In this document: piece after piece, positions 1 to 64,000 of the stretch | Layout of the letters: the number at the start of each line of letters is the position of its first letter | Numbering within the stretch: position 1 is the stretch's first letter | Assembly (NCBI GenBank): GCA_903889565.1 | Contig: CAISYC010000061.1 | Coordinates: 124,001 to 188,000 of the forward strand | Source of the DNA: an uncultured beta proteobacterium | GTDB taxonomy: Bacteria; Pseudomonadota; Gammaproteobacteria; Burkholderiales; SG8-41 | Direction of reading: 5' to 3' | DNA: 64,000 nucleotides | Translations under genes and position numbers: made by a program | The notes under the pieces: model-generated | What the model was told of the DNA's origin: nothing | The model's database searches: none | The model's input: only the letters and a program-made list of their open reading frames with translations

Positions 1-953
1 CCGAATCGTTCGCGCGCTGGGGCAACCTGAAGATCGTCATTCTCGCCCTGCTCGGCCTCACCGCCGGTCAGGCGGTGGTCTGGTATGCGGGGCAATTCTA
101 TGCGTTGTTCTTCCTGACGCAGACGCTGAAGGTCGATGCGCAAACTGCCAACCTGATGATCGCCGCATCGCTGATCATCGGCACGCCGTTCTTCATCGTG
201 TTCGGTTCGCTGTCGGACAGGATCGGCCGCAAACCGATCATCATGGCCGGCTGCCTGCTCGCGATGCTGACCTATTTCCCGATCTTCAAGGCGCTCACGC
301 AGTATGCGAATCCGGCGCTCGCAACTGCAATCGCGAAAGCGCCGGTGATCGTCGTCGCCGATCCCAACGAGTGCCACTTCCAGTTCAACCCGACCGGCAC
401 CGCCAAGTTCACCAGTTCCTGCGACGTTGCCAAGGCAGCACTGGTAGCACGCAGCGTGACCTATGACAACGAAGCGGCGCCCGCCGGCACCATTGCCAAG
501 GTCAAGTTCGGCGACCAGGTGGTCGAAGGCTATGCGGGCACCGATCCGGAGGCCAAGGCCAAGGGTGCGGAGTTCATCAAGCAGGTCAGCGCGCAATTGA
601 CCGCCGCGGGCTATCCGGCCAAGGCGGATAACAGCCAGATCAATTATCCGGTCGTGATCGTGCTGCTCGTCATTCTGGTGATCTATGTGACGATGGTCTA
701 CGGCCCGATTGCCGCCATGCTGGTGGAAATGTTCCCGACCAAAATCCGCTATACCTCGATGTCGCTGCCGTACCACATCGGCAACGGCTGGTTCGGCGGC
801 TTTTTGCCGACCACGGCGTTCGCGATCGTGGCCTACACCGGCGACATCTATAACGGACTGTGGTACCCGATCATCATTGCCGGCATGACCTTCGTGATCG
901 GCACCCTGTTCATCAAGGAAACGAAGGACGTCGACATTTACGCCCGCGATTGA
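1..953 (+). CDS. MFS transporter of the metabolite:H+ symporter (MHS) type, 3' part
   Basis: The frame is open from base 3 of the window, so the gene starts upstream; about 316 C-terminal residues are visible. Hydrophobic helices alternate with the MFS cytoplasmic motif 'GSLSDRIGRKPII', as in proline/betaine and dicarboxylate symporters of the MHS group. A hydrophilic segment of about 100 residues, between the helix ending near 'FPIFKALTQ' and the one starting near 'INYPVVIVLLV', is probably a periplasmic loop. It holds two cysteines ('NECHF', 'SSCDV') that could form a disulfide. The last helices ('YHIGNGWFGGFLPTT', 'YPIIIAGMTFVIGTLF') and the charged tail 'KETKDVDIYARD' are typical of the family end. 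Substrate unknown. A strong terminator follows, so it is the last gene of its unit. Confidence 0.85.
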   Translation, partial: ESFARWGNLKIVILALLGLTAGQAVVWYAGQFYALFFLTQTLKVDAQTANLMIAASLIIGTPFFIVFGSLSDRIGRKPIIMAGCLLAMLTYFPIFKALTQYANPALATAIAKAPVIVVADPNECHFQFNPTGTAKFTSSCDVAKAALVARSVTYDNEAAPAGTIAKVKFGDQVVEGYAGTDPEAKAKGAEFIKQVSAQLTAAGYPAKADNSQINYPVVIVLLVILVIYVTMVYGPIAAMLVEMFPTKIRYTSMSLPYHIGNGWFGGFLPTTAFAIVAYTGDIYNGLWYPIIIAGMTFVIGTLFIKETKDVDIYARD

Positions 954-992
954 ACATGGGGGACGGCATCGCACCGTCCGCCGCACCGTTCT

Positions 993-1029
993 AAAACGCC
1001 GTTACGCCAACTCCGGGTAACGGCGTTTT
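993..1029 (+). terminator. Rho-independent terminator after the MFS gene
   Basis: A perfect 13-bp stem, AAAACGCCGTTAC at 993-1005 and GTAACGGCGTTTT at 1017-1029, has an 11-nt loop and runs into a T tract. It lies 40 bases after the MFS stop codon. A smaller hairpin (GGACGG/CCGTCC, 961-979) comes just before it. Confidence 0.92.
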
Positions 1030-1091
1030 TTATTGCGCGGAACAAGGGGTATTGCGCCGCGCAGTCGCCGGTTGCATCATGACAGCCAACC

Positions 1092-1835
1092 ATGCGCATC
1101 TGCCTATTGAGCGATATCCACGCCAACCGCGAAGCGCTCGCCGCCTGCCTCGCCCACGCCAAAACCATCGGCACCGACCAGTTTGCCTTTCTCGGCGATC
1201 TCGTCGGCTATGGCGCCGATCCGGCATGGGTGGTCGATACCATCACGGGCTACTGCGAAACGGGCGCGATCTGCGTGCTCGGCAATCATGACGAGGCGGT
1301 ATTCACCGAAGCGCGTGCCGACATGCGGCCGGAAGCGCGCGCGGTGGTCGAGTGGACGCGCGCGCAACTCGATCAACGCCAGCGCGGGTTTCTCGAACAG
1401 CTGCCGTTGCAGGTCGAGCGCGACGGCATGCTGTTCGTGCACGCGAATGCGTGGGCACCCTCGCGCTGGGACTACATCGCGTCCCCGTTCGACGCGCGCA
1501 GCAGCATGGCGGCGACCACCTGCCGCCAGACCTTTTGCGGGCACGTGCATGAGCCGCAGCTTTATCACATGGGGGCCGACTGGCGCGCCGGCGCCTTCAC
1601 GCCGGTGGCGGGCACGCCGATTCCGCTCGGCGCGCAGCGGCGCTGGCTGGCCATCCCCGGTTCCGTCGGGCAACCGCGCGACGGCAATCCGGCCGCCTGC
1701 GCGGCGCTGTTCGATACCGCCAATCGCAGCCTGACCTACTACCGCGTGCCGTACGACGCCGCCGCCGCGGCGGCGAAAGTGCGCGCCGCGGGCCTGCCGC
1801 AAAATCTCGGCGCGCGACTGGAAGCCGGCCAATGA
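1092..1835 (+). CDS. Metallophosphoesterase (calcineurin-like, YfcE/MJ0936 type)
   Basis: A 247-residue soluble protein with the metallophosphoesterase motif series in order: 'LLSDIHANREAL' (D-x-H) at the N-terminus, 'FLGDLVGYGADP' (GD), 'VLGNHDEAV' (GNHD), 'LFVHANAW' and 'FCGHVHEPQ' (GHxH). These supply the two-metal site for phosphoester hydrolysis. The ATG at 1092 places the first motif where the family has it; no clear ribosome site precedes it. The stop is only 19 bases from the start of the kinase gene, so the two are probably co-transcribed. The pairing suggests opposed or linked roles in signalling, but the substrate (phosphoprotein, nucleotide or other) cannot be told. Confidence 0.85.
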   Translation: MRICLLSDIHANREALAACLAHAKTIGTDQFAFLGDLVGYGADPAWVVDTITGYCETGAICVLGNHDEAVFTEARADMRPEARAVVEWTRAQLDQRQRGFLEQLPLQVERDGMLFVHANAWAPSRWDYIASPFDARSSMAATTCRQTFCGHVHEPQLYHMGADWRAGAFTPVAGTPIPLGAQRRWLAIPGSVGQPRDGNPAACAALFDTANRSLTYYRVPYDAAAAAAKVRAAGLPQNLGARLEAGQ

Positions 1836-1854
1836 AACCGCGGGTCTGTTGAGC

Positions 1855-3267
1855 ATGGCCCGCGCAGCGCTCGCCGCCGGCAGCGTGATCGACGGCTTTC
1901 GGCTCGAAGAAATCGCCTATCGCGGCGGCATGGCCACGTTGTGGCGCGTGACGCACGCGGACATGGCCGCGCCGCTGGTGATGAAAGTGCCGCGCCTCGA
2001 ATACGGCGAGGATGCTGCCGCCATCGTCGGTTTCGAAGTCGAGCAGATGATCATGCCGTCGTTGTCAGGCACCCACGTGCCGCGCTTCGTTGCCGCCGGC
2101 GACTTCACCACAATGCCCTATATCGTGATGGAATTCATCAACGGGCCCTCGCTGCGCGCGCGTATCGACCACGCGCCGCTGGCGCCGGAGGAGGTTGCCG
2201 CAGTCGGCGCGAAAGTTGCCACCGCGCTGCATCAACTGCACCGGCAGAACGTCATTCACCTCGACCTCAAACCGAGCAGCGTATTGTTCCGCGCCAATGG
2301 CGACGCCGTGCTGATCGACTACGGCCTTGCTCATCACAATCAACTGCCGGACCTGCTGGCGGAACAATTTCGCCTGCCGCTCGGCACCGGCCCGTATATG
2401 TCGCCGGAGCAGATTTACGGCGTGCGCAACGATGCGCGCAGCGATCTTTTCGCGCTCGGCGTCACGCTGTATTTTCTCGCCACCGGCGAGCGCCCCTTCG
2501 GCAATCCGACCTCGATTGCAGGGCTGCGCAAACGCCTGTATCAGAATCCGCCGCCGCCGGCCGCGTTGCGCCCGGGCTTTCCGCCGTGGCTGCAGGAAAT
2601 CATCCTGCACTGCCTTGAGGTCGATCCGGCGCGGCGCTACAACACGGCCGCCCAGGTCGCCTTCGATCTGCAGCATCCGCAGGAGGTTGTGCTGAGCGAA
2701 CGCGCGGCGCGCACCGCGCGCGACGGTATCGCAGACCGCCTGCGCAGCTGGCTGGGTTCTTTCGGCGCCGGCCGCGTCGTGCACAGCAGTGTTGCCGACC
2801 ACCTTGCCGCGGCACCCATCGTCATGGTCGCGGTCGATCTGATGCCCGGCATGGAAGCGCTCGGCGAGGCACTGCAGCGGGCGACGCGGCGCGTGCTGGC
2901 GGCGGACGCCGGCGCGCGCTTGAGCTGCGTGTCGGTGCTCAAAACCTCGCGCATTGCGATCGACAGCAACGTCGATGCGGAGGGCCGCAATCTGCATGTG
3001 CAGCGCTTGGTCGAACTCAAGCATTGGGCGCGCGCGCTCGGCCTCGAACCCGCGCGCGTTACCTTTCACGTGCTTGAAGCGCCGGACCCGGCGGCGGCGC
3101 TGGTCGAATACGCGCACGCTAATCAGGTCGATCACATCGTGGTCGGCGCGCGCGCCAGTTCGGCGGTACGGCGTTTTCTCGGCAGCGTGTCGTCGCGCGT
3201 CGTCGCCGAGGCGCCATGCACGGTCACCGTGGTGCGTGTTGCCCACAACGAACGCGATGCCGGATAA
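1855..3267 (+). CDS. Ser/Thr protein kinase fused to a universal stress protein domain
   Basis: About 470 residues. Residues 1-270 form a Hanks-type kinase: a glycine-rich loop region ('YRGGMATLWRV'), the ATP-binding Lys in 'LVMKVPR', the catalytic loop 'VIHLDLKPSS' (Asp near 137), 'LIDYGLAH' in place of DFG (Asp 155), and 'GPYMSPEQ' in the activation segment. After a linker, residues from about 322 to 466 form a Usp domain ('IVMVAVDLMP' to 'VTVVRV') with an ATP-loop-like 'GARASSAVRRFLGS'. There is no transmembrane helix, unlike PASTA kinases. ATG 1855 was chosen over a TTG six bases earlier. It follows the phosphoesterase gene closely. Kinase activity is inferred from intact catalytic residues; the target is unknown. 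Confidence 0.85.
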   Translation: MARAALAAGSVIDGFRLEEIAYRGGMATLWRVTHADMAAPLVMKVPRLEYGEDAAAIVGFEVEQMIMPSLSGTHVPRFVAAGDFTTMPYIVMEFINGPSLRARIDHAPLAPEEVAAVGAKVATALHQLHRQNVIHLDLKPSSVLFRANGDAVLIDYGLAHHNQLPDLLAEQFRLPLGTGPYMSPEQIYGVRNDARSDLFALGVTLYFLATGERPFGNPTSIAGLRKRLYQNPPPPAALRPGFPPWLQEIILHCLEVDPARRYNTAAQVAFDLQHPQEVVLSERAARTARDGIADRLRSWLGSFGAGRVVHSSVADHLAAAPIVMVAVDLMPGMEALGEALQRATRRVLAADAGARLSCVSVLKTSRIAIDSNVDAEGRNLHVQRLVELKHWARALGLEPARVTFHVLEAPDPAAALVEYAHANQVDHIVVGARASSAVRRFLGSVSSRVVAEAPCTVTVVRVAHNERDAG

Positions 3268-3273
3268 ATGCGG

Positions 3274-4260
3274 TTACTTCGCGGCGGCCTGCTGCGAGCC
3301 GGCGGCGGCGCGCAGCAGGCGGTCATTGACCGCCGACCACGCGAGGTCCTTCGGCGGCTGTTCAACCAGAATGGCTTCACAACCGGCGGCGTCGAGCGCG
3401 CGCAAATTGGCGTAGAGATCGTGCGCATAGCCAACCGCATCGGCCGGCGCCGCAATCCAAACGATGCCGTCGAGCAGCGGCTGCAAGGCGCTGCGTGCGA
3501 GTACGGCGACGCGCTTGCCCTGTTTCGCCAGCGTCGCCGCCAGTTCGAGCAAGAGATCGGACTCGAGCAGCAACAACGTCGTCGCCGGCGCGTAATGCGC
3601 GGCGAGCGCGCCGGATACACGTGGCGCGTCGGCGCGCGGCGCCTGCACTGCGCTGCCGGCGACCGCTTCGATTTCGCGCACCGACAGTTGCCCCGGCCGC
3701 AGCAGCACCGGTTGTGCGCCGCCGGCGTCGATGATAGTCGATTCGATGCCGATCTCGCTGGCGCCGCCGTCGAGCACGTAGTCAACGCGCTCGCCAAGTT
3801 CCTGCGCAACGTGCTGCGCCGTGGTCGTGCTGACACGACCGAAGCGGTTGGCCGAGGGCGCGGCAATGCCGCCGCCGAACGCCTCGAGCAAGGCCTGCGC
3901 AACCGGGTGCGACGGCACGCGCAGCCCCACCGTGTCCTGTCCGCCGGTGACAAAATCGCCGACGCCGGCGGCGCGGCGCAGGATCAGCGTCAACGGGCCG
4001 GGCCAGAAGCGGGCGGCGAGTTTTTGTGCCAGTGGCGTAACGTCGCTGGACCACTCCGCGAGTTGCGCAGCGCCGGCCAGATGCACGATGACCGGATGAT
4101 TGCTCGGCCGGCCTTTGGCCGCATAAATGCGGCCCACCGCTTGCGGGCTTCGCGCATCGGCGCCCAGTCCGTAGACCGTTTCGGTTGGAAAGGCGACGAG
4201 TCCGCCGCGTTTCAGTATCGCTACTGCGTGCGCGATGTCACGCCCGATTGCTACCGCCAT
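3274..4260 (-). CDS. tsaC: L-threonylcarbamoyladenylate synthase (TsaC/Sua5)
   Basis: A 328-residue Sua5-type enzyme that makes threonylcarbamoyl-AMP from threonine, bicarbonate and ATP for the t6A37 modification of ANN-decoding tRNAs. The YrdC domain (about 1-200) shows 'GGLVAFPTETVYGLGADA', 'IYAAKGRPSNHPVIVHL' and 'RVPSHPVAQALL'. A C-terminal Sua5 domain of about 110 residues begins with 'APRVSGALAAHYAPATTL', as in the long bacterial form rather than short E. coli TsaC. It is last in the purE-purC-dcd-tsaC series, 19 bases after the previous gene, and converges on the kinase gene with only 6 bases between stops. tsaC at the end of a pur gene series is common in betaproteobacteria. Confidence 0.93.
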   Translation of the reverse strand: MAVAIGRDIAHAVAILKRGGLVAFPTETVYGLGADARSPQAVGRIYAAKGRPSNHPVIVHLAGAAQLAEWSSDVTPLAQKLAARFWPGPLTLILRRAAGVGDFVTGGQDTVGLRVPSHPVAQALLEAFGGGIAAPSANRFGRVSTTTAQHVAQELGERVDYVLDGGASEIGIESTIIDAGGAQPVLLRPGQLSVREIEAVAGSAVQAPRADAPRVSGALAAHYAPATTLLLLESDLLLELAATLAKQGKRVAVLARSALQPLLDGIVWIAAPADAVGYAHDLYANLRALDAAGCEAILVEQPPKDLAWSAVNDRLLRAAAGSQQAAAK

Positions 4261-4279
4261 GAAAATGCGCCGCGCCGGC

Positions 4280-5455
4280 TCAGGCGGCAGACACCGGCTT
4301 GAACTGCTTGGCCAGCGCCAGGCCCTGCCGCTGGTACGAGGAGCCGATGTTCACGCCGTAAATTTTTTCCGGCACGCCGAGCAAACGATCATAAATCAGC
4401 CGGCCGACGTCCTGACCGTGTTCGATCAGGAAGGGCACATCGTGCGAACGCACTTCAAGCACCGCGCGCGTGCCGGCGATGTCGTTTTCACCATAGCCGA
4501 AACCCGGATCGAAAAATCCCGCGTAGTGAATGCGGAACTCGCCGACCGAGGGATCGTACGGCACCATCGACGCCGCGTAGTTCGGCGGCACGCGGATCAG
4601 TTCGCGCGAAGCCAGAATATAGAAATCGTCGGGGTTCAACACCAGGCCGCGCGACGGCGTGCGGGTAATCGGCTCCCAGAATTCGAGCGTGTCGTAGTGT
4701 GCGATCTTTGAAAGATCGACCAGCGGCGCGTGATTCTTTGCGCGGTAACCGACGATGCCGTCGGCGACGCTGCCCTCGAGATCGACCGAAATCCACAACC
4801 CGTCCTTGATCACTGCGGCCTGCGGACCGTCAGCCTCCAGATAAACCAGCGGTTCGCTCTGGTCGAGTTGGCCGAGTTTGGTGTCGGACGGCGGCGGCTT
4901 GCCGCGCACGAAACGGATCTGGTTCAGGCGCGCACCCTGCTGCAGCAGAATGCTGAACGTGCGCGGCACTACTTCAAGATAAAGCTTGCCGCGATAACCC
5001 TCGCGCACACCCTCGAACTCATTACCGTTGTCGGTGATCAGGCGCGTAAAGATGTCGAGCCGGCCGGTGGTGCTTTTCGGATTGGCCTTGCCGGATATGC
5101 CCGCCGGCAGCTTCAACTCTTCCATCAGCTCGACGATATAGACGCAGCCCTTTTCCAGCACGGTCGGGTTGGTCAGATCGATTTCGTGCATTTTCAGGCG
5201 CTCGATCTTCGACGCCACGGTCGCGCTGCCGGGAAGAAAACTTGCGCGCACACGCCACGCCTTTGGGCCGAGACGCAAATCGAGACTTGCCGGCTGCACT
5301 TGCGCGCGCTCGACCGCCGCCGCCGCCTTGATGCGGCCGCCGTCGATCAGGCGGCAGATCTCCTGAAAAGGCAGAATGCCGGTGGTGGCTTCCGCCGTAT
5401 ACGGCTTGAGATCTTTCTCAAGCTCCGGAAAAAGTGCGCCGATGTCGCGTTTCAT
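4280..5455 (-). CDS. dcd: Double-length 2'-deoxycytidine 5'-triphosphate deaminase (tandem Dcd/dUTPase fold)
   Basis: A 391-residue protein, about twice the size of E. coli Dcd (193). The N-terminal half carries Dcd signatures: 'QPASLDLRLG', 'KANPKSTTGRLDIFTR' (nucleotide loop) and 'YRGKLYLEVVPRTF'. The C-terminal half repeats the fold: 'GEFRIHYAGFFDPGFG', 'AVLEVRSHDVPFLIEHGQ' and 'GRLIYDRL'. Long proteins of this kind are annotated as dCTP deaminases in alphaproteobacteria and some betaproteobacteria. Expected role: dCTP to dUTP, for thymidylate supply. It lies 16 bases after purC, where purK is often found, and 19 bases before tsaC. Whether both halves are catalytic is not evident. Confidence 0.82.
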   Translation of the reverse strand: MKRDIGALFPELEKDLKPYTAEATTGILPFQEICRLIDGGRIKAAAAVERAQVQPASLDLRLGPKAWRVRASFLPGSATVASKIERLKMHEIDLTNPTVLEKGCVYIVELMEELKLPAGISGKANPKSTTGRLDIFTRLITDNGNEFEGVREGYRGKLYLEVVPRTFSILLQQGARLNQIRFVRGKPPPSDTKLGQLDQSEPLVYLEADGPQAAVIKDGLWISVDLEGSVADGIVGYRAKNHAPLVDLSKIAHYDTLEFWEPITRTPSRGLVLNPDDFYILASRELIRVPPNYAASMVPYDPSVGEFRIHYAGFFDPGFGYGENDIAGTRAVLEVRSHDVPFLIEHGQDVGRLIYDRLLGVPEKIYGVNIGSSYQRQGLALAKQFKPVSAA

Positions 5456-5471
5456 GACTGGCGCGCGCCGT

Positions 5472-6356
5472 TCATTGGCTCAGCAGTGTGAGCACTTCGC
5501 GGTACTTGGCCGAGGTCTTGGCCAGCACTTCGGCCGGCACTTTCGGCGCCGGCGGCTTCTTGTTCCAGGGCTGCGTCTCCAGCCAGTCGCGCACGATCTG
5601 CTTGTCGAACGACGGCGGGCTGATGCCGGTGCGGTATTCCGATGCAGGCCAGAAACGCGACGAATCCGGCGTGAGAATTTCATCGATCAGATGCAGCTTG
5701 CCGGCGGCGTCGAGGCCGAACTCAAACTTGGTGTCGGCGATGATGATGCCGCGCGTGGCGGCGAAGGCAGCCGCTTCGCTGTAGAGCCGGATCGACACGT
5801 CGCGCACCTTCGCCGCCATCTCGGCGCCGACGATCCTGCCGGCCTCTTCAAACGAAATGTTTTCGTCGTGCTGGCCCGCCGGCGCCTTGGTCGCCGGGGT
5901 AAAGATGACTTGCGGCAGCTTCTCGGCTTCTTTCAGCCCCGCAGGCAGCTTGATGCCGCAGACGCTGCCGGTCTTCTGATAATCCTTCCAGCCCGAGCCG
6001 ATGATATAGCCGCGCACCACCGCTTCGATCATCAAGGGTTTGAATTTATGCACCACCATCGCGCGACCCGCGACCTGATCGCGCTCGTTCGCCGCCACCA
6101 CGGTTTCCGGTGCGATGCCGGTCAGGTGGTTCGAAATCACGTGGCCGAGTTTCTTGAACCAGTAGTACGACATTTCGGTCAGCACCGCGCCCTTGCCCGG
6201 GATCGGATCCGTGAGGATGACGTCGAAAGCGGACAGGCGGTCGGTCTGCACCACCAGCAGCTTGTCGTCGCCGACGGCGTAGAGATCGCGCACCTTGCCG
6301 CGATGGAGAAAAGGCAGGCTCTTCAGATTGGTTTCTAGTATCGCGTCGTTCGCCAC
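5472..6356 (-). CDS. purC: SAICAR synthetase (phosphoribosylaminoimidazole-succinocarboxamide synthase)
   Basis: A 294-residue enzyme joining CAIR and aspartate with ATP in purine synthesis. Signatures: '[19 protein letters not shown]' (ATP loop), '[18 protein letters not shown]', '[15 protein letters not shown]' and '[12 protein letters not shown]'. The length fits the yeast-like/betaproteobacterial form, which is longer than E. coli PurC (237). GTG at 6356 is the start that keeps the conserved N-terminus ('[19 protein letters not shown]'). It lies 43 bases after purE on the same strand and is very likely co-transcribed with it. Confidence 0.95.
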
Positions 6357-6399
6357 AGGTCTAGTCCTTGCCGGAAATTAAGGTTGTCATTGCGCCGTT

Positions 6400-6888
6400 T
6401 CACTCGGGCAGTTTGGCGTTTTTGACCGCCTCGGTCTGTTTGCGACGGAACGCGCCAAGCTTTTCGGCCAGCGCCTTGTCCGCCAGCGCCAGCATCGCCA
6501 CCGCAAACAATCCGGCGTTGGCCGAACCGGCGTCGCCGATGGCGAAGGTCGCCACCGGAATGCCCTTGGGCATCTGCACCATCGACAGCAGCGAATCGAG
6601 GCCCTGCAGATGTTTCGACGGCATCGGCACCGCCAGCACCGGCAAGGCGGTTTTCGCCGCCACCACGCCGGCGAGATGAGCAGCACCACCGGCGCCGGCG
6701 ATGAAGCATTGTGCGCCGTTCTTCTCGCATTCTTCGATCCACTCGATCAGCAGGTCGGGCGAACGATGGGCCGACAGGGCGCGCGCGTCGTAACCGACGC
6801 CGAAGTCCTTGAGCTGCTGGGCGGCGTGTTTCATCACGTCCCAATCGCTGGTGCTGCCCATGACAATACCGACAGAAATCTTGCCCAC
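6400..6888 (-). CDS. purE: N5-carboxyaminoimidazole ribonucleotide mutase
   Basis: A 162-residue class I PurE that converts N5-CAIR to CAIR. Motifs: 'VGIVMGSTSDWDVMKHAA', 'ALSAHRSPDLLIEW' (catalytic His) and 'AGAGGAAHLAGVVAAKT'. GTG 6888 is the start that retains the first beta strand. Class I PurE normally needs PurK to supply N5-CAIR, and purK is not next to it or elsewhere in this window. First gene of the purE-purC-dcd-tsaC unit; a candidate -10 lies about 37 bases upstream. Confidence 0.95.
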   Translation of the reverse strand: MGKISVGIVMGSTSDWDVMKHAAQQLKDFGVGYDARALSAHRSPDLLIEWIEECEKNGAQCFIAGAGGAAHLAGVVAAKTALPVLAVPMPSKHLQGLDSLLSMVQMPKGIPVATFAIGDAGSANAGLFAVAMLALADKALAEKLGAFRRKQTEAVKNAKLPE

Positions 6889-6924
6889 GTTTGTGCCACC
6901 CCGGGAACGTTAAACGAAGCCGCC

Positions 6925-6930
6925 ATTTTA
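6925..6930 (-). promoter_or_regulatory. Candidate -10 box of the purE operon
   Basis: On the minus strand the hexamer reads TAAAAT (five of six matches to the sigma70 -10). It would give a leader of roughly 30 bases before the purE GTG. No convincing -35 is seen at 16-18 bases upstream. No PurR-type palindrome was recognised. Confidence 0.4.
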
Positions 6931-7045
6931 ACGTATCCGCATGCACTGGCCACCACCAAGGCAGCGGGGTTTTTGGCGCGCAAGCGTTTGCCGGCGCGCA
7001 GCATGCGCAATTCCCGGTCAGCGCGAAACCTGCGTCAACGCTTGA

Positions 7046-7074
7046 TTGTAGGCGCTTGGCCCTGCTGCTAAAAT
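7046..7074 (+). promoter_or_regulatory. Candidate sigma70 promoter for the 7.2-15 kb catabolic operon
   Basis: TTGTAG (7046-7051) and TAAAAT (7069-7074) are separated by exactly 17 bases; the -10 matches five of six and the -35 three of six. Transcription from here would give a leader of about 110 bases before the Bug receptor at 7192. This lies inside the 303-base purE-Bug divergent region, which otherwise holds only the purE promoter candidate and the hairpin at 7161-7185. Confidence 0.45.
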
Positions 7075-7160
7075 TCCCCTCAGGAATCGGGTTGCTGCAA
7101 CAGCCGACGCAGCGGCAGGATAAGCCGTGCAGCGCCCTTAAAAACCTTTCAACCAGCCCT

Positions 7161-7185
7161 GTTCGCGGCACTCAAGGCCGCGAAC
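7161..7185 (+). promoter_or_regulatory. Leader hairpin directly before the Bug receptor start
   Basis: A perfect 9-bp stem, GTTCGCGGC (7161-7169) with GCCGCGAAC (7177-7185), has a 7-base loop. It ends six bases before the ATG at 7192, and no Shine-Dalgarno sequence is visible there. The structure would occupy the ribosome-binding region of the transcript, so an effect on translation is plausible but not shown. Confidence 0.5.
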
Positions 7186-7191
7186 CGCACC

Positions 7192-8154
7192 ATGTCCAGA
7201 CTTCGTTCCGCCGGCGCCATGGCGCTGGCGCTAATGTCTTCCGCCGCCATTGCGCAAATCTATCCGTCGAAACCGGTGCGGGTGGTGGTGTCGTTTCCGG
7301 CAGGCGCCGGCGTCGATATCGTCGCGCGCATTGTGATGCCGCGGCTGGCCGATGCGCTCGGCCAGTCGTTCGTCATCGACAACCGATCGGGGGCTTCCGG
7401 CAATCTGGGTTCCGAGGTGGCCGCTCACGCGCCGCCCGACGGTTACACGTTGCTGTTCACGCCGGCTTCGGTCGCCAGCAGTCAGGCGCTCTACAGCAAG
7501 CTTAACTACAGCCTCACCAAAGACCTGGAGCCGATTTCGATGGTGGCGGCGGCGGCTTTTGTGCTGGTAGTCCATCCTTCGCTGCCGGTGAAAAACGTCA
7601 AGGAACTGATCGCGATGGCGAAAGCCAAACCCGGCCAGCTCATGTACGCCTCGACCGGCAACGGCGGCAGTCCCCACCTGGCCACCGAAATGTTCAAGCA
7701 GCAGGCGCAGATCGACATCACGCACATTCCCTACAAGGGCACGCCGCCGGCGGTCACCGATCTGATCGCCGGTCAGGTGTCGATGATGTTTGCCAACACG
7801 CTGTCGGTGCTGCCCTATGTGAATTCCGGACGTCTGCGCGCGCTGGCAATCAGCAGCGCCAAACGCAGCGCCGCGGCGCCGGGCATTCCGACTATCGCTG
7901 AAACCGGCATGCCGGGTTTTGATTCGGTGACATGGTTCGGCGTGCTGGCACCTGCCGGCACGCCGCGCGAAATCGTCGGCAAACTGGGTGCCGAATTGCG
8001 CCGCATCGCGCAATCCAGGGCGGTTGCCGACCAGTTGATTGCGCAAGGCGCCGATCCCATCGGCAGCTCCGCCGAGGAATTCGCCGCCCGCATCAAATCC
8101 GACATCGCCAAATGGGCCGTCATCATCAAGACGGCCGGCATCAAGGCCGAGTAA
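7192..8154 (+). CDS. Bug/TctC-family periplasmic solute receptor
   Basis: 320 residues. The N-terminus 'MSRLRSAGAMALALMSSAAIAQ' is a Sec signal peptide. The mature part begins 'IYPSKPVRVVVSFPAGAG', the usual Bug opening, followed by 'VDIVARIVMPRLADALGQ', 'VIDNRSGASGNLGSE' and 'ITHIPYKGTPPAVTDLI'. Bug proteins bind carboxylates and other small solutes with a two-lobe clamp and, in classical cases, feed TctAB. No membrane components lie next to it. It opens a tight series with two MmgE/PrpD genes (6 bases to the next). The ligand cannot be predicted. Confidence 0.92.
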   Translation: MSRLRSAGAMALALMSSAAIAQIYPSKPVRVVVSFPAGAGVDIVARIVMPRLADALGQSFVIDNRSGASGNLGSEVAAHAPPDGYTLLFTPASVASSQALYSKLNYSLTKDLEPISMVAAAAFVLVVHPSLPVKNVKELIAMAKAKPGQLMYASTGNGGSPHLATEMFKQQAQIDITHIPYKGTPPAVTDLIAGQVSMMFANTLSVLPYVNSGRLRALAISSAKRSAAAPGIPTIAETGMPGFDSVTWFGVLAPAGTPREIVGKLGAELRRIAQSRAVADQLIAQGADPIGSSAEEFAARIKSDIAKWAVIIKTAGIKAE

Positions 8155-8160
8155 AGCGGA

Positions 8161-9498
8161 ATGAACGACGTCACCGGCATACTGGCGCGTCATATCGTCG
8201 ATTCCCGATTCGCCGACATTCCGCAGAACGTCCTGCATGAAGCGGCGCGCGCGCTGCTCAACTGCCTTGGTTGCGCGATCGGCAGTGCGCGGCAGGACAC
8301 TGTCGAAAACGCGCTGTCCGCAATTCGCGAATTTTCGGGTCCGGCGCAGGCCGCAGTGTTCGGCCGCGACGAACGGCTCGACGCGCTCAACGCGGCCTTG
8401 ATCAACGGCATCAGCACGCATGTACTCGATTACGACGACACCCACGCGCGCGCCGTACACCCGAGCGCGCCGCTGTGGCCTGCCCTGCTCGCCTACGCCG
8501 AATGGCGCCCCACCCGCGGCGCCGATCTGCTGCACGCCTTCGTGCTTGGCGTCGAAACCGAATGCCGCATCGCCTTGTCGGTCTTTCCGGAACACTACGA
8601 CCGCGGCTGGCATATCACCGGCACCGCCGGCATCTTCGGCGCAGCGGCGGCCATCGGCAAACTGCTGGGCCTCGACGAACAACAGATGCGCTGGGCGCTC
8701 GGCATCGCTGCCACGCAATCGTCGGGCCTGCGCGAAATGTTCGGTTCAATGTGCAAAAGCCTGCATCCGGGCCGCGCCGCGCAGGGCGGCATGATGGCGG
8801 CGCTGATGGCGTCGAAAAATTTCACCAGCGCGAACAACGCCATTGAGGGCGAGCGCGGCTGGGCGCACGTCACCTCGACGCGGTTCGATCCGGCGGTGAT
8901 CACCGGTGAGCTCGGCAGCCGCTTCGAGTTGATGTCGAACATGTACAAGCCCTTTGCCTGCGGCCTCGTCGTCCACGCGGCGATCGACGGTTGCATCCAG
9001 CTGCGCAACGAACACCGGCTGCAGCCGCAGGAGATCGCGCGCATCGACCTCGCGGTGTGCCCGATCGTGATGGAACTCACGGCGATCCGCGAACCGCAGA
9101 CCGGGCTTGAGGGCAAGTTCAGCATTTTTCACGCCGCGGCCACGGCCGTGGTGTTCGGTGCCGCCGGCGAGCCGCAGTTCAGTAATGCCGCGGTTCGCGA
9201 CGAGCGCGTGGTCGCGCTGCGCCGCCGCGTCCATGTCGCGCCGGATGCCGCGCTGAAGAAAATCCAGTCACGCGTCACCGTCACACTGAACGACGGCCGC
9301 GCGCTGACGACATTCGTCGAAAACGCGCTCGGCACGCTGGCCCGGCCGATGAGCGACGCCGATCTCGAAGCAAAGTTTCGCAGTCTTACCGATGGCATAT
9401 TGACGGCGGCACAAGCCGACCGGCTGATCGAACTGTGCTGGACGGCAGCAGATCTCGCCGACGGCGCCGAGATTGCGCGCGCCACCGTGCCGCGCTGA
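8161..9498 (+). CDS. MmgE/PrpD family protein (copy 1)
   Basis: 445 residues of the family that includes 2-methylcitrate dehydratase PrpD and cis-aconitate decarboxylase. The N-terminal helical domain carries the conserved acidic/His segment 'VLDYDDTHARAVHPSAP'. Later motifs are 'GTAGIFGAAAAIGKLLGL', 'KSLHPGRAAQGGMMAAL' (Lys/His region) and 'YKPFACGLVVHAAIDGC' opening the second domain. It starts 6 bases after the Bug receptor. Length and motifs are intact, so it should be an active hydro-lyase or decarboxylase, but the true substrate is unknown. It resembles the copy at 32931 closely by eye. Confidence 0.88.
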   Translation: MNDVTGILARHIVDSRFADIPQNVLHEAARALLNCLGCAIGSARQDTVENALSAIREFSGPAQAAVFGRDERLDALNAALINGISTHVLDYDDTHARAVHPSAPLWPALLAYAEWRPTRGADLLHAFVLGVETECRIALSVFPEHYDRGWHITGTAGIFGAAAAIGKLLGLDEQQMRWALGIAATQSSGLREMFGSMCKSLHPGRAAQGGMMAALMASKNFTSANNAIEGERGWAHVTSTRFDPAVITGELGSRFELMSNMYKPFACGLVVHAAIDGCIQLRNEHRLQPQEIARIDLAVCPIVMELTAIREPQTGLEGKFSIFHAAATAVVFGAAGEPQFSNAAVRDERVVALRRRVHVAPDAALKKIQSRVTVTLNDGRALTTFVENALGTLARPMSDADLEAKFRSLTDGILTAAQADRLIELCWTAADLADGAEIARATVPR

Positions 9499-9534
9499 CC
9501 CCTTCCCCCATAACGAATCATCGACGGACCACCC

Positions 9535-10911
9535 ATGAAAACCAAATCGACGCCCGCGATTTCACCGGTCATGCAAAAAGTCAGCGCCTATATCGCGGGG
9601 GCACCGCGCAAAGCGCTGCCCAGGGCAGTGCTGGAAAAAACCAAACACCATGTGCTCGACACGCTGGCCGCGATGATCTCCGGCTCGCGCCTGCTGCCGG
9701 GTCGCAAAGCAATCTCCTATGCCAAAACGCTGGGTGGCAACAAAGAGGCCGTCATCGCCGGCAGCCGCATCGTCACCACCGCGGCCACTGCCGCGCTGGC
9801 CAACGGCATGCTCGGGCACGCCGACGAAACCGATGATTCGCACGCGCCCTCGCTGTGCCATCCGGGCTGCGCCATCGTACCGGCGGCGCTGGCGATGGGT
9901 GAGCGCGAGCGGGCCGGCGGCGCCGCCCTGCTGCGCGCCGTTGCGCTTGGTTATGACATCGGCACGCGCATCAACATGTCGCTCAACGCCTACGAATTCC
10001 GAGAAGACGGCCATTCGACCCACAGCTTTGGTCCCATGTTCGGCGCCGCCGCCGCTGCCGGTGCATTGTGCCGTTTCGACCATCGGCAGGCGCGTCATCT
10101 GCTCTCATACACCTCGCAGCAGGCCTCCGGGGTGTCGTGCTGGATGCGCGACGCCGAACACATCGAAAAATCGTTCGACTTCGGCGGCATGCCGGCGCGC
10201 AACGGCGTGACCTCGGCCTCGATGGTGGCGCACGGCTTCACCGGTGTCGACGACATCTTCGCCGGCGAGCGCAACTTCTTTGTAGCCTACGGCCGCAAGC
10301 CGGATATTCAGGAACTGGTGCGCGGCCTCGGCTCCACCTTCGAAATCATGAACACCAACATCAAGCGCTGGTCGGTCGGCTCGCCGATCCAGGCGCCGCT
10401 CGATTCGCTGCTCGATCTGATCGAGACTCACGGGATCAAGGGCGCCGATGTTGAGAAACTGGTAGTGCGTGTCGCCCATCAGGGCGCCAACACCGTCGAC
10501 AACCGCCACATGCCCGATATCTGCATGCAGCACATGTGCGCGGTGATGCTGCTCGACGGCACCGTGACATTCAAATCGTCGCATGACGAAAAACGCATGC
10601 GCGATCCGAAGGTGCTGGCGCTCAGAAAACGCATCGAACTCTACGGCGACGACGCGCTGTCGAAGGTGATGCCGAGCCGCCAGGGCATCGTCGAAATCAC
10701 GCTCAAAGACGGCCGCACGCTGCGCCACCACACCAAGGCGGTGCGCGGCACCAGCGACAATCCGATGACGCGTCGCGAAGTCGATACCAAAAGCTATGAT
10801 CTGCTCGCCCCCATTCTCGGCAAGGCGCGCGCGCGCAAACTGTGCGATGCGATCTGGTCGCTCGACAAACTGAACGACGTGCGCAAACTGCGCCCGCTGC
10901 TGGTGGCGTAA
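9535..10911 (+). CDS. MmgE/PrpD family protein (copy 2)
   Basis: 458 residues. The conserved active-site stretch reads 'GHADETDDSHAPSLCHPGC', then 'HSFGPMFGAAAAAGALCRF', 'FDFGGMPARNGVTSASMVA' and 'NIKRWSVGSPIQAPLDSLL'. It differs clearly from copy 1 (HSFGP against a 'GTAGIFG' motif), so the two adjacent genes are probably not redundant and could act on successive or stereochemically different substrates. It follows copy 1 by 36 bases with CGGA before the ATG, and precedes another Bug receptor by 6 bases. Specific reaction unknown. Confidence 0.87.
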   Translation: MKTKSTPAISPVMQKVSAYIAGAPRKALPRAVLEKTKHHVLDTLAAMISGSRLLPGRKAISYAKTLGGNKEAVIAGSRIVTTAATAALANGMLGHADETDDSHAPSLCHPGCAIVPAALAMGERERAGGAALLRAVALGYDIGTRINMSLNAYEFREDGHSTHSFGPMFGAAAAAGALCRFDHRQARHLLSYTSQQASGVSCWMRDAEHIEKSFDFGGMPARNGVTSASMVAHGFTGVDDIFAGERNFFVAYGRKPDIQELVRGLGSTFEIMNTNIKRWSVGSPIQAPLDSLLDLIETHGIKGADVEKLVVRVAHQGANTVDNRHMPDICMQHMCAVMLLDGTVTFKSSHDEKRMRDPKVLALRKRIELYGDDALSKVMPSRQGIVEITLKDGRTLRHHTKAVRGTSDNPMTRREVDTKSYDLLAPILGKARARKLCDAIWSLDKLNDVRKLRPLLVA

Positions 10912-10917
10912 GCAAGC

Positions 10918-11880
10918 ATGTCGGTTCGGCGTCTGCTCGCCGTCACCGTGTCGCTGCTGGCGGCGACCACTGCGGCCGCGCAAAGCTATCCGAACAAGCC
11001 AATCCGCATGCTGGCGATTTCGGCGCCGGGCGGCGGCACCGATCTGCTAGCGCGCACCTATGCCCAGGGCATGGCCGAAGCGCTGGGCCAGAGCATAGTG
11101 ATTGACAACAAGCCCGGCGGCGGCGGCATCATCGCCACTGAAACGCTGGCGAAGGCGCAGCCCGACGGCTATACGATATTGATGACCAACACCAGCCATT
11201 CGGTGTTGCCGAGCCTGCATAAAAAGCTGCCGTACGATCCGATCAAGGATTTCGCGCCGGTCAGTCTGGTCGCCTTGACACACAGCCTGCTGCTCGTAAA
11301 CCCTTCGCTGGCGGTGAAATCGGTCAAGGATCTCATCGATCTCGCCAAGGCGCAGCCGGGCAAACTCAATTACGCCTCGGGCACCACCGGGGCCTCGGCG
11401 CACTTTGGTGCCGAATTGCTGAAGCTGATGGCCGGCGTCAATATCGTGCAGGTGCCGTACAAGGGCACCGCCGGACAACTCACCGCACTCCTCGGCAATG
11501 AAGTGCAAATGACTTTCTCGACCATGCCGCCGGCGATGCCGCTGGTGCAAGCCGGCCGCCTGCGCGCCATCGCCATCGGCAGCCCGAAACGTTCTGCCGC
11601 GCTGCCCGATGTGCCGACGGTCGCCGAATCCGGTTATCCCGGCTTCGACGTCGGCGCGTGGAACGGCATCCTCGCGCCGGCGGGCACGCCGGCGGCGATC
11701 GTCAACCGTCTCGCCGCAGAAATCGCGAAAGTCGCGAAGAACCCGGAAGCGCGCGAGAAGGCCTCGAGCCAGGGCGCCGAACTCGTCAGCAACACGCCGC
11801 AGGAATTCGCCGACTACATCAAAAAAATGATGGCCCGTTTTGCCAAGGTTGTGCAGGCCACCGGCATGCGGCCCGATTAA
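10918..11880 (+). CDS. Bug/TctC-family periplasmic solute receptor
   Basis: 320 residues with signal peptide 'MSVRRLLAVTVSLLAATTAA' and cleavage near 'AAAQSYPNKP'. Family motifs: 'IRMLAISAPGGGTDLLART', 'VIDNKPGGGGIIATETLAK', 'QPDGYTILMTN' and 'VQVPYKGTAGQLTALL'. It is the second receptor in this operon, between an MmgE/PrpD gene and an acyl-CoA dehydrogenase gene. Two receptors in one operon suggest two ligands, or one for uptake and one for sensing; sequence cannot decide. Confidence 0.92.
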   Translation: MSVRRLLAVTVSLLAATTAAAQSYPNKPIRMLAISAPGGGTDLLARTYAQGMAEALGQSIVIDNKPGGGGIIATETLAKAQPDGYTILMTNTSHSVLPSLHKKLPYDPIKDFAPVSLVALTHSLLLVNPSLAVKSVKDLIDLAKAQPGKLNYASGTTGASAHFGAELLKLMAGVNIVQVPYKGTAGQLTALLGNEVQMTFSTMPPAMPLVQAGRLRAIAIGSPKRSAALPDVPTVAESGYPGFDVGAWNGILAPAGTPAAIVNRLAAEIAKVAKNPEAREKASSQGAELVSNTPQEFADYIKKMMARFAKVVQATGMRPD

Positions 11881-11912
11881 GCAGCGCGCCACACATACGC
11901 AAGGACAATCAC

Positions 11913-13076
11913 ATGGATTTCAAGCTCAGCGAAGAACAGCAAATGTTCCGCGACTCGGTGCGCGGCTTCGCCGAAAAACACCTCGCCAAGGGCGCGCTCG
12001 AACGCGCCCATCAGGCCGAACATCCCTTCGACGTCGCCAAACTGATGGCCGAACAGGGTCTGATGGGCATTGCCATGCCCGAAGCCGACGGCGGCCAGGG
12101 CGGCACGCTGATGGATGCCATCATCGCCATCGAGGAAATCGCCGCAGTCTGTCCGCGCAGCGCCGATGTGATTCAGGCCGGTAACTTCGGCCCGGTGCGC
12201 GTGCTGGCTGAATACGGCACACCCGATCAGAAAAAACGTTATCTCTCGCGCATTTTGAGCGGCGACGCCGTGACCTGCGTCGGCATGACCGAGCCCGATG
12301 CCGGCAGTGCGGTCACCGATTTGACGACCACGGCGACGCCTGACGGTGACGGCTGGCGCATCAACGGCGTGAAGGTTTTTCAGACGCATGCTTCGGTCGC
12401 CGAGATGATGCTGACCTATGTGCGTTTCGGTCCGGGTGTGGGCGGCATCGGTTCGGTGCTGATCCCGCGGAGCGCCGAAGGCTTTCGACAGGGCAAGGCG
12501 GCGAAGTTTTTCAACGGCGAGGAATGGGTACAGACCTATCTCGACAACGTCTACGTCGGCCCCGAAGACGTACTGCTGAAGGAAGGCGGCTTCAAGAAAC
12601 AAATCGCCGGCTTCAACGTCGAGCGCATCGGCAACACCGCGCGCTCCCTCGCCCTCGGCCGCTACGCCTACGAACAGGCGCGCCAGTGGGCGATGCAGCG
12701 CAAGCAGTTCGGCAAGCTGCTGTGCGAATTCCAGGGCCTGCAATGGAAGTTCGCTGACATGAAAATCAAACTCGACGCCGGTCAGTTGCTGATTTACCGC
12801 GCGGTCGCCAATGCGGTGAACGGCATTCCTTCGGGTGAAGACACGGCCGTCGCCAAGGCCTTCTGCAATCAGGCCGGCTTCGATATCTGCAATGAAGCGA
12901 TGCAGATCATGGGCGGCATGGGCTACACCGAGGAAACGCTGGTCGAATACTGCTTCCGCAAATGCCGCGGCTGGATGATCGCCGGCGGCTCGATCGAGAT
13001 TCTGAAAAACCGCATCGCCGAGAGCGTGTTCGAGCGCAGCTTCTCGCAGCGTCCGCCCAAACCGGCTAAATCCTGA
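11913..13076 (+). CDS. Acyl-CoA dehydrogenase
   Basis: 387 residues; start at the ATG with AAGGA eight bases upstream and the classical opening 'MDFKLSEEQQMFRDSVRGF'. Motifs: 'VGMTEPDAGSAVTDLTT' (FAD/substrate loop), 'KLLCEFQGLQWKFADMKI' and 'MGGMGYTEETLVEYCFRK'. The position that holds the catalytic Glu in medium-chain enzymes reads 'IAGGSIEIL', without that Glu. A Glu in 'NVERIGNTA' lies where isovaleryl-CoA and long-chain enzymes keep their base (judged by eye). A branched or long acyl-CoA substrate is therefore possible. It oxidises acyl-CoA to 2-enoyl-CoA using FAD and electron-transfer flavoprotein. Confidence 0.9.
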   Translation: MDFKLSEEQQMFRDSVRGFAEKHLAKGALERAHQAEHPFDVAKLMAEQGLMGIAMPEADGGQGGTLMDAIIAIEEIAAVCPRSADVIQAGNFGPVRVLAEYGTPDQKKRYLSRILSGDAVTCVGMTEPDAGSAVTDLTTTATPDGDGWRINGVKVFQTHASVAEMMLTYVRFGPGVGGIGSVLIPRSAEGFRQGKAAKFFNGEEWVQTYLDNVYVGPEDVLLKEGGFKKQIAGFNVERIGNTARSLALGRYAYEQARQWAMQRKQFGKLLCEFQGLQWKFADMKIKLDAGQLLIYRAVANAVNGIPSGEDTAVAKAFCNQAGFDICNEAMQIMGGMGYTEETLVEYCFRKCRGWMIAGGSIEILKNRIAESVFERSFSQRPPKPAKS

Positions 13077-13090
13077 GAAGCGCATCAAGC

Positions 13091-15184
13091 ATGAGCAAGT
13101 CCCTCGCCCAACTGTTGTTCAATCCGGCCACCATTGCGCTGATCGGCGCCTCCGGCGACCCGAAGAAATACACCTCGCGCCCGCAGCGCTTCCTGCGCCA
13201 GTACGGTTACGCCGGCAAAATTCTGCCGGTCAATCCAGGCCGCGACGAAGTGCTAGGCGAAAAAGCCTATCCGAGCATTCTCGATGTGCCGGGCGAGATC
13301 GACCACGCCTTCATCATGGTGCCGACCGATGCCGTCGAAGCGGCGCTCGTGCAATGCGTCGAGAAAAAAGTCGCCGTAGCTACCATCTACAGCGACGGCT
13401 TCGCCGAAACCGGCGCCGCCGGCCGCGTCAAACAGGACAAGCTGGTCGCCATCGCGAAAAAAGGCGGCGTGCGCCTGATCGGCCCCAACTGCATCGGCCT
13501 CTTCAGCAGCGCGCCATCATGCGCGCTGTCGGTCAATGCGGTGCTGGAAAAGCTGCACGTCACGCCGGGTCCGCTTGCCATCGTTTCGCAATCGGGCAGC
13601 ATGATGGGCGGTCTGCTGTCGCGCGGCCTCGGCCGCGGCGTCGGTTTCTCGAAGCTGATTTCGGTCGGCAACGAATGCGATCTCGGTGTCGGTGAAATCG
13701 CCGAAAGCCTGGTTGATGATCCGCACACCGAAGCGATACTGCTGTTCATGGAAACCATCCGCGGCGCAGAGCACCTTGCGCGCGCCGCGCGCGCCGCCTA
13801 CGCCACCGGCAAGCCGATGATCGTCTACAAGCTCGGGCGTTCCAGCGTCGGCCAGGATCTGGCCGCTTCGCACACGGGTGCTTTGGCCGGCGACGATGCG
13901 GTCGCCGATGCCTTCTTCTGTGCCCACGGCATTCTGCGCGTCGATACGCTGGAGAACCTGTTCGAACTGCCGCCGCTGCTGCGCGGCTTGCGCCCGGTCA
14001 AACGCCATCGCGTCGCGGTGATGACGACGACCGGTGGCGGCGCCGCCGCCGTCGTCGATCGACTCGGCAGTTTTGGCGTCGATGTCGTCGGCCCCACGCA
14101 GGCCGTCATCGACGGCCTCGCGCAGAAGAATATCCAGATTGCGGCCACACGCCTCACCGACCTCACGCTGGCCGGCACCAAAAAAGAAATCTACAGCGGC
14201 GTGCTGAATGCGCTGCTCGAGTCCGATCACTGCGATATGGTGCTGGCGGTTTCCGGCAGTTCGTCGCAGTTCCAGCCCGAAGTCTCGGTGCAACCGCTGA
14301 TCGAGGCCGATCGCCACGGCAAACCGCTGGCGGTGTTTCTCGCGCCGCATGCCGAAGCGTCGTTGAAGCTGCTTGCCGAAAACAAGGTCGCCGGTTTCCG
14401 CACACCCGAAGCCTGCGCCGATGCGATTCGTGCCTGGCGCAACTGGCTGCCGCCGGCGGCGATTCCCGCTGCCGACAGTGCGCGACTCGGCGCCGCCGCT
14501 GCACTGCTCAAAACAATGCCGGGCAAAACGGTCAATGAATACGACGCCTGCAAGGTGTTCGGCGCGCTTGGCATTGCGCCGGCGCAATCGGAAGTGATCA
14601 CCGATCCGGCACAGAAGACGACAGTCGGCTTTCCGGTCGTCGCCAAAATTCTCTCGCCGGACATTCTGCACAAGACCGATGCCGGCGGCGTCGCGCTCAA
14701 CATCGGCGATGCCGCACAACTCGCCGCCACCGCCAAACAGATACTCGAACGCATCGGCAAGAGCCACCCCAAAGCGAGGTTGAACGGCATTCTCGTGCAG
14801 CGCATGGAAAAGGGGCTCGCCGAAGTGATCCTCGGCTTCCGCCGCGATCCGCAGGTCGGTCCGGCCGTGGTGCTCGGCGTCGGCGGCATTCTTGCGGAGA
14901 TCTATAAGGATGTGTCAATCCGCCTGGCACCCGTCGATCTAGACACCGCGCGCGGCATGGTTGAAGAAGTGCGCGGCCTCGCCATGATTCGCGGCTACCG
15001 CGGTCTGCCGCGCGGCGATTGCGAAGCCCTCGCACAGGCCGTCGCCGCGATGTCGCAACTCGCCTGCCTGCCGGAACGCACCGTGGCCGAGGCTGAAATC
15101 AATCCGCTGATCGTCAAGTCCGAAGGTCAGGGTGTGGTCGCAGTGGACGGCCTGATCGTGTTTGACGACAATTCAAAAACTTAA
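13091..15184 (+). CDS. ADP-forming acyl-CoA synthetase (fused alpha-beta)
   Basis: 697 residues. The N-terminal CoA-binding Rossmann domain ('PATIALIGASGDPKKYTSR', 'GKILPVNPGRDEVLG') is followed by a succinyl-CoA-ligase-like part with the phospho-His segment 'AASHTGALAGDDAVADAFF'. The C-terminal ATP-grasp domain (from about 480) has 'VAKILSPDILHKTDAGGV' and 'LVQRMEKGLAEVILGFRRD'. Such enzymes activate carboxylic acids with ATP to acyl-CoA, ADP and phosphate, or run in reverse. It follows the dehydrogenase by 14 bases, so it may make that enzyme's substrate. A split version of the same enzyme is encoded at 36701-38838. Confidence 0.88.
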   Translation: MSKSLAQLLFNPATIALIGASGDPKKYTSRPQRFLRQYGYAGKILPVNPGRDEVLGEKAYPSILDVPGEIDHAFIMVPTDAVEAALVQCVEKKVAVATIYSDGFAETGAAGRVKQDKLVAIAKKGGVRLIGPNCIGLFSSAPSCALSVNAVLEKLHVTPGPLAIVSQSGSMMGGLLSRGLGRGVGFSKLISVGNECDLGVGEIAESLVDDPHTEAILLFMETIRGAEHLARAARAAYATGKPMIVYKLGRSSVGQDLAASHTGALAGDDAVADAFFCAHGILRVDTLENLFELPPLLRGLRPVKRHRVAVMTTTGGGAAAVVDRLGSFGVDVVGPTQAVIDGLAQKNIQIAATRLTDLTLAGTKKEIYSGVLNALLESDHCDMVLAVSGSSSQFQPEVSVQPLIEADRHGKPLAVFLAPHAEASLKLLAENKVAGFRTPEACADAIRAWRNWLPPAAIPAADSARLGAAAALLKTMPGKTVNEYDACKVFGALGIAPAQSEVITDPAQKTTVGFPVVAKILSPDILHKTDAGGVALNIGDAAQLAATAKQILERIGKSHPKARLNGILVQRMEKGLAEVILGFRRDPQVGPAVVLGVGGILAEIYKDVSIRLAPVDLDTARGMVEEVRGLAMIRGYRGLPRGDCEALAQAVAAMSQLACLPERTVAEAEINPLIVKSEGQGVVAVDGLIVFDDNSKT

Positions 15185-15191
15185 AACCTTT

Positions 15192-15275
15192 GCCACAGAG
15201 AGCACAGAGAAAACTATTCTCGGAATGCTGTTTCTACTCTTTGGTGATCTCTGGGAACTCTGTGTCCTCTGTGGC
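15192..15275. repeat. Intergenic imperfect inverted repeat (CACAGAG type)
   Basis: GCCACAGAGAGCACAGAG (15192-15209) and CTCTGTGTCCTCTGTGGC (15258-15275) pair over 18 bp with two mismatches around a 48-base centre. It fills most of the 120-base gap between the synthetase and MmgE/PrpD copy 3. Similar CACAGAG palindromes are scattered between genes in many environmental bacterial genomes and look like small non-autonomous repeats. It could also weaken read-through, since T-rich sequence follows. Confidence 0.7.
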
Positions 15276-15304
15276 TGATTTTTTGCTTTTGTGAGGAGAA
15301 CAAC

Positions 15305-16666
15305 ATGCTGGTACACCAACTTGCCGAATACGCCGTCAAAGAACAAACCTCGAAACTGCCACCGGAAGTCTGGCATCACGCCAAACGCGCAGTGATCGAC
15401 TGGTACGCGAGCCTGCTGCCCGGCAGCCTCGTCACCCCGGCCACACTACTTGAACAGGCGCTGGCCGAAGATCTCGATCACGGCAAGGCGCGCCTCGCTT
15501 CCGGCCGCGCCGCAACCCTGCGCGCCGCCGCGCTGATCAACGGAGCCGCTTCGCATTCAGTGGAATTCGACGACATCTATCGCGACGCCGGTTACCATCC
15601 CGGCAGCCCGATCATCGCTGCCGCGCTCGCCGCGGCGCAAGCAACCGGCGCTTCAGGCGAATTTTTTTTACGCGGCGTCATCGTCGGTTATGAAATCTCG
15701 ACGCGCATCGGCGAGTCGGTGATGCCTTCGCATTACAAATACTGGCATACGACGGGCACGATTGGCTCGTTCGGTACCGCCGCCGCGGTCGCCACCATAC
15801 TCAAGCTCAACGCAACGCAGATTGCGCACGCGCTCGCGACGGTCGCCACCATGGCCGCCGGCCTGCAACAGGCTTATCGAATGCAGGCAATGTCGAAACC
15901 ACTGCACAGCGGGCATGCCGCCGAAGTCGGCGCCCTCGCCGCGATGGCGGCAGCGAAAGGCGTCACCGGCGCCACCGATATTCTCGAAGGCGAAGTCGGT
16001 TTCGGCAACGCAATGAGCACCGGGGCCGACTGGAGCCGTGCCACGCGCGATCTTGGCAAGCGTTACAACATCAACATCATGACCTTCAAGAACCACGGCT
16101 GCTGCGGCCATACTTTCGCGCCGATCGACGGCGCGCTGCATCTGCAGAAAACCCATGGCTTCAAGTGGAACGACATCAAGCGCATCAAGATCGCTACTTA
16201 CAAGGCCGGCACTGACATCGTCAACAACGCCAATCCTGAGGGCGATTACCAGGCCAAGTTCAGCGTGCAGTATGTGACCGCCCACGCGCTGGTGCACGGC
16301 AGTGTGCGGCTGGTGGCGTTTTCGGAAGAGCGCATGAAAGACGCAAATGTGCGTTTGCTGCTGTCGAAAATCGAAGTGGCGACCGATCCCGAATTGTCGA
16401 AGGTTTACCCGAATCAGCGTGCCGCGCATGTCGAAGTCGAACTGAACGACGGCACGGTATACAAGTATTTCCAGCCGACGCGCAAGGGTGACCCCGAAAT
16501 GCCGCTGACCGACGACGAGCTCAATGAGAAATACTTCGAGCTGGCCGAACCGGTGTTGGGCAGCGCCGATGCGAAGAAACTGCTTGAAGTTTTGTGGGCC
16601 TGCGAGAAACTGCCGGATGTCGATTTCAAATTCACCGCGCGCCCGCGTATTCGCGCGGCAAGCTGA
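15305..16666 (+). CDS. MmgE/PrpD family protein (copy 3)
   Basis: 453 residues with a good ribosome site (GAGGAG) before the ATG. The active-site region reads 'SVEFDDIYRDAGYHPGSP', then 'ISTRIGESVMPSHYKYWHT', 'TGTIGSFGTAAAVATIL', 'KPLHSGHAAEVGALAAMA' and 'FKNHGCCGHTFAPIDGAL'. It is the most divergent of the four copies here, with GCCGH where the others have a Cys-Gly or Ser-Pro turn. It lies between the acyl-CoA synthetase and the lyase/LeuCD-like module. It may work with either; function beyond a hydro-lyase or decarboxylase is not known. Confidence 0.87.
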   Translation: MLVHQLAEYAVKEQTSKLPPEVWHHAKRAVIDWYASLLPGSLVTPATLLEQALAEDLDHGKARLASGRAATLRAAALINGAASHSVEFDDIYRDAGYHPGSPIIAAALAAAQATGASGEFFLRGVIVGYEISTRIGESVMPSHYKYWHTTGTIGSFGTAAAVATILKLNATQIAHALATVATMAAGLQQAYRMQAMSKPLHSGHAAEVGALAAMAAAKGVTGATDILEGEVGFGNAMSTGADWSRATRDLGKRYNINIMTFKNHGCCGHTFAPIDGALHLQKTHGFKWNDIKRIKIATYKAGTDIVNNANPEGDYQAKFSVQYVTAHALVHGSVRLVAFSEERMKDANVRLLLSKIEVATDPELSKVYPNQRAAHVEVELNDGTVYKYFQPTRKGDPEMPLTDDELNEKYFELAEPVLGSADAKKLLEVLWACEKLPDVDFKFTARPRIRAAS

Positions 16667-16677
16667 GAATTGACTGA

Positions 16678-16699
16678 ACAAGGGGGCTTGCCCCCTTGT
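16678..16699 (+). terminator. Hairpin after MmgE/PrpD copy 3, possible weak terminator
   Basis: ACAAGGGGGC (16678-16687) and GCCCCCTTGT (16690-16699) form a perfect 10-bp stem twelve bases after the stop codon. There is no T tract, only 'atatcc', so termination would be weak or factor-dependent. Confidence 0.45.
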
Positions 16700-16717
16700 A
16701 TATCCACCAATTTCAGA

Positions 16718-16755
16718 GGAAGCGCAAATTGAACGATTGCTTGTTCAGCGCTTCC
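16718..16755 (+). promoter_or_regulatory. Structured leader hairpin before the lyase-LeuCD-like operon
   Basis: GGAAGCGC (16718-16725) pairs perfectly with GCGCTTCC (16748-16755), and inside it TGAAC (730-734) pairs with GTTCA (743-747), giving a long stem with one 4-base bulge. It ends a few bases before the AAGGAG ribosome site (16758-16763) and the ATG at 16770, a position suited to controlling translation. No known riboswitch class was recognised. Confidence 0.5.
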
Positions 16756-16769
16756 CCAAGGAGTACCGC

Positions 16770-17663
16770 ATGGAACGCATGACGTCACGACTGCGCGCTT
16801 TGATCGCGCGCCCCGGCTGCATCGTCGCCCCCGGCGTTGCCGACGGCCTCGCCGCGCGCCTCGTCGCCATGGGCGGCTTCGACGCCGTCTACATGACCGG
16901 CTTCGGCACCAGCATCACGCGGCTCGGCATGCCCGACGTCGGTTTGCTGACGGCCACCGAGATGATCGATAACGCCAGCCGCATCGTCGATGCGTCTGAT
17001 TTGCCGGTGATTGCGGACGCCGACACCGGTTACGGCAATCCGATCAACACGCGCCGCACCATTCGCGATTACGAAAAGGCCGGCGTCGCCGGAGTGCACA
17101 TCGAAGACCAGTCGTGGCCGAAGCGCTGCGGTCATCTCGCCGGCAAAAAAGTTATCCCCACCACCGAGATGGTCGCCAAGATCAAGGCCGCCTGCGATGC
17201 GCGCCGCGATCCGGATTTCGTCATCATCACACGCACCGACGCGATTGCCGTCGAAGGCATCGATGCCGCGATTGAACGCGGCGAGCGTTATCGCGAAGCC
17301 GGCGCCGACATGCTGTTCATCGAAGCGCCGGTCGGTCGCGAACAGGTCGAACGCGTCGCCAACCATTTCAAAGGCGTGCCGCTCTTGTACAACATGGCGG
17401 CCAGCGGCAAGACGCCGGATCTGCCGGCGGACGAGCTCGGCAAAATCGGCTTCAAGCTCGCAATCTATCCGAACTGGGTGATACTCGCGGCGATTCCGGC
17501 GATGCAGAATCTGCTGGCCGAACTGAAGAAGACCGGCTCGATCGCGCACATGCGCGACAAGGTGGCCACCTTCAAGCAATTCACCGAAGTCGCCGGGCTG
17601 CCTGAAATCCAGGAGCTCGAGAAACGCTACGGCGTGCCCGACGACCAGCGCGCAGGGCTTTAG
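16770..17663 (+). CDS. Isocitrate lyase/PEP mutase superfamily lyase (2,3-dimethylmalate or methylisocitrate lyase-like)
   Basis: 297 residues, starting at the ATG seven bases after AAGGAG. TIM-barrel motifs: 'VADGLAARLVAMGGFDAVY', 'VIADADTGYGNP' (metal-binding Asp), 'GVHIEDQSWPKRCGHLAGK' and 'VIITRTDAIAVEG'. The KRCGH loop with its catalytic Cys marks a C-C lyase (methylisocitrate, dimethylmalate or oxaloacetate cleaving) rather than a PEP mutase. Expected products are pyruvate or a related oxoacid plus a second carboxylic acid. The next two genes, 9 and 1 bases downstream, encode LeuC- and LeuD-like subunits. This matches the dimethylmaleate hydratase plus dimethylmalate lyase logic known from nicotinate-fermenting Eubacterium barkeri. 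Confidence 0.85.
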   Translation: MERMTSRLRALIARPGCIVAPGVADGLAARLVAMGGFDAVYMTGFGTSITRLGMPDVGLLTATEMIDNASRIVDASDLPVIADADTGYGNPINTRRTIRDYEKAGVAGVHIEDQSWPKRCGHLAGKKVIPTTEMVAKIKAACDARRDPDFVIITRTDAIAVEGIDAAIERGERYREAGADMLFIEAPVGREQVERVANHFKGVPLLYNMAASGKTPDLPADELGKIGFKLAIYPNWVILAAIPAMQNLLAELKKTGSIAHMRDKVATFKQFTEVAGLPEIQELEKRYGVPDDQRAGL

Positions 17664-17672
17664 GAGATTAAC

Positions 17673-19085
17673 GTGGCGCAAACGATGTTCGAAAAAATCT
17701 GGGACCGCCACGTCATCGTCAGGCGCGGCGGCGACGAATGCCTGCTGCACATCGACCGCAACTTCGTGCATGAAGGCTCGTTTCACGCCTTCGGCGCGCT
17801 GGCGCGCGACGGCCGCAAGGTTCGGAAGCCGCGCCAGACCATCGCGGTGGCGGACCACTATGCGCCGACACGCAACCGCGAACAGGGCATCGCCGCGGTC
17901 ACCGATCCGGAAATGCGCAACATGGTCGATCTGCTGGCAAAGAACGTCGCCGCCAACGACATCGACCGCTACTACGATCTGGACAGTCCGCAGCAGGGCA
18001 TCGTGCACGTGATCGGGCCCGAACTCGGCATCACGCAGCCGGGGCTTGTCATCACCGTCGCCGATTCGCACACCTCGACGCACGGCGCCTTCGGCGCGAT
18101 CGCCTTCGGACTCGGCGCCTCGCAACTCAAACAAATCCTCGCCACGCAATGCCTGTGGCAAAAGAAACCCAAATTGATGCGCATCTCGGTCGATGGCGCG
18201 ATCCCCGCCGGTGTCACGGCGAAGGACATCATTCTCGCAATCATCGCGAAAATCGGCACCGCCGGCGCGACCGGCCACGCGATTGAATACGCCGGCTCGG
18301 CGATTCGCGCGCTGTCGATGGAAGGCCGACTCACCGTCTGCAATATGTCGATTGAAGCCGGCGCGCGCTGCGGCATGGTCGCGCCCGACGACACCACCTA
18401 CGCTTATCTCAACGGCCGACAGTACGCGCCGAAAGACGCGCTGTGGGATCAGGCGCTCGCTTATTGGCGCAGCCTGCCCTCCGATGAGGGCGCGCGGTTC
18501 GATCGCGAAGTATCGCTCGATGTGTCGAAACTCGAACCGATGGTGACGTGGGGCACCAGCCCCGAACAGGCGCTGACCATCGGTGCCGCGGTGCCGGACC
18601 CGGCGCGCGCGGCGAATGCCGAGCAGCGCGCGCAGTATGAACAGGCCGTGAAATACATGGGGCTCACGCCCGGCATGCCGCTCGCCGACATCCGGATCGA
18701 CAACGCTTTCATCGGCACCTGCACCAACGGCCGACTGGACGATCTGCGCGCCGCCGCCGCCGTATTGAAAGGCCGCAGGATCGTGGTCAAAGGCTGGGTC
18801 TCGCCGGGTTCGACTGCCATCAAACGCCAGGCCGAGGCCGAGGGCCTCGACCGCATCTTCAAGGAGGCCGGTTTCGAATGGCGCAGCTCGGGATGTTCGA
18901 GCTGCGTGGCGATGAGCGGCGACACCGTGCCGGCGGGCGAGCGCTGCGCCTCGACCTCGAATCGCAACTTCGAGGGCCGTCAGGGCAAGGGCGCGCGCAC
19001 CCACCTGATGAGTCCGGCGATGGTCGCCGCCGCCGCGGTTACGGGGCATCTCACCGATGTACGCAAACTGATGGCGGGAGCCTGA
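17673..19085 (+). CDS. Aconitase-family hydro-lyase, large subunit (LeuC-like)
   Basis: 470 residues, GTG start behind AGGAG. It has the [4Fe-4S] cysteines of the family at 350 ('IGTCTNGR'), 408 and 411 ('SGCSSCVAM'), with LeuC-like spacing, plus 'TVADSHTSTHGAFGAIAFG' and 'CASTSNRNFEGRQGKGART'. LeuC proteins isomerise 2- and 3-isopropylmalate, and the same fold serves citraconate, homoaconitate and dimethylmaleate hydration. There is no leuB or leuA nearby; a lyase gene lies immediately upstream instead. A catabolic hydro-lyase is therefore more likely than leucine synthesis. Confidence 0.85.
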   Translation: MAQTMFEKIWDRHVIVRRGGDECLLHIDRNFVHEGSFHAFGALARDGRKVRKPRQTIAVADHYAPTRNREQGIAAVTDPEMRNMVDLLAKNVAANDIDRYYDLDSPQQGIVHVIGPELGITQPGLVITVADSHTSTHGAFGAIAFGLGASQLKQILATQCLWQKKPKLMRISVDGAIPAGVTAKDIILAIIAKIGTAGATGHAIEYAGSAIRALSMEGRLTVCNMSIEAGARCGMVAPDDTTYAYLNGRQYAPKDALWDQALAYWRSLPSDEGARFDREVSLDVSKLEPMVTWGTSPEQALTIGAAVPDPARAANAEQRAQYEQAVKYMGLTPGMPLADIRIDNAFIGTCTNGRLDDLRAAAAVLKGRRIVVKGWVSPGSTAIKRQAEAEGLDRIFKEAGFEWRSSGCSSCVAMSGDTVPAGERCASTSNRNFEGRQGKGARTHLMSPAMVAAAAVTGHLTDVRKLMAGA

Positions 19086-19086
19086 C

Positions 19087-19695
19087 ATGGAAGCTTTCAC
19101 GAAATTGACCGCGGTCGCAGCCCCGCTCGATCTGGCGAATTGCGACACCGACAAGATCATTCCCGGCCGCTTTCTGCGCAAGCTGCGCGGCCCCGGCTAC
19201 GACAAACTTGCATTCCACGACATCCGCTTCAACGCCGACGGCGGCGAAAATCCGGATTTCGTTTTGAACAAGGCACCGTATCGCAACGCGAAAATCCTCG
19301 TCGCTGCCGCGAACTTTGGTTGCGGTTCGTCGCGCGAAGCCGCGGTTTACGTCATGTTCGACTTCGGCATCCGCTGCGTCATCGCGCCCTCATTCGGCGA
19401 CATTCATTACGGCAACGAATTGCAGAACGGCATGCTGCCGGTGGTATTGCCGGATGCCGTGTGTGCGGCGCTGCGTGCGCAGTTAAATGCCGATCCCGGC
19501 GCGATCGTCGGCGTCGATCTCGATACGCAAAAAGTCACCGGCCCCGACGGCGCGGTCTATCCGTTCGACATCGATGCCAACGCCAAAGAGCGCCTGCTGA
19601 AGGGCCTCGACGACATCGGCCTCGTCATGCAATACGGCAGCGAGATCGAAGCATTCGAACATCGGCACGCCGCGGCGATGCCATGGCTAACCTGA
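19087..19695 (+). CDS. Aconitase-family hydro-lyase, small subunit (LeuD-like)
   Basis: 202 residues, about LeuD length. It shows 'CDTDKIIPGRFLRKL', 'AANFGCGSSREAAVYVMF' and 'IAPSFGDIHYGNELQNGML'. Authentic LeuD usually reads 'GSSREHAPWAL'; here HAPW is replaced by AAVY beside the substrate Ser/Arg, which suggests a different substrate. It follows the large subunit by one base, so translation is surely coupled. Its stop codon abuts the stop of the convergent peroxiredoxin gene, forming TGATCA. Confidence 0.85.
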   Translation: MEAFTKLTAVAAPLDLANCDTDKIIPGRFLRKLRGPGYDKLAFHDIRFNADGGENPDFVLNKAPYRNAKILVAAANFGCGSSREAAVYVMFDFGIRCVIAPSFGDIHYGNELQNGMLPVVLPDAVCAALRAQLNADPGAIVGVDLDTQKVTGPDGAVYPFDIDANAKERLLKGLDDIGLVMQYGSEIEAFEHRHAAAMPWLT

Positions 19696-20256
19696 TCAGC
19701 TCAGCCAGTCGAGCACCGCGGCAGCATCCTTGTCTGGCGGAAATACCGGATAAAAATTCTTGACGATCATGCCGTCGCAGACGATCAGCGTGATGCGGCG
19801 GATCAGCGTCATGCCATCGACTTCGAACGTCGGCAGGCGCAGGGCATCCGCGAAGTCGAGGTGCTCGTCGCTGAGCAGCTCGAACGGCAGATGCAAACGC
19901 TCTGCGGCCTCGCGCTGATAATTGGAATCCTGCGTCGACAAACCAAACAAATTCGCAACGCCGAGCGCACGCAACTCCATAAAATGGTCACGATAGGCGC
20001 AGGACTGCGGCGTGCAGCCGCGCGCGCCCGGAATCGCATTCCAGCCTGCGGGCAATGCCTGATCGGGACGGCCGGTGCGCGGATAAATATAGACGACTGT
20101 GGTGCCATGAAGTTGCGACAGGTCGATGTCGCGATCGCGCGTAGACGGCAGCGCCAGCGCGGGCAGGCGCAGGCCTGAAAGATGATCGCAGGCGCCATCG
20201 TCCCGCGGCACCGGCAGGTCGGCGGGCAGCTCGAAGATATTATCGGCTCGCGGCAT
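19696..20256 (-). CDS. Peroxiredoxin (PrxQ/BCP-like)
   Basis: 186 residues of thioredoxin fold. 'TTVVYIYPRTGRPDQALP' is followed by 'PGARGCTPQSCAYRDHF', where the first Cys is the peroxidatic residue and the second, five positions later (C-x4-C), fits the resolving Cys of PrxQ/BCP enzymes. It would reduce peroxides at the expense of thioredoxin. An N-terminal extension of about 40 residues and the insert 'AGWNAIPGA' between the Pro and the Cys are unusual. The start lies 5 bases after the dapE stop, so it is co-transcribed with dapE. Confidence 0.8.
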   Translation of the reverse strand: MPRADNIFELPADLPVPRDDGACDHLSGLRLPALALPSTRDRDIDLSQLHGTTVVYIYPRTGRPDQALPAGWNAIPGARGCTPQSCAYRDHFMELRALGVANLFGLSTQDSNYQREAAERLHLPFELLSDEHLDFADALRLPTFEVDGMTLIRRITLIVCDGMIVKNFYPVFPPDKDAAAVLDWLS

Positions 20257-20261
20257 GCGCG

Positions 20262-21431
<1,170 letters not shown>

Positions 21432-21538
21432 TTAACAAATCACCCGCCGCCGCCGCGCATGCGGCGCAAACGAATATAGAATACGCAAAAACCGCGTCGC
21501 CTGTTGCTGCGCGAACGCGCCTCTCGAGGATCCCCGCC

Positions 21539-22456
21539 GTGACTGCTTTGCTGGTTTCACACCGTTTTCGCGCCGTCTATGGCGACCGCTTTATCGCCGA
21601 TGCGAAGGCGCGCGACATCGCGCTCGAACTGCTGGTGCTGCCCGATGATCCGGAGGCGCGCCTTGCCGACGACCTCGCAGCACGCGCCGAGGTCGCCTAC
21701 TTCAGCAGCGATGTATTTCCGCAATTCGGCAAACCGTTTTTTTCCGCGACGCGCAAGGCGGCCGGTCTCAAATGGCTACACGTGTTCAACGCCGGCGTCG
21801 ATCATCCGGTGTTCGCCAGCATCCTCGAACGCGGCGTGCGGCTGACCACGTCGTCGGGCACGGCGGCGGCGCCGATCGCGCAAACGGCAATCGCCGGCAT
21901 GCTTTATCTATCGCGCGAAGTCGCCGGGCAAACCATCCTCATTTACGGCTTCGGCAAAATCGGCGCCGGGATTGCGCGCTTGGCGCGCCTGCTCGGCATG
22001 CGGGTGATCGGCATGCGTCGCAATGCGCAGCCGCATCCGCTGGCCGATGAGATGCTGACGCCGGATCAATTGCATGCCGCGCTGGCGCGCAGCGACTGGC
22101 TGGCGCTGGCATGCCCGCTGACCAATGAAACGCGGCGCGTGATCGATGCGGCAGCCTTGGCCGCAATGCCTGCGGGCGCGCGCGTCATCAACATCAGCCG
22201 CGGCGAGGTGATCGACGAGCCGGCGCTGATCGCCGCACTCCAAAGCAAACATCTCGGCGGCGCCTATCTCGATGTGTTCGCGCAGGAACCGCTGCCCGCC
22301 GAATCGCCGCTGTGGGATCTGCCCAATGTGCTGGTGACCGCGCACGACGCCGCGACCTCCGATGCCTACGACCGCCGCATCAATGCCCTGTTTCTCGACA
22401 ACCTCGCGCGTTGGCAGCGCGACGAAGCGTTGATCAACGAGGTCACGAAGCTATGA
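21539..22456 (+). CDS. D-2-hydroxyacid dehydrogenase (NAD-dependent)
   Basis: 305 residues from a GTG with GAGGA eight bases upstream ('VTALLVSHRFRAVYGDRF'). The Rossmann motif is 'LIYGFGKIGAGIARLARLL' (GxGxxG). Catalytic residues are Arg in 'INISRGEVIDEP', Glu in 'DVFAQEPLP' and His in 'VTAHDAATS'. It would interconvert 2-oxoacids and D-2-hydroxyacids. The gene overlaps the next (Bug receptor) by ATGA, so the dehydrogenase and receptor are translationally coupled, hinting that the receptor binds a hydroxy- or oxo-acid. Confidence 0.88.
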   Translation: MTALLVSHRFRAVYGDRFIADAKARDIALELLVLPDDPEARLADDLAARAEVAYFSSDVFPQFGKPFFSATRKAAGLKWLHVFNAGVDHPVFASILERGVRLTTSSGTAAAPIAQTAIAGMLYLSREVAGQTILIYGFGKIGAGIARLARLLGMRVIGMRRNAQPHPLADEMLTPDQLHAALARSDWLALACPLTNETRRVIDAAALAAMPAGARVINISRGEVIDEPALIAALQSKHLGGAYLDVFAQEPLPAESPLWDLPNVLVTAHDAATSDAYDRRINALFLDNLARWQRDEALINEVTKL

Positions 22457-23412
22457 ATGTACGTGCGGCGTTTTGGTGTTGCGCCACGCTCGGCTGCTTC
22501 GCCGCGCATGCGCAGACTTATCCGACCCGCGCCGTGCGCCTCGTCGTGCCCTATGTGCCGGGCGGCGGCACCGACTTCACCGCACGCGTGATTGCGCCCC
22601 GGCTCGGCGAAGCACTGGGCCAGCAGATCGTGGTCGAAAACCGCCCCGGCGGCGGCACCAACATCGGTTCCGATCTGGTTGCCAAGGCGGCGCCCGACGG
22701 TTACACGCTGCTGATGGCAGGCGCGGCCAACGCCATCAACATGAGCCTGTACGCCGACCCGCCCTATGACACGCTGCGCGATTTGGCAGCGGTATCGTTG
22801 AGCGTAAAGGGTGCGAACGTTTTGCTGGTGCATCCCTCGCTGCCGGTCAAAACGCTCAAGGAACTGCTGGCGCTGGCGCGCGCGCAACCGGGCAAACTCA
22901 ACTACGCATCGTCCGGCCTCGGCAGCGCGAACCACATGGCCGGCGAACTGTTGAAGCTGGTCGCGGGCGTCAATATCACGCATATTCCGTACAAGGGCAA
23001 CGCGCCGGCACTGACCGATCTCATTGGCGGCCATGTCGAAATTTTGATCAGCGGCGTGCCGGCAGTGATCGGGCAGATTAGGAACGGGCGTGTGCGCGCG
23101 ATCGCCATCGCCAGCCTCAAGCGTTTCCCGGCGCTGCCCGACACGCCGACGATCGACGAGTCCGGTCTTAAAGGTTTTGAAGCCACCACCTGGTTCGGCG
23201 TGATGGCGCCGGTAAAAACGCCGCGCGAAATCGTCACTCGGCTCAATGCCGAACTCGCGCGTATCGTCGCCGGCGCTGACGTGCGCGAGCGTTTCATCAG
23301 CGAAGGCGTCGAACCCGTGGGCGGTTCCAGCGAGTTGTTCGCGGGATTTATCCGCAGCGAGATCGACAAATATGCGAAAGTGGTAAACGCTGCAGGCATC
23401 AAAACCGAATAA
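22453..23412 (+). CDS. Bug/TctC-family periplasmic solute receptor
   Basis: 319 residues. Start at the ATG overlapping the upstream stop (ATGA); signal peptide 'MNVRAAFWCCATLGCFAAHA'. The mature part begins 'QTYPTRAVRLVVPYVPGGG', then 'VVENRPGGGTNIGSDLVAK', 'APDGYTLLMAG' and 'ITHIPYKGNAPALTDLIG'. It lies between a D-2-hydroxyacid dehydrogenase and an exported M20 peptidase, 18 bases before the latter. No Tct membrane genes are adjacent. Confidence 0.92.
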   Translation: MNVRAAFWCCATLGCFAAHAQTYPTRAVRLVVPYVPGGGTDFTARVIAPRLGEALGQQIVVENRPGGGTNIGSDLVAKAAPDGYTLLMAGAANAINMSLYADPPYDTLRDLAAVSLSVKGANVLLVHPSLPVKTLKELLALARAQPGKLNYASSGLGSANHMAGELLKLVAGVNITHIPYKGNAPALTDLIGGHVEILISGVPAVIGQIRNGRVRAIAIASLKRFPALPDTPTIDESGLKGFEATTWFGVMAPVKTPREIVTRLNAELARIVAGADVRERFISEGVEPVGGSSELFAGFIRSEIDKYAKVVNAAGIKTE

Positions 23413-23430
23413 CTTTTGCAGAAAGCTCCG

Positions 23431-24828
23431 ATGATCGCCAGATTGTTCGCCGTCATTGCCATGCTCGCATGCGCCGCCACCGCTGCCGCGCAGACGCCCA
23501 AGCAATCACTGCTGCGCGAGATATACCGGGAACTCGTCGAGATCGACACCTCGGACGCCAGTGGCGACACGACGCGAGCGGCCGCAGCAATGGCGGCGCG
23601 GCTCAGGGCCGGCGGCATTCCGGCGGCGGACATTCAGGTCATCGTCCCGCCGGGCGGAGCGAAGAAGGGCAACCTCGTCGCACGTTTGCGCGGTTCAGGC
23701 GCGAAAAAGCCGCTGCTGCTGCTGGCGCATATCGATACGGTCAATGCCAAACGCGAGGACTGGCAACGCGACCCGTTCAAGCTGATCGAGGAGAACGGCT
23801 ACTTCTACGCGCGCGGTTCCGCCGACGACAAGGCAATGGCGGCGGCGCTGGTTGCAATCATGATTCAACTCAAACAACAGAACTACCGCGGCAACCGTGA
23901 TCTTATCCTCGCGCTCACCACGGACGAAGAAATCATTCCGTCGCCGTTCAGTGGCATCGAATACCTGATCAGAAACCACCGCGATCTGATCGATGCCGAA
24001 CTGGCGCTGAATGAGGGCGGCGGCGGCCTGCTCGACAGGAACGGCAAGCCGCTCTACCACGGTATCCAGGCCGGCGAAAAGGTATTCCAGACCTACCGCC
24101 TCGAGGTCACCAACGCGGGCGGTCACAGCGCGCGGCCGTCGAAGGACAACGCGATCTACCATCTGGCCGCCGGGCTCACGCGCCTCGCCCAGCACGACTT
24201 CCCGTTCAAGCTGCTGCCGGTGACGCGCGGCTATTTCGAACGCGCCGCCGACTTTGAAACGGGTCAGCTTGCCGCCGACATGAAAGCGATTCTGCGCGAA
24301 CCGCCTGATCCCGCCGCCCTCGCCCGCCTTTCCGAGCGGCCCATGTTCAATGCCCTGATGCGCACGACCTGTGTCGCCACGATGCTGGACGCCGGCCACG
24401 CCACCAACGCACTGCCGCAGCGCGCGCGCGCCGTCGTCAACTGCCGCGTGCTGCCCGGCGAATCGGTGAGCGACGTGCAGAAGACGCTGACGCGCGTGCT
24501 GGCCGACGACAACATCTCCATCACACCCGACGGCGTCGCCGTGCTGAGCCCGCCGCCGCCGCTGACGCCGGAAATCATGCGCGCGGTCACTGCAATCACC
24601 AGCGAGATGTGGCCCGGCGTGCCGGTGATCCCGACGCTGTCGGCCGGCGCCACCGATGGCCGCTTTCTTGCCAACATCGGCATTCCGACCTACGGCATTA
24701 CCGGCCAGTTCAAGGATGCCGATGGCGACGGCGTGCACGGTCTGAATGAGCGCATTCGCGTGAACTCGTTTGACGAGGGATACCGGTTTCTCATCCGCCT
24801 GATCATTACCCTGTCAGCGGTGAATTAG
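23431..24828 (+). CDS. Exported M20-family metallopeptidase
   Basis: 465 residues with signal peptide 'MIARLFAVIAMLACAATAAA'. Zinc-site motifs: 'LLLLAHIDTVNAKRED' (His and Asp), 'ARGSADDKAMAAALVA' (Asp), 'ALTTDEEIIPSP' (catalytic and metal Glu) and 'ELALNEGGGG'. A dimerisation domain follows ('QTYRLEVTNAGGHSARPSK'). The C-terminal metal His is probably in 'DGDGVHGLNERIRV'. It probably hydrolyses small peptides or N-acyl amino acids in the periplasm. ATG 23431 was chosen because it opens the signal peptide and follows GAAAG. Confidence 0.87.
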   Translation: MIARLFAVIAMLACAATAAAQTPKQSLLREIYRELVEIDTSDASGDTTRAAAAMAARLRAGGIPAADIQVIVPPGGAKKGNLVARLRGSGAKKPLLLLAHIDTVNAKREDWQRDPFKLIEENGYFYARGSADDKAMAAALVAIMIQLKQQNYRGNRDLILALTTDEEIIPSPFSGIEYLIRNHRDLIDAELALNEGGGGLLDRNGKPLYHGIQAGEKVFQTYRLEVTNAGGHSARPSKDNAIYHLAAGLTRLAQHDFPFKLLPVTRGYFERAADFETGQLAADMKAILREPPDPAALARLSERPMFNALMRTTCVATMLDAGHATNALPQRARAVVNCRVLPGESVSDVQKTLTRVLADDNISITPDGVAVLSPPPPLTPEIMRAVTAITSEMWPGVPVIPTLSAGATDGRFLANIGIPTYGITGQFKDADGDGVHGLNERIRVNSFDEGYRFLIRLIITLSAVN

Positions 24829-24869
24829 CGGTCTGCACATTCTGTCACGCGCAGTTGGCGGCAAACCGC

Positions 24870-26243
24870 CTAGCGCTGAGTGGCAGCGCTGTTCGGCGAT
24901 GCCGCCGCAGTTTCGAAATAGTGAATGATCAGCATCACCACCCGGTGGTCGGATAGCATGATTGAAAGGTGCAATTCCGGGTAATCGAAGGTTTCGCCGC
25001 CCTTGCTCGTGTAGCTATTGCGCGGCCGGCCGAGCTTGGCGACGACCTCGTCGGCCGAGGCGCCGGTTGATATGCCATCCACCGGCGGGCAATATCCGTG
25101 CTCCGAATAACAACCGATCCGGCTCACCAGTTTCGGCGTTCCTGCAAACGTGATTTCCAGACTCGCCGGCGCCTGTTCGCCGATATGAAATTCCCATTCC
25201 TGATAATCCTCAACCGCTTTGCCTTTGGGCATGGCCGTCACCGCGATCAATTTTTGCCCCGTGTTATCGGGCAGGTCTTCTGCAAGATAGGGCGGGTAAC
25301 CCTTGCGCTGGATCACCTCTTCCGGCGTCATGCCGAGGGAAAGCCCGTGATAGCGAACCTGCTTTAGCAGCCAGTGCTTGTGATAGACGTAAACGGGATG
25401 GCCCAGATAAATCACCGCGATCACCAATGCGTAGGGCAACAGCGTCAATAAGTGATAGCCGGCGAGCTGACTGCGGATGTTCTGCAAAATTCCCGGCGGC
25501 GGCGGATCGCCGGTCTCTTTTGACGGCGCATGGACGCGGCGCTGCGCCAAAACTGCGCAGAGCCGCGCGCAGGCAAACACGCCGCCCGCCCCGATCAATC
25601 CGGCGACGGAAAATTCGAGCGGACCGAGACGGATTGCCTGCAACCAGTGCAGATGGACATCGACCCAGCCGCTGATTGCTGTATCGCCGACCAGCATGCC
25701 GCCGGCGAGGTAGCCGATCAGCGCGGCACCGAACGGGTAGATGGCTGGATGGCCGGCGGTAATATCGACGATGCGGGAAGCCCCTATACCGATCATCAGG
25801 GTGCTGATCAGCAGGCCGAGGGCCAACATCAATTTGTTGTCCGCCGCTGCCGCCGCGACGCCCAGGACATTGTCCAGGCCCATGGCGAGATTGGCGAGCA
25901 TGATGACGTAAAGCGTCGAGGCAATGACCGGAGGCACGGCGTGATCGCCTGCGACCTCGTGCTCCGGCAACAGCATCTGCCCGGCGACTCGCAACAGGAG
26001 CGCGCCCCCGACAATCTTCATATAGGGCAGGCGCAGCAGTTCGAACACGGCGATCGTCAGGATCATCCGTATGATCACCGCCGCCAGACTGCCCCAGAAA
26101 ATCGCCTGCTTTTGTTTCCCCGGCGGCAGCGAGCGGGCAAACATTGCGATCACCAAGGCGTTGTCGCCTGACAACACCAGATTGATCGCCAGAATCTGCC
26201 CCAGCGAGATCCAGAATTGAGCGGTTTGAAATAGCTCGATCAC
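24870..26243 (-). CDS. TerC/YjbE-family membrane protein with duplicated BamE-like periplasmic extension
   Basis: 457 residues from a GTG start. Residues 1-235 are a TerC/YjbE membrane domain with the paired acidic motifs 'INLVLSGDNALVIAMF' and 'ANLAMGLDNVLGVAAAA', associated with manganese/calcium handling. A further helix at about 263-281 ('LLPYALVIAVIYLG') is followed by about 170 residues outside the membrane. These hold two similar units, 'GLSLGMTPEEVIQRKGYP' at 300 and 'GISTGASADEVVAKLGRP' at 390, which resemble BamE/SmpA-type domains by eye. Such an extension is not part of ordinary YjbE proteins. A cation export or metal-loading role is inferred only for the TerC part. Confidence 0.78.
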   Translation of the reverse strand: MIELFQTAQFWISLGQILAINLVLSGDNALVIAMFARSLPPGKQKQAIFWGSLAAVIIRMILTIAVFELLRLPYMKIVGGALLLRVAGQMLLPEHEVAGDHAVPPVIASTLYVIMLANLAMGLDNVLGVAAAAADNKLMLALGLLISTLMIGIGASRIVDITAGHPAIYPFGAALIGYLAGGMLVGDTAISGWVDVHLHWLQAIRLGPLEFSVAGLIGAGGVFACARLCAVLAQRRVHAPSKETGDPPPPGILQNIRSQLAGYHLLTLLPYALVIAVIYLGHPVYVYHKHWLLKQVRYHGLSLGMTPEEVIQRKGYPPYLAEDLPDNTGQKLIAVTAMPKGKAVEDYQEWEFHIGEQAPASLEITFAGTPKLVSRIGCYSEHGYCPPVDGISTGASADEVVAKLGRPRNSYTSKGGETFDYPELHLSIMLSDHRVVMLIIHYFETAAASPNSAATQR

Positions 26244-27018
26244 GGATATCCGGCCCGTCTGTTGGGCGTCATGACTTTTACAGGATTCATGTTTTCGCGA
26301 TGCCCGCTACGTGGCATGGAAAATCCAAACACAAATGGGTTATGCCGATGTAAACCTTGTTCGCTCGCGCCGCGCGGGCGCCGGCCGTTTGGCGGCAATT
26401 ACCGCCATGCACCTGCGCGACAAAAAACTTTGCAATGTCGCCATGTTACCGTGATCGCGCTCGGCAGCTCAACGGGAAATACTTTAAAAATCATGCCTCT
26501 CACGCCAGCCTTCGGACGCTTGCATCGGCCATGCAGCGGACAGCGGCAGATAATGATGCGCAAAGAATGCAGAAATAAATTTCTGCGCGACTGCCGTTTC
26601 CGGCCGTCGCGTGCCGTCGCCGCTGAATGCCGGCACAAAGCGGACGACACATTAAAGCACCGGATCAACGCGCAGGGGAATCGTGGCGCGCCGCCAATCA
26701 AAGTGTGCGGCGGTGCCGATCAACGGAAAATGCGGTGGCTGAAATACCGGCGATCATTTATCCACCGGCACGCAGGAATAGCAATCTTGAAGCAGCAGGC
26801 ATCGCGAGTCGCGATTAATCGTTCTTGATGCCACGAATGGCCCGGTCGATCTGATTCGACCATGTGAAAACGCCACGGCCACGCTAACCGGCAATCGCGG
26901 GCCGTCATTTGGGCGCGTTGCGCTCAACCGGTTCGGCCAGTTCCGAAACCGGCCAAACCAGTGCACCTGCCAGCGGATGTGGAAGATGCTGGTTAAGTGA
27001 AGCGTCGCTGCAGAAAAA
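26244..27018. other. 775-base stretch without a convincing gene
   Basis: Several open frames exist on both strands, but none has a ribosome site plus a recognisable protein. Two structures stand out: a perfect palindrome GCAGAAAT-AA-ATTTCTGC (26569-26586), and a hairpin CCGGTTCGG/CCGAAACCGG (26928-26952, one bulge) about 70 bases after the small-protein stop, possibly a weak terminator for it. The leader of the TerC-fusion gene must lie at the low end. No manganese (yybP-ykoY) riboswitch signature was found. Confidence 0.6.
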
Positions 27019-27228
27019 TCAGAAACGCGTGCCCTTGGTGGAGCCCTTCTGATTTTCGTAAAGCTTGCCCTGGGTTCTCGCCTGAATTGCCGTGAGATCC
27101 ATGCCTTCGACGAAGGTGTTCGGATAAATGATGCCGCCGGTGCACAACATCACGATCATTCTGAAAATATGACCAAGAATGCCGCCGGGACCGCGCGGTA
27201 CAACGTTAGGATTGACGGTTTCTTCCAT
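27019..27228 (-). CDS. Small hydrophobic protein of unknown function in the TerC cluster
   Basis: 69 residues, starting at the ATG five bases after GGAGA. The sequence has a short polar head ('MEETVNPNVVPRGPGG'), one hydrophobic segment ('ILGHIFRMIVMLCTGGIIY') able to span or lie on the membrane, and a charged tail ('RTQGKLYENQKGSTKGTRF'). No family was recognised. It lies 79 bases after the universal stress gene on the same strand, between two TerC-family genes. It may be a small partner or regulator of a TerC protein; that is inference from position. Confidence 0.65.
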   Translation of the reverse strand: MEETVNPNVVPRGPGGILGHIFRMIVMLCTGGIIYPNTFVEGMDLTAIQARTQGKLYENQKGSTKGTRF

Positions 27229-27253
27229 TGCAATCTCCAATCAAGAATGGGCT

Positions 27254-27272
27254 GCCACAAAACAACTGTGGC
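27254..27272 (-). promoter_or_regulatory. Short hairpin before the small-protein gene
   Basis: GCCACA (27254-27259) and TGTGGC (27267-27272) form a 6-bp stem with a 7-base loop in the 79-base gap between the universal stress gene and the small gene. It could be an RNA-processing or attenuation point; there is no T tract. Confidence 0.3.
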
Positions 27273-27307
27273 CATGAAAAATTACTGCGTTAAGAATGAA
27301 CGTCCGG

Positions 27308-27739
27308 CTAGAAGTCTTCGCAAACGCCAAAATTGCCGCTGCTACCGATGAGCTTGCGAATATGCCCGGGGCTGGAGCCGAAGCGAAACCACGAAAGCAG
27401 CCCGGGGGATTCTTTGGCGACGATGATCTGCCGGCAATGATATTCCTTGGCGAAGTTGACGATCGTTTCCGCTTTGCTTCCCACCATGACATGGTCCCTG
27501 TGCGGAACGCCTGCCGCATCGAGTTGCTGCATCAGCGGTGCAAGCGCCTGCAAACCCCTTTCCTGCTGAAACTTCCTGAGTTCGGCCTTGTTTACGAACC
27601 GCGAGACGTGGCGGGAGAAGGCTGGCTGCACATTGAGCAAATAAACACGCACCTGATCCTGTCGGTAAAGTTCGATCACGTGCTTGATTGCGGGGCCGGG
27701 GTCGCGTCCCTCTTCAATTGAAACCAGTATTGATGCCAT
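27308..27739 (-). CDS. Universal stress protein (UspA family)
   Basis: 143 residues from the ATG behind AGGGG. The fold is recognisable from 'MASILVSIEEGRDPGPAIKH' (first strand and loop), 'VRVYLLNVQPAF', 'AAGVPHRDHVMVGSKAETI' and 'YHCRQIIVAKESPG'. The nucleotide loop is atypical, reading 'ESPGLLSWFRFGSSPGHIRK' rather than G-2x-G-9x-G(S/T). The protein ends 'SGNFGVCEDF' instead of the usual PVLVV strand. ATP binding is therefore doubtful. It follows the first TerC gene by 49 bases and is probably co-transcribed with it. Confidence 0.82.
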   Translation of the reverse strand: MASILVSIEEGRDPGPAIKHVIELYRQDQVRVYLLNVQPAFSRHVSRFVNKAELRKFQQERGLQALAPLMQQLDAAGVPHRDHVMVGSKAETIVNFAKEYHCRQIIVAKESPGLLSWFRFGSSPGHIRKLIGSSGNFGVCEDF

Positions 27740-27788
27740 TGCGCCCCTCTCGACAGTTTCCCGCTCAGATTTCCGCTGCCTCGCGCGG

Positions 27789-28517
27789 TTAGATCCGGGA
27801 TACGCTGGGTTTCTCTTCCCCAGTTTCTTTTGCCGCGGCCTTTGCCGCATCTCGTCGCTCGATCAACTTGCCGACACCGATCACGAACAGCGCGCAAGCG
27901 ACAGGCACGACATATTCAAGGTAGCTTGCCTGGGTTTCTACAAAATCCTTGATCGCCGGATCGCCAACGGCCATTTCGCCTGCAACATATCCCAGCAATG
28001 CGGCGCCGAAGGTGATGAAAATGGGAAACCGTTCCATCAGTTTCATGATCATGGCGCTGCAGAACAGGATCAGCGGGATGGTGATGACCATGCCGACAAA
28101 CAACATCCAAAGGTGGCCCTTGGCGGCACCCGCCATGCCGAGCACGTTATCGAGACTCATCACGATGTCGGCGATGATGATGATTTTCACCGCACCCCAG
28201 AAGTTCTCGCTGCCCTGCACCTCTTCAGCCTCGTCTTCGGCAACGAGAAGCTTGACGCCGATCCAGAGCAGCAGGGCGCTGCCGATCAATTCCAGATAGG
28301 GCAGAGTCAACAGGTAAGCCGCGACCGCGGTCAATCCCGTCATTAGAACAATTACGCCGACCGCACCGACGGTGAACGCGAGCTTCGCCTGTTTGGCCGG
28401 CAACGAGCGGCATGCCATCGCTATGACCACTGCATTATCGCCGCTCAGCAGAATGTTTATTATGGAAATCTGGAATAGCGCCCACCAAGTGGCGGGGTCA
28501 GCGAGTGACTCCATCAT
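27789..28517 (-). CDS. TerC/YjbE-family integral membrane protein
   Basis: 242 residues, about seven hydrophobic helices. The hallmark acidic pairs are present: 'INILLSGDNAVVIAMAC' and 'ADIVMSLDNVLGMAGAA', with 'FGAALLGYVAGEMAVGDP' later. YjbE/TerC proteins are linked to manganese export and to metal loading of exported enzymes. The C-terminus is cytoplasmic and charged. GAGGAG precedes two consecutive ATGs; the first is taken. Three phased direct repeats and a -10 box lie upstream, so this is the head of the TerC-Usp-small protein unit. Confidence 0.88.
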   Translation of the reverse strand: MMESLADPATWWALFQISIINILLSGDNAVVIAMACRSLPAKQAKLAFTVGAVGVIVLMTGLTAVAAYLLTLPYLELIGSALLLWIGVKLLVAEDEAEEVQGSENFWGAVKIIIIADIVMSLDNVLGMAGAAKGHLWMLFVGMVITIPLILFCSAMIMKLMERFPIFITFGAALLGYVAGEMAVGDPAIKDFVETQASYLEYVVPVACALFVIGVGKLIERRDAAKAAAKETGEEKPSVSRI

Positions 28518-28552
28518 GCCGCGCTCCTCACGCTTATTTTAGTGGTCAAACG

Positions 28553-28558
28553 ATAGTA
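28553..28558 (-). promoter_or_regulatory. -10 box of the terC unit
   Basis: On the minus strand this reads TACTAT (four of six). It begins four bases downstream of the last direct repeat, the spacing typical of promoters where an OmpR-type activator replaces a weak -35. Confidence 0.5.
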
Positions 28559-28562
28559 GACT

Positions 28563-28592
28563 AACCTTACTGCAACCTTACACCGACCTTAC
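28563..28592 (-). promoter_or_regulatory. Three tandem GTAAGGT repeats at 11-bp spacing: probable OmpR/PhoB-type regulator site
   Basis: On the minus strand the repeats read GTAAGGTC, GTAAGGTT and GTAAGGTT at 28592-28585, 28581-28574 and 28570-28563, each exactly 11 bases from the next, so all face one side of the helix. Tandem 7-bp half-sites at 11-bp period just upstream of -10 are the hallmark of OmpR/PhoB-family response-regulator sites. The half-site resembles the TTAAGGTT element of PmrA/QseB-type regulators. No such regulator gene is in the window. Confidence 0.65.
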
Positions 28593-29065
28593 GGGACTAC
28601 CCGCAATCATTTCTTCAGATTCGGCGATCTCGTCGCTTTTCGCGGCTACAGGACGATGCGATGAATATTCCTGTGTCAGAACTTGATTTGCATCAGCAAA
28701 TGCGTTGCCGTGCCGGCGTTTGTTCAAGTGCATGCGCAGGCCCAAACGTCGGTCCGATGCGCCAGATTCCTGAGCGAGTTCGTCTGCATGATGAAATGCG
28801 CGTGGTCGCGGCCGCCAGGTGCGTGGCTGGCCGGCTGTGCCCGGGTTGGCGAGGCCCGGCGCCCAGCCACAAGCGCGCCAAAGCACGCGCCGGGCGCGAT
28901 TCCGTCTGCCGTTCGACCGCAGCGGTGACGCCCGTCTGGCCGTGGCTTCCGCTAAAATCCCGTGTTCGTGCGAAACGGCGGCGGCGGGGTGATGTTGCTG
29001 CGTGACGATCGCTGCCGGCGACGACCGGTAACGAGCAAGCGCCCGGCTAAAACAAGGTAGGCCGC
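28593..29065. other. 473-base stretch between divergent terC and Bug units, no gene seen
   Basis: Open frames here lack a ribosome site and resemble no family. A TAAAAT -10-like hexamer at 28953-28958 on the plus strand may serve the Bug receptor at 29066, with no good -35. A short palindrome ATTTGC-ATCA-GCAAAT (28686-28701) is also present. Nothing else was recognised. Confidence 0.5.
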
Positions 29066-30049
29066 ATGAGCATGCGTATGATCAAATTTGCCGCCGGCGC
29101 GACCTTCCTCTGCGCCATCTGCTGCGCCCAGGCACAAACGTGGTCGCCGCAGAAAAACATCGAAATCGTGGTCGGCTCGGCGGCTGGCGGCAGCAATGAC
29201 AAGACCGGTCGCACGGTCGAAAAGATCCTGACCGAAAAACGCCTGCTGCCGACCTCGCTCACCGTCAACAACAAACCCGGCGGAGGCGGCAGCATTGCGC
29301 TGTCCTACATCGGCCAGAAAACCGGCGACGCGCATTATGTCGTGGTTGCCACGCCTTCGCTGCTGACCAATCACATCGTCGGCCAGAGCGCGCTCAATTA
29401 CACCGACTTCACGCCGATTGCTTCACTGTTCAACGATTACATCGTGTTCGCGGTCAATCCCGATTCCGGCATCAAGACCGGCCGCGATTTGATCGAGCGC
29501 CTGAAAAAAGATCCGAAAACGGTGAGCATCGGTTTCGCCACCGCTCTTGGCAGCCATAATCACATCGGCGCCGGCCTCTTGATGAAAGCGATCGGCGGCG
29601 AAGCCAGGGCGCTCAAAGCAATCGCGTTCAAAGGCTCGGCCGAGGCAATCACCGCCTTGCTGGGCGGGCACATCGATCTTGTTACCACTGCCGCCGGCAA
29701 CGTCGATTCGCAGGTGGCGGCGGGCAAACTGCGCATCATCGGCGTCGCTGCCAGCCAGCGTTTTCCCGGCGCGCTTGCCGGCGTGCCGACCTGGAAAGAA
29801 CAGGGCGTCAACGTCGTTTTCGGCGGCTGGCGCGCCATCGTCGGCCCGCGCGGCATGACAGCGGCACAGAGCGCCTGGTGGGAAGGCGCGCTGCGCAAAG
29901 TGGTCGAATCGCCGGAGTGGAAGCAGGATCTCGAACAAAATTACTGGTCGAACGATTTCGTTACCGGCGAACAATTTCGCAAGGATCTCGCGCAGGATTA
30001 CGGCGCGATGAAGTCGGTGCTGGTCGATCTCGGCCTCGCCAAAAATTAA
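29066..30049 (+). CDS. Bug/TctC-family periplasmic solute receptor (divergent type)
   Basis: 327 residues with signal peptide 'MSMRMIKFAAGATFLCAICC' and cleavage near 'AQAQTW'. The mature part opens 'SPQKNIEIVVGSAAGGSND' instead of the common YPxKPIR-VVP, and continues 'LTVNNKPGGGGSIALSYI', 'IGFATALGSHNHIGAGLL' and 'IAFKGSAEAITALLGG'. The IPYKG motif of the other receptors reads AFKGS. It belongs to a separate Bug branch and probably has a different ligand. It opens a series with two crotonases, a CoA-transferase and MmgE/PrpD copy 4. Confidence 0.88.
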   Translation: MSMRMIKFAAGATFLCAICCAQAQTWSPQKNIEIVVGSAAGGSNDKTGRTVEKILTEKRLLPTSLTVNNKPGGGGSIALSYIGQKTGDAHYVVVATPSLLTNHIVGQSALNYTDFTPIASLFNDYIVFAVNPDSGIKTGRDLIERLKKDPKTVSIGFATALGSHNHIGAGLLMKAIGGEARALKAIAFKGSAEAITALLGGHIDLVTTAAGNVDSQVAAGKLRIIGVAASQRFPGALAGVPTWKEQGVNVVFGGWRAIVGPRGMTAAQSAWWEGALRKVVESPEWKQDLEQNYWSNDFVTGEQFRKDLAQDYGAMKSVLVDLGLAKN

Positions 30050-30069
30050 TCAACCGAAGGACGCATTAA

Positions 30070-30846
30070 ATGACCGCCCCTGTCGTACTGCTCGAACATC
30101 CCGCCGATGGCGTCGCCCTCATCCGCCTGAACCGCCCCGAAGCCCGCAACGCGCTCAACATGGAAGTGCGCCGCCAGCTCGCTCAACATGTGGCCGCTGC
30201 CACCGACGCCCCGGCAGTGCGCGTGATCATCTTCACCGGCGGCGACAAGGTATTTGCCGCCGGCGCCGATATCAAGGAAATGGCCGAAGCGGGCTCGATC
30301 GAGATGATGCAGCGCGGTGCCCTCAAGCTGTGGCGTCTCGCCGCGGCCAGCCACAAGCCCGTCATCGCAGCAGTCAACGGCTTTGCCGTCGGCGGCGGCT
30401 GCGAGCTGGCGATGTGCGCCGACATCATCATCGCCGGCGAATCGGCGCGCTTCGGCCAGCCCGAAGTGAAGATCGGCATCACGCCCGGCGGCGGCGGTAC
30501 CCAGCGCCTGACGCGCGCGGTCGGCAAGTTCAACGCCATGCGCGTCTGCCTGACCGGCGACATGTTCACGGCGGCGCAGATGCAGGCGATGGGCGTGGTC
30601 TGCGAAGTGGTGCCCGACGGCGAAACCATCAGCCGCGCGCTGGCGCTGGCGCAGCAGATCGCCGAACTGCCGCCGCTGGCGGTGCAGCAGATCAAGGAAA
30701 TCATTCTTGCCGGCGAAGACGGCTCGCTCGAGGAAGGCCTGCGCCTCGAAGCGAAGGCGATACAACTGATGTTCTCGTCGCAGGACCAGAAGGAAGGCAT
30801 GGCCGCCTTCATCGAGAAACGCAAACCGAAATTTAACGGCAAATAA
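30070..30846 (+). CDS. Enoyl-CoA hydratase (crotonase family)
   Basis: 258 residues; AAGGA precedes the ATG. The oxyanion-hole segments are 'FAAGADIKEM' and 'AVGGGCELAMCADII'. Both catalytic Glu positions are kept: one in 'GGGCELAM', the other in 'FGQPEVKIGITPGGGGTQRL'. The C-terminus 'MAAFIEKRKPKFNGK' is the standard hydratase ending. It should hydrate 2-enoyl-CoA to 3-hydroxyacyl-CoA. It lies 20 bases after the Bug gene and 59 before the CoA-transferase gene. Confidence 0.93.
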   Translation: MTAPVVLLEHPADGVALIRLNRPEARNALNMEVRRQLAQHVAAATDAPAVRVIIFTGGDKVFAAGADIKEMAEAGSIEMMQRGALKLWRLAAASHKPVIAAVNGFAVGGGCELAMCADIIIAGESARFGQPEVKIGITPGGGGTQRLTRAVGKFNAMRVCLTGDMFTAAQMQAMGVVCEVVPDGETISRALALAQQIAELPPLAVQQIKEIILAGEDGSLEEGLRLEAKAIQLMFSSQDQKEGMAAFIEKRKPKFNGK

Positions 30847-30905
30847 TCCGGCCGGCCGCGCTCGCCATCGCGACCGCGGTCAACCCACTTCAGGAAAACC
30901 ACGCA

Positions 30906-32102
30906 ATGATTGGAGACAGCAGCGAAACCAAAGGTCTGCCCCTGTCGGGCCTGATCGTGCTCGATTTGACGCTTGCCCGCGCGGGTCCGACCTGCGTGCG
31001 GCACCTTGCCGATTGGGGTGCGGAAATCATCCGCATCGAACCGCCGGTCGAAGGCGGAGAAGACGTGATCGGCCGCCGGCATGGCTCGGATTTTCAGAAC
31101 CTGCACCGTAATAAAAAAGCGATCCGGCTCGATCTGAAAACCAAAGAGGGTTACGCAGTGTTCGAGCGCCTGGTCGCGCGCGCCGACGTCGTCGTCGAAA
31201 ACATGCGCGCGCCGGTCAAGCACCGCTTGAAGGTGGCGTGGGAAGACGTCCACAAAATGAACCCGCGCGTGGTTTACGGCAGCATCAGCGGCTTCGGCCA
31301 GACCGGCCCCTACCGCGAGCGCGGCGGCGTCGATCAGATCGCGCAGGGCGTGGCCGGCCTGATGTCGATTACCGGCTTTCCCGAATCGGGCCCGGTGCGC
31401 GTCGGCATTCCGATCAGCGATCTCACTGCCGGCAATCTGCTGGCGCTGGGCATCATGATGGCGCTGTTCGACCGCACACGCACGGGCGTCGGCCGCTGGG
31501 TACAGACCAGCCTGCTCGAATCGCTGATTTTCATGCTCGATCTGCAGGCCTCACGTTATCTGGTCAAAGGCGAGGTTGCCGGCCAGGCCGGCAATGATCA
31601 TCCGACGCTGACGCCGACCGGCGTGTTTCCCACCAGCGATGGCTTCATGAACATCGCGGCCAGTTCCGGCCGGTTGTGGGAACGCCTGTGCGATGCGCTG
31701 GGTCATCCGGAATGGCGAACGAGGGAAGGCTGGACCACGGTGGCCGGCCGCACCAAGGATCGCGCCGGCGTGAACAACGCAATCAGCGCAGTGACCAAAA
31801 CCCGCAGTGCCGACGAGTGGACTGAACGTTTCGAACAGGCGGGCATTCCCGCCGGGCCGATCAATACGATCGACCGCGTATTCGCCGACCCGCAGGTCAA
31901 ACACATCGGCATGGCGGCGCCGGTGGACAGCCCACTCTACGGCAAGACGCACTACGTCGCCAATCCGCTCAACATGACGGGTTCGACGCGCGACATCCGG
32001 ATGTGCGCGCCGGAGCCGGGACAGCACACCGACGAGGTGCTGGACTGGCTCGGTCTGTCGAAGGATGAAATCGCCGCGCTGCGCAACGGCAAAATCATTT
32101 AA
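30906..32102 (+). CDS. CaiB/BaiF-family (class III) CoA-transferase
   Basis: 398 residues. Family motifs: 'LIVLDLTLARAGPTCVRHL', 'DWGAEIIRIEPP', 'NKKAIRLDLKTKEGYAVF', 'YGSISGFGQTGPYRERGGV' and 'VGIPISDLTAGNLLALGIM', the last containing the Asp that carries the acyl-anhydride intermediate. It moves CoA between carboxylates, typically from succinyl-CoA or another thioester. It provides acid activation for the 29-35 kb unit, alongside two crotonases and an MmgE/PrpD protein. Confidence 0.92.
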   Translation: MIGDSSETKGLPLSGLIVLDLTLARAGPTCVRHLADWGAEIIRIEPPVEGGEDVIGRRHGSDFQNLHRNKKAIRLDLKTKEGYAVFERLVARADVVVENMRAPVKHRLKVAWEDVHKMNPRVVYGSISGFGQTGPYRERGGVDQIAQGVAGLMSITGFPESGPVRVGIPISDLTAGNLLALGIMMALFDRTRTGVGRWVQTSLLESLIFMLDLQASRYLVKGEVAGQAGNDHPTLTPTGVFPTSDGFMNIAASSGRLWERLCDALGHPEWRTREGWTTVAGRTKDRAGVNNAISAVTKTRSADEWTERFEQAGIPAGPINTIDRVFADPQVKHIGMAAPVDSPLYGKTHYVANPLNMTGSTRDIRMCAPEPGQHTDEVLDWLGLSKDEIAALRNGKII

Positions 32103-32129
32103 CCGCCATCGAATCCCCGGAGAGCAAGC

Positions 32130-32921
32130 ATGAGTGAAGAAGGCAAAATCCTGTCGGCGAAAAAAAACGGTGTCGGCACGCTGATATTCAGCAACCCCGA
32201 GCGCCTGAACGCAATGTCGCGCGAAATGACGCGCGCCGCCGCGGAAGTAATGGAAGATTTCACCAACGACCCCGAAGTGCGCGTCGTCATCGTCACCGGT
32301 GCCGGCAAAAAAGCCTTCATCTCGGGCGGCGACATTTCGAAATTCGAAAAAGCGCGCGCCACGCCCGAGCAGCTCGTCGAATACAACAAGGACTCGGCGC
32401 GCTTTCGCGTCGCCCTGCGCGGCATCGGCAAACCGACCATCGCGATGATTCGCGGCTGGTGTCTTGGCGGGGGGCTTGCAGTGGCGCTCAACTGCGACCT
32501 GCGCATCTGCACCGAGGATTCGCAGTTCGGCGTGCCGGCGGCGCGCCTCGGCATCGGCTACGGCGCCGAATCGCTCGGCCAGCTGGTTGAACTCTGCGGC
32601 CCGGCGGTGACCAAGGAACTGATGTTCACGGCGCGCCGTTACACCGCCGCCGAGGCGCTGCGCATTGGCCTCGTCAATCAGGTCGTGCAGGCGAACATGC
32701 TCGAAGACTTCGTGCATTCGTACGCCGCGACCATGGTGGATAACGCGCCGCTCGCCATCATCGCCGCCAAACGCATCATCGATGAATACATCAAAGACGC
32801 CGGGGATCGCGACACTGCATTGATGGAAAAAGTCGTCGCTGATTGTTTTGGCAGTGAAGACTATGTCGAAGGCCGCCGTGCCTTCATGGAGAAGCGCAAG
32901 CCGGTATTCAAAGGGCGCTGA
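32130..32921 (+). CDS. Crotonase-family protein lacking the usual catalytic glutamates
   Basis: 263 residues; GGAG precedes the ATG. The fold is clear ('VVIVTGAGKKAFISGGDIS', 'MIRGWCLGGGLAVALNCDL', 'FMEKRKPVFKGR'). The two hydratase Glu positions are changed: 'GGGLAVAL' for GGGCELAL, and 'FGVPAARLGIGYGAESLGQL' for the PE-Gxx-P-GGT segment. A simple enoyl-CoA hydration is therefore unlikely. Other crotonase reactions (decarboxylation, isomerisation, dehalogenation, thioester hydrolysis) remain open. The next gene starts 9 bases later. Confidence 0.85.
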   Translation: MSEEGKILSAKKNGVGTLIFSNPERLNAMSREMTRAAAEVMEDFTNDPEVRVVIVTGAGKKAFISGGDISKFEKARATPEQLVEYNKDSARFRVALRGIGKPTIAMIRGWCLGGGLAVALNCDLRICTEDSQFGVPAARLGIGYGAESLGQLVELCGPAVTKELMFTARRYTAAEALRIGLVNQVVQANMLEDFVHSYAATMVDNAPLAIIAAKRIIDEYIKDAGDRDTALMEKVVADCFGSEDYVEGRRAFMEKRKPVFKGR

Positions 32922-32930
32922 GCCCCGCGC

Positions 32931-34271
32931 GTGACTGAAGCTGCCATCAGCGCCGCGCTGGCGCGATACGTCACGGACTCGCAGTGGCACGATGTGCCGG
33001 CGCCGGTGCAGCATCAAGCTTCACGGGCCACGCTCAACTGGCTCGGCTGCGCCCTCGGCGGTTGCCGTGACGAGACCGTCAACCGGCTGTGGGACGCCGT
33101 GCGCGACTTTGCCGGCCCGCCGCAGGCGACCCTGCTCGGGCGCGCCGAAAAAGCCGACGCGCTGACCGCGGCGCTGATCAATGCGGTCAGCAGCAACGTG
33201 CTCGATTTCGACGACACCCATATCGCCACCGTGATTCATCCCACCGCCGTGGTTGCTTCGGCGCTGCTGGCGCTGGCGGAGTGCCGGCGGGTCAGCGGTC
33301 AAGAATTTCTGCACGCGCTGGCACTCGGCATCGAAGCGACCTGCCGGATCGGCAATGCCGTCGGACTCGCCCACTATGAAAAGGGTTGGTACATCACCTC
33401 GACCTGCGGCGTGTTTGGCGCGGCGATTGCGGCGGGCAAAGTTCTTGGACTCGATGCGCAACAGATGAACGGCGCACTCGGTATCGCGGCGACCTCGGCA
33501 TCGGGGCTGCGCATGATGCTCGGCAGCATGACGAAGTGTTACAACCTCGGCAACGCCGCGAAGAGCGGGTTGAGTGCCGCTTTGATGGCAGCGAAGGGAT
33601 TTACCGGTTCTGCGCGGGCACTGGAAGCGCCACGCGGCTTTCTCAGCGTACTGGCCGAAGACGCCGACGGGCCGGCGGTGACACGCGGCCTCGGCCAACG
33701 GTGGGAAATGCTCGACGTTGCCTACAAACCCTATCCCTGCGGCGTGGTGATCCACGCGGTGATCGATGCCTGCCTCGATCTGCGCGTGCTGCATGCCATT
33801 AACGCGGCACAGGTCACACGCGTCGAGGCGATGGTCAATCCGCTGACCATCATGCTGTGCAAAAATCCGGCGCCGCGTGACGGGCTTGAATCGAAATTGA
33901 GCATTGCGCATTCCGTTGCGGCAGCATTGACCGACGGCGCCGCCGGTGTGGCGCAATACCTCGATGAACGGGTCAGCGATCCCGCGCTGGTCGCGCTGCG
34001 TAAAAAAGTCGTTTTGTGTGAGGATCCGGCAATCGGCAAAGAGCAAGCACGGGTGAACATCACGCTCGCCGACGGTAGCCGGCACGAATTGTCCGTCGAA
34101 CATGCGCGCGGCAGCGGCGGACGCCCGCTCAGCGATGCGGAACTCATATCGAAATTCCGCGGACTCGCTTCAGGCGTATTGTCGCCGGCGCGAATCGACG
34201 CTGCATTGGCCGTTTGGCAATCGCTCGAAACCTGCGCCGATGTCGGCGAACTCGCGCGTGCCGCTGCTTGA
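32931..34271 (+). CDS. MmgE/PrpD family protein (copy 4)
   Basis: 446 residues from a GTG 9 bases after the crotonase stop. Active-site region 'VLDFDDTHIATVIHPTAVV', then 'STCGVFGAAIAAGKVLGLD', 'KCYNLGNAAKSGLSAALMA' and 'YKPYPCGVVIHAVIDACLD'. The order, motifs and many flanking residues match copy 1 at 8161, so the two look like paralogues that serve different gene units. Where copy 1 has 'KSLHPGRAAQGG', this one has 'KCYNLGNAAKSG', losing the His at that site. The reaction is not determined. Confidence 0.87.
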   Translation: MTEAAISAALARYVTDSQWHDVPAPVQHQASRATLNWLGCALGGCRDETVNRLWDAVRDFAGPPQATLLGRAEKADALTAALINAVSSNVLDFDDTHIATVIHPTAVVASALLALAECRRVSGQEFLHALALGIEATCRIGNAVGLAHYEKGWYITSTCGVFGAAIAAGKVLGLDAQQMNGALGIAATSASGLRMMLGSMTKCYNLGNAAKSGLSAALMAAKGFTGSARALEAPRGFLSVLAEDADGPAVTRGLGQRWEMLDVAYKPYPCGVVIHAVIDACLDLRVLHAINAAQVTRVEAMVNPLTIMLCKNPAPRDGLESKLSIAHSVAAALTDGAAGVAQYLDERVSDPALVALRKKVVLCEDPAIGKEQARVNITLADGSRHELSVEHARGSGGRPLSDAELISKFRGLASGVLSPARIDAALAVWQSLETCADVGELARAAA

Positions 34272-34316
34272 AGCGGGCATAATCGCGGTTCAATTTTTCA
34301 CGAGGGAAAACGCAAC

Positions 34317-35198
34317 ATGCCTTACGCCGATTCGAACGGAATCAATCTTTATTACGAAGAAGCCGGCCGCGGCACGCCGATCGTGTTCGTGCACGAGTTC
34401 GCCGACGATCTGCATTCATGGGAAGCGCAGATCCGCTACTTCAGCCGCCGTTATCGCTGCATTGCCTTCAATGCGCGCGGGTATGCGCCGTCGGACGTGC
34501 CCAAGGCGGTATCGAAATATTCGCAGGCGATCGCCACCGACGATATTGCCGCAGTCATGCGTCATTTGAATATCAAAAAAGCTCACATCATCGGCTGCTC
34601 GATGGGCGGCTATGCGACGATCCATTTCGGCTTGCGCCATGCGCGCATGGCGCTGTCGCTGACGGCGGTCGGTGCGGGCTACGGTTCGGACCCGGACAAG
34701 CGCGCGCAGTTCATGCGCGACACCGAAGTGATGGCGCGGCGCTTCGAAGAACTTGGCACCGCTGAAGCGATCAAGCCCTATCAGATCGGCCCGGCGCGCG
34801 TGCAGTTCCAGAACAAGGACCCGCGCGGCTTCGCGCATTTCTGCGCCGAATTCGCCAAACACTCGGCGCTGGGCTCGGCCAACACGCTCCGCGGCGTGCA
34901 GGCGAAGCGGCCGACGATTTACAGTCTGGGGCGCGCGCTGAGAAAACTGACAGTGCCGCTGCACGTGGTAAGCGGCGACGAAGACAATCTCTGTCTGGAG
35001 CCGGGGCTGTTCATCAAGCGCGTCTGCACTGCCGCAGCGCTGACGGTGGTCGCCAACAGCGGGCACGCGGTGAATCGCGAAGAGCCGGATTTGTTCAACC
35101 GCCTGACGGCGGAGTTTCTGGCAAGTGTGGATTCAGGGCGCTGGCGGCCGCGGGATCCAAGGTCATTGAATGTCTCAACGATGGAGAGAAAGCGCTAG
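34317..35198 (+). CDS. Alpha/beta hydrolase
   Basis: 293 residues; GAGGGA precedes the ATG. Catalytic triad candidates are Ser in 'IIGCSMGGYATIHFGL' (GxSxG), Asp in 'HVVSGDEDNLCL' and His in 'VVANSGHAVNREEPDLFN'. The oxyanion loop reads 'VFVHEFADDLHSWEAQ', with HE in place of the usual HG. The overall layout resembles C-C bond hydrolases and small esterases. It is the last gene of the 29-35 kb unit and may cleave an ester, thioester or beta-keto compound. Confidence 0.87.
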   Translation: MPYADSNGINLYYEEAGRGTPIVFVHEFADDLHSWEAQIRYFSRRYRCIAFNARGYAPSDVPKAVSKYSQAIATDDIAAVMRHLNIKKAHIIGCSMGGYATIHFGLRHARMALSLTAVGAGYGSDPDKRAQFMRDTEVMARRFEELGTAEAIKPYQIGPARVQFQNKDPRGFAHFCAEFAKHSALGSANTLRGVQAKRPTIYSLGRALRKLTVPLHVVSGDEDNLCLEPGLFIKRVCTAAALTVVANSGHAVNREEPDLFNRLTAEFLASVDSGRWRPRDPRSLNVSTMERKR

Positions 35199-35204
35199 CG
35201 GTTC

Positions 35205-35240
35205 TTCTCCCTCGCCCCGCTCGCGCGGGGCGAGGGAGAA
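35205..35240. terminator. Very strong perfect palindrome between convergent genes (bidirectional barrier)
   Basis: TTCTCCCTCGCCCCGC (35205-35220) and GCGGGGCGAGGGAGAA (225-240) pair over 16 bp without mismatch around a 4-base loop. It lies between the convergent hydrolase and thioesterase genes and would fold in either transcript. It has no T tract. Similar 'CTCCCTC...GAGGGAG' palindromes recur between genes in proteobacteria, so it may be a dispersed repeat recruited as a transcription end. Confidence 0.6.
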
Positions 35241-35269
35241 CACCAAGCGACTGATGCAAGCAAACGAAA

Positions 35270-35665
35270 TTACTTTGCCGTGCCCTCGACCTTCGCTTTC
35301 AGCTTGGCCATGTATTTGTCGAGGTCGATCACGAAACGGTCATGCTCGGCTTCGCCGACCTGTTCGACCTCATCAAAGACCTTGCACTTGAAGGTCAGCT
35401 TGCGGCGATCAACCGCGACGAGTTCAGCTTCGCAGCGCACCTTCTTGCCGATTGGGGTTGGCGCCATGTGACGGATATTGACCTGCAGGCCGACCTGACC
35501 TTGGCCGGCTTTGATATGCGGCTCGACCAGTTTGTGCGCCGTCATTTCGACGAACCAGGTCATCGATGGCGTCGAGAACACGCGGTAGTCGCCGCGCTTG
35601 GTGGTCAGCGCCTCGGTGACTTCCCATTCGAGTTCGGTTTTCATGCCGGGTTTGAGCGTATCCAT
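35270..35665 (-). CDS. Hotdog-fold acyl-CoA thioesterase (FlK-like)
   Basis: 131 residues; ATG chosen with GGAG upstream ('MDTLKPGMKTELEWEVTE'). The hotdog motif 'VFSTPSMTWFVEMTAHKLV' carries Thr and Glu at positions like those in fluoroacetyl-CoA thioesterase FlK. 'GLQVNIRHMAPTPIGKKV' provides the His and 'GEAEHDRFVIDL' ends the sheet. It would release free acids from short acyl-CoAs. It is the last gene of the seven-gene carboxylation operon, 29 bases after the Bug gene, possibly a safety valve that returns CoA. Confidence 0.82.
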   Translation of the reverse strand: MDTLKPGMKTELEWEVTEALTTKRGDYRVFSTPSMTWFVEMTAHKLVEPHIKAGQGQVGLQVNIRHMAPTPIGKKVRCEAELVAVDRRKLTFKCKVFDEVEQVGEAEHDRFVIDLDKYMAKLKAKVEGTAK

Positions 35666-35694
35666 GCGTTCTCCGTTGCGTGAGCGGCTGCTGT

Positions 35695-36675
35695 TCAATT
35701 ATCCAGTTTAAGGCCGATGGCCTTGACCACCTTGCCCCATTTATCGATTTCGCTCTTGAGAAAACCGGCGAACTGATCGGGCGAACCGGGGAAGGGGTCG
35801 GTGCCGGCGCCGGCAAGTTTCTCGACGGTATCGGGCATTGCCAGCACGCGATTGATGTCGGTCGAGAGTTTGTTGATGACCTCGCGCGGCGTGCCGGCCG
35901 GCACGAAATAACCCTGCCACAGTACCGCTTCGTAGCCGGGCAGGCCGGACTCCGCGACGGTGGGAACTTCAGGCACGGCCCTGGCGCGCGTCTTCGAGGT
36001 CACCGCGATTGCGTTCACACGCCCGGCCTTGATCATCTGCACCGACGAGGCGAGCCCCGCGAAATAGACGACGACCTGCCCGCCGATCAAATCCTTCAGC
36101 GCCAGCGCGCCGCCCTTATACGGAATGTGAACCATCTTGATGCCGGCCATGGTGTTGAACAATTCGGCCACCATGTGATCGGAATTGCCATAGCCGGTTG
36201 AAGCCATCAGCAACTCGCCCGGCTTCTTCTTGGCCAGCGCAATCAATTCCTTCACATTGCGCACCGGCAGCGAAGGATGCAACAGGATGACGTGGGGCGT
36301 GATGCTGGCCGTCGTGACGGTGGCAAGATCGCGCTGCACGTCATACGCCATCTTTGCGTACATCGCCGGACTCACCGCGATCGCGTTCTGCCCGAGCAGC
36401 ATCGAATAGCCGTCGGTGGGGCTCTTCGCCACATTCTCGGCGCCGATGTTGCCGGCCGCCCCCGGTCGCGGATCGACGATCACCGGCTGGCCCCATAGTT
36501 CGGTCAGCTTCTGGCCGATGATGCGCGCCACCACATCGGTGGTGCCGCCCGGCGTGTAGCCGATGACGGTGCGCACCGGTTTCTGCGGAAAATTCTGCGC
36601 GCCGGCCGGCACGATAACGATCACCAGCGCCGCGGATACCCACATCGACACGCGGAAATTTTGACGGGTCTTCAT
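35695..36675 (-). CDS. Bug/TctC-family periplasmic solute receptor
   Basis: 326 residues from the ATG behind AGGGGGAG; signal peptide 'MKTRQNFRVSMWVSAALVIV' with cleavage near 'PAGAQNFPQKP'. Motifs: 'VRTVIGYTPGGTTDVVARI', 'VDPRPGAAGNIGAENVAK' and 'VHIPYKGGALALKDLIGG'. It sits inside the acyl-CoA carboxylation operon, 25 bases after the synthetase alpha gene, so its ligand is probably the acid that the synthetase activates. Confidence 0.92.
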   Translation of the reverse strand: MKTRQNFRVSMWVSAALVIVIVPAGAQNFPQKPVRTVIGYTPGGTTDVVARIIGQKLTELWGQPVIVDPRPGAAGNIGAENVAKSPTDGYSMLLGQNAIAVSPAMYAKMAYDVQRDLATVTTASITPHVILLHPSLPVRNVKELIALAKKKPGELLMASTGYGNSDHMVAELFNTMAGIKMVHIPYKGGALALKDLIGGQVVVYFAGLASSVQMIKAGRVNAIAVTSKTRARAVPEVPTVAESGLPGYEAVLWQGYFVPAGTPREVINKLSTDINRVLAMPDTVEKLAGAGTDPFPGSPDQFAGFLKSEIDKWGKVVKAIGLKLDN

Positions 36676-36700
36676 GGTCACTCCCCCTGAAGCCGTCAGT

Positions 36701-38143
36701 TTAACCGCGACGCGACTGCACAAAGCGTTCGTGCGAGCGCAGAGCCTTCAGCGCGTAACCGGCGTTGCCGATTTCATCGAATACCGGGATGCCGAGCTCG
36801 ACCGCCTTGGCGCGGAATTCGCGCTTGCGCGCCTCGATCTGCTCGTCACCGTCGGAACGCAGCACCAGCAGGAAGTGCGCGAGGCCCGGAAACTTCGATT
36901 GCACCCGCATCGCCGCAAGCACCACGTTGTCGAGCACTTCCGGTTTGGAGCGGCCGACGAAGGGCGCCATGTTCAAATGCATGACCAGCGCCTCGGGTTT
37001 GCCGATGCCGTAGATGATGTCGACGATTTTTTCGGCGACGCGGCCGTCGTCCTGCTGCAGCGTGCCGACCGGACAATCGACCGGGTTGGTGATGCTGGTG
37101 CCGGGCGGCAGATTCAGTTCAGCGAGCGCAGCAATGGTGTCAGCCGCAAACGGCGCCACTTCGAGGCCGAGGCGCGCGTAGGTGTCAGTCGCAAGCACGC
37201 TGGCGCCGCCGCCGTTGCCGAACAGCACGACACGTTCGGTCGGCTTGTCGGGGCGCGGTGTCAGCGTCTGGAAAATCAGCAGCGTGTCGATGAATTCGTC
37301 GAGCGACTCGGCGAGGATGCAACCGGTCTGCCGCGACAGCGCAATCCAGGCGCGATCATCGCCCGCCAGCGAGCCGGTGTGCGACACCGCGGCAGCGAGA
37401 CCAAGCTTGGTGCGGCCACCCTTGAGCAACACCACCGGCTTGCGCGCTTTTTCAGCACGCAGAATTTCAAAAATGCGCCGCGCGTCGCGCGCCGTCTCGA
37501 TATACATGCCGATGACCTTGGTGTCCGGATCGGCGAAGTAATACTCGAGCATGTCGCTGGGGCCGATGTCGGCGCAGTTGCCGACCGTGACCAGCCCCGA
37601 GAATTTGATGCCACGGTTGAGGCCACGGCGCACAATGTCTGTGCCAAGGCCGCCGCTTTGCGACACCACGCCGACGGAGCCGGCGGGACGCGGGCCGATT
37701 TCGGTAAAGGTCAGATGGCCGCGCGGCGAATAAATGCCGAGGCAGTTCGGCCCAAGCAGGCGCATGCCGCCGGCGCGCGCCGCATCGACCAGTTGTTGCT
37801 GCAGGTCGCGGCCCTCATCGACTTCGCCGAAGCCGCTGGAAATCACTTGCGCAAAACGCACGCGACCCTTGGCGGCTGCGAGCAGCGGCGGAATCTGCGC
37901 GCCGGCAATCGCGATGAAGGTGTAATCGATGGGTTCCGGCGTGTCGGCGAGGCTGCGATAGGCCTTGAGGCCGTCGATCTCGGGCGCGCTCGGGTGGATC
38001 GGATAAATTGCGCCGGTGAAACCGAGTTCGCGGATGCGGCGGATGAAGACGTTGGGCAGTGCCGCGCCCTTGGTCGAAGCGCCGACGACGGCAACAGTCT
38101 TCGGCTTGAACAGCGGGTTGAAGCGTTCGACGATGGCCTTCAT
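36701..38143 (-). CDS. ADP-forming acyl-CoA synthetase, alpha subunit
   Basis: 480 residues matching the first two thirds of the fused protein at 13091. CoA-binding Rossmann domain: 'KTVAVVGASTKGAALPNVF' and 'TGAIYPIHPSAPEIDG'. 'LLGPNCLGIYSPRGHLTF' and 'GVVSQSGGLGTDIVRRGL' follow, and the phospho-His region is 'AAVSHTGSLAGDDRAWIA'. It overlaps the beta-subunit gene by ATGA (38140-38143). Together they would convert a carboxylic acid, ATP and CoA to acyl-CoA, ADP and phosphate. Confidence 0.88.
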   Translation of the reverse strand: MKAIVERFNPLFKPKTVAVVGASTKGAALPNVFIRRIRELGFTGAIYPIHPSAPEIDGLKAYRSLADTPEPIDYTFIAIAGAQIPPLLAAAKGRVRFAQVISSGFGEVDEGRDLQQQLVDAARAGGMRLLGPNCLGIYSPRGHLTFTEIGPRPAGSVGVVSQSGGLGTDIVRRGLNRGIKFSGLVTVGNCADIGPSDMLEYYFADPDTKVIGMYIETARDARRIFEILRAEKARKPVVLLKGGRTKLGLAAAVSHTGSLAGDDRAWIALSRQTGCILAESLDEFIDTLLIFQTLTPRPDKPTERVVLFGNGGGASVLATDTYARLGLEVAPFAADTIAALAELNLPPGTSITNPVDCPVGTLQQDDGRVAEKIVDIIYGIGKPEALVMHLNMAPFVGRSKPEVLDNVVLAAMRVQSKFPGLAHFLLVLRSDGDEQIEARKREFRAKAVELGIPVFDEIGNAGYALKALRSHERFVQSRRG

Positions 38144-38838
38144 GCGAGTACGAACCTCGCATCGACGGCGACCGCACCGTTGGCAGAAACGATCAGCGGA
38201 TTGATGTCGGCCTCGGTGAAATCGTCGGCATGCTGCATGAGGAGGCCGTTTTCGCCGCCGATTTTCAGCAGCACGTCGATGATGGCCTCGCGCGAAGCAG
38301 GCGCACGCCCGCGCGCGCCATTGAGCAGTGCCACGCCCTTCAATTCATCGAGCATTTCGGCCGCATCGAGCCGCGTGATCGGGCAGATGCGAAAGGCGAC
38401 GTCGGCCAGTATCTCGACGAAGATGCCGCCGAGGCCGACCATGACCAGCGGCCCGAAGTTCGGGTCGCGCACCGCGCCGACCACCACCTCCTGCCCGGCC
38501 GGCGCCATTTCCTCGATCAGCCAACCGTCGATGCGCGCGTTTTTGATCTGCGGCGCTGCGGCCATGGTGGTTATCGCCTGCGCGAGTTCATCGGCATTTT
38601 TGAGGCCGATCTTCACGCCGCCGGAATCGCTTTTGTGCAGTATTTCCGGAGACATCACCTTCACTGCGAAGGGCGGCTGCATGCCGGCAATCGCGTTAGC
38701 CACCGTGGCCTCGTCTTTGGCAATGACCGATTTCGGCACGCTGACGCCAAAACTCGCCAGCAGTTGTTTGCCGGCAAGTTCGTCGAGGGCGGCGCGGCCT
38801 TCTTTCTTCGCCGCGCTGATCAGATTGTTTGTACTCAT
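38140..38838 (-). CDS. ADP-forming acyl-CoA synthetase, beta subunit (ATP-grasp)
   Basis: 232 residues, an ATP-grasp domain. It shows 'GKQLLASFGVSVPKSVIA', 'PFAVKVMSPEILHKSDSGGV', 'LIEEMAPAGQEVVVGAVRD' and 'VMVGLGGIFVEILADV'. It is the partner of the preceding alpha subunit and shares ATGA with it. Its own ATG overlaps the biotin carboxylase stop (TGATG), so three genes are translationally chained. Split alpha and beta subunits are known in archaea; here they coexist with a fused version at 13091. Confidence 0.88.
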   Translation of the reverse strand: MSTNNLISAAKKEGRAALDELAGKQLLASFGVSVPKSVIAKDEATVANAIAGMQPPFAVKVMSPEILHKSDSGGVKIGLKNADELAQAITTMAAAPQIKNARIDGWLIEEMAPAGQEVVVGAVRDPNFGPLVMVGLGGIFVEILADVAFRICPITRLDAAEMLDELKGVALLNGARGRAPASREAIIDVLLKIGGENGLLMQHADDFTEADINPLIVSANGAVAVDARFVLA

Positions 38839-40193
38839 CAGGTCGTTTTCTTTTTTGCCATGACTTCGGGAATGAGGCCGGTATGCACCGCACCATCGCG
38901 GAACTGCTCTGAGCGCAGTATCGTCAGCACTGCCGGGATGTTGTTTTTCAGGCCCTGAATGTCGAAGGCGGCGAGCGCTTCGATCAAACGATCGATCGCC
39001 GCTTCACGCGTCGCCGCATGCACGATCACCTTGGCAATCATCGGATCGTAGAAGGGCGTGACGTCGCGGCCTTCGGCATAGCCGGTATCGACGCGGATCG
39101 ACGCATCCTGCGGCGGCCGGAACACCGTCAGCTTGCCCGGAGAGGGGTAGAAATTCTTCGGGTCTTCGGCGTAGACGCGCGCCTGAATGGCATGGCCCTT
39201 AACCTCGATTTTCGCCGGCAGGATGTCGGCGAGTTTTTCGCCGGCCGCGCTGCGGATCTGCGCCTGCACCAGATCGACACCGGTGATTTCTTCAGTAACA
39301 CCATGCTCGACCTGCAGGCGCGTGTTCATTTCGAGGAAGTTGAACGAGGCGTCGGCGCCGCGCAGCATTTCGACCGTGCCGATGTTGTCGTAGCCCATGC
39401 CCTTGACCATCGCCACCACGGCCGCGGCCATCTCTTCGATTTCGGCACGCGGGATCGCCGGCGCGCAGGCCTCTTCGATCACCTTCTGATTGCGCCGCTG
39501 CACCGAGCAATCGCGCTCGAACAAATGCACGGCGCCGCCGTGCTGATCGCCCAGCACCTGGAATTCGATGTGGCGCGGCTTTTCCAGCAAGCGTTCAAGA
39601 TAGACCTCGGCGTTACCGAAACCGCGGCTCGCCATCGATTGCGAGCGCTCGACCACCGCCAGCAATTCGGATTCGTCTTTTGCCGGCAGCATGCCGATGC
39701 CGCCGCCGCCACCGGCCGGCTTGACCAGCACCGGATAGCCGATGCCGCGCGCGGCGGCGAGAATGCGCTCGGGTTCGGCCGGCAGTACGCCGGTGCCTTT
39801 GGTCATCGGCATGCCGTATTCGGCAGCAATGTCGCGCGCACGTGTCTTGTGACCCATTGCCTCGATCCACTTCGGCGAGGGACCGATGAAACAGACGCCG
39901 GCGTCGGTGACGCGCTGCGCGAAGGCGGCGTTTTCCGACAAAAAGCCGTAGCCGGGATGCACGCCGTCGGCGTTGGCTTTTTTCAATACGGCGAGCAGCG
40001 TGTCCTGATTCAGGTAGCTGTCGGCGGCGGGCGAGGCGCCGATGGCGTAAGTCTCGCTTGCCATCTCGAGATAGGGCGCGCCGTAATCCGCTTCGGAATA
40101 CACGGCCACCGACTTGATGCCCATTTCATAGAGCGCGCGCAGTACGCGCGCAGCAACCGCACCGCGATTGGCAACAACAACTTTATTGAACAT
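38838..40193 (-). CDS. Biotin carboxylase subunit of an acyl-CoA carboxylase
   Basis: 451 residues, starting at 'MFNKVVVANRGAVAARVLR' with AAAGG upstream. ATP-grasp features: 'VHPGYGFLSENAAFAQ', 'VLVKPAGGGGGIGM', 'LFERDCSVQRRNQKVIEE' and 'FLEMNTRLQVEHGVTEEITG', where HP is replaced by HG. It carboxylates the biotin of a carrier protein with ATP and bicarbonate. The chain stops after the biotin carboxylase C-domain with no biotinyl domain, so it needs a separate carrier such as the one at 44347. Confidence 0.93.
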   Translation of the reverse strand: MFNKVVVANRGAVAARVLRALYEMGIKSVAVYSEADYGAPYLEMASETYAIGASPAADSYLNQDTLLAVLKKANADGVHPGYGFLSENAAFAQRVTDAGVCFIGPSPKWIEAMGHKTRARDIAAEYGMPMTKGTGVLPAEPERILAAARGIGYPVLVKPAGGGGGIGMLPAKDESELLAVVERSQSMASRGFGNAEVYLERLLEKPRHIEFQVLGDQHGGAVHLFERDCSVQRRNQKVIEEACAPAIPRAEIEEMAAAVVAMVKGMGYDNIGTVEMLRGADASFNFLEMNTRLQVEHGVTEEITGVDLVQAQIRSAAGEKLADILPAKIEVKGHAIQARVYAEDPKNFYPSPGKLTVFRPPQDASIRVDTGYAEGRDVTPFYDPMIAKVIVHAATREAAIDRLIEALAAFDIQGLKNNIPAVLTILRSEQFRDGAVHTGLIPEVMAKKKTT

Positions 40194-40217
40194 CAAAAAC
40201 CTTTCAGCCGTGCTCTT

Positions 40218-40287
40218 GTAGCGCAGGCCGCATTTTCGACTATGTGCCTGCTTGGTCAACGAATGCAGGCGGGTAAGCCTGCGCTAC
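40218..40287. repeat. Intergenic inverted repeat GTAGCGCAGGC
   Basis: GTAGCGCAGGC (40218-40228) and GCCTGCGCTAC (40277-40287) are perfect 11-bp arms around a 48-base centre. An inner GCCTGC/GCAGGC pair (40246-40251 and 40265-40270) makes a second hairpin. It occupies the gap between the carboxyltransferase and biotin carboxylase genes. 'GTAGCGCAGGC' palindromes are often dispersed between betaproteobacterial genes. Confidence 0.6.
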
Positions 40288-40301
40288 CTAAAAGCGCGCT
40301 T

Positions 40302-41837
40302 CTAATAGCTTGTCGGCCATGTGCGCATGAGGTGTTGTCCCACACCCTTGGTCATGCGCAGTTGATAAACCTCCAGCATGCGGATCAGATAGTCGCGTGT
40401 TTCTTCCGGCTTGATCACCGCCTGCGCGGCATACACCGATGCGAGGCCCCAGACATCGGAACCCTGTTCGATCTCGGCCAGCCGTGCCTCGAAATCCGCA
40501 TCGCCCGGCTTCACGCCGTGCACGATGGTGGTCGCGAACTCGGGGCTCATGAAACTGATTTCCGCGCTGGGCCACGCCGAGATGTCATCGGTATGGCGGC
40601 CGCCGCCCATGCACACGTAGGCGCGGCCATAGCTCTTGCGCAGAATCACCGACAGGCGCGGCACGGTCAGCAGCGTCATCGCATTCATGAAGTTCATGAT
40701 CTTACCCGGCGCGCCGGCTTTCTCGGCCTCGGTGCCGATCTGGAAGCCCGGGGTATCGACCAGCAGCACGATCGGTATGTTGAACGAATCGCACAGCACC
40801 AGAAAATCGACGATCTTGCGGCAGGCGTCGGCATCGAGCGCGCCGCCGCGGTGCAGCGGGTTGTTGGCAACGATGCCGACGCTCTTGCCGTTCATGCGCG
40901 ACAGCGCGACCAGCGCGCTTTTGCCGAAGCGCGGCTTCAGTTCGAACATCGAATCCTTGTCGACGATGTATTTGACGATCTTGCGCATGTCGTAGACCTG
41001 GGTGCGCTTCTCCGGCAACAGCGAAAGAATGCCCGCCATATCGGCGCCGGAACCGGCCGGCACCGGCATGACCGGCGGGGTTTCGTTATTGTGGCTCGGC
41101 AGATAAGAAAGAAAGGTTTTGATCGCCGCAAACATTTCTTCTTCGGTATCGACCACCTGATCGATCAGCCCGGTGGTTTCCGCGTGCAAACGCCAGCCGC
41201 CGAGTTCGTCAAGATTTACTTTTTCGTTGAGCGCCATTTCGATCAGCCGCGGGCTCGACACCGCCATCGTCGCGCCCTTGTGCATCACCGCGAAGTCTGA
41301 CAGACAGGCGAACCACGCTGATGAGCCAAACGAGGGGCCGACCACACCGGCCGCCATCGGCGTTTCACGCGTGCGGCGAAACTGCGTGTTGTCGTTGCCG
41401 AGCAGCTGGCCCATGCCGCGTGCGCCCATCGCATCGGGCAATCGGGCGCCGGTCGATTCGCCAATAATGACGAAAGGCATGCCGCGTTCGGTGGCGGTGC
41501 GCTTCATGTGGCCGACCTTCTTGCCGTTGGTGGCGCTGGTCGAGGCACCTTTGACGGTGAAGTCGTTGACCACCACCGCCACATCGCGGCCGCCGATTTT
41601 GGCGAAGCCGGCGATCTTGCCGTCGGTTGGTGTTTCGTCGGCTTCCTTCGGATATACGCCCGAGGTGCCGAAAAGGCCCGATTCGATGAAACTGTTTTCA
41701 TCGACCAGCGCTGCGACCCGTTCGCGCGCGTTGAGCTGGCCGGATTTTTTGCGCCGCGCGACCTTGTCGGGCCCGCCCATGCCGAGCGCCTTGGCGCGGC
41801 GGGTTTCGTATTCAGCCATCAGTTTTTCGAATGCCAT
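40302..41837 (-). CDS. Acyl-CoA carboxylase carboxyltransferase subunit (type A, copy 1)
   Basis: 511 residues; starts 'MAFEKLMAEYETRRAKALG' after AAGGAA. The crotonase-like double domain is complete: 'ARERVAALVDENSFIESG', 'VVVNDFTVKGASTSATNG', 'FVIIGESTGARLPDAMGA', 'SVGIVANNPLHRGGALDAD' and 'IVLLVDTPGFQIGTEAEKAG'. It transfers the carboxyl group from biotin to an acyl-CoA. The C-terminus 'VGQHLMRTWPTSY' matches that of the carboxyltransferase at 46170 ('VGKHRLANWPTSY'), a close paralogue of identical length. It is second in the operon, 47 bases after the type B gene. Confidence 0.9.
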   Translation of the reverse strand: MAFEKLMAEYETRRAKALGMGGPDKVARRKKSGQLNARERVAALVDENSFIESGLFGTSGVYPKEADETPTDGKIAGFAKIGGRDVAVVVNDFTVKGASTSATNGKKVGHMKRTATERGMPFVIIGESTGARLPDAMGARGMGQLLGNDNTQFRRTRETPMAAGVVGPSFGSSAWFACLSDFAVMHKGATMAVSSPRLIEMALNEKVNLDELGGWRLHAETTGLIDQVVDTEEEMFAAIKTFLSYLPSHNNETPPVMPVPAGSGADMAGILSLLPEKRTQVYDMRKIVKYIVDKDSMFELKPRFGKSALVALSRMNGKSVGIVANNPLHRGGALDADACRKIVDFLVLCDSFNIPIVLLVDTPGFQIGTEAEKAGAPGKIMNFMNAMTLLTVPRLSVILRKSYGRAYVCMGGGRHTDDISAWPSAEISFMSPEFATTIVHGVKPGDADFEARLAEIEQGSDVWGLASVYAAQAVIKPEETRDYLIRMLEVYQLRMTKGVGQHLMRTWPTSY

Positions 41838-41884
41838 TGCCAGTTCCTTGTTTGCAATTACGGGCGGACGCCGTAGCGTGTCAT

Positions 41885-43453
41885 TTACGGTCGCACGCCG
41901 AAGCGCGCTTTGGGTCCGAGACGGGTTTTCATGCCGACCTGCGCCGCTTCGAGAAAGCGGCACAGATAGGGGCGGGTTTCGCGCGGGTCGATCAGGTCTT
42001 CCACGCCGAAGGCTTCGGCGGTGAGGATGGGCGAGGTCATGCGTTTCAATTCGGCCTCGAGTTCGGCTTCTTTGGCGATCGGGTCTTCGGCGGCGGCCAG
42101 TTCGCGTTTGAAAGCGGCTTTGACACCACCCTCGATCGGCAGCGAGCCCCATTCCGCCGACGGCCAGGCAATTTTGAAATTGAGACCGTTGCGATCGATG
42201 GTGTTGCCGCCGGCCATGCCGTAACACTTGCGCACCACCACGGTGAAGGTCGGCACGGTGAGTTGCATGTTGAGGTAACGCGCCTGCATGCCGATGCGCA
42301 AAATGCCGGCGGCTTCGGCCTCCATGCCGATCTGAAAGCCCGGCACATCGACAAGAAAAATCAGCGGGATGTTAAAGGTGTCGCACAATTCGGTGAAATG
42401 CGCCTGCTTGCGCGCGGCTTTCACGTCGATTACGCCGCCGAACATCGGGTTGTGCGCGATGACGCCGACCACCATGCCGTTCATGCGCGCCAGCGTGATG
42501 ATGACGGCGCGACCAAAGCTCGGCTGGATTTCGAACGTCGATTCGCGATCGACGATCATCGCAAGCAGTTTGCGCATGTCGTAGGGCTGGCGCTGGGAAC
42601 GCGGAATGATGGACGCCAGCGCATCTTCGCAACGATCGACCGCATCGCCGCAGGCGGTCTGCGTCGGCAGCTCCCACACGTTTGACGGCATGTACGACAG
42701 AAAGCGGCGGATCTGCGCAAGGCAATCGGCTTCCGTCTCAGCAGCGTTGTCGATGGTGCCGGCAGTATCGACGGCCATTTTGTGCCCGCCGAGTTCTTCC
42801 TTCGTCACCTTGGTGTTGTAGGCGCGCTCGACCACCGGCGGACCGGCGGCGAAAATCTGGCTGGTGTTTTTCACCATCACGGTCCAGTGGGCAAGAATCG
42901 CGCGGCCCGAGGGTCCGCCGGCGGCGGTGCCCATGACTGCACTGACCACCGGTACCTCGCCCATCAACTCGACCGAACGCTCGAAGCCGTCGGGACCAGA
43001 GCCGGGAAAGGTGGCGTGGCCGCGGCGCGAAATCGAGGTCACGCTGCCGCCGACGCCGTCGATCAGGTTGACCAGCGGAATGCGGTAAAGATGGGCAAGA
43101 TCTTCGATAAAGCCGCCCTGCCCCCCCTTGCGCCGCGCGCCGCCGAAGCCGGCGCCACCCTTGATGGTGTAGTCCTCACCACCCACGGCAACGGGGCGGC
43201 CATCGATTTTGCCGAGTCCGGCGACATAGGGCGACGGCGTAAACGACAGCAGCTTTCCGGCCTCGTCGTATTTCGCCGTGCCGGCCAGTTTGCCGACTTC
43301 CTGAAATGAGTTGGCATCGAGCACGCCGTCAATGCGTTCGCGGATGGTGAGCTTGCCGGCGGCGTGATGGCGCGCCACCGCGTCCGCGCCACCGCATTGC
43401 TCGGCCAGCCCGCGACGACGCTTGATCTCCTCGATTTCAGCGGACCAACTCAT
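41885..43453 (-). CDS. Acyl-CoA carboxylase carboxyltransferase subunit (type B)
   Basis: 522 residues from 'MSWSAEIEEIKRRRGLAEQ' with GGGGAA upstream. Typical stretches: 'KLTIRERIDGVLDANSFQE', 'VGGEDYTIKGGAGFGGARR', 'VSAVMGTAAGGPSGRAILA', 'VGVIAHNPMFGGVIDVKA' and 'IFLVDVPGFQIGMEAEAAG'. It differs in sequence from the type A subunits, so the operon carries two unlike full-length carboxyltransferases. They may form a hetero-oligomer or use different acyl-CoAs. It is the first gene of the operon, next to a sigma70 promoter and a GntR operator. Confidence 0.9.
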   Translation of the reverse strand: MSWSAEIEEIKRRRGLAEQCGGADAVARHHAAGKLTIRERIDGVLDANSFQEVGKLAGTAKYDEAGKLLSFTPSPYVAGLGKIDGRPVAVGGEDYTIKGGAGFGGARRKGGQGGFIEDLAHLYRIPLVNLIDGVGGSVTSISRRGHATFPGSGPDGFERSVELMGEVPVVSAVMGTAAGGPSGRAILAHWTVMVKNTSQIFAAGPPVVERAYNTKVTKEELGGHKMAVDTAGTIDNAAETEADCLAQIRRFLSYMPSNVWELPTQTACGDAVDRCEDALASIIPRSQRQPYDMRKLLAMIVDRESTFEIQPSFGRAVIITLARMNGMVVGVIAHNPMFGGVIDVKAARKQAHFTELCDTFNIPLIFLVDVPGFQIGMEAEAAGILRIGMQARYLNMQLTVPTFTVVVRKCYGMAGGNTIDRNGLNFKIAWPSAEWGSLPIEGGVKAAFKRELAAAEDPIAKEAELEAELKRMTSPILTAEAFGVEDLIDPRETRPYLCRFLEAAQVGMKTRLGPKARFGVRP

Positions 43454-43540
43454 GAAATTCCCCGGGTTCACGCGACGGACGGGCATCACACTCGCCGTGC
43501 GCAAAAGCAGCGGGGCCAGGCCCGCCGGAAGTGTGCGGCT

Positions 43541-43570
43541 ATCCTAGCCTCGGCCCTGTTTTGTTGTCAA
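43541..43570 (-). promoter_or_regulatory. Sigma70 promoter of the carboxylation operon
   Basis: On the minus strand a perfect -35 TTGACA (43570-43565) is followed after 18 bases by TAGGAT (43546-43541), a four-of-six -10. Transcripts would begin near 43534, about 80 bases before the type B carboxyltransferase ATG. The -35 lies inside the GntR operator region, so repression by occlusion is expected. Confidence 0.65.
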
Positions 43571-43588
43571 TTAGATTGTTGACAATCT
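43561..43588. promoter_or_regulatory. Double GntR-type operator
   Basis: Two related sites, TTGTTGTCAA (43561-43570) and TTGTTGACAA (43576-43585), lie 15 bp apart. The second is the core of a longer palindrome, AGATTGT-TG-ACAATCT (43573-43588). TTGTNNACAA-like cores are typical for GntR/FCD regulators. The sites lie between the divergent carboxylation operon and the gntR gene, overlapping the operon's -35 and the presumed gntR promoter, so autoregulation is likely. Confidence 0.7.
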
Positions 43589-43614
43589 TACAAGAAAATC
43601 GGTAACGTAGCTAC

Positions 43615-44331
43615 ATGCCCCGCAAACCCGACTCCGCCCCCGCGCTCCAGCCCCCCGCCGCGCCACCGGCGCCGCTCACGCAATCGCTGCCCGAGCAGAT
43701 CGCCGCGCAGCTGGCGACACGCATCACCTCCGGTGCCTATGTGCCAGGCCGGCGCATCATGGAACAGGCGGTCGCCGGCGAATTTACGGTGAGCCGCGGG
43801 CCCGTGCGCGAGGCTCTGCGGTTGCTCGAAAAAGACGGTCTGGTCACGATTCTGCCGCGGCGCGGCGCCCAGGTGACGAATCTGACCATCGCCGAGGTGC
43901 GCGAGATTTTCGACATCCGCGCCGCCCTCAACGGCCTGCGCGACCGCGATATCGCCGAGGATCCGCGCCGGCTCGAATGGCTGCCGCAGATCGAGGCCGA
44001 GGTGAAAAAACTGGCGCAGCAGGCGCGCGATGCGACCGCCGGCGACGACTATGCTGAAACGGTGTTCCGGCTCAATCGCCTGCTCAACGCCGCCACGCGC
44101 AGCCGCCGCCTGCGCAATATTCTCGGCGCGCTGGCGCAACAGACGCTGCGCTATTCGCGGCTGGGATTATCCAGCGAACAGCGGCGACGGCAGTCGGTCA
44201 GGCACTGGCAGGAACTGGTGAGAGCGATTCGCGACGGCGACGGCGAGAGCGCGCAACGCACCGCCGAGCGGCGCGTGCGTGATTCGCGCGATGCCGCGAT
44301 CAAGAAACTCGAGGATGCGGCTGGACGGTAG
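43615..44331 (+). CDS. GntR-family transcriptional regulator (FCD subfamily)
   Basis: 238 residues. A proline-rich head (1-30) precedes the winged helix: 'LPEQIAAQLATRITSGAYVP', 'GRRIMEQAVAGEFTVSRGP' and 'REALRLLEKDGLVTILPRRG'. The C-terminal helical domain starts at 'LTIAEVREIFDIRAALNGL' and has FCD features, including a late His in 'SVRHWQELVRAIRDGD' that could help bind a metal or carboxylate ligand. It is divergent from the seven-gene carboxylation operon with two operator sites between them, and probably represses it until an acid or acyl-CoA binds. Confidence 0.88.
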   Translation: MPRKPDSAPALQPPAAPPAPLTQSLPEQIAAQLATRITSGAYVPGRRIMEQAVAGEFTVSRGPVREALRLLEKDGLVTILPRRGAQVTNLTIAEVREIFDIRAALNGLRDRDIAEDPRRLEWLPQIEAEVKKLAQQARDATAGDDYAETVFRLNRLLNAATRSRRLRNILGALAQQTLRYSRLGLSSEQRRRQSVRHWQELVRAIRDGDGESAQRTAERRVRDSRDAAIKKLEDAAGR

Positions 44332-44346
44332 GCGCCCGCCGTTCAG

Positions 44347-44568
44347 TCAACCTTCGAGGATGGCGACAACCTGGCCTTCGGCCACCGGATCCTTCGGCTG
44401 GACGAGGATTTCCTTCACCACGCCGCCGTCCTCGGTGATCACCGGGATTTCCATTTTCATCGACTCGACGATCATCAGGATCGCGCCTTCTTCAACCGTG
44501 TCGCCGACCTGCGAGCTGAGTTTCCACAAGGTGCCGGTGATTTCCGATTTGACTTCGATTCTGGCCAT
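44347..44568 (-). CDS. Stand-alone biotin carboxyl carrier protein
   Basis: 73 residues from 'MARIEVKSEITGTLWKLSS'. It is a bare biotinyl domain: 'VGDTVEEGAILMIVESMKM' with the biotin Lys at position 38 in E-S-M-K-M-E, then 'VKEILVQPKDPVAEGQVVA'. The normal AMKM reads SMKM. It lacks the N-terminal half of AccB. It converges on gntR with 15 bases between stops. It is the only carrier in the window and should serve the biotin carboxylase at 38838 and one or more of the three carboxyltransferases. Confidence 0.9.
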   Translation of the reverse strand: MARIEVKSEITGTLWKLSSQVGDTVEEGAILMIVESMKMEIPVITEDGGVVKEILVQPKDPVAEGQVVAILEG

Positions 44569-44677
44569 GACTGCGCGCTCTGCGGGATTTGGAATTCGCG
44601 CAGTATAGCATCGCGAAATATCAGGCGGCATTGTGTCTCTGCGCGGCTGCGCTTAACATTGCCGCTCGTTAAAACGG

Positions 44678-45493
44678 ATGAACGACATGGCTGAACTTCC
44701 TGCTCTGAAAAATGCTGCGCTCGCGCTCGACGCGCGCGTCGCCACCCTGACCTTTCAAAGGGATGACGTGCGAAATGCGCTGACCGGCACCGAATTGACC
44801 AACGATATTGTCGCCACGCTCGAGTGGGCCAACACCTGCGCCGATGTGTCGGTGCTGATCATGACCGGCGAGGGCAGCGCCTTTTCCGCCGGCGGCAATA
44901 TCAAGAACATGGCGGCGCGCGCCAAGGCGTCGCCGCATATCCTCGCCCAGTATTACAAATACGGCGTGCAGCGCATTCCGCTTGCCATGCAGGCGGTGGA
45001 GATTCCGGTGATTGCGGCGGTCAACGGGCCGGCGATCGGCGCCGGTTTCGATCTGGCCAACATGTGCGACCTGCGTATCGGTTCCACGGCTGCGCAGTTC
45101 GGCGAAACCTTCGGCAATCTCGGTTTGATCCCGGGCGACGGCGGCAGCTGGTTTCTGCAAAGGCTGGTCGGCTATCAACGCGCGGCGGAGCTGACGTTTA
45201 CCGGTCGAATCGTCAAGGCCGAAGAGGCAAAGGCCCTCGGCATTTTGCTCGAGATCACCGAACCGGAAACCCTGCTTGCGTGTACCCAGGAGATGGCGGC
45301 GAAGATGGCGGCCAAACCGCCGCTGGCGTTGCGCTATGCCAAAAGGCTGTTGCGGCTGTCACAGCAGCAGAATCTCGCTGAACATCTGGACACCTGTTCG
45401 AGTTTTCAGGCGCTGTGCCAGAAATCCGATGATCACGCCGAGGCGCTGGCGGCGTTTTTCGAAAAGCGCGCCGGGGTATTCAAGGGACGCTGA
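44678..45493 (+). CDS. Enoyl-CoA hydratase/isomerase (crotonase family)
   Basis: 271 residues. 'FQRDDVRNALTGTELTND', 'FSAGGNIKNMAARAKAS' (first oxyanion segment), 'AVNGPAIGAGFDLANMCDL' (second) and 'FGETFGNLGLIPGDGGSWFL'. The Glu normally in GGGCELA is Asp here (GAGFDLA), while an acidic residue remains in GETFG. It could be a hydratase or an enoyl-CoA isomerase. The C-terminus 'FFEKRAGVFKGR' is standard. It is oriented away from the carrier-protein gene and is followed after 2 bases by a periplasmic protein gene. Confidence 0.88.
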   Translation: MNDMAELPALKNAALALDARVATLTFQRDDVRNALTGTELTNDIVATLEWANTCADVSVLIMTGEGSAFSAGGNIKNMAARAKASPHILAQYYKYGVQRIPLAMQAVEIPVIAAVNGPAIGAGFDLANMCDLRIGSTAAQFGETFGNLGLIPGDGGSWFLQRLVGYQRAAELTFTGRIVKAEEAKALGILLEITEPETLLACTQEMAAKMAAKPPLALRYAKRLLRLSQQQNLAEHLDTCSSFQALCQKSDDHAEALAAFFEKRAGVFKGR

Positions 45494-45495
45494 TC

Positions 45496-46164
45496 ATGCG
45501 CAGCCTGGGTTTGTTGGTTTTTATTTTCGTGACGCTGATGGCCTGCGGCGTTGCTGCTGCGGAATCGGTGCGTCTGCAACCGGCCGATGATGCAGCGGCG
45601 GACCCTTCGTGGTCGCGCTTTCGCGCCCGTCTGATCGAAGCTCTGCTGCGTCGCGACCAGAAATTTATCGGCGAGATCGTCGATCGCAATGTGCGCAATA
45701 TTTCGGGCATTAACGGGGCCGCCGAGTTTCGAAAACTTTGGGAACCGGGCAGCGCGGACAGCCCGTTGTGGGACGAACTGCCCAAGCTGCTCTTCCTCGG
45801 CAGCGCGGCGGTCAAACAAGGCAAGGCAAGCGAAGCTTGCGCACCCTACGTCTATTACAAATGGCCCGCCGATGCGCCCAACGACGCCAATGCCGCCGTG
45901 ATTGCGCGCGAAGCGCTGGTCAAGGCGCGCCCGTCGGTTGCGGCGCCGTCCCTGCAGACGCTCTCGTACGATCTGATCAACGTGACCGATTGGGAAGTTG
46001 CCGATGAGGCCAAGGACGGCAAGCAGGTTTGGGTCGCCCTGCGCATGGCCTCGGTAACAGGTTACCTACCGCAGGAACAGGTGCGCAGTCCGCTCGAATA
46101 CCACGCTTGTTTCGCCAAACGCGACGGCGCCTGGCGCCTGACCGGACTCGAAGTCGGCGAGTAG
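45496..46164 (+). CDS. Exported SH3-like domain protein of unknown function
   Basis: 222 residues with signal peptide 'MRSLGLLVFIFVTLMACGVA' cleaved near 'AAAES'. An N-terminal helical half ('FRARLIEALLRRDQKFIGEI') is followed by a C-terminal half resembling bacterial SH3 domains seen in periplasmic proteins ('WEVADEAKDGKQVWVALRMA', 'GYLPQEQVRSPLEYHACFAK', 'DGAWRLTGLEVGE'). Cys in 'SEACAPY' and 'YHACFAK' may pair. It starts 2 bases after the crotonase stop, an odd partnership. It converges on the third carboxyltransferase. No specific function can be assigned. Confidence 0.75.
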   Translation: MRSLGLLVFIFVTLMACGVAAAESVRLQPADDAAADPSWSRFRARLIEALLRRDQKFIGEIVDRNVRNISGINGAAEFRKLWEPGSADSPLWDELPKLLFLGSAAVKQGKASEACAPYVYYKWPADAPNDANAAVIAREALVKARPSVAAPSLQTLSYDLINVTDWEVADEAKDGKQVWVALRMASVTGYLPQEQVRSPLEYHACFAKRDGAWRLTGLEVGE

Positions 46165-46169
46165 GCTAT

Positions 46170-47705
46170 TCAGTAGCTGGTCGGCCAGTTGGCCAGACGG
46201 TGCTTGCCGACGCCGTTGTTCATGCGCATGCAATGCACTTCAAGCGCGCGCTTCAGAAAACTGCGCGTATCGCGGGGGTCAATGACGTTTTGCGCGTCAT
46301 AGAGCTCGGCAAGGCCCCAGGCCGACGTATCGCGCTGTACTTCCTTGATCAGCTCGGCAAAGCGTTCCGGGTCATCTTCTTTTTTGACGCCGTACAGAAT
46401 GTTCACGCTGACCGCCGGATCCATGAAGCCGAGGTCGGCGGTCGGCCACACCGCAACTTCATCCGCGTTTTTGTTGCCGGCCATGTTGATGTAAGCCTGG
46501 CCGTAGCTTTTGCGCATGATGATGGTGATTTTCGGCACCGTGACCTGGGTCATCGCGTTCATCCAGTTAATGACCTTGCCCGGCATGCCGCGAAGCTCGC
46601 CTTCGACGCCGATCAGAAAGCCCGGCACATCGACCAGATACACCAGCGGGATGTTGTACGAATCGCACAACACCATGAAGCTGATGACCTTCTGGCAGGC
46701 GTCGGCATCCAGCGCGCCGCCCTTGAACAGTGGATTGTTGGCGATGAAGCCGACGCTGCGGCCATCGACACGGGCGAGCATGGTGCACAGCGATTTGCCG
46801 AAACGCTCCTTGATTTCGAAGGTGCTGTCTTTGTCGGCAACGACTTTGATGACTTTGCGCACGTCGTACACCTGGTTACGCGATTCCGGCACGATGTCGA
46901 GCATGGCTTTGCAGGGCTCGTCCGAACCCGCCGGCACCGGATGCACCGGCGGCGCTTCGTTCTGATGGCTGGGCAGGTAGGATAAAAAGGTTTTGACGGC
47001 ATCAAGCGCCTGCTCGTCGGTATCGACCGCCATATCGACCAGACCGGAAACGCCGGTCAGCAGTTTCCAGCCGCCGAGGTCCTCGGGCTCGATTTTCTTG
47101 TTGATGGCGATCGACGTCACGTTGGGGCTGGCAATCGCCATGATCGCGCCCTTGCGCATGACGACGAAATCCGACATCGCGGAATACCAGGTCGATGAAC
47201 CGTAACAGGGGCCCAGCAGCGCCGATACCCAGGGTGTTTCGCGCAGCCGCTGATACTCGACCGGATCCTGCGCGATGATCGAGCGCCCTGCGGCACCCAT
47301 GCGGTCGGGCATGCGCGCGCCGCTCGATTCGCCGAGCATGACCAGCGGCAGGCCGCGCTTGATCGAGCTCTCCTTGGTATGCCGGATCTTTTTCATGTTG
47401 ATCACGGAGGACGACGCGCCGAGCACTGTGAAGTCATTGGAGACAATCGCGACTTCGCGCCCGTTGATGCGCGCGAAGCCGGCCACCTTGCCGTCCGCCG
47501 GCGTCTTCGCGCGCACTTCCGGACGGATGCCGACGGCGAAGCGGCCGGATTCGAAAAAGCTGTCCTTATCGACGAGATAGTCGATGCGCTCGCGCGCGTT
47601 CAAGTGGCCCTCCGCTTTGCGCCGGGCAAGTTTTTCGGGGCCGCCCATGGCGAGTGCGCGGGCGGTGCGTTCCTGCAATTGTTTAAGCGGTTCTTCGAAG
47701 GCCAT
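46170..47705 (-). CDS. Acyl-CoA carboxylase carboxyltransferase subunit (type A, copy 2)
   Basis: 511 residues, same length and layout as the protein at 40302: 'MAFEEPLKQLQERTARALA', 'ARERIDYLVDKDSFFESGR', 'IVSNDFTVLGASSSVINM', 'LVMLGESSGARMPDRMGA', 'SVGFIANNPLFKGGALDADA' and 'VYLVDVPGFLIGVEGELRG'. The PGF-IG segment differs (FLIGVEGE against FQIGTEAE), which points to another acyl-CoA. It follows its own Bug receptor by 33 bases, so the pair forms a unit. It needs the shared biotin carboxylase and carrier. Confidence 0.9.
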   Translation of the reverse strand: MAFEEPLKQLQERTARALAMGGPEKLARRKAEGHLNARERIDYLVDKDSFFESGRFAVGIRPEVRAKTPADGKVAGFARINGREVAIVSNDFTVLGASSSVINMKKIRHTKESSIKRGLPLVMLGESSGARMPDRMGAAGRSIIAQDPVEYQRLRETPWVSALLGPCYGSSTWYSAMSDFVVMRKGAIMAIASPNVTSIAINKKIEPEDLGGWKLLTGVSGLVDMAVDTDEQALDAVKTFLSYLPSHQNEAPPVHPVPAGSDEPCKAMLDIVPESRNQVYDVRKVIKVVADKDSTFEIKERFGKSLCTMLARVDGRSVGFIANNPLFKGGALDADACQKVISFMVLCDSYNIPLVYLVDVPGFLIGVEGELRGMPGKVINWMNAMTQVTVPKITIIMRKSYGQAYINMAGNKNADEVAVWPTADLGFMDPAVSVNILYGVKKEDDPERFAELIKEVQRDTSAWGLAELYDAQNVIDPRDTRSFLKRALEVHCMRMNNGVGKHRLANWPTSY

Positions 47706-47738
47706 GGCTGTGCTCCGGGGTTTAACGCGCGTGGGCGC

Positions 47739-48701
47739 TTATTGCAATTCGACGTTGGCGTCCTTGATGACTTTCGCCCACTTCACGATTTCGGACTTGA
47801 TATGCGCGTCGAATTCGGCGGCGCTGCTGCCGACCGGTTCAGCGCCAAGATCGGCCAGACGGGTATAGACATCCGGCATTTTGAGTATGCGCGCGGTTTC
47901 CGCCGAGAGTTTGTTGATGATGTCGCGCGGCGTCTTCGCCGGCGCCAGCAGGCCGAACCACGCCACGGTGACATAGCCGGGCACGCCCGCTTCGGCCATA
48001 GTCGGGATCTCCGGCGCAGCCGGCGAACGCTTGGCCGTGCTCACCGCCAGCGCGCGCACGCGACCGGCCTTGATCTGCGGGGTGTAGGCCGGCATATTGG
48101 AGAGCGACAGCATGATCTGACCGCCCATCAGGTCGGCCAGCACGCCAGCGTCACCCTTGTAGGGAATGTGCGCCATCTTGGTCCCGGTCATCGCCATGAA
48201 CAACTCGACCGACATGTGACCGGTGCTGCCGTAACCGGGCGAACCGAAATTGAGTTTGCCGGGGTTCGCGCGAAGGTAGGCAATCAACTCGCGCACATCC
48301 TTGACCGGCAGCGTGTTGTTGACGACCAGCACGTTGGGCACCGTCGCCACCAGGCTGATGCCGGCGAAATCCTTGACCGCGTCGAAACCCAATTTTCGAT
48401 AGAGGCCGGGATTGATGCCGTGCGGCGCCGCCGTGGTCATCAGCAGCGTATAGCCGTCGGGCGTCGACTTGGCGGCATATTCGGTACCAATGTTGCCATT
48501 GGCGCCGGGCCGGTTATCGATGATCACCGGCTGGCCCCAGGCCTCGGTCAGTTTCTGTCCGATTGCGCGCGCGAGGATATCGGTGGTGCCGGCCGGCGTA
48601 TAGGCAACGACGATGCGGATCGGCTTGGCCGGATAGGTTTCCGCAGCGGCACTGGCAACCAGCGCCATTAGCGGAATCGCAACTCTCAACAGGCTGAACA
48701 T
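47739..48701 (-). CDS. Bug/TctC-family periplasmic solute receptor
   Basis: 320 residues; ATG after AGGAG; signal peptide 'MFSLLRVAIPLMALVASAAA'. The mature part begins 'ETYPAKPIRIVVAYTPAGTT', then 'VIIDNRPGANGNIGTEYAAK', 'MAHIPYKGDAGVLADLMGG' and 'PTMAEAGVPGYVTVAWFG'. It is the receptor gene nearest to tctBA (same strand), but a terminator separates them, so its expression can differ. The position makes it the best candidate for the receptor of this TctAB. Confidence 0.92.
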   Translation of the reverse strand: MFSLLRVAIPLMALVASAAAETYPAKPIRIVVAYTPAGTTDILARAIGQKLTEAWGQPVIIDNRPGANGNIGTEYAAKSTPDGYTLLMTTAAPHGINPGLYRKLGFDAVKDFAGISLVATVPNVLVVNNTLPVKDVRELIAYLRANPGKLNFGSPGYGSTGHMSVELFMAMTGTKMAHIPYKGDAGVLADLMGGQIMLSLSNMPAYTPQIKAGRVRALAVSTAKRSPAAPEIPTMAEAGVPGYVTVAWFGLLAPAKTPRDIINKLSAETARILKMPDVYTRLADLGAEPVGSSAAEFDAHIKSEIVKWAKVIKDANVELQ

Positions 48702-48800
48702 GCATCGGCTCCTGCGCATCTGACGGAAAGCGGGAATTTTACGGCGCGCCGCCGCTTCCGGGCGGAAAATTGGCAAGGCGCCATTCTGCCGTCACGAAAA

Positions 48801-48827
48801 AAAAGCCCCGGAGAATCCGGGGCTTTT
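48801..48827 (-). terminator. Terminator of the tctBA operon
   Basis: AAAAGCCCCGGA (48801-48812) and TCCGGGGCTTTT (816-827) form a perfect 12-bp stem with loop GAA. On the minus strand it ends in eight T residues, 21 bases after the tctA stop. It is a textbook intrinsic terminator for tctA. Confidence 0.93.
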
Positions 48828-48847
48828 CAACTGCAATGGCACGCCGG

Positions 48848-50362
48848 TCAATCGTCGGCTTCGGCCAGAATCTCGCGTTTTTTCTGGAACTGGGGCAACA
48901 CCACCATCAGCAGCAGCGCGAAGGCGACAAGCAGCTGTCCGCAACTGATCGGCCGTGTAAAGAAGACCGATGGATCGCCGCGCGAGATCAGCATCGCGCG
49001 CCGCAGGTTCTCCTCCATCAACGGGCCGAGCACGAAACCCAGAATCATCGGCGCAGCCTCGCAACCCCACTTCGCAGCGTAGTAGCCGAAGAAACCGAAG
49101 AATGCCGCGAGGTAAACGTCGAACTCGGAATTGTTGATCGAGTAAGCGCCGATCGCGATGAACAGCAGGATGCTGGGGAACAGAATGCGATACGGGATTT
49201 TCAGGAATTGCACCCACATGCCGATCAGGGGCAGATTCAGAATCACCAGCATCAGGTTGCCGATCCACATCGAGGCGATCATGCCCCAGAACAGATCGGG
49301 CTTCTGCGTCATCACCTGCGGGCCCGGCGCGATGCCCTGAATGGTCATCGCACCGACCATCAGCGCCATCACTGCACCCGTCGGAATGCCCAGGGTCAGC
49401 AGCGGTATGAAGCTGGTCTGCGCCGCGGCGTTGTTGGCTGACTCGGGTCCGGCCACGCCTTCGATCGCGCCTTTGCCGAAACGCGACGGATCCTTGGCCA
49501 GTTTCTTTTCAAGCGTATAAGACGAGAACGACGCGATAACCGTATGCGAGCCAGGCAGGATGCCGAAAATCGTGCCGAGCAGGGTGCCGCGTACCGTCGG
49601 CCCGATCGCCGTTTTGATATCGTCTATCGTCGGCATCAGCGTGTGGACCTGGGACACTTCGATGCTTTTGGTTTCGGCCGTCTGACCCAGATTGCTGATG
49701 ATCTCGCCAAAGCCGAACATGCCCATCGCCACCGAAACGAAACCGATGCCGTCGGACAACTCGGATACACCGAAGCTGTAACGCGCGATACCGGAGTTCA
49801 CGTCGGTGCCGACGATACCGCCCAGCAGCCCCACGATAATCATGCCGATCGCCTTGATCAGCGAGCCGGAGGCCAGCACCACTGCGGCAACCAGGCCCAA
49901 CACCATCATCGAAAAGTATTCGGCGGCGCCGAATTCGAACGCGAGTTCAGCCAGCGGCGGACCAAACAGCGCGATCAGGATGGTGCCGACGCAACCGGCG
50001 AAGAACGACCCCATTGCCGCAATCGCCAGCGCGGGTCCGGCACGGCCCTGCCGTCCCATCTGGTAGCCGTCGATACACGTCACCACCGAGGAAGATTCGC
50101 CGGGAAGGTTGACCAGGATCGCGGTGGTTGAACCGCCGTAACTCGCGCCGTAGTAAATGCCCGCGAGCATGATCAGCGCGGGAATCGGCGGCAGGTTGAA
50201 GGTGATCGGCAACAGCATCGCGATGGTGGCGACCGGTCCGATGCCCGGCAACACGCCGATGACGGTGCCGAGAAAGCAGCCGAGGAAACAGTACAACAGG
50301 TTTTGCATGCTCAGCGCAACCGTGAAGCCGAGCATTAAATGATCAAAAACGCCTGAGAACAT
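48848..50362 (-). CDS. tctA: Tripartite tricarboxylate transporter large membrane subunit
   Basis: 504 residues, about twelve helices. The TctA signatures are 'FLGTVIGVLPGIGPVATIAM' near the N-terminus, 'ILVNLPGESSSVVTCIDGY' and 'GTIFGILPGSHTVIASFSSY' (repeat of the same motif in the second half), and 'LTLGIPTGAVMALMVGAM'. It forms the cation-coupled channel with TctB and takes substrate from a TctC/Bug receptor. It follows tctB by 32 bases and is closed by the terminator above. Confidence 0.95.
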   Translation of the reverse strand: MFSGVFDHLMLGFTVALSMQNLLYCFLGCFLGTVIGVLPGIGPVATIAMLLPITFNLPPIPALIMLAGIYYGASYGGSTTAILVNLPGESSSVVTCIDGYQMGRQGRAGPALAIAAMGSFFAGCVGTILIALFGPPLAELAFEFGAAEYFSMMVLGLVAAVVLASGSLIKAIGMIIVGLLGGIVGTDVNSGIARYSFGVSELSDGIGFVSVAMGMFGFGEIISNLGQTAETKSIEVSQVHTLMPTIDDIKTAIGPTVRGTLLGTIFGILPGSHTVIASFSSYTLEKKLAKDPSRFGKGAIEGVAGPESANNAAAQTSFIPLLTLGIPTGAVMALMVGAMTIQGIAPGPQVMTQKPDLFWGMIASMWIGNLMLVILNLPLIGMWVQFLKIPYRILFPSILLFIAIGAYSINNSEFDVYLAAFFGFFGYYAAKWGCEAAPMILGFVLGPLMEENLRRAMLISRGDPSVFFTRPISCGQLLVAFALLLMVVLPQFQKKREILAEADD

Positions 50363-50394
50363 GATGGATTCCGCTCCTTAAATGGGTTGGCTGC

Positions 50395-50856
50395 TCAAGA
50401 CCACGGGAACAACTGGAACGGCAGGCCCAAGCCATAATAAAAGATGCCGACGCAAACCGCCGGCATGACGATCATGCCGATGAGTTGCTCTTTCCAACGG
50501 AAATCCCAGCCACCGAATGCGCCGACCAGCATCATGACCATGGACGCGGCCACCATGCCGGCATGGGCGGGGCCGATCAGCACCCCGAACAAAACGCAGG
50601 CACCAAGAATGCATATCAGCGGCCGCCAGTGAGTTTTCGCCGGCAATTCGGCATCTGTAACGCCGAAGGAGCGGAAAACCAGAATGATCCCGAGAACCAT
50701 CAGGATCACGCCCAGCACGGTCGGAAAATAAGCCGGGCCCATGCGAACCGCCGTACCCATCGGGTAATTCAGTCCAAACCCCGCGAAAAATCCGCCGATA
50801 CCGATATACATGACCCCCGCATTGAAATCCTTGCGGTCACGGTTATGAAATGCCAT
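50395..50856 (-). CDS. tctB: Tripartite tricarboxylate transporter small membrane subunit
   Basis: 153 residues with about four helices ('GVMYIGIGGFFAGFGLNY', 'FPTVLGVILMVLGIILVF', 'PLICILGACVLFGVLIGP', 'QLIGMIVMPAVCVGIFYYG'). The length and the 'YPMGTAVRMGPAYFPTVLG' segment are typical of TctB. A strong ribosome site (GAGGAGG) precedes the ATG. It is the first gene of the tctBA unit. Confidence 0.92.
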   Translation of the reverse strand: MAFHNRDRKDFNAGVMYIGIGGFFAGFGLNYPMGTAVRMGPAYFPTVLGVILMVLGIILVFRSFGVTDAELPAKTHWRPLICILGACVLFGVLIGPAHAGMVAASMVMMLVGAFGGWDFRWKEQLIGMIVMPAVCVGIFYYGLGLPFQLFPWS

Positions 50857-50933
50857 CCGACCTCCTCAAAAAAACAAACGCTAGTGTTGTCGTCCCGGAC
50901 TTTGCCAGGGTGCCCATTTTCGATTGGGGATGA

Positions 50934-50962
50934 ATCATAGCTTGTTTTTAAAGGGCAAGCTA
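50934..50962 (-). promoter_or_regulatory. tctBA promoter -10 within a palindrome (possible operator)
   Basis: TATGAT on the minus strand (50939-50934, five of six) is a good -10 about 78 bases before tctB. It overlaps one arm of a palindrome, TAGCTTG (50938-50944) with CAAGCTA (956-962), separated by 11 bases. A regulator bound there would cover the promoter. The -35 is poor, as in activated promoters. The rest of the 249-base tctB-pyk gap shows nothing recognisable. Confidence 0.45.
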
Positions 50963-51105
50963 CTTTAGTGTGACAGAAAACAGCCGTGCAACTTAGTCCC
51001 CAAAGCTTTCGATAAACTTACAATCCAGATGTGCCGGTTTTGAATTGCGGCGTCGCAAATATTCGCAAAATCCGGGGCCCAATTACGTACGCGGCGGCTG
51101 CGTAT

Positions 51106-52533
51106 TCACGCTTTGCGATGCTCCCCGACCTTGACGATTTTCATGGTGTTGGTGCCGCCCGCCTTGCCGAACGGCTCGCCGATCGTCAGCACGATATAGT
51201 CGCCGCGCTGAACCGCGCCGCGTTTGAGCAGTTCGTCCTCGGCCATATGCAGGGCGCGTTCCGGATTGCGCGCGCCCTTGAAAGCGATCGGGTAAACGCC
51301 GCGGAACAACGTGACGCGACGCCGCGTTTCGATCACCGACGAGAGCGCGTAAATCGGCACCTTCGTGTTCATGCGCGACATCAACAACACCGTCTTGCCG
51401 CTTTGCGTGAGCGCGGCGACGGCCTTGATATTTAGACTGTTCGACGTGAACACGGTCGCCCGCGCGATCGCCTCCTCGACACTCTCGGGCGCATCGGTGC
51501 GGCGGCGCTCGATCGCGAAAGTGTCCTCCTTTTCCGCCTCGAGGCAGACGCGCGCCATCGCGGCAACGGTTTCAACCGGATAGTGACCGGCGGCGGTTTC
51601 CGCCGACAGCATGACCGCGTCGGTGCCGTCGAGCACCGCATTGGCGACATCCGAAACTTCGGCACGCGTTGGAATCGGATTGTTGATCATCGACTCCATC
51701 ATCTGCGTCGCTGTGATGACGATTTTGTTGCGTTCGCGCGCCATGCGGATCATGCGTTTCTGCAACGCCGGCACCACGGCGTCACCGACTTCAACTGCGA
51801 GGTCGCCGCGCGCCACCATGACGGCATCCGAGGCGTCGAGTATTTCGGCCAGCGCCGGGATCGCCTCGGCACGCTCAATCTTGGCGCAGATCAGGCTGCG
51901 CCCGCCAGCCTTGACCATCAGATCGCGCGCCCACTGGATATCGGCGCCGGACCGCGGAAACGACACGGCCAGATAATCGGCCTTCAACAGGGCGGCGGTC
52001 TTGATGTCCTGCATGTCCTTTTCGGTCAGCGCGGGCGCGGTGAGTCCGCCGCCTTTGCGATTGATGCCCTTGTTATTCGACAGCGGGCCGCCCTGCTCGA
52101 CCAGCGTATGAATGCGCGGGCCCTGCACCCTGGTCACGGCGAGCACGATGCGACCGTCGTCAAGCAGCAGGGTGTCACCGGGCACCACATCCTGCGGCAG
52201 ATTCTTGTAATCGAGACCGACGCCAGTCGCATCGCCGATCTTGCGCTCGGCATCGAGCACGAACTTGTCGCCGTTGACGAGCGTAATGCGATCGTTCTTG
52301 AAACGACCGATGCGGATTTTCGGCCCCTGCAGATCGACCAGCACGCCGACCGCGCGGCCGGCCTTGCGCGCCAGCGCGCGCACCAGTTCGACGCGCGCGC
52401 CGTGTTCCTTCGCCGTACCGTGCGAAAAATTCATGCGCACGACGTCGAGTCCGGCCTCGATCATGCGGGCGAGCGTCTTTTCATCGCTCGAAGCAGGCCC
52501 GAGTGTAGCGACGATTTTTGTGCGACGTGGCAT
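51106..52533 (-). CDS. pyk: Pyruvate kinase
   Basis: 475 residues from ATG 52533 ('MPRRTKIVATLGPASSDEK'). Family motifs: 'VVRMNFSHGTAKEHGARVE', 'VLVDLQGPKIRIG', 'ICAKIERAEAIPALAEILD' (catalytic Lys/Glu), 'VMVARGDLAVEVGDAVVPAL' and 'VVITATQMMESMINNPIPTRAEVSD' in part. It converts PEP and ADP to pyruvate and ATP. Fourth of the tkt-gap-pgk-pyk series, 120 bases after pgk. In many betaproteobacteria fba and pur genes come next; here tctBA regulatory DNA does. Confidence 0.95.
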   Translation of the reverse strand: MPRRTKIVATLGPASSDEKTLARMIEAGLDVVRMNFSHGTAKEHGARVELVRALARKAGRAVGVLVDLQGPKIRIGRFKNDRITLVNGDKFVLDAERKIGDATGVGLDYKNLPQDVVPGDTLLLDDGRIVLAVTRVQGPRIHTLVEQGGPLSNNKGINRKGGGLTAPALTEKDMQDIKTAALLKADYLAVSFPRSGADIQWARDLMVKAGGRSLICAKIERAEAIPALAEILDASDAVMVARGDLAVEVGDAVVPALQKRMIRMARERNKIVITATQMMESMINNPIPTRAEVSDVANAVLDGTDAVMLSAETAAGHYPVETVAAMARVCLEAEKEDTFAIERRRTDAPESVEEAIARATVFTSNSLNIKAVAALTQSGKTVLLMSRMNTKVPIYALSSVIETRRRVTLFRGVYPIAFKGARNPERALHMAEDELLKRGAVQRGDYIVLTIGEPFGKAGGTNTMKIVKVGEHRKA

Positions 52534-52653
52534 GAATGGGGACGTCAAGATTGTGCCGATCTTAATAGGGGGCGCGGAGCGCGATCCGAAACGACAGGGT
52601 AATGAGATTTCGCAAAATCCTCAATGCCGCATTGCGGAAACGACCGCGGTTCG

Positions 52654-53841
52654 TCACTCGCGCCTGGCGGCCCGCTGTTCCAGAATGTGCACCGCAGGCA
52701 GCGTTTTTCCTTCGAGGAATTCGAGAAACGCGCCGCCACCGGTGGAAATATACGAAATGCGGTCGGCAATGCCGTACTTGGTGATCGCCGCCAGCGTATC
52801 GCCGCCGCCGGCGATCGAAAATGCGTTCGAATCGGCGATGGCCTGCGCCACGACGCGGGTGCCGGCACCGAACTGATCGTACTCGAACACGCCGACCGGG
52901 CCGTTCCACACGATGGTGCCCGCTTTTGCGATCAAGGCCGCCAGCGTCGCCGCGCTCTGCGGCCCGATATCGAGAATCATGTCGTCGTCGCCGACCTGAT
53001 CGACGGCCGTCTGGTTGGCGCGCGCGCGCGCGGACACTTCGGCACCGACGACGACATCGACCGGCAACGGCACCTGCGCGCCGCGCGCCTTCATCATGTC
53101 GATAATCGCCTGCGCTTCAGCGACGAGACCCGGCTCGGCCAGCGACTTGCCGATACACCGACCGGCCGCCAGCAGAAAAGTGTTCGCGATGCCGCCACCG
53201 ACGATCAGTTGGTCGACTTTCTCGGCGAGCGATTTCAGAATCGTCAGCTTGGTCGAAACCTTGGAGCCGGCGACGATTGCCAGCAATGGCCGCGCCGGAT
53301 CGCGCAGCGCCTTGCCCAGGGCATCGAGTTCGGCCGCCATCAGCGGGCCCGCGCAGGCAAGCGGCGCGTAACGCGCAATGCCCTCGGTGGTCGCTTCGGC
53401 GCGGTGCGCGGTGCCGAAGGCATCGTTCACGTAGATGTCGCACAGCGCGGCCATTTTGCGCGCGAGCGCTTCGTCGTTTTTCTTTTCGCCCTTGTTGAAA
53501 CGACAGTTTTCGAGCATCACAACCTGCCCGGCCACGACCTCGACGCCGCCAAGCCAGTCGCGCTTGAGCGGCACCGCAACGCCGAGCAATTCTCCCATGC
53601 GGGCGGCGATCGGCGCGAGCGAATCGGCGGCGCTGAATTCGCCCTCGGTCGGACGCCCCAGATGCGACGTCACCATCACCGCCGCGCCGGCCTTCAACGC
53701 GAACCGGATCGCCGGCACCGACGCTCGGATACGCGTGTCGTCGGTGATGCTGCCGTTGTCGTCCTGCGGAACGTTGAGATCCGCGCGTATGAACACCCGC
53801 TTGCCGGCGAGGTCCACGTCCTGCATCTTGATCACGTTCAT
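52654..53841 (-). CDS. pgk: Phosphoglycerate kinase
   Basis: 395 residues starting '[20 protein letters not shown]'. Motifs: '[15 protein letters not shown]', '[15 protein letters not shown]', '[17 protein letters not shown]', '[16 protein letters not shown]' and '[17 protein letters not shown]' (nucleotide loop). The frame stays open for another 69 codons upstream, but these overlap gap, lack homology and are rejected. It makes ATP from 1,3-bisphosphoglycerate. It lies 19 bases after gap, clearly in one operon. Confidence 0.96.
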
Positions 53842-53860
53842 GTGGTCGCCAGTACCGCAG

Positions 53861-56916
<3,056 letters not shown>

Positions 56917-56957
56917 GCGGTATTCCTTGCGGGATGGTGCGACGTGCGGGAAATATA

Positions 56958-56963
56958 ATTATC
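56958..56963 (-). promoter_or_regulatory. Candidate -10 of the tkt operon
   Basis: GATAAT on the minus strand (five of six) stands in a short AT-rich patch about 42 bases before the tkt ATG, in an otherwise GC-rich region. No clear -35 is visible. Confidence 0.35.
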
Positions 56964-57014
56964 TTCGAATCCGCCGATTTTGGCTATGCCGGGCGGGCGC
57001 AAGGAAAGAGTTCC

Positions 57015-58271
57015 TCACTCATCGGCGCGACGCGCGAGCTTGATGCCGAGCTGCTTGAGTTTGCGGTACAAATGGGTGCGTTCGAGCCCGACACTGTCGG
57101 CGACCCGGCTCATGTTGCCGCCTTCGCGCGTAATGTGGTGCTCGAAATAGATGCGCTCGAACGCGTCGCGCGCCTCGCGCAGCGGCACGTCGAGCTGAAA
57201 ACCGTGCGCCACCGACGGCTGACCGCCGAACTGGGCCAGCGCCTGATTGACGTCGCCGGCGCCGATCTCCTCGGCGGCGGCGGTGAGGGCGAGCGAACGC
57301 ACGGTGCTTTCCAGTTGAGCGAGATTGCCCGGCCAGTCGAAATTGCGCAGCGCGTTGAGCGCGGCGGTACTGAAATGCCGCGGCGCGACTTCCTTGGCTT
57401 CGATACAGCGCAGCAAAAACAGATTGGCGAGGTCGGGAATATCTTCACGGTGTTCGCGCAGATTGGGCACGTGCAGCGCCACCGTGGCGATTGCGCTGTA
57501 GAGCCGCGCGTCGAACGCGCCCTGCGCGACCTGCTCGGGCAGCGCCCTTGCGCTGGCGCAAATCAGGCGCACGTTGTACTTGTTGAGTTTGTCGAGCAGC
57601 AGCAGCAGACCCTTCTGCTCCATGCGATTGAGGTCGCCGACCTCATGCAGGAACAGGGTGCCCTCGCGCGCCTGCTCGAGCAGGCCGAGCGGCGCCTCGG
57701 CAAGCACCGACAGATGCTCGGGCGCCACCCAGGGCGCGGTCGGCGCGTGAACGAATTTTGCGCACAGTTCAACGCCGGTGCCCGGTTCGCCGGTCAGCAG
57801 CAACGGGCTCTTCAGGTTGGCGATTTTTTCGAGGCGTTGTTTGAGTTCGTTCACAATGGGCGCCCGGCCCAGGGTCGACAGCATCAGCGGCGGCTTGGCT
57901 TTTTGCTCGCCGCTGCGCAGCGCCTTGCCGACGGTGCCGAGGAGCTTCTGCAGCGTGATCGGCTTTTCGAGGAAATCGAAAGCGCCGATGCGGGTCGCCT
58001 CGACTGCCGTATCGATGGTGCCGTGCCCCGACATCATCACCACCGGCATGGTCAGCAAGCCGGCACTGGCCCACTCCTTGAGCAGCGTGATGCCGTCGGT
58101 GTCAGGCATCCAGATGTCGAGCAGCACCAGATCCGGCCGTGCCTGCAGCCGCTGCGCGCGCGCCTGGGTTGCATTTTCGGCCAACCGGATCTGATAGCCT
58201 TCGTCGCGCAGAATTTCGGAGAGCAGTTCGCGAATGCCGATCTCGTCGTCTACCACCAGAATTTGCTGCAT
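57015..58271 (-). CDS. ntrX: NtrX-type response regulator with a degenerate AAA+ domain
   Basis: 418 residues. Receiver domain 1-120 has phospho-acceptor Asp 52 ('LVLLDIWMPD'), Asp 8/9 and Lys 103. The central AAA+ domain is damaged: Walker A 'GEPGTGVE' (161-168) has Val 167 in place of Lys, the GAFTGA loop needed to engage sigma54 is absent, and Walker B 'TLFLHEV' has His 209 for Asp. The C-terminal Fis-type helix-turn-helix is intact ('GNMSRVADSVGLERTHLYRK'). It probably binds DNA under control of NtrY phosphorylation but cannot remodel sigma54 polymerase. It follows ntrY by 21 bases. Confidence 0.88.
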   Translation of the reverse strand: MQQILVVDDEIGIRELLSEILRDEGYQIRLAENATQARAQRLQARPDLVLLDIWMPDTDGITLLKEWASAGLLTMPVVMMSGHGTIDTAVEATRIGAFDFLEKPITLQKLLGTVGKALRSGEQKAKPPLMLSTLGRAPIVNELKQRLEKIANLKSPLLLTGEPGTGVELCAKFVHAPTAPWVAPEHLSVLAEAPLGLLEQAREGTLFLHEVGDLNRMEQKGLLLLLDKLNKYNVRLICASARALPEQVAQGAFDARLYSAIATVALHVPNLREHREDIPDLANLFLLRCIEAKEVAPRHFSTAALNALRNFDWPGNLAQLESTVRSLALTAAAEEIGAGDVNQALAQFGGQPSVAHGFQLDVPLREARDAFERIYFEHHITREGGNMSRVADSVGLERTHLYRKLKQLGIKLARRADE

Positions 58272-58292
58272 GGTTGTCTTGTCCGGTTCGGT

Positions 58293-60491
58293 TCAGGCGC
58301 TGGCGGCCGCGCGACCGGCGGTCTGCTGCACCATTTGTTTCGGAAAATTCAGCGTCACCCGCGCGCCGTGCGGAGCCACGTTCGAAATCGACACCGTGCC
58401 GCCGTGCTCCTCGACGATTTTCTTGACGATGACGAGACCGAGACCGGTGCCCTTGGGCTTGGTCGTCACATAAGGTTCGAAGGCGCGCTTCATCAGCGTT
58501 TCGGGGAAACCCGCGCCGTTGTCGGTGATGGTCACGCGCACACCGCCATCGATGCGCTCCGAGCGCAACTCGATATGCGGCGACTCGACTTCGGCCAGCG
58601 AATCCTGCGCATTTTGCAGCAGGTTGTGCATGACCTGCCGCAACTGCGCAGGGTCGCCGACAAAAAACGGCAGATCCGCCGCGAGTTCGATTTTGAACCA
58701 GTCGGCATGCGATTCGTAGAGGGCCAGCACCTCGCGCATTAACGCATTCAGGTCGATCGACTGCGCGGTCGGCTCCGGCATGCGCGCGTACTGGCGGAAG
58801 GCATCAACCATGTTTTTCAGCGCCGCCACCTGGTTGACAATGGTCTGGGTCGAACGCGCCAGCATGTCGGCTTCGGGGCCGGCGAGTTTGCCGGCGAGTT
58901 TCATCTGCAAGCGCTCGGCCGACAACTGGATCGGCGTCAGCGGATTCTTGATTTCATGCGCGAGCCGGCGCGCCACCTCGGTCCACGCGGCGTCGCGCTG
59001 CGATTGGAGCACGTGAGTGATGTCGTCGAACACGACGACATAGCCGGTCGCGCTGCCCGCGGGCAGGCGGGTGCCGCGCAGCAGCAGCATCTGTTCGCCT
59101 TTGCGACCCGCATACTCGATCTGCTTTTCCCATTCGCTGCGATCGTCGTGACGGAAAGCCTCGGCGATTTCGGCGCCGAGTTGCGCGAGTCCCGGCGAAC
59201 GCCCGCGCCAGTCATCCGGCGCGCTGCCGGCGACGCGGTCGACTGCGGTGTCGAGAATTGCCGCCGCGCTGTTGTTGAACGAGCGCAGGCGCATCGATTC
59301 GTCAAACGCCAGCACCCCCGCCGACAGATTGTCGAGTATGCCCTGCACGTAGGCGTGCGCATCGGCGAGTTGCGCCTGATTGCGCTCGACCACCGCGCGC
59401 GCCTCGGCGAGCTGCTGGCGCATGGTGTTGAACGACTGCGTCAGCACGCCGAGTTCGTCGCGGCTTGCCACTGTTTCGCGCTGGCTGAAGTCGCCCTGCG
59501 CCACCGCGCGTGTGCCTTCGGCCAGAAAGCTCAACGGCGCCGACAGGCGTTCGCTCAATACAAACGCCAGTGACAACGCGGTCAGCAACGCGAGCAGCAG
59601 GGTCAAAGTCAAGGTCAAGCCGTAGAGATTGCGCAGCCCCTGGCGCGACAACAGCAATTCCTGGTATTCACGCTGGCCGGTCTGCACCACCTCGGCATCG
59701 AGCGCGAGCTGGGGCGGCACCGGTTGCAGCACCTGAAGTATGCGCGATTCTTCCTGCAGGCTGATGACGTTGACCGGGATCAGCACGCGCAGCACCAGAC
59801 CCTTTTCCGGAAGCGACTCGACTGCGCTGTAGCTTTGCTGCTGGCGCAGTTTGCGCAGGACCACCGCGCCGGGCAGTTCGGGCATCAATGCCGCGCGCTC
59901 GACGCCGGCATGGGCGACGATCTTGCCGCGCGCAGTAAACAGCGTGACCTCGTAGACGCCGGTCTGCTCGCGCAATGTATTGAGCGCCGTGATTTGTTCG
60001 CTGGTCGGCCGCACCGATAGCGAACCCGCCATCGCGTCGGCTTTCTTGGTCAAATCCTTGAGCAGGTTTTCGAGCGTGGAGCGGCCAAGATTGAGGCCGC
60101 CCTCGAGCGCTTTTTCGACCCGCACGTCAAACCACGATTCGATACTTTTGGCGACGAACTGGACCGATACCCCATAAACCAAAGCGCCGGGCAATACCGC
60201 GACCAGCGCAAACAGGATGACCAGCCGCAACGTCAATTTGGCGCCGAAGACGCCGGCCTTGAGTTTCTGCCGCAGCGTATATAACTGGTATCCAAGCAGC
60301 GCAGCGAGGCACGCCGCAAGCCCGCCGTTGAGCGCCAGCAGCAGGGGATATTGTTGCGCGAACAACGCCGTGTTGGCGGCCGCGGTCGCCAGCAGATAGA
60401 GGGTCACCGCGCCGACTACCACGCAGACGACGAGCAGATAAGTTACCGCGCCGCTTTTCAGCGCAGGGCGCAGATTGGCGATCTGCAGCAT
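58293..60491 (-). CDS. ntrY: NtrY-type sensor histidine kinase
   Basis: 732 residues. Helices near the N-terminus ('YLLVVCVVVGAVTLYLLAT', 'LLLALNGGLAACLAALLGY', 'LRLVILFALVAVLPGALV') and a later one ('LYGLTLTLTLLLALLTALSL') flank a periplasmic sensor region of about 190 residues. HAMP, PAS ('ILDNLSAGVLAFDESMRLR'), H-box 'ARRLAHEIKNPLTPIQL', N-box 'VMHNLLQNAQDSL' and G-boxes 'ITDNGAGFPE' and 'GTGLGLVIVKKI' follow. It phosphorylates NtrX. Its ATG overlaps the stop of the DUF4390 gene (TGATG). Confidence 0.93.
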   Translation of the reverse strand: MLQIANLRPALKSGAVTYLLVVCVVVGAVTLYLLATAAANTALFAQQYPLLLALNGGLAACLAALLGYQLYTLRQKLKAGVFGAKLTLRLVILFALVAVLPGALVYGVSVQFVAKSIESWFDVRVEKALEGGLNLGRSTLENLLKDLTKKADAMAGSLSVRPTSEQITALNTLREQTGVYEVTLFTARGKIVAHAGVERAALMPELPGAVVLRKLRQQQSYSAVESLPEKGLVLRVLIPVNVISLQEESRILQVLQPVPPQLALDAEVVQTGQREYQELLLSRQGLRNLYGLTLTLTLLLALLTALSLAFVLSERLSAPLSFLAEGTRAVAQGDFSQRETVASRDELGVLTQSFNTMRQQLAEARAVVERNQAQLADAHAYVQGILDNLSAGVLAFDESMRLRSFNNSAAAILDTAVDRVAGSAPDDWRGRSPGLAQLGAEIAEAFRHDDRSEWEKQIEYAGRKGEQMLLLRGTRLPAGSATGYVVVFDDITHVLQSQRDAAWTEVARRLAHEIKNPLTPIQLSAERLQMKLAGKLAGPEADMLARSTQTIVNQVAALKNMVDAFRQYARMPEPTAQSIDLNALMREVLALYESHADWFKIELAADLPFFVGDPAQLRQVMHNLLQNAQDSLAEVESPHIELRSERIDGGVRVTITDNGAGFPETLMKRAFEPYVTTKPKGTGLGLVIVKKIVEEHGGTVSISNVAPHGARVTLNFPKQMVQQTAGRAAASA

Positions 60492-61069
60492 CACGGCTTG
60501 ACCGTCCAGCGATGCCAATCCGAACTGAGATTCCAGTCGCGCGAAGCCAGTGCATTGAGCTGGAACGGTTTGGGCAGTTGCGAAACGTCGAGCCGCATGC
60601 GCACCGCGGCCGCATACACGCTGCCGCGACTGAGCGTGCCGATCTCAAGGATCTGGCGCCGCCTCACCTTGCTCAGAAAACTCAGCGCTTCGTTGAGGTC
60701 GCTGAAATTCTGGAAAAACGCGCCGATGCCAAGACGATACTGGCGCGTCAACGCGTTATAGGCGAGGCGGTACTGCTGCTGGGTATTGACAACCTTGTCA
60801 TCAAGCCAGTACCAACGCGGACGGATGATTTCAAACTCGAGCAGAAAATACAGCGGCACGCCTTTGTTCAGCGCGTCTTCAAGCGTCGCGTTGAGCGTGA
60901 CGTCGAAATCCGCTTCCAGATAATAGCCTTCGTCGGCCGCGACCAGTGCGGCGTCACGCACGAGTATGCCCTCGGCGCGCGCCGGCAGCGCCAGCAGCAG
61001 GCAGGCCAGCGCGCCCAGCAACAACAGCAGGCTAGATTTTCTGAAGGAGCGCGTAAAAGAAACCGTCAT
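60491..61069 (-). CDS. DUF4390 exported protein
   Basis: 192 residues; signal peptide 'MTVSFTRSFRKSSLLLLLGA' to 'ALPARAEG'. The mature part ('DEGYYLEADFDVTLNATLED', 'PLYFLLEFEIIRPRWYWLD', 'QYRLAYNALTRQYRLGIG') is the DUF4390 domain, a predicted beta-rich periplasmic protein conserved beside rsmB and ntrYX in betaproteobacteria. The gene overlaps the end of rsmB and the start of ntrY, so all are translated together. It may take part in NtrY signal input, judged only from conserved neighbourhood. Confidence 0.87.
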   Translation of the reverse strand: MTVSFTRSFRKSSLLLLLGALACLLLALPARAEGILVRDAALVAADEGYYLEADFDVTLNATLEDALNKGVPLYFLLEFEIIRPRWYWLDDKVVNTQQQYRLAYNALTRQYRLGIGAFFQNFSDLNEALSFLSKVRRRQILEIGTLSRGSVYAAAVRMRLDVSQLPKPFQLNALASRDWNLSSDWHRWTVKP

Positions 61070-62336
61070 GCTCGTTGTCCGGCACCAACTGGCCATCCGG
61101 TATCCCGTCCGTGGAAATCGTCTCGCTTAACTGCAGGCGCCGCGCATCCGCATGGCGCGACAGAAAATCTTCGATCTGCCGCGAGTTTTCTTCGTTGAAT
61201 ATCGAACAGGTTGCGTACAGCAATTTACCACCACTGGCCAGCACCTGCCACAAGGTGTCGAGCAACGCTCGCTGTTGCGCGGCAAAGCGCTCGATGTCGG
61301 CGGCGCGGCGCAGCCATTTAATGTCGGGGTGGCGCCGCACCACGCCGGAAGCGGTACAGGGAACATCGGCCAGCACGCGCGCGAACGGCACGCCGTCCCA
61401 CCAGCTGTCCAGTGCGCCGGCGTCGGCGGTGACCAAACGGGCATTCAGTTGCAGCCGGTCGAGATTCTGCCGCACGCGTGCAAGCCGCGACGCATCGCTA
61501 TCGACGGCGGTGAGATCGAGTTCGGCCGCTTCCAGCAGATGAGTGGTCTTGCCGCCGGGCGCAGCACAGGCATCGAGTACCCGCATGCCGGGTTGGACAT
61601 CAAGCAAGCTTGCGGCAAGCTGGGCCGCCGCATCCTGCACTGAAACCAGTCCTTCGGCGAATCCCGGCAGGCGATCGACCGGCAGCGGATTTTCGATGCG
61701 AATGGCGACGGGGCCGATGCGGGTCGCCGCGATATCCGCTGCGGCCAGCCGCGCCAGATATTCGTCCACCGTGGCGCGCCGGCAATTGACTCGCAACGTC
61801 AATGGCGGATGCGTGTTACAGGCGTCCAGCATAGCAGTGTAGTGGCGCGGGTATTGCGCCTTTACGCGGTTTATCCACCACGGTGGAAACGCGTAACGTC
61901 CGGTTTCCGACTGCATGGCCGTGGCAATCAAAGCGGGTCGTTTACGCTGGAAATTCCGCAGCACTGCATTGACGAGGCCGCCGGCGCGGGCCTGGCCGAT
62001 CGCTGCCGCGCAACGCACCGCATGATCAACGATTGCGTATGGTGCGGCGCGGGTGTATTCGAGTTGATAAAGCGCAACCAGCAACAGCCAGTGCAGTTGC
62101 GTATCCTCCAGCGGCTTGTTCAGCAACTGGCGCAGAACGATGTCGAGCCGGTAACCGAAGCGCAAGGTGCCATAGCTGAGGTCACTGATGGCACCGCGCT
62201 GCTGCGCGGTCAGTTGTGTATGGCGCGCCCATTGCTGGGCCAGAACCAGATTGAGATTGCGTCCAACGCCGACCGCTGCGACTGTTGCGCAGGCAATTTG
62301 CTGGATTTCAAGCACGAGGGGTCTGCAATCGTTCAA
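61032..62336 (-). CDS. rsmB: 16S rRNA m5C967 methyltransferase
   Basis: 434 residues. An N-terminal NusB-like domain (1-140, 'LTAQQRGAISDLSYGTLRFG', 'AIVDHAVRCAAAIGQARAG') is joined to the SAM domain: 'VLDACAAPGGKTTHLLEAA' (SAM binding), 'LADVPCTASGVVRRHPDIK' and 'LLYATCSIFNEENSRQIEDF' with the two catalytic Cys. It methylates C967 of 16S rRNA. Its ATG overlaps the fmt stop (ATGA). Confidence 0.95.
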   Translation of the reverse strand: MNDCRPLVLEIQQIACATVAAVGVGRNLNLVLAQQWARHTQLTAQQRGAISDLSYGTLRFGYRLDIVLRQLLNKPLEDTQLHWLLLVALYQLEYTRAAPYAIVDHAVRCAAAIGQARAGGLVNAVLRNFQRKRPALIATAMQSETGRYAFPPWWINRVKAQYPRHYTAMLDACNTHPPLTLRVNCRRATVDEYLARLAAADIAATRIGPVAIRIENPLPVDRLPGFAEGLVSVQDAAAQLAASLLDVQPGMRVLDACAAPGGKTTHLLEAAELDLTAVDSDASRLARVRQNLDRLQLNARLVTADAGALDSWWDGVPFARVLADVPCTASGVVRRHPDIKWLRRAADIERFAAQQRALLDTLWQVLASGGKLLYATCSIFNEENSRQIEDFLSRHADARRLQLSETISTDGIPDGQLVPDNEHDGFFYALLQKI

Positions 62337-63250
62337 GTCCCGAGTCTGGTGCCGGCAGGCAGTTGCATGCCGGATAAAAACGCCGCCACCGGCAGGCGTT
62401 TGCCGCCGGCTTTCTGCAATTCAAGTATGCGCACCGCCCCTTTGCCGGCGCCGACCACGATGCCATCCGCCGCAGCGCTCAAAACCTCGCCCGGCGTTGT
62501 CTGCGCACATGCAAGCGGCGAAGCGAGCCACACTTTCAGCGTCGCGCCATCAAGCGTCGTAAACGCTCCGGGGGCCGGATTATAGGCGCGCACGGCCCGG
62601 CAGATGTCGTCGGCGTTCAGCGTCCAGCGAATTTCCGCCTCCGCCTTGGTGATTTTTTGCGCATAGCTGGCCTGTGTGTTGTCCTGCGCAACCGGCAACA
62701 GTTGCTCCGTGAGCGCGCGCACGATGCAATGCCCGCCCATTTCCGCCAATCGGTCGTGCAGCGTTTGCGCCGTATCGTCCGCCGCGATCGGTGTCGATTC
62801 CTGTAACAGCATGGCACCGGTGTCGAGACCGTCATCCATTTGCATGATCGTAATCCCCGTTACGCTGTCGCCGGCGAGCATGGCGCGCTGAATCGGCGCG
62901 GCACCGCGCCAGCGCGGCAGCAACGAAGCATGAATGTTCAGGCAGCCGCGCGCCGGTATTTCCAGAATCGCGGACGGCAGAATCAGGCCGTAGGCCGCGA
63001 CGATCATCGCATCCGGATTGATCTCGCGCAGCGTTGTCTGAATATCCGCCGACTTGAGGCTGGTCGGCTGCGCGACCGGCAGACCGTGCCGCATCGCCAC
63101 GACTTTGACCTGACTTTCGCGCGCGTGCATGCCGCGTCCAGCCGGCCGGTCCGGTTGCGTCAGGACAAGATGGATGATGTGGCCGGCCTCAATCAGCGCT
63201 TCCAGCGCAACAGCGGCAAACTGCGGGGTGCCGGCAAAAATCAGATTCAT
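62333..63250 (-). CDS. fmt: Methionyl-tRNA formyltransferase
   Basis: 305 residues from 'MNLIFAGTPQFAAVALEALI'. Catalytic features: 'GLILPSAILEIPARGCLNIH' (Asn/His), 'SLLPRWRGAAPIQRAMLAGD' and 'GITIMQMDDGLDTGAMLL' (Asp). A C-terminal OB-like domain begins near 'AVRAYNPAPGAFTTLDG'. It formylates initiator Met-tRNA. It lies 70 bases after def and overlaps rsmB. Confidence 0.96.
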   Translation of the reverse strand: MNLIFAGTPQFAAVALEALIEAGHIIHLVLTQPDRPAGRGMHARESQVKVVAMRHGLPVAQPTSLKSADIQTTLREINPDAMIVAAYGLILPSAILEIPARGCLNIHASLLPRWRGAAPIQRAMLAGDSVTGITIMQMDDGLDTGAMLLQESTPIAADDTAQTLHDRLAEMGGHCIVRALTEQLLPVAQDNTQASYAQKITKAEAEIRWTLNADDICRAVRAYNPAPGAFTTLDGATLKVWLASPLACAQTTPGEVLSAAADGIVVGAGKGAVRILELQKAGGKRLPVAAFLSGMQLPAGTRLGT

Positions 63251-63320
63251 GATCGACCGCCCGACGCGCCGGGCGAAGCTGGCCGCGTGCGGCGCTGGCT
63301 GGAATGAGCGATGCTCGCGC

Positions 63321-63824
63321 TCACATCGTCCGCCGCCGCTGCTTCCGGAGCTTTTCTGCAATGCGTTGCTGCTTCAATCTAGACAGGTAATCGACAAAAA
63401 CCTTGCCGTCGAGATGATCCATTTCGTGCTGGATGCAGACGGCAAGCAAACCATCGGCGTCGAGGTCGAAAGATTGGCCCCCGGCATCCAGCGCCCGCAC
63501 GGTAATTCGTTCCGCGCGCGGCACTTTTTCGTAAATGCCCGGAACCGACAGGCAGCCTTCTTCAAAATCCGAAACGCCGCTGCGTTTGATGATTTCCGGA
63601 TTGATAAAAGTCATCAGTTGATCGTGACCCGGCGAACTATCCACGATAATGACCCGCAGCAACACATCGACCTGGGTGGCCGCCAACCCGATTCCTGGCG
63701 CTGCGTACATTGTTTCGGCCATATCCTTGATTAATTGACGCAACTCGTCATCGACCGCAGTGACCGGCCGGGCCACCCGATGTAAACGCTCATCAGGGTA
63801 TTGGAGAATAGGGAGCAGGGCCAT
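63321..63824 (-). CDS. def: Peptide deformylase
   Basis: 167 residues with the three deformylase motifs: '[13 protein letters not shown]', '[13 protein letters not shown]' (metal Cys) and '[19 protein letters not shown]' (two metal His and catalytic Glu). It removes the formyl group from new proteins. First gene of the def-fmt-rsmB-DUF4390-ntrY-ntrX series, divergent from an exported-protein gene. The ATG is preceded by a weak ribosome site. Confidence 0.96.
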
Positions 63825-63829
63825 AAATC

Positions 63830-63858
63830 TTGCAAATTTAATTGATTAGGCGCAGAAT
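63830..63858 (+). promoter_or_regulatory. Candidate promoter for the partial exported-protein gene
   Basis: TTGCAA (63830-63835) and CAGAAT (63853-63858), four of six each, are 17 bases apart in the AT-rich def divergent region. The leader would be about 68 bases. Confidence 0.35.
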
Positions 63859-63932
63859 TTAAACCAGAATGTGATCTGCGGGCTCGGTCTGCGCGTGGCG
63901 CAGAACCCGGGAATCGCTGCGATGGAGGCGCG

Positions 63933-64000
63933 ATGCGCAAATCGATTATATCGCTGATTTTATTGTGCTGTTCGATCACGCCGGCAGTCGCGGCATCAAC
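63933..64000 (+). CDS. Exported protein, first 22 codons (probably the LysM protein next to def)
   Basis: ATG at 63933 follows GGAGG (63924-63928). The visible codons give 'MRKSIISLILLCCSITPAVA' and continue, a signal peptide that may be cleaved after 'AVA'. The gene runs out of the window. In betaproteobacteria a LysM-domain peptidoglycan-binding protein gene usually stands here, divergent from def and followed by dprA. That identity is inferred from position only. Confidence 0.7.
   Translation, partial: MRKSIISLILLCCSITPAVAAS

Follow-up and report, generated by a model that had tools for sequence, protein, structure and literature searches.

A conserved multi-carboxyltransferase locus in an uncultured beta proteobacterium, with a free biotin carboxylase and a 73-residue biotin carrier as a candidate common hub

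Introduction

A gene set from an uncultured beta proteobacterium raises the question of whether several unlike carboxyltransferases (CTs), a free biotin carboxylase (BC) and a very small biotin carrier make up one dedicated enzyme or a system in which the BC and carrier serve each CT in turn. A fused alpha chain is usual for such carboxylases in related bacteria. An earlier note on this DNA had read the set as an operon that binds an outside acid, makes its CoA ester with an ADP-forming acyl-CoA synthetase (ACD) and carboxylates the ester with an enzyme containing two CTs. We analyzed the locus within the whole 64,000-nucleotide stretch of DNA (the window; contig CAISYC010000061.1, positions 124,001 to 188,000) and compared it with relatives in other genomes. 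Coordinates are those of the window.

Results

Gene content and order

The nine genes named in the earlier note are all in place, with intact frames and Pfam matches above cut-off, and inspection of the ORF junctions confirmed the TGATG and ATGA overlaps. The GntR gene is divergent from a minus-strand operon running from CT1 to the FlK-type thioesterase. The carrier gene does lie beyond GntR, but it is a separate minus-strand gene and not a member of the operon, with GntR standing between it and CT1. The end of the gene set had been placed too early: a third CT lies 1.6 kb past it, together with a second Bug receptor and TctA. The features are as follows.

35270..35665, minus strand: FlK-type hotdog thioesterase, 131 aa (PF22636, 112.3 bits, cut-off 27)
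35695..36675, minus strand: Bug/TctC periplasmic receptor, 326 aa (PF03401, 238 bits)
36701..38143, minus strand: ACD alpha, CoA-binding and Succ_CoA_lig domains (PF13607, PF13380)
38140..38838, minus strand: ACD beta (ATP-grasp_5), 232 aa (PF13549, 216 bits)
38838..40193, minus strand: free BC, 451 aa, proposed hub enzyme (PF00289, PF02786, PF02785)
40302..41837, minus strand: carboxyltransferase CT2, 511 aa, [FY]GSS clade (PF01039, 317 bits)
41885..43453, minus strand: carboxyltransferase CT1, 522 aa, AGGP clade (PF01039, 324 bits)
43561..43594, no strand: probable GntR operator, TTGT...ATTGTCAACAA dyad with conserved core
43615..44331, plus strand: GntR/FCD regulator, 238 aa (PF00392, PF07729)
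44347..44568, minus strand: biotin carrier, 73 aa, ESMKM, proposed hub carrier (PF00364, 50 bits)
44678..45493, plus strand: enoyl-CoA hydratase family protein, divergent from the carrier (PF00378)
46170..47705, minus strand: third carboxyltransferase CT3, CT2 paralogue (PF01039, 326 bits; BLASTP)
47739..48776, minus strand: Bug receptor adjoining CT3 (PF03401, 262 bits)
48848..50362, minus strand: TctA, membrane component of a tripartite tricarboxylate transporter (PF01970, 513 bits)

The synthetase has the domain content of an ACD (CoA_binding_2 and Succ_CoA_lig in alpha, ATP-grasp_5 in beta) and differs in scoring well under the equivalog cut-offs; alpha reached 309.9 bits against the acetate-specific TIGR02717, whose cut-off is 567.15. 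The exact seven-gene order, which the earlier note proposed to look for in other genomes, recurred in one further fetched locus (L006), in a gene-order comparison where many of the remaining loci end at contig ends. Two others (L007 and L009) have an iron-type alcohol dehydrogenase in the Bug position, followed by FlK. FlK relatives occur in 11 fetched loci at 47-92% and in one more at 29%, and the enoyl-CoA hydratase is retained next to the carrier in near relatives.

The dyad between CT1 and GntR, with core TTGTCAACAA, is probably the GntR operator, judging from its conservation. The core 10-mer was found in 17 of the 21 equivalent stretches of relatives, and three of the four stretches missing it are too short to contain it; these stretches are not independent, as L003-L006 are near kin and L066 and L115 come from one genome. 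A search of the window located the core once, at the dyad, and not upstream of the carrier. The gene immediately past the dyad is that of the carrier in five loci (L059, L065, L069, L070, and L105), where expression of carrier and CT is thereby linked.

Carboxyltransferase pairs and single genes in related loci

CT1-type genes are present in 73 of 104 fetched loci, CT2-type genes in 58 and both in 48, where several loci overlap or come from one genome and labels were given by best match, so that a few distant rows are mislabelled (e.g., the MCC of L082). Adjacency of CT1 and CT2 is too frequent for their functions to be unrelated. Three arrangements were distinguished. Type A, which resembles the window, has carrier, CT1, CT2, BC, ACD beta, and ACD alpha, often with FlK and the iron-type alcohol dehydrogenase. 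Type B has GntR, CaiB, CT2, (BC), carrier, CT1, and an SsuABC-like transporter. Type C has an MR/MLE-type enzyme, CT2, a fused ACD, and BC, and a copy on a Sulfitobacter plasmid adds a carrier, BioY, a CitE-like lyase, and a sulfate exporter. CT3-type genes often have genes for a Bug receptor and for an acyl-CoA dehydrogenase in their vicinity (L106, L113, L114, L116, L117, L119, and L120). The commonest unknown neighbour, present in 8 loci, proved to be a short-chain dehydrogenase. A search at E <= 1e-150 detected the CT2 family in 33 of 399 order genomes and in 2 of 398 phylum genomes, with the window genome in both counts. Plasmid pBB2 of Cupriavidus necator N-1 provides a culturable relative, with the gene order GntR, Bug, CaiB, carrier, CT1, MaoC, Bug, a CT3-type gene, and BC.

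The natural reading that an acid is taken up, activated to its CoA ester and carboxylated with biotin was supported by these neighbourhoods, since 45 of the 58 CT2 loci contain a gene for acid activation, either ACD or CoA transferase of the CaiB type, and short contigs account for several of the remaining 13. The frequent pairing might also mean that CT1 and CT2 form a mixed carboxyltransferase, with the operon encoding one dedicated heteromeric carboxylase and CT3 being separate. Pairing in ACD-type and CaiB-type gene sets alike is consistent with a mixed enzyme, as is an interaction between the unlike mycobacterial CTs AccD4 and AccD5, reported in an excerpt of PMC4347857. However, CT2 stands next to BC and ACD without CT1 in six loci (L104, L105, L122, L079, L090, and L092), the first four of which also have the carrier, and CT1-type genes occur without CT2 in the fetched stretches of L057, L058, L076, and L077. 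In addition, genomes G020 and G033 lack a close CT1, their best E values being 3.4e-79 and 2.0e-125 compared to ~1e-240 or better for orthologues. The occurrence of CT2 without CT1 leaves the one obligate two-CT enzyme implied by the earlier note unsupported, and we regard a mixed CT1-CT2 enzyme as rather unlikely, though it is the most probable of the alternatives.

Carboxyltransferase clades and signatures

All three CTs belong to the PF01039 PccB-type superfamily (cut-off 22.3 bits). CT2 and CT3 are 52% identical by BLASTP, and CT1 is 34-35% identical to either. In a 68-row maximum-likelihood tree, CT1 formed a single clade of 28 rows and CT2 plus CT3 a single clade of 33 rows, each with 100/100 support and both separate from two PccB/AccB rows and a four-row MCC group. 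The stems of both clades are long, and how they join each other is unsure according to a warning of the program. Two distant rows labelled CT3 fall outside the CT2/CT3 clade (L085 and L016), the latter grouping with MCC. In an alignment of 175 rows that was not de-replicated, AGGP was found in 62/62 CT1 rows of at least 50% identity and in 1 of the 10 more variable CT1-assigned rows below 50%, and [FY]GSS in 51/51 CT2 rows and 42/43 CT3 rows; AGGA was present in three PccB-type rows and TAGG in three MCC-beta-like rows. Complementary active-site loss (a C-domain hole in CT1 and an N-domain hole in CT2) was considered and dropped in view of the conserved, clade-specific signatures of both. With it went the obligate CT1-CT2 heteromer derived from such loss, as CT2 is also found without CT1.

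These results bear on whether the locus encodes an ordinary propionyl-, acetyl- or 3-methylcrotonyl-CoA carboxylase in an unusual gene order. The CTs match PF01039 and TIGR01117, and among solved proteins the beta chains of propionyl/acetyl-CoA carboxylases come closest to them. Yet the TIGR01117 scores are far below cut-off, and neither CT1 nor CT2/CT3 falls with PccB (two PccB/AccB-type rows in the tree) or has its AGGA and GGAYD motifs, nor does either fall with MCC-beta or have TAGG and GAGNY. Furthermore, the fused BC-carrier alpha chain of PCC is absent, since the BC and the carrier are encoded by separate genes. The likeness to MCC (leucine, liu) and geranyl-CoA carboxylase (GCC) consists of a PF01039 CT and a hydratase gene in the vicinity; the locus differs from both in lacking a fused alpha chain, and from MCC also in its CT signatures. 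We therefore consider an ordinary carboxylase improbable. No match of the operon to a characterised pathway, an outcome that the earlier note had named as refuting its reading, was obtained. Tree, motifs and neighbours spoke against a leucine or propionate operon, and a scan of 20 ORFs between 29 and 50 kb gave no HMGL-like or acyl-CoA dehydrogenase match. The locus does not resemble a terpene operon either, and GCC is made less likely by its weaker scores, in a comparison outside the tree, which contained neither GCC nor solved-structure sequences: the solved GCC beta chain scored 136-145 bits compared to 280-288 for the best PCC-type chains, and solved MCC beta chains likewise scored under these.

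Numbers of carboxyltransferases, biotin carboxylases and carriers

The window genome comprises 5.04 Mb in 74 contigs, with a completeness of 99.7% and a contamination of 3.9%. Its two Biotin_carb_C matches are the operon BC and one taken as AccC. The genome has five Carboxyl_trans matches, including three full PccB-type genes that are all at the studied locus, and one match to the 73-aa carrier at E <= 1e-8. We searched 74 genomes of the window's family, 41 of which reach 90% completeness with no more than 5% contamination. Exactly two BCs were present in 34 of these 41 genomes, and among the 34, PccB-type CTs (counted at E <= 1e-30) numbered at least three in 32, two in one and none in one. 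The mini-carrier was single in 37 of the 41 genomes, double in three (one extra copy lying inside a 1234-aa frame) and absent from one, G003, which likewise lacks a CT.

The median number of CTs per accessory BC was 4.0 in the window's family (n = 40 genomes with more than one BC). In 40 genomes from elsewhere in the order the median was 1.0, and none exceeded 2.0. These came from a sample of 100 genomes, three of which are in the window's family; at least one such CT is present in 47 of the remaining 97, and seven of the 47 carry the CT2 family and were set aside. The two groups differed with a Mann-Whitney p of 1.7e-14, in a test that ignores kinship and excludes the CT-less family genome. 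High CT counts may be lower bounds, because no more than 17 candidates per family genome and 13 per order genome were scored; the control genome G573 reached that maximum. Ratios in the seven CT2-family carriers outside the family ranged from 1.0 to 4.5, which implies that CT excess is not always tied to these genes. The genomes are mostly fragmented assemblies in which genes may be split or missed, kin are not independent data points, and the tallies are numbers of genes, which do not prove that subunits meet. Within these bounds, CT genes outnumber BC genes, as in the mycobacterial type of shared BC, and this excess is a stronger finding than the reading of the operon as encoding a two-CT enzyme. 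The multi-carboxyltransferase arrangement is real and conserved.

The BC counts also make it very unlikely that CT1, CT2 and the carrier form a transcarboxylase between two CoA esters with the BC as an optional starter, because all 26 genomes examined in one BC search have at least two matches and the window's BC is directly behind CT2, even though five loci (L014, L015, L018, L020, and L031) have CT2, carrier and CT1 with no BC match in the fetched stretch and G061, with CT1 and CT2 (L071), has only two long BC frames beyond an AccC-sized BC.

MCC beta genes lacking an alpha subunit nearby

Many family genomes encode an additional CT of ~500 bits. Twelve regions with such a further CT were fetched (9.8-19.5 kb), and none contained a BC match. 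The BC total is two in ten of these twelve genomes; with 3 in G024 and 5 in G043, an alpha chain elsewhere is possible in those two. A hydratase follows the CT in L128, L129, L130, and L136, and HMM matching of the last three of these loci confirmed HMG-CoA lyase in each. The three aligned MCC-beta-like CTs of relatives have the TAGG and GAGNY motifs of MCC and belong to the MCC-beta clade. The acyl-CoA dehydrogenase of L136 gave no match as isovaleryl-CoA dehydrogenase. An MCC beta subunit with no alpha chain nearby is what a common BC and carrier would allow.

Discussion

From gene counts and neighbourhoods, we infer that one BC and one mini-carrier probably act as a common hub that charges several substrate-specific CTs. 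The best reading of the sequence is that each CT would be coupled to a receptor and an activating enzyme of its own. In the window, the Bug receptor would present an external organic acid, which the alpha/beta ADP-forming synthetase would convert to its CoA ester. The free BC would carboxylate biotin on the 73-aa carrier, and CT1, CT2, and CT3, probably as separate hexamers each with its own substrate, would draw the carboxyl group from this single carrier. The neighbouring enoyl-CoA hydratase may carry breakdown onward by hydration, the FlK-type thioesterase may clear unproductive CoA esters, and GntR would repress the operon pending an inducer. Additional CTs could use AccC/AccB instead of the hub.

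In mycobacteria, BC and carrier are parts of one fused alpha chain, in contrast to the separate small proteins found here. The closest known wiring is nevertheless that of AccA3 with AccD4 and AccD5; an excerpt of PMC4347857 describes AccA3 as the alpha (BC) subunit common to both CTs and an epsilon subunit as part of the carboxylase. The analogy is one BC for several CTs, as proposed here, and a further difference is that the CTs here are encoded among catabolic genes, together with Bug receptors and enzymes that activate acids. The acetyl/propionyl-CoA carboxylase of Sulfolobales, according to an excerpt of PMC3199775, resembles the present system in having BC, carrier and CT as three separate subunits; multiple CTs and ACD/Bug partners set the present system apart. 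No description of this gene arrangement was found in the literature searched, which comprised titles and the openings of abstracts, with most subscription journals outside its coverage.

Neighbours in relatives hint at a sulfur-containing acid as substrate. Among gene sets of type A, a sulfite-dehydrogenase-like protein that shows no export signal is accompanied by ETF in 15 of the 58 CT2 loci (L010 and L078 share a contig, as do L102 and L126), an SsuA-like receptor occurs in 13 of the 58, and L079 has a YeiH-type sulfate exporter. The sulfur-related NCBIfam matches are all below cut-offs, and none of these genes of relatives is within the window's operon. Naming a ligand from the operon's Bug receptor was rejected, because the solved Bug proteins closest to it, namely Bug27 and one that binds terephthalate, are too diverse for this.

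A broader form of the hub reading, which we put forward tentatively, is plug-in carboxylation in the window's family. One free BC and the 73-aa carrier might feed up to 11 CT genes (in G055), including the alpha-less MCC beta, and new acids might come within reach through cassettes that combine a CT with a Bug receptor and an enzyme for CoA activation. CT1 and CT2 might act on CoA esters undescribed as carboxylase substrates, possibly those of organosulfur acids.

If the hub exists, orphan CT genes, likely annotated as propionyl- or methylcrotonyl-CoA carboxylase, would become testable with a common BC/carrier kit, and the pair would give synthetic CO2 fixation a carboxylase that is compact and mixable. 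For these bacteria, it would mean that one small pair of BC and carrier can serve an extensible repertoire of carboxylating enzymes with no fused alpha chain, which would account for their gain of new acid-degrading routes.

Genes adjoining the carboxyltransferase operon

Two further features of the window flank or adjoin the carboxyltransferase genes:
29066-35198, plus strand, adjacent set of genes for a Bug protein, a pair of enoyl-CoA hydratases, a CaiB-type CoA transferase, MmgE/PrpD and an alpha/beta hydrolase
45496-46164, plus strand, 222-aa protein with a signal-like start, an ORF without a Pfam match

The first set would form another acid pathway, oriented towards the carboxyltransferase operon. 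The second lies between the enoyl-CoA hydratase family gene and CT3, the paralogue of the PccB-type carboxyltransferase CT2. A Pfam scan of the 222-aa protein returned no match, and its gene is retained beside the biotin carrier/hydratase region across many type A (window-like) loci. Its AlphaFold model is confident (pLDDT 91.5), and fold comparison of this model gave weak matches only (NTF2-like; SH3-like in part).

Gene neighbourhoods in relatives

In nine loci (L059, L060, L061, L066, L068, L102-L104 and L122), a molybdenum protein labelled sulfite-dehydrogenase-like from NCBIfam matches below cut-offs adjoins ETF subunits, and no export signal was visible in these proteins. Where CT1 is present, the molybdenum protein and ETF genes sit between CT1 and CT2. 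Coupling of such a protein to ETF, if it occurs, would be unusual.

Twelve regions from genomes of the window's family (L127-L138) contain carboxyltransferase genes, MCC-beta-like in those checked, and hydratase and HMG-CoA lyase accompany them in regions checked; the biotin carboxylase-bearing alpha subunit was absent from all 12 fetched stretches. On a Sulfitobacter plasmid (L079), a methionine adenosyltransferase gene is clustered with CT2, an MR/MLE enzyme, ADP-forming acyl-CoA synthetase and a sulfate exporter. Two relatives of the locus (L006, L033) come from metagenome bins titled Bordetella parapertussis, titles that may be mislabels.

An Aconitase X (AcnX) gene lies near CT3 in L011, L106, L113, L114 and L120, as assigned by a Pfam match for the L106 copy and by sequence-cluster membership for the others. 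This proximity may hint at which substrate CT3 uses.
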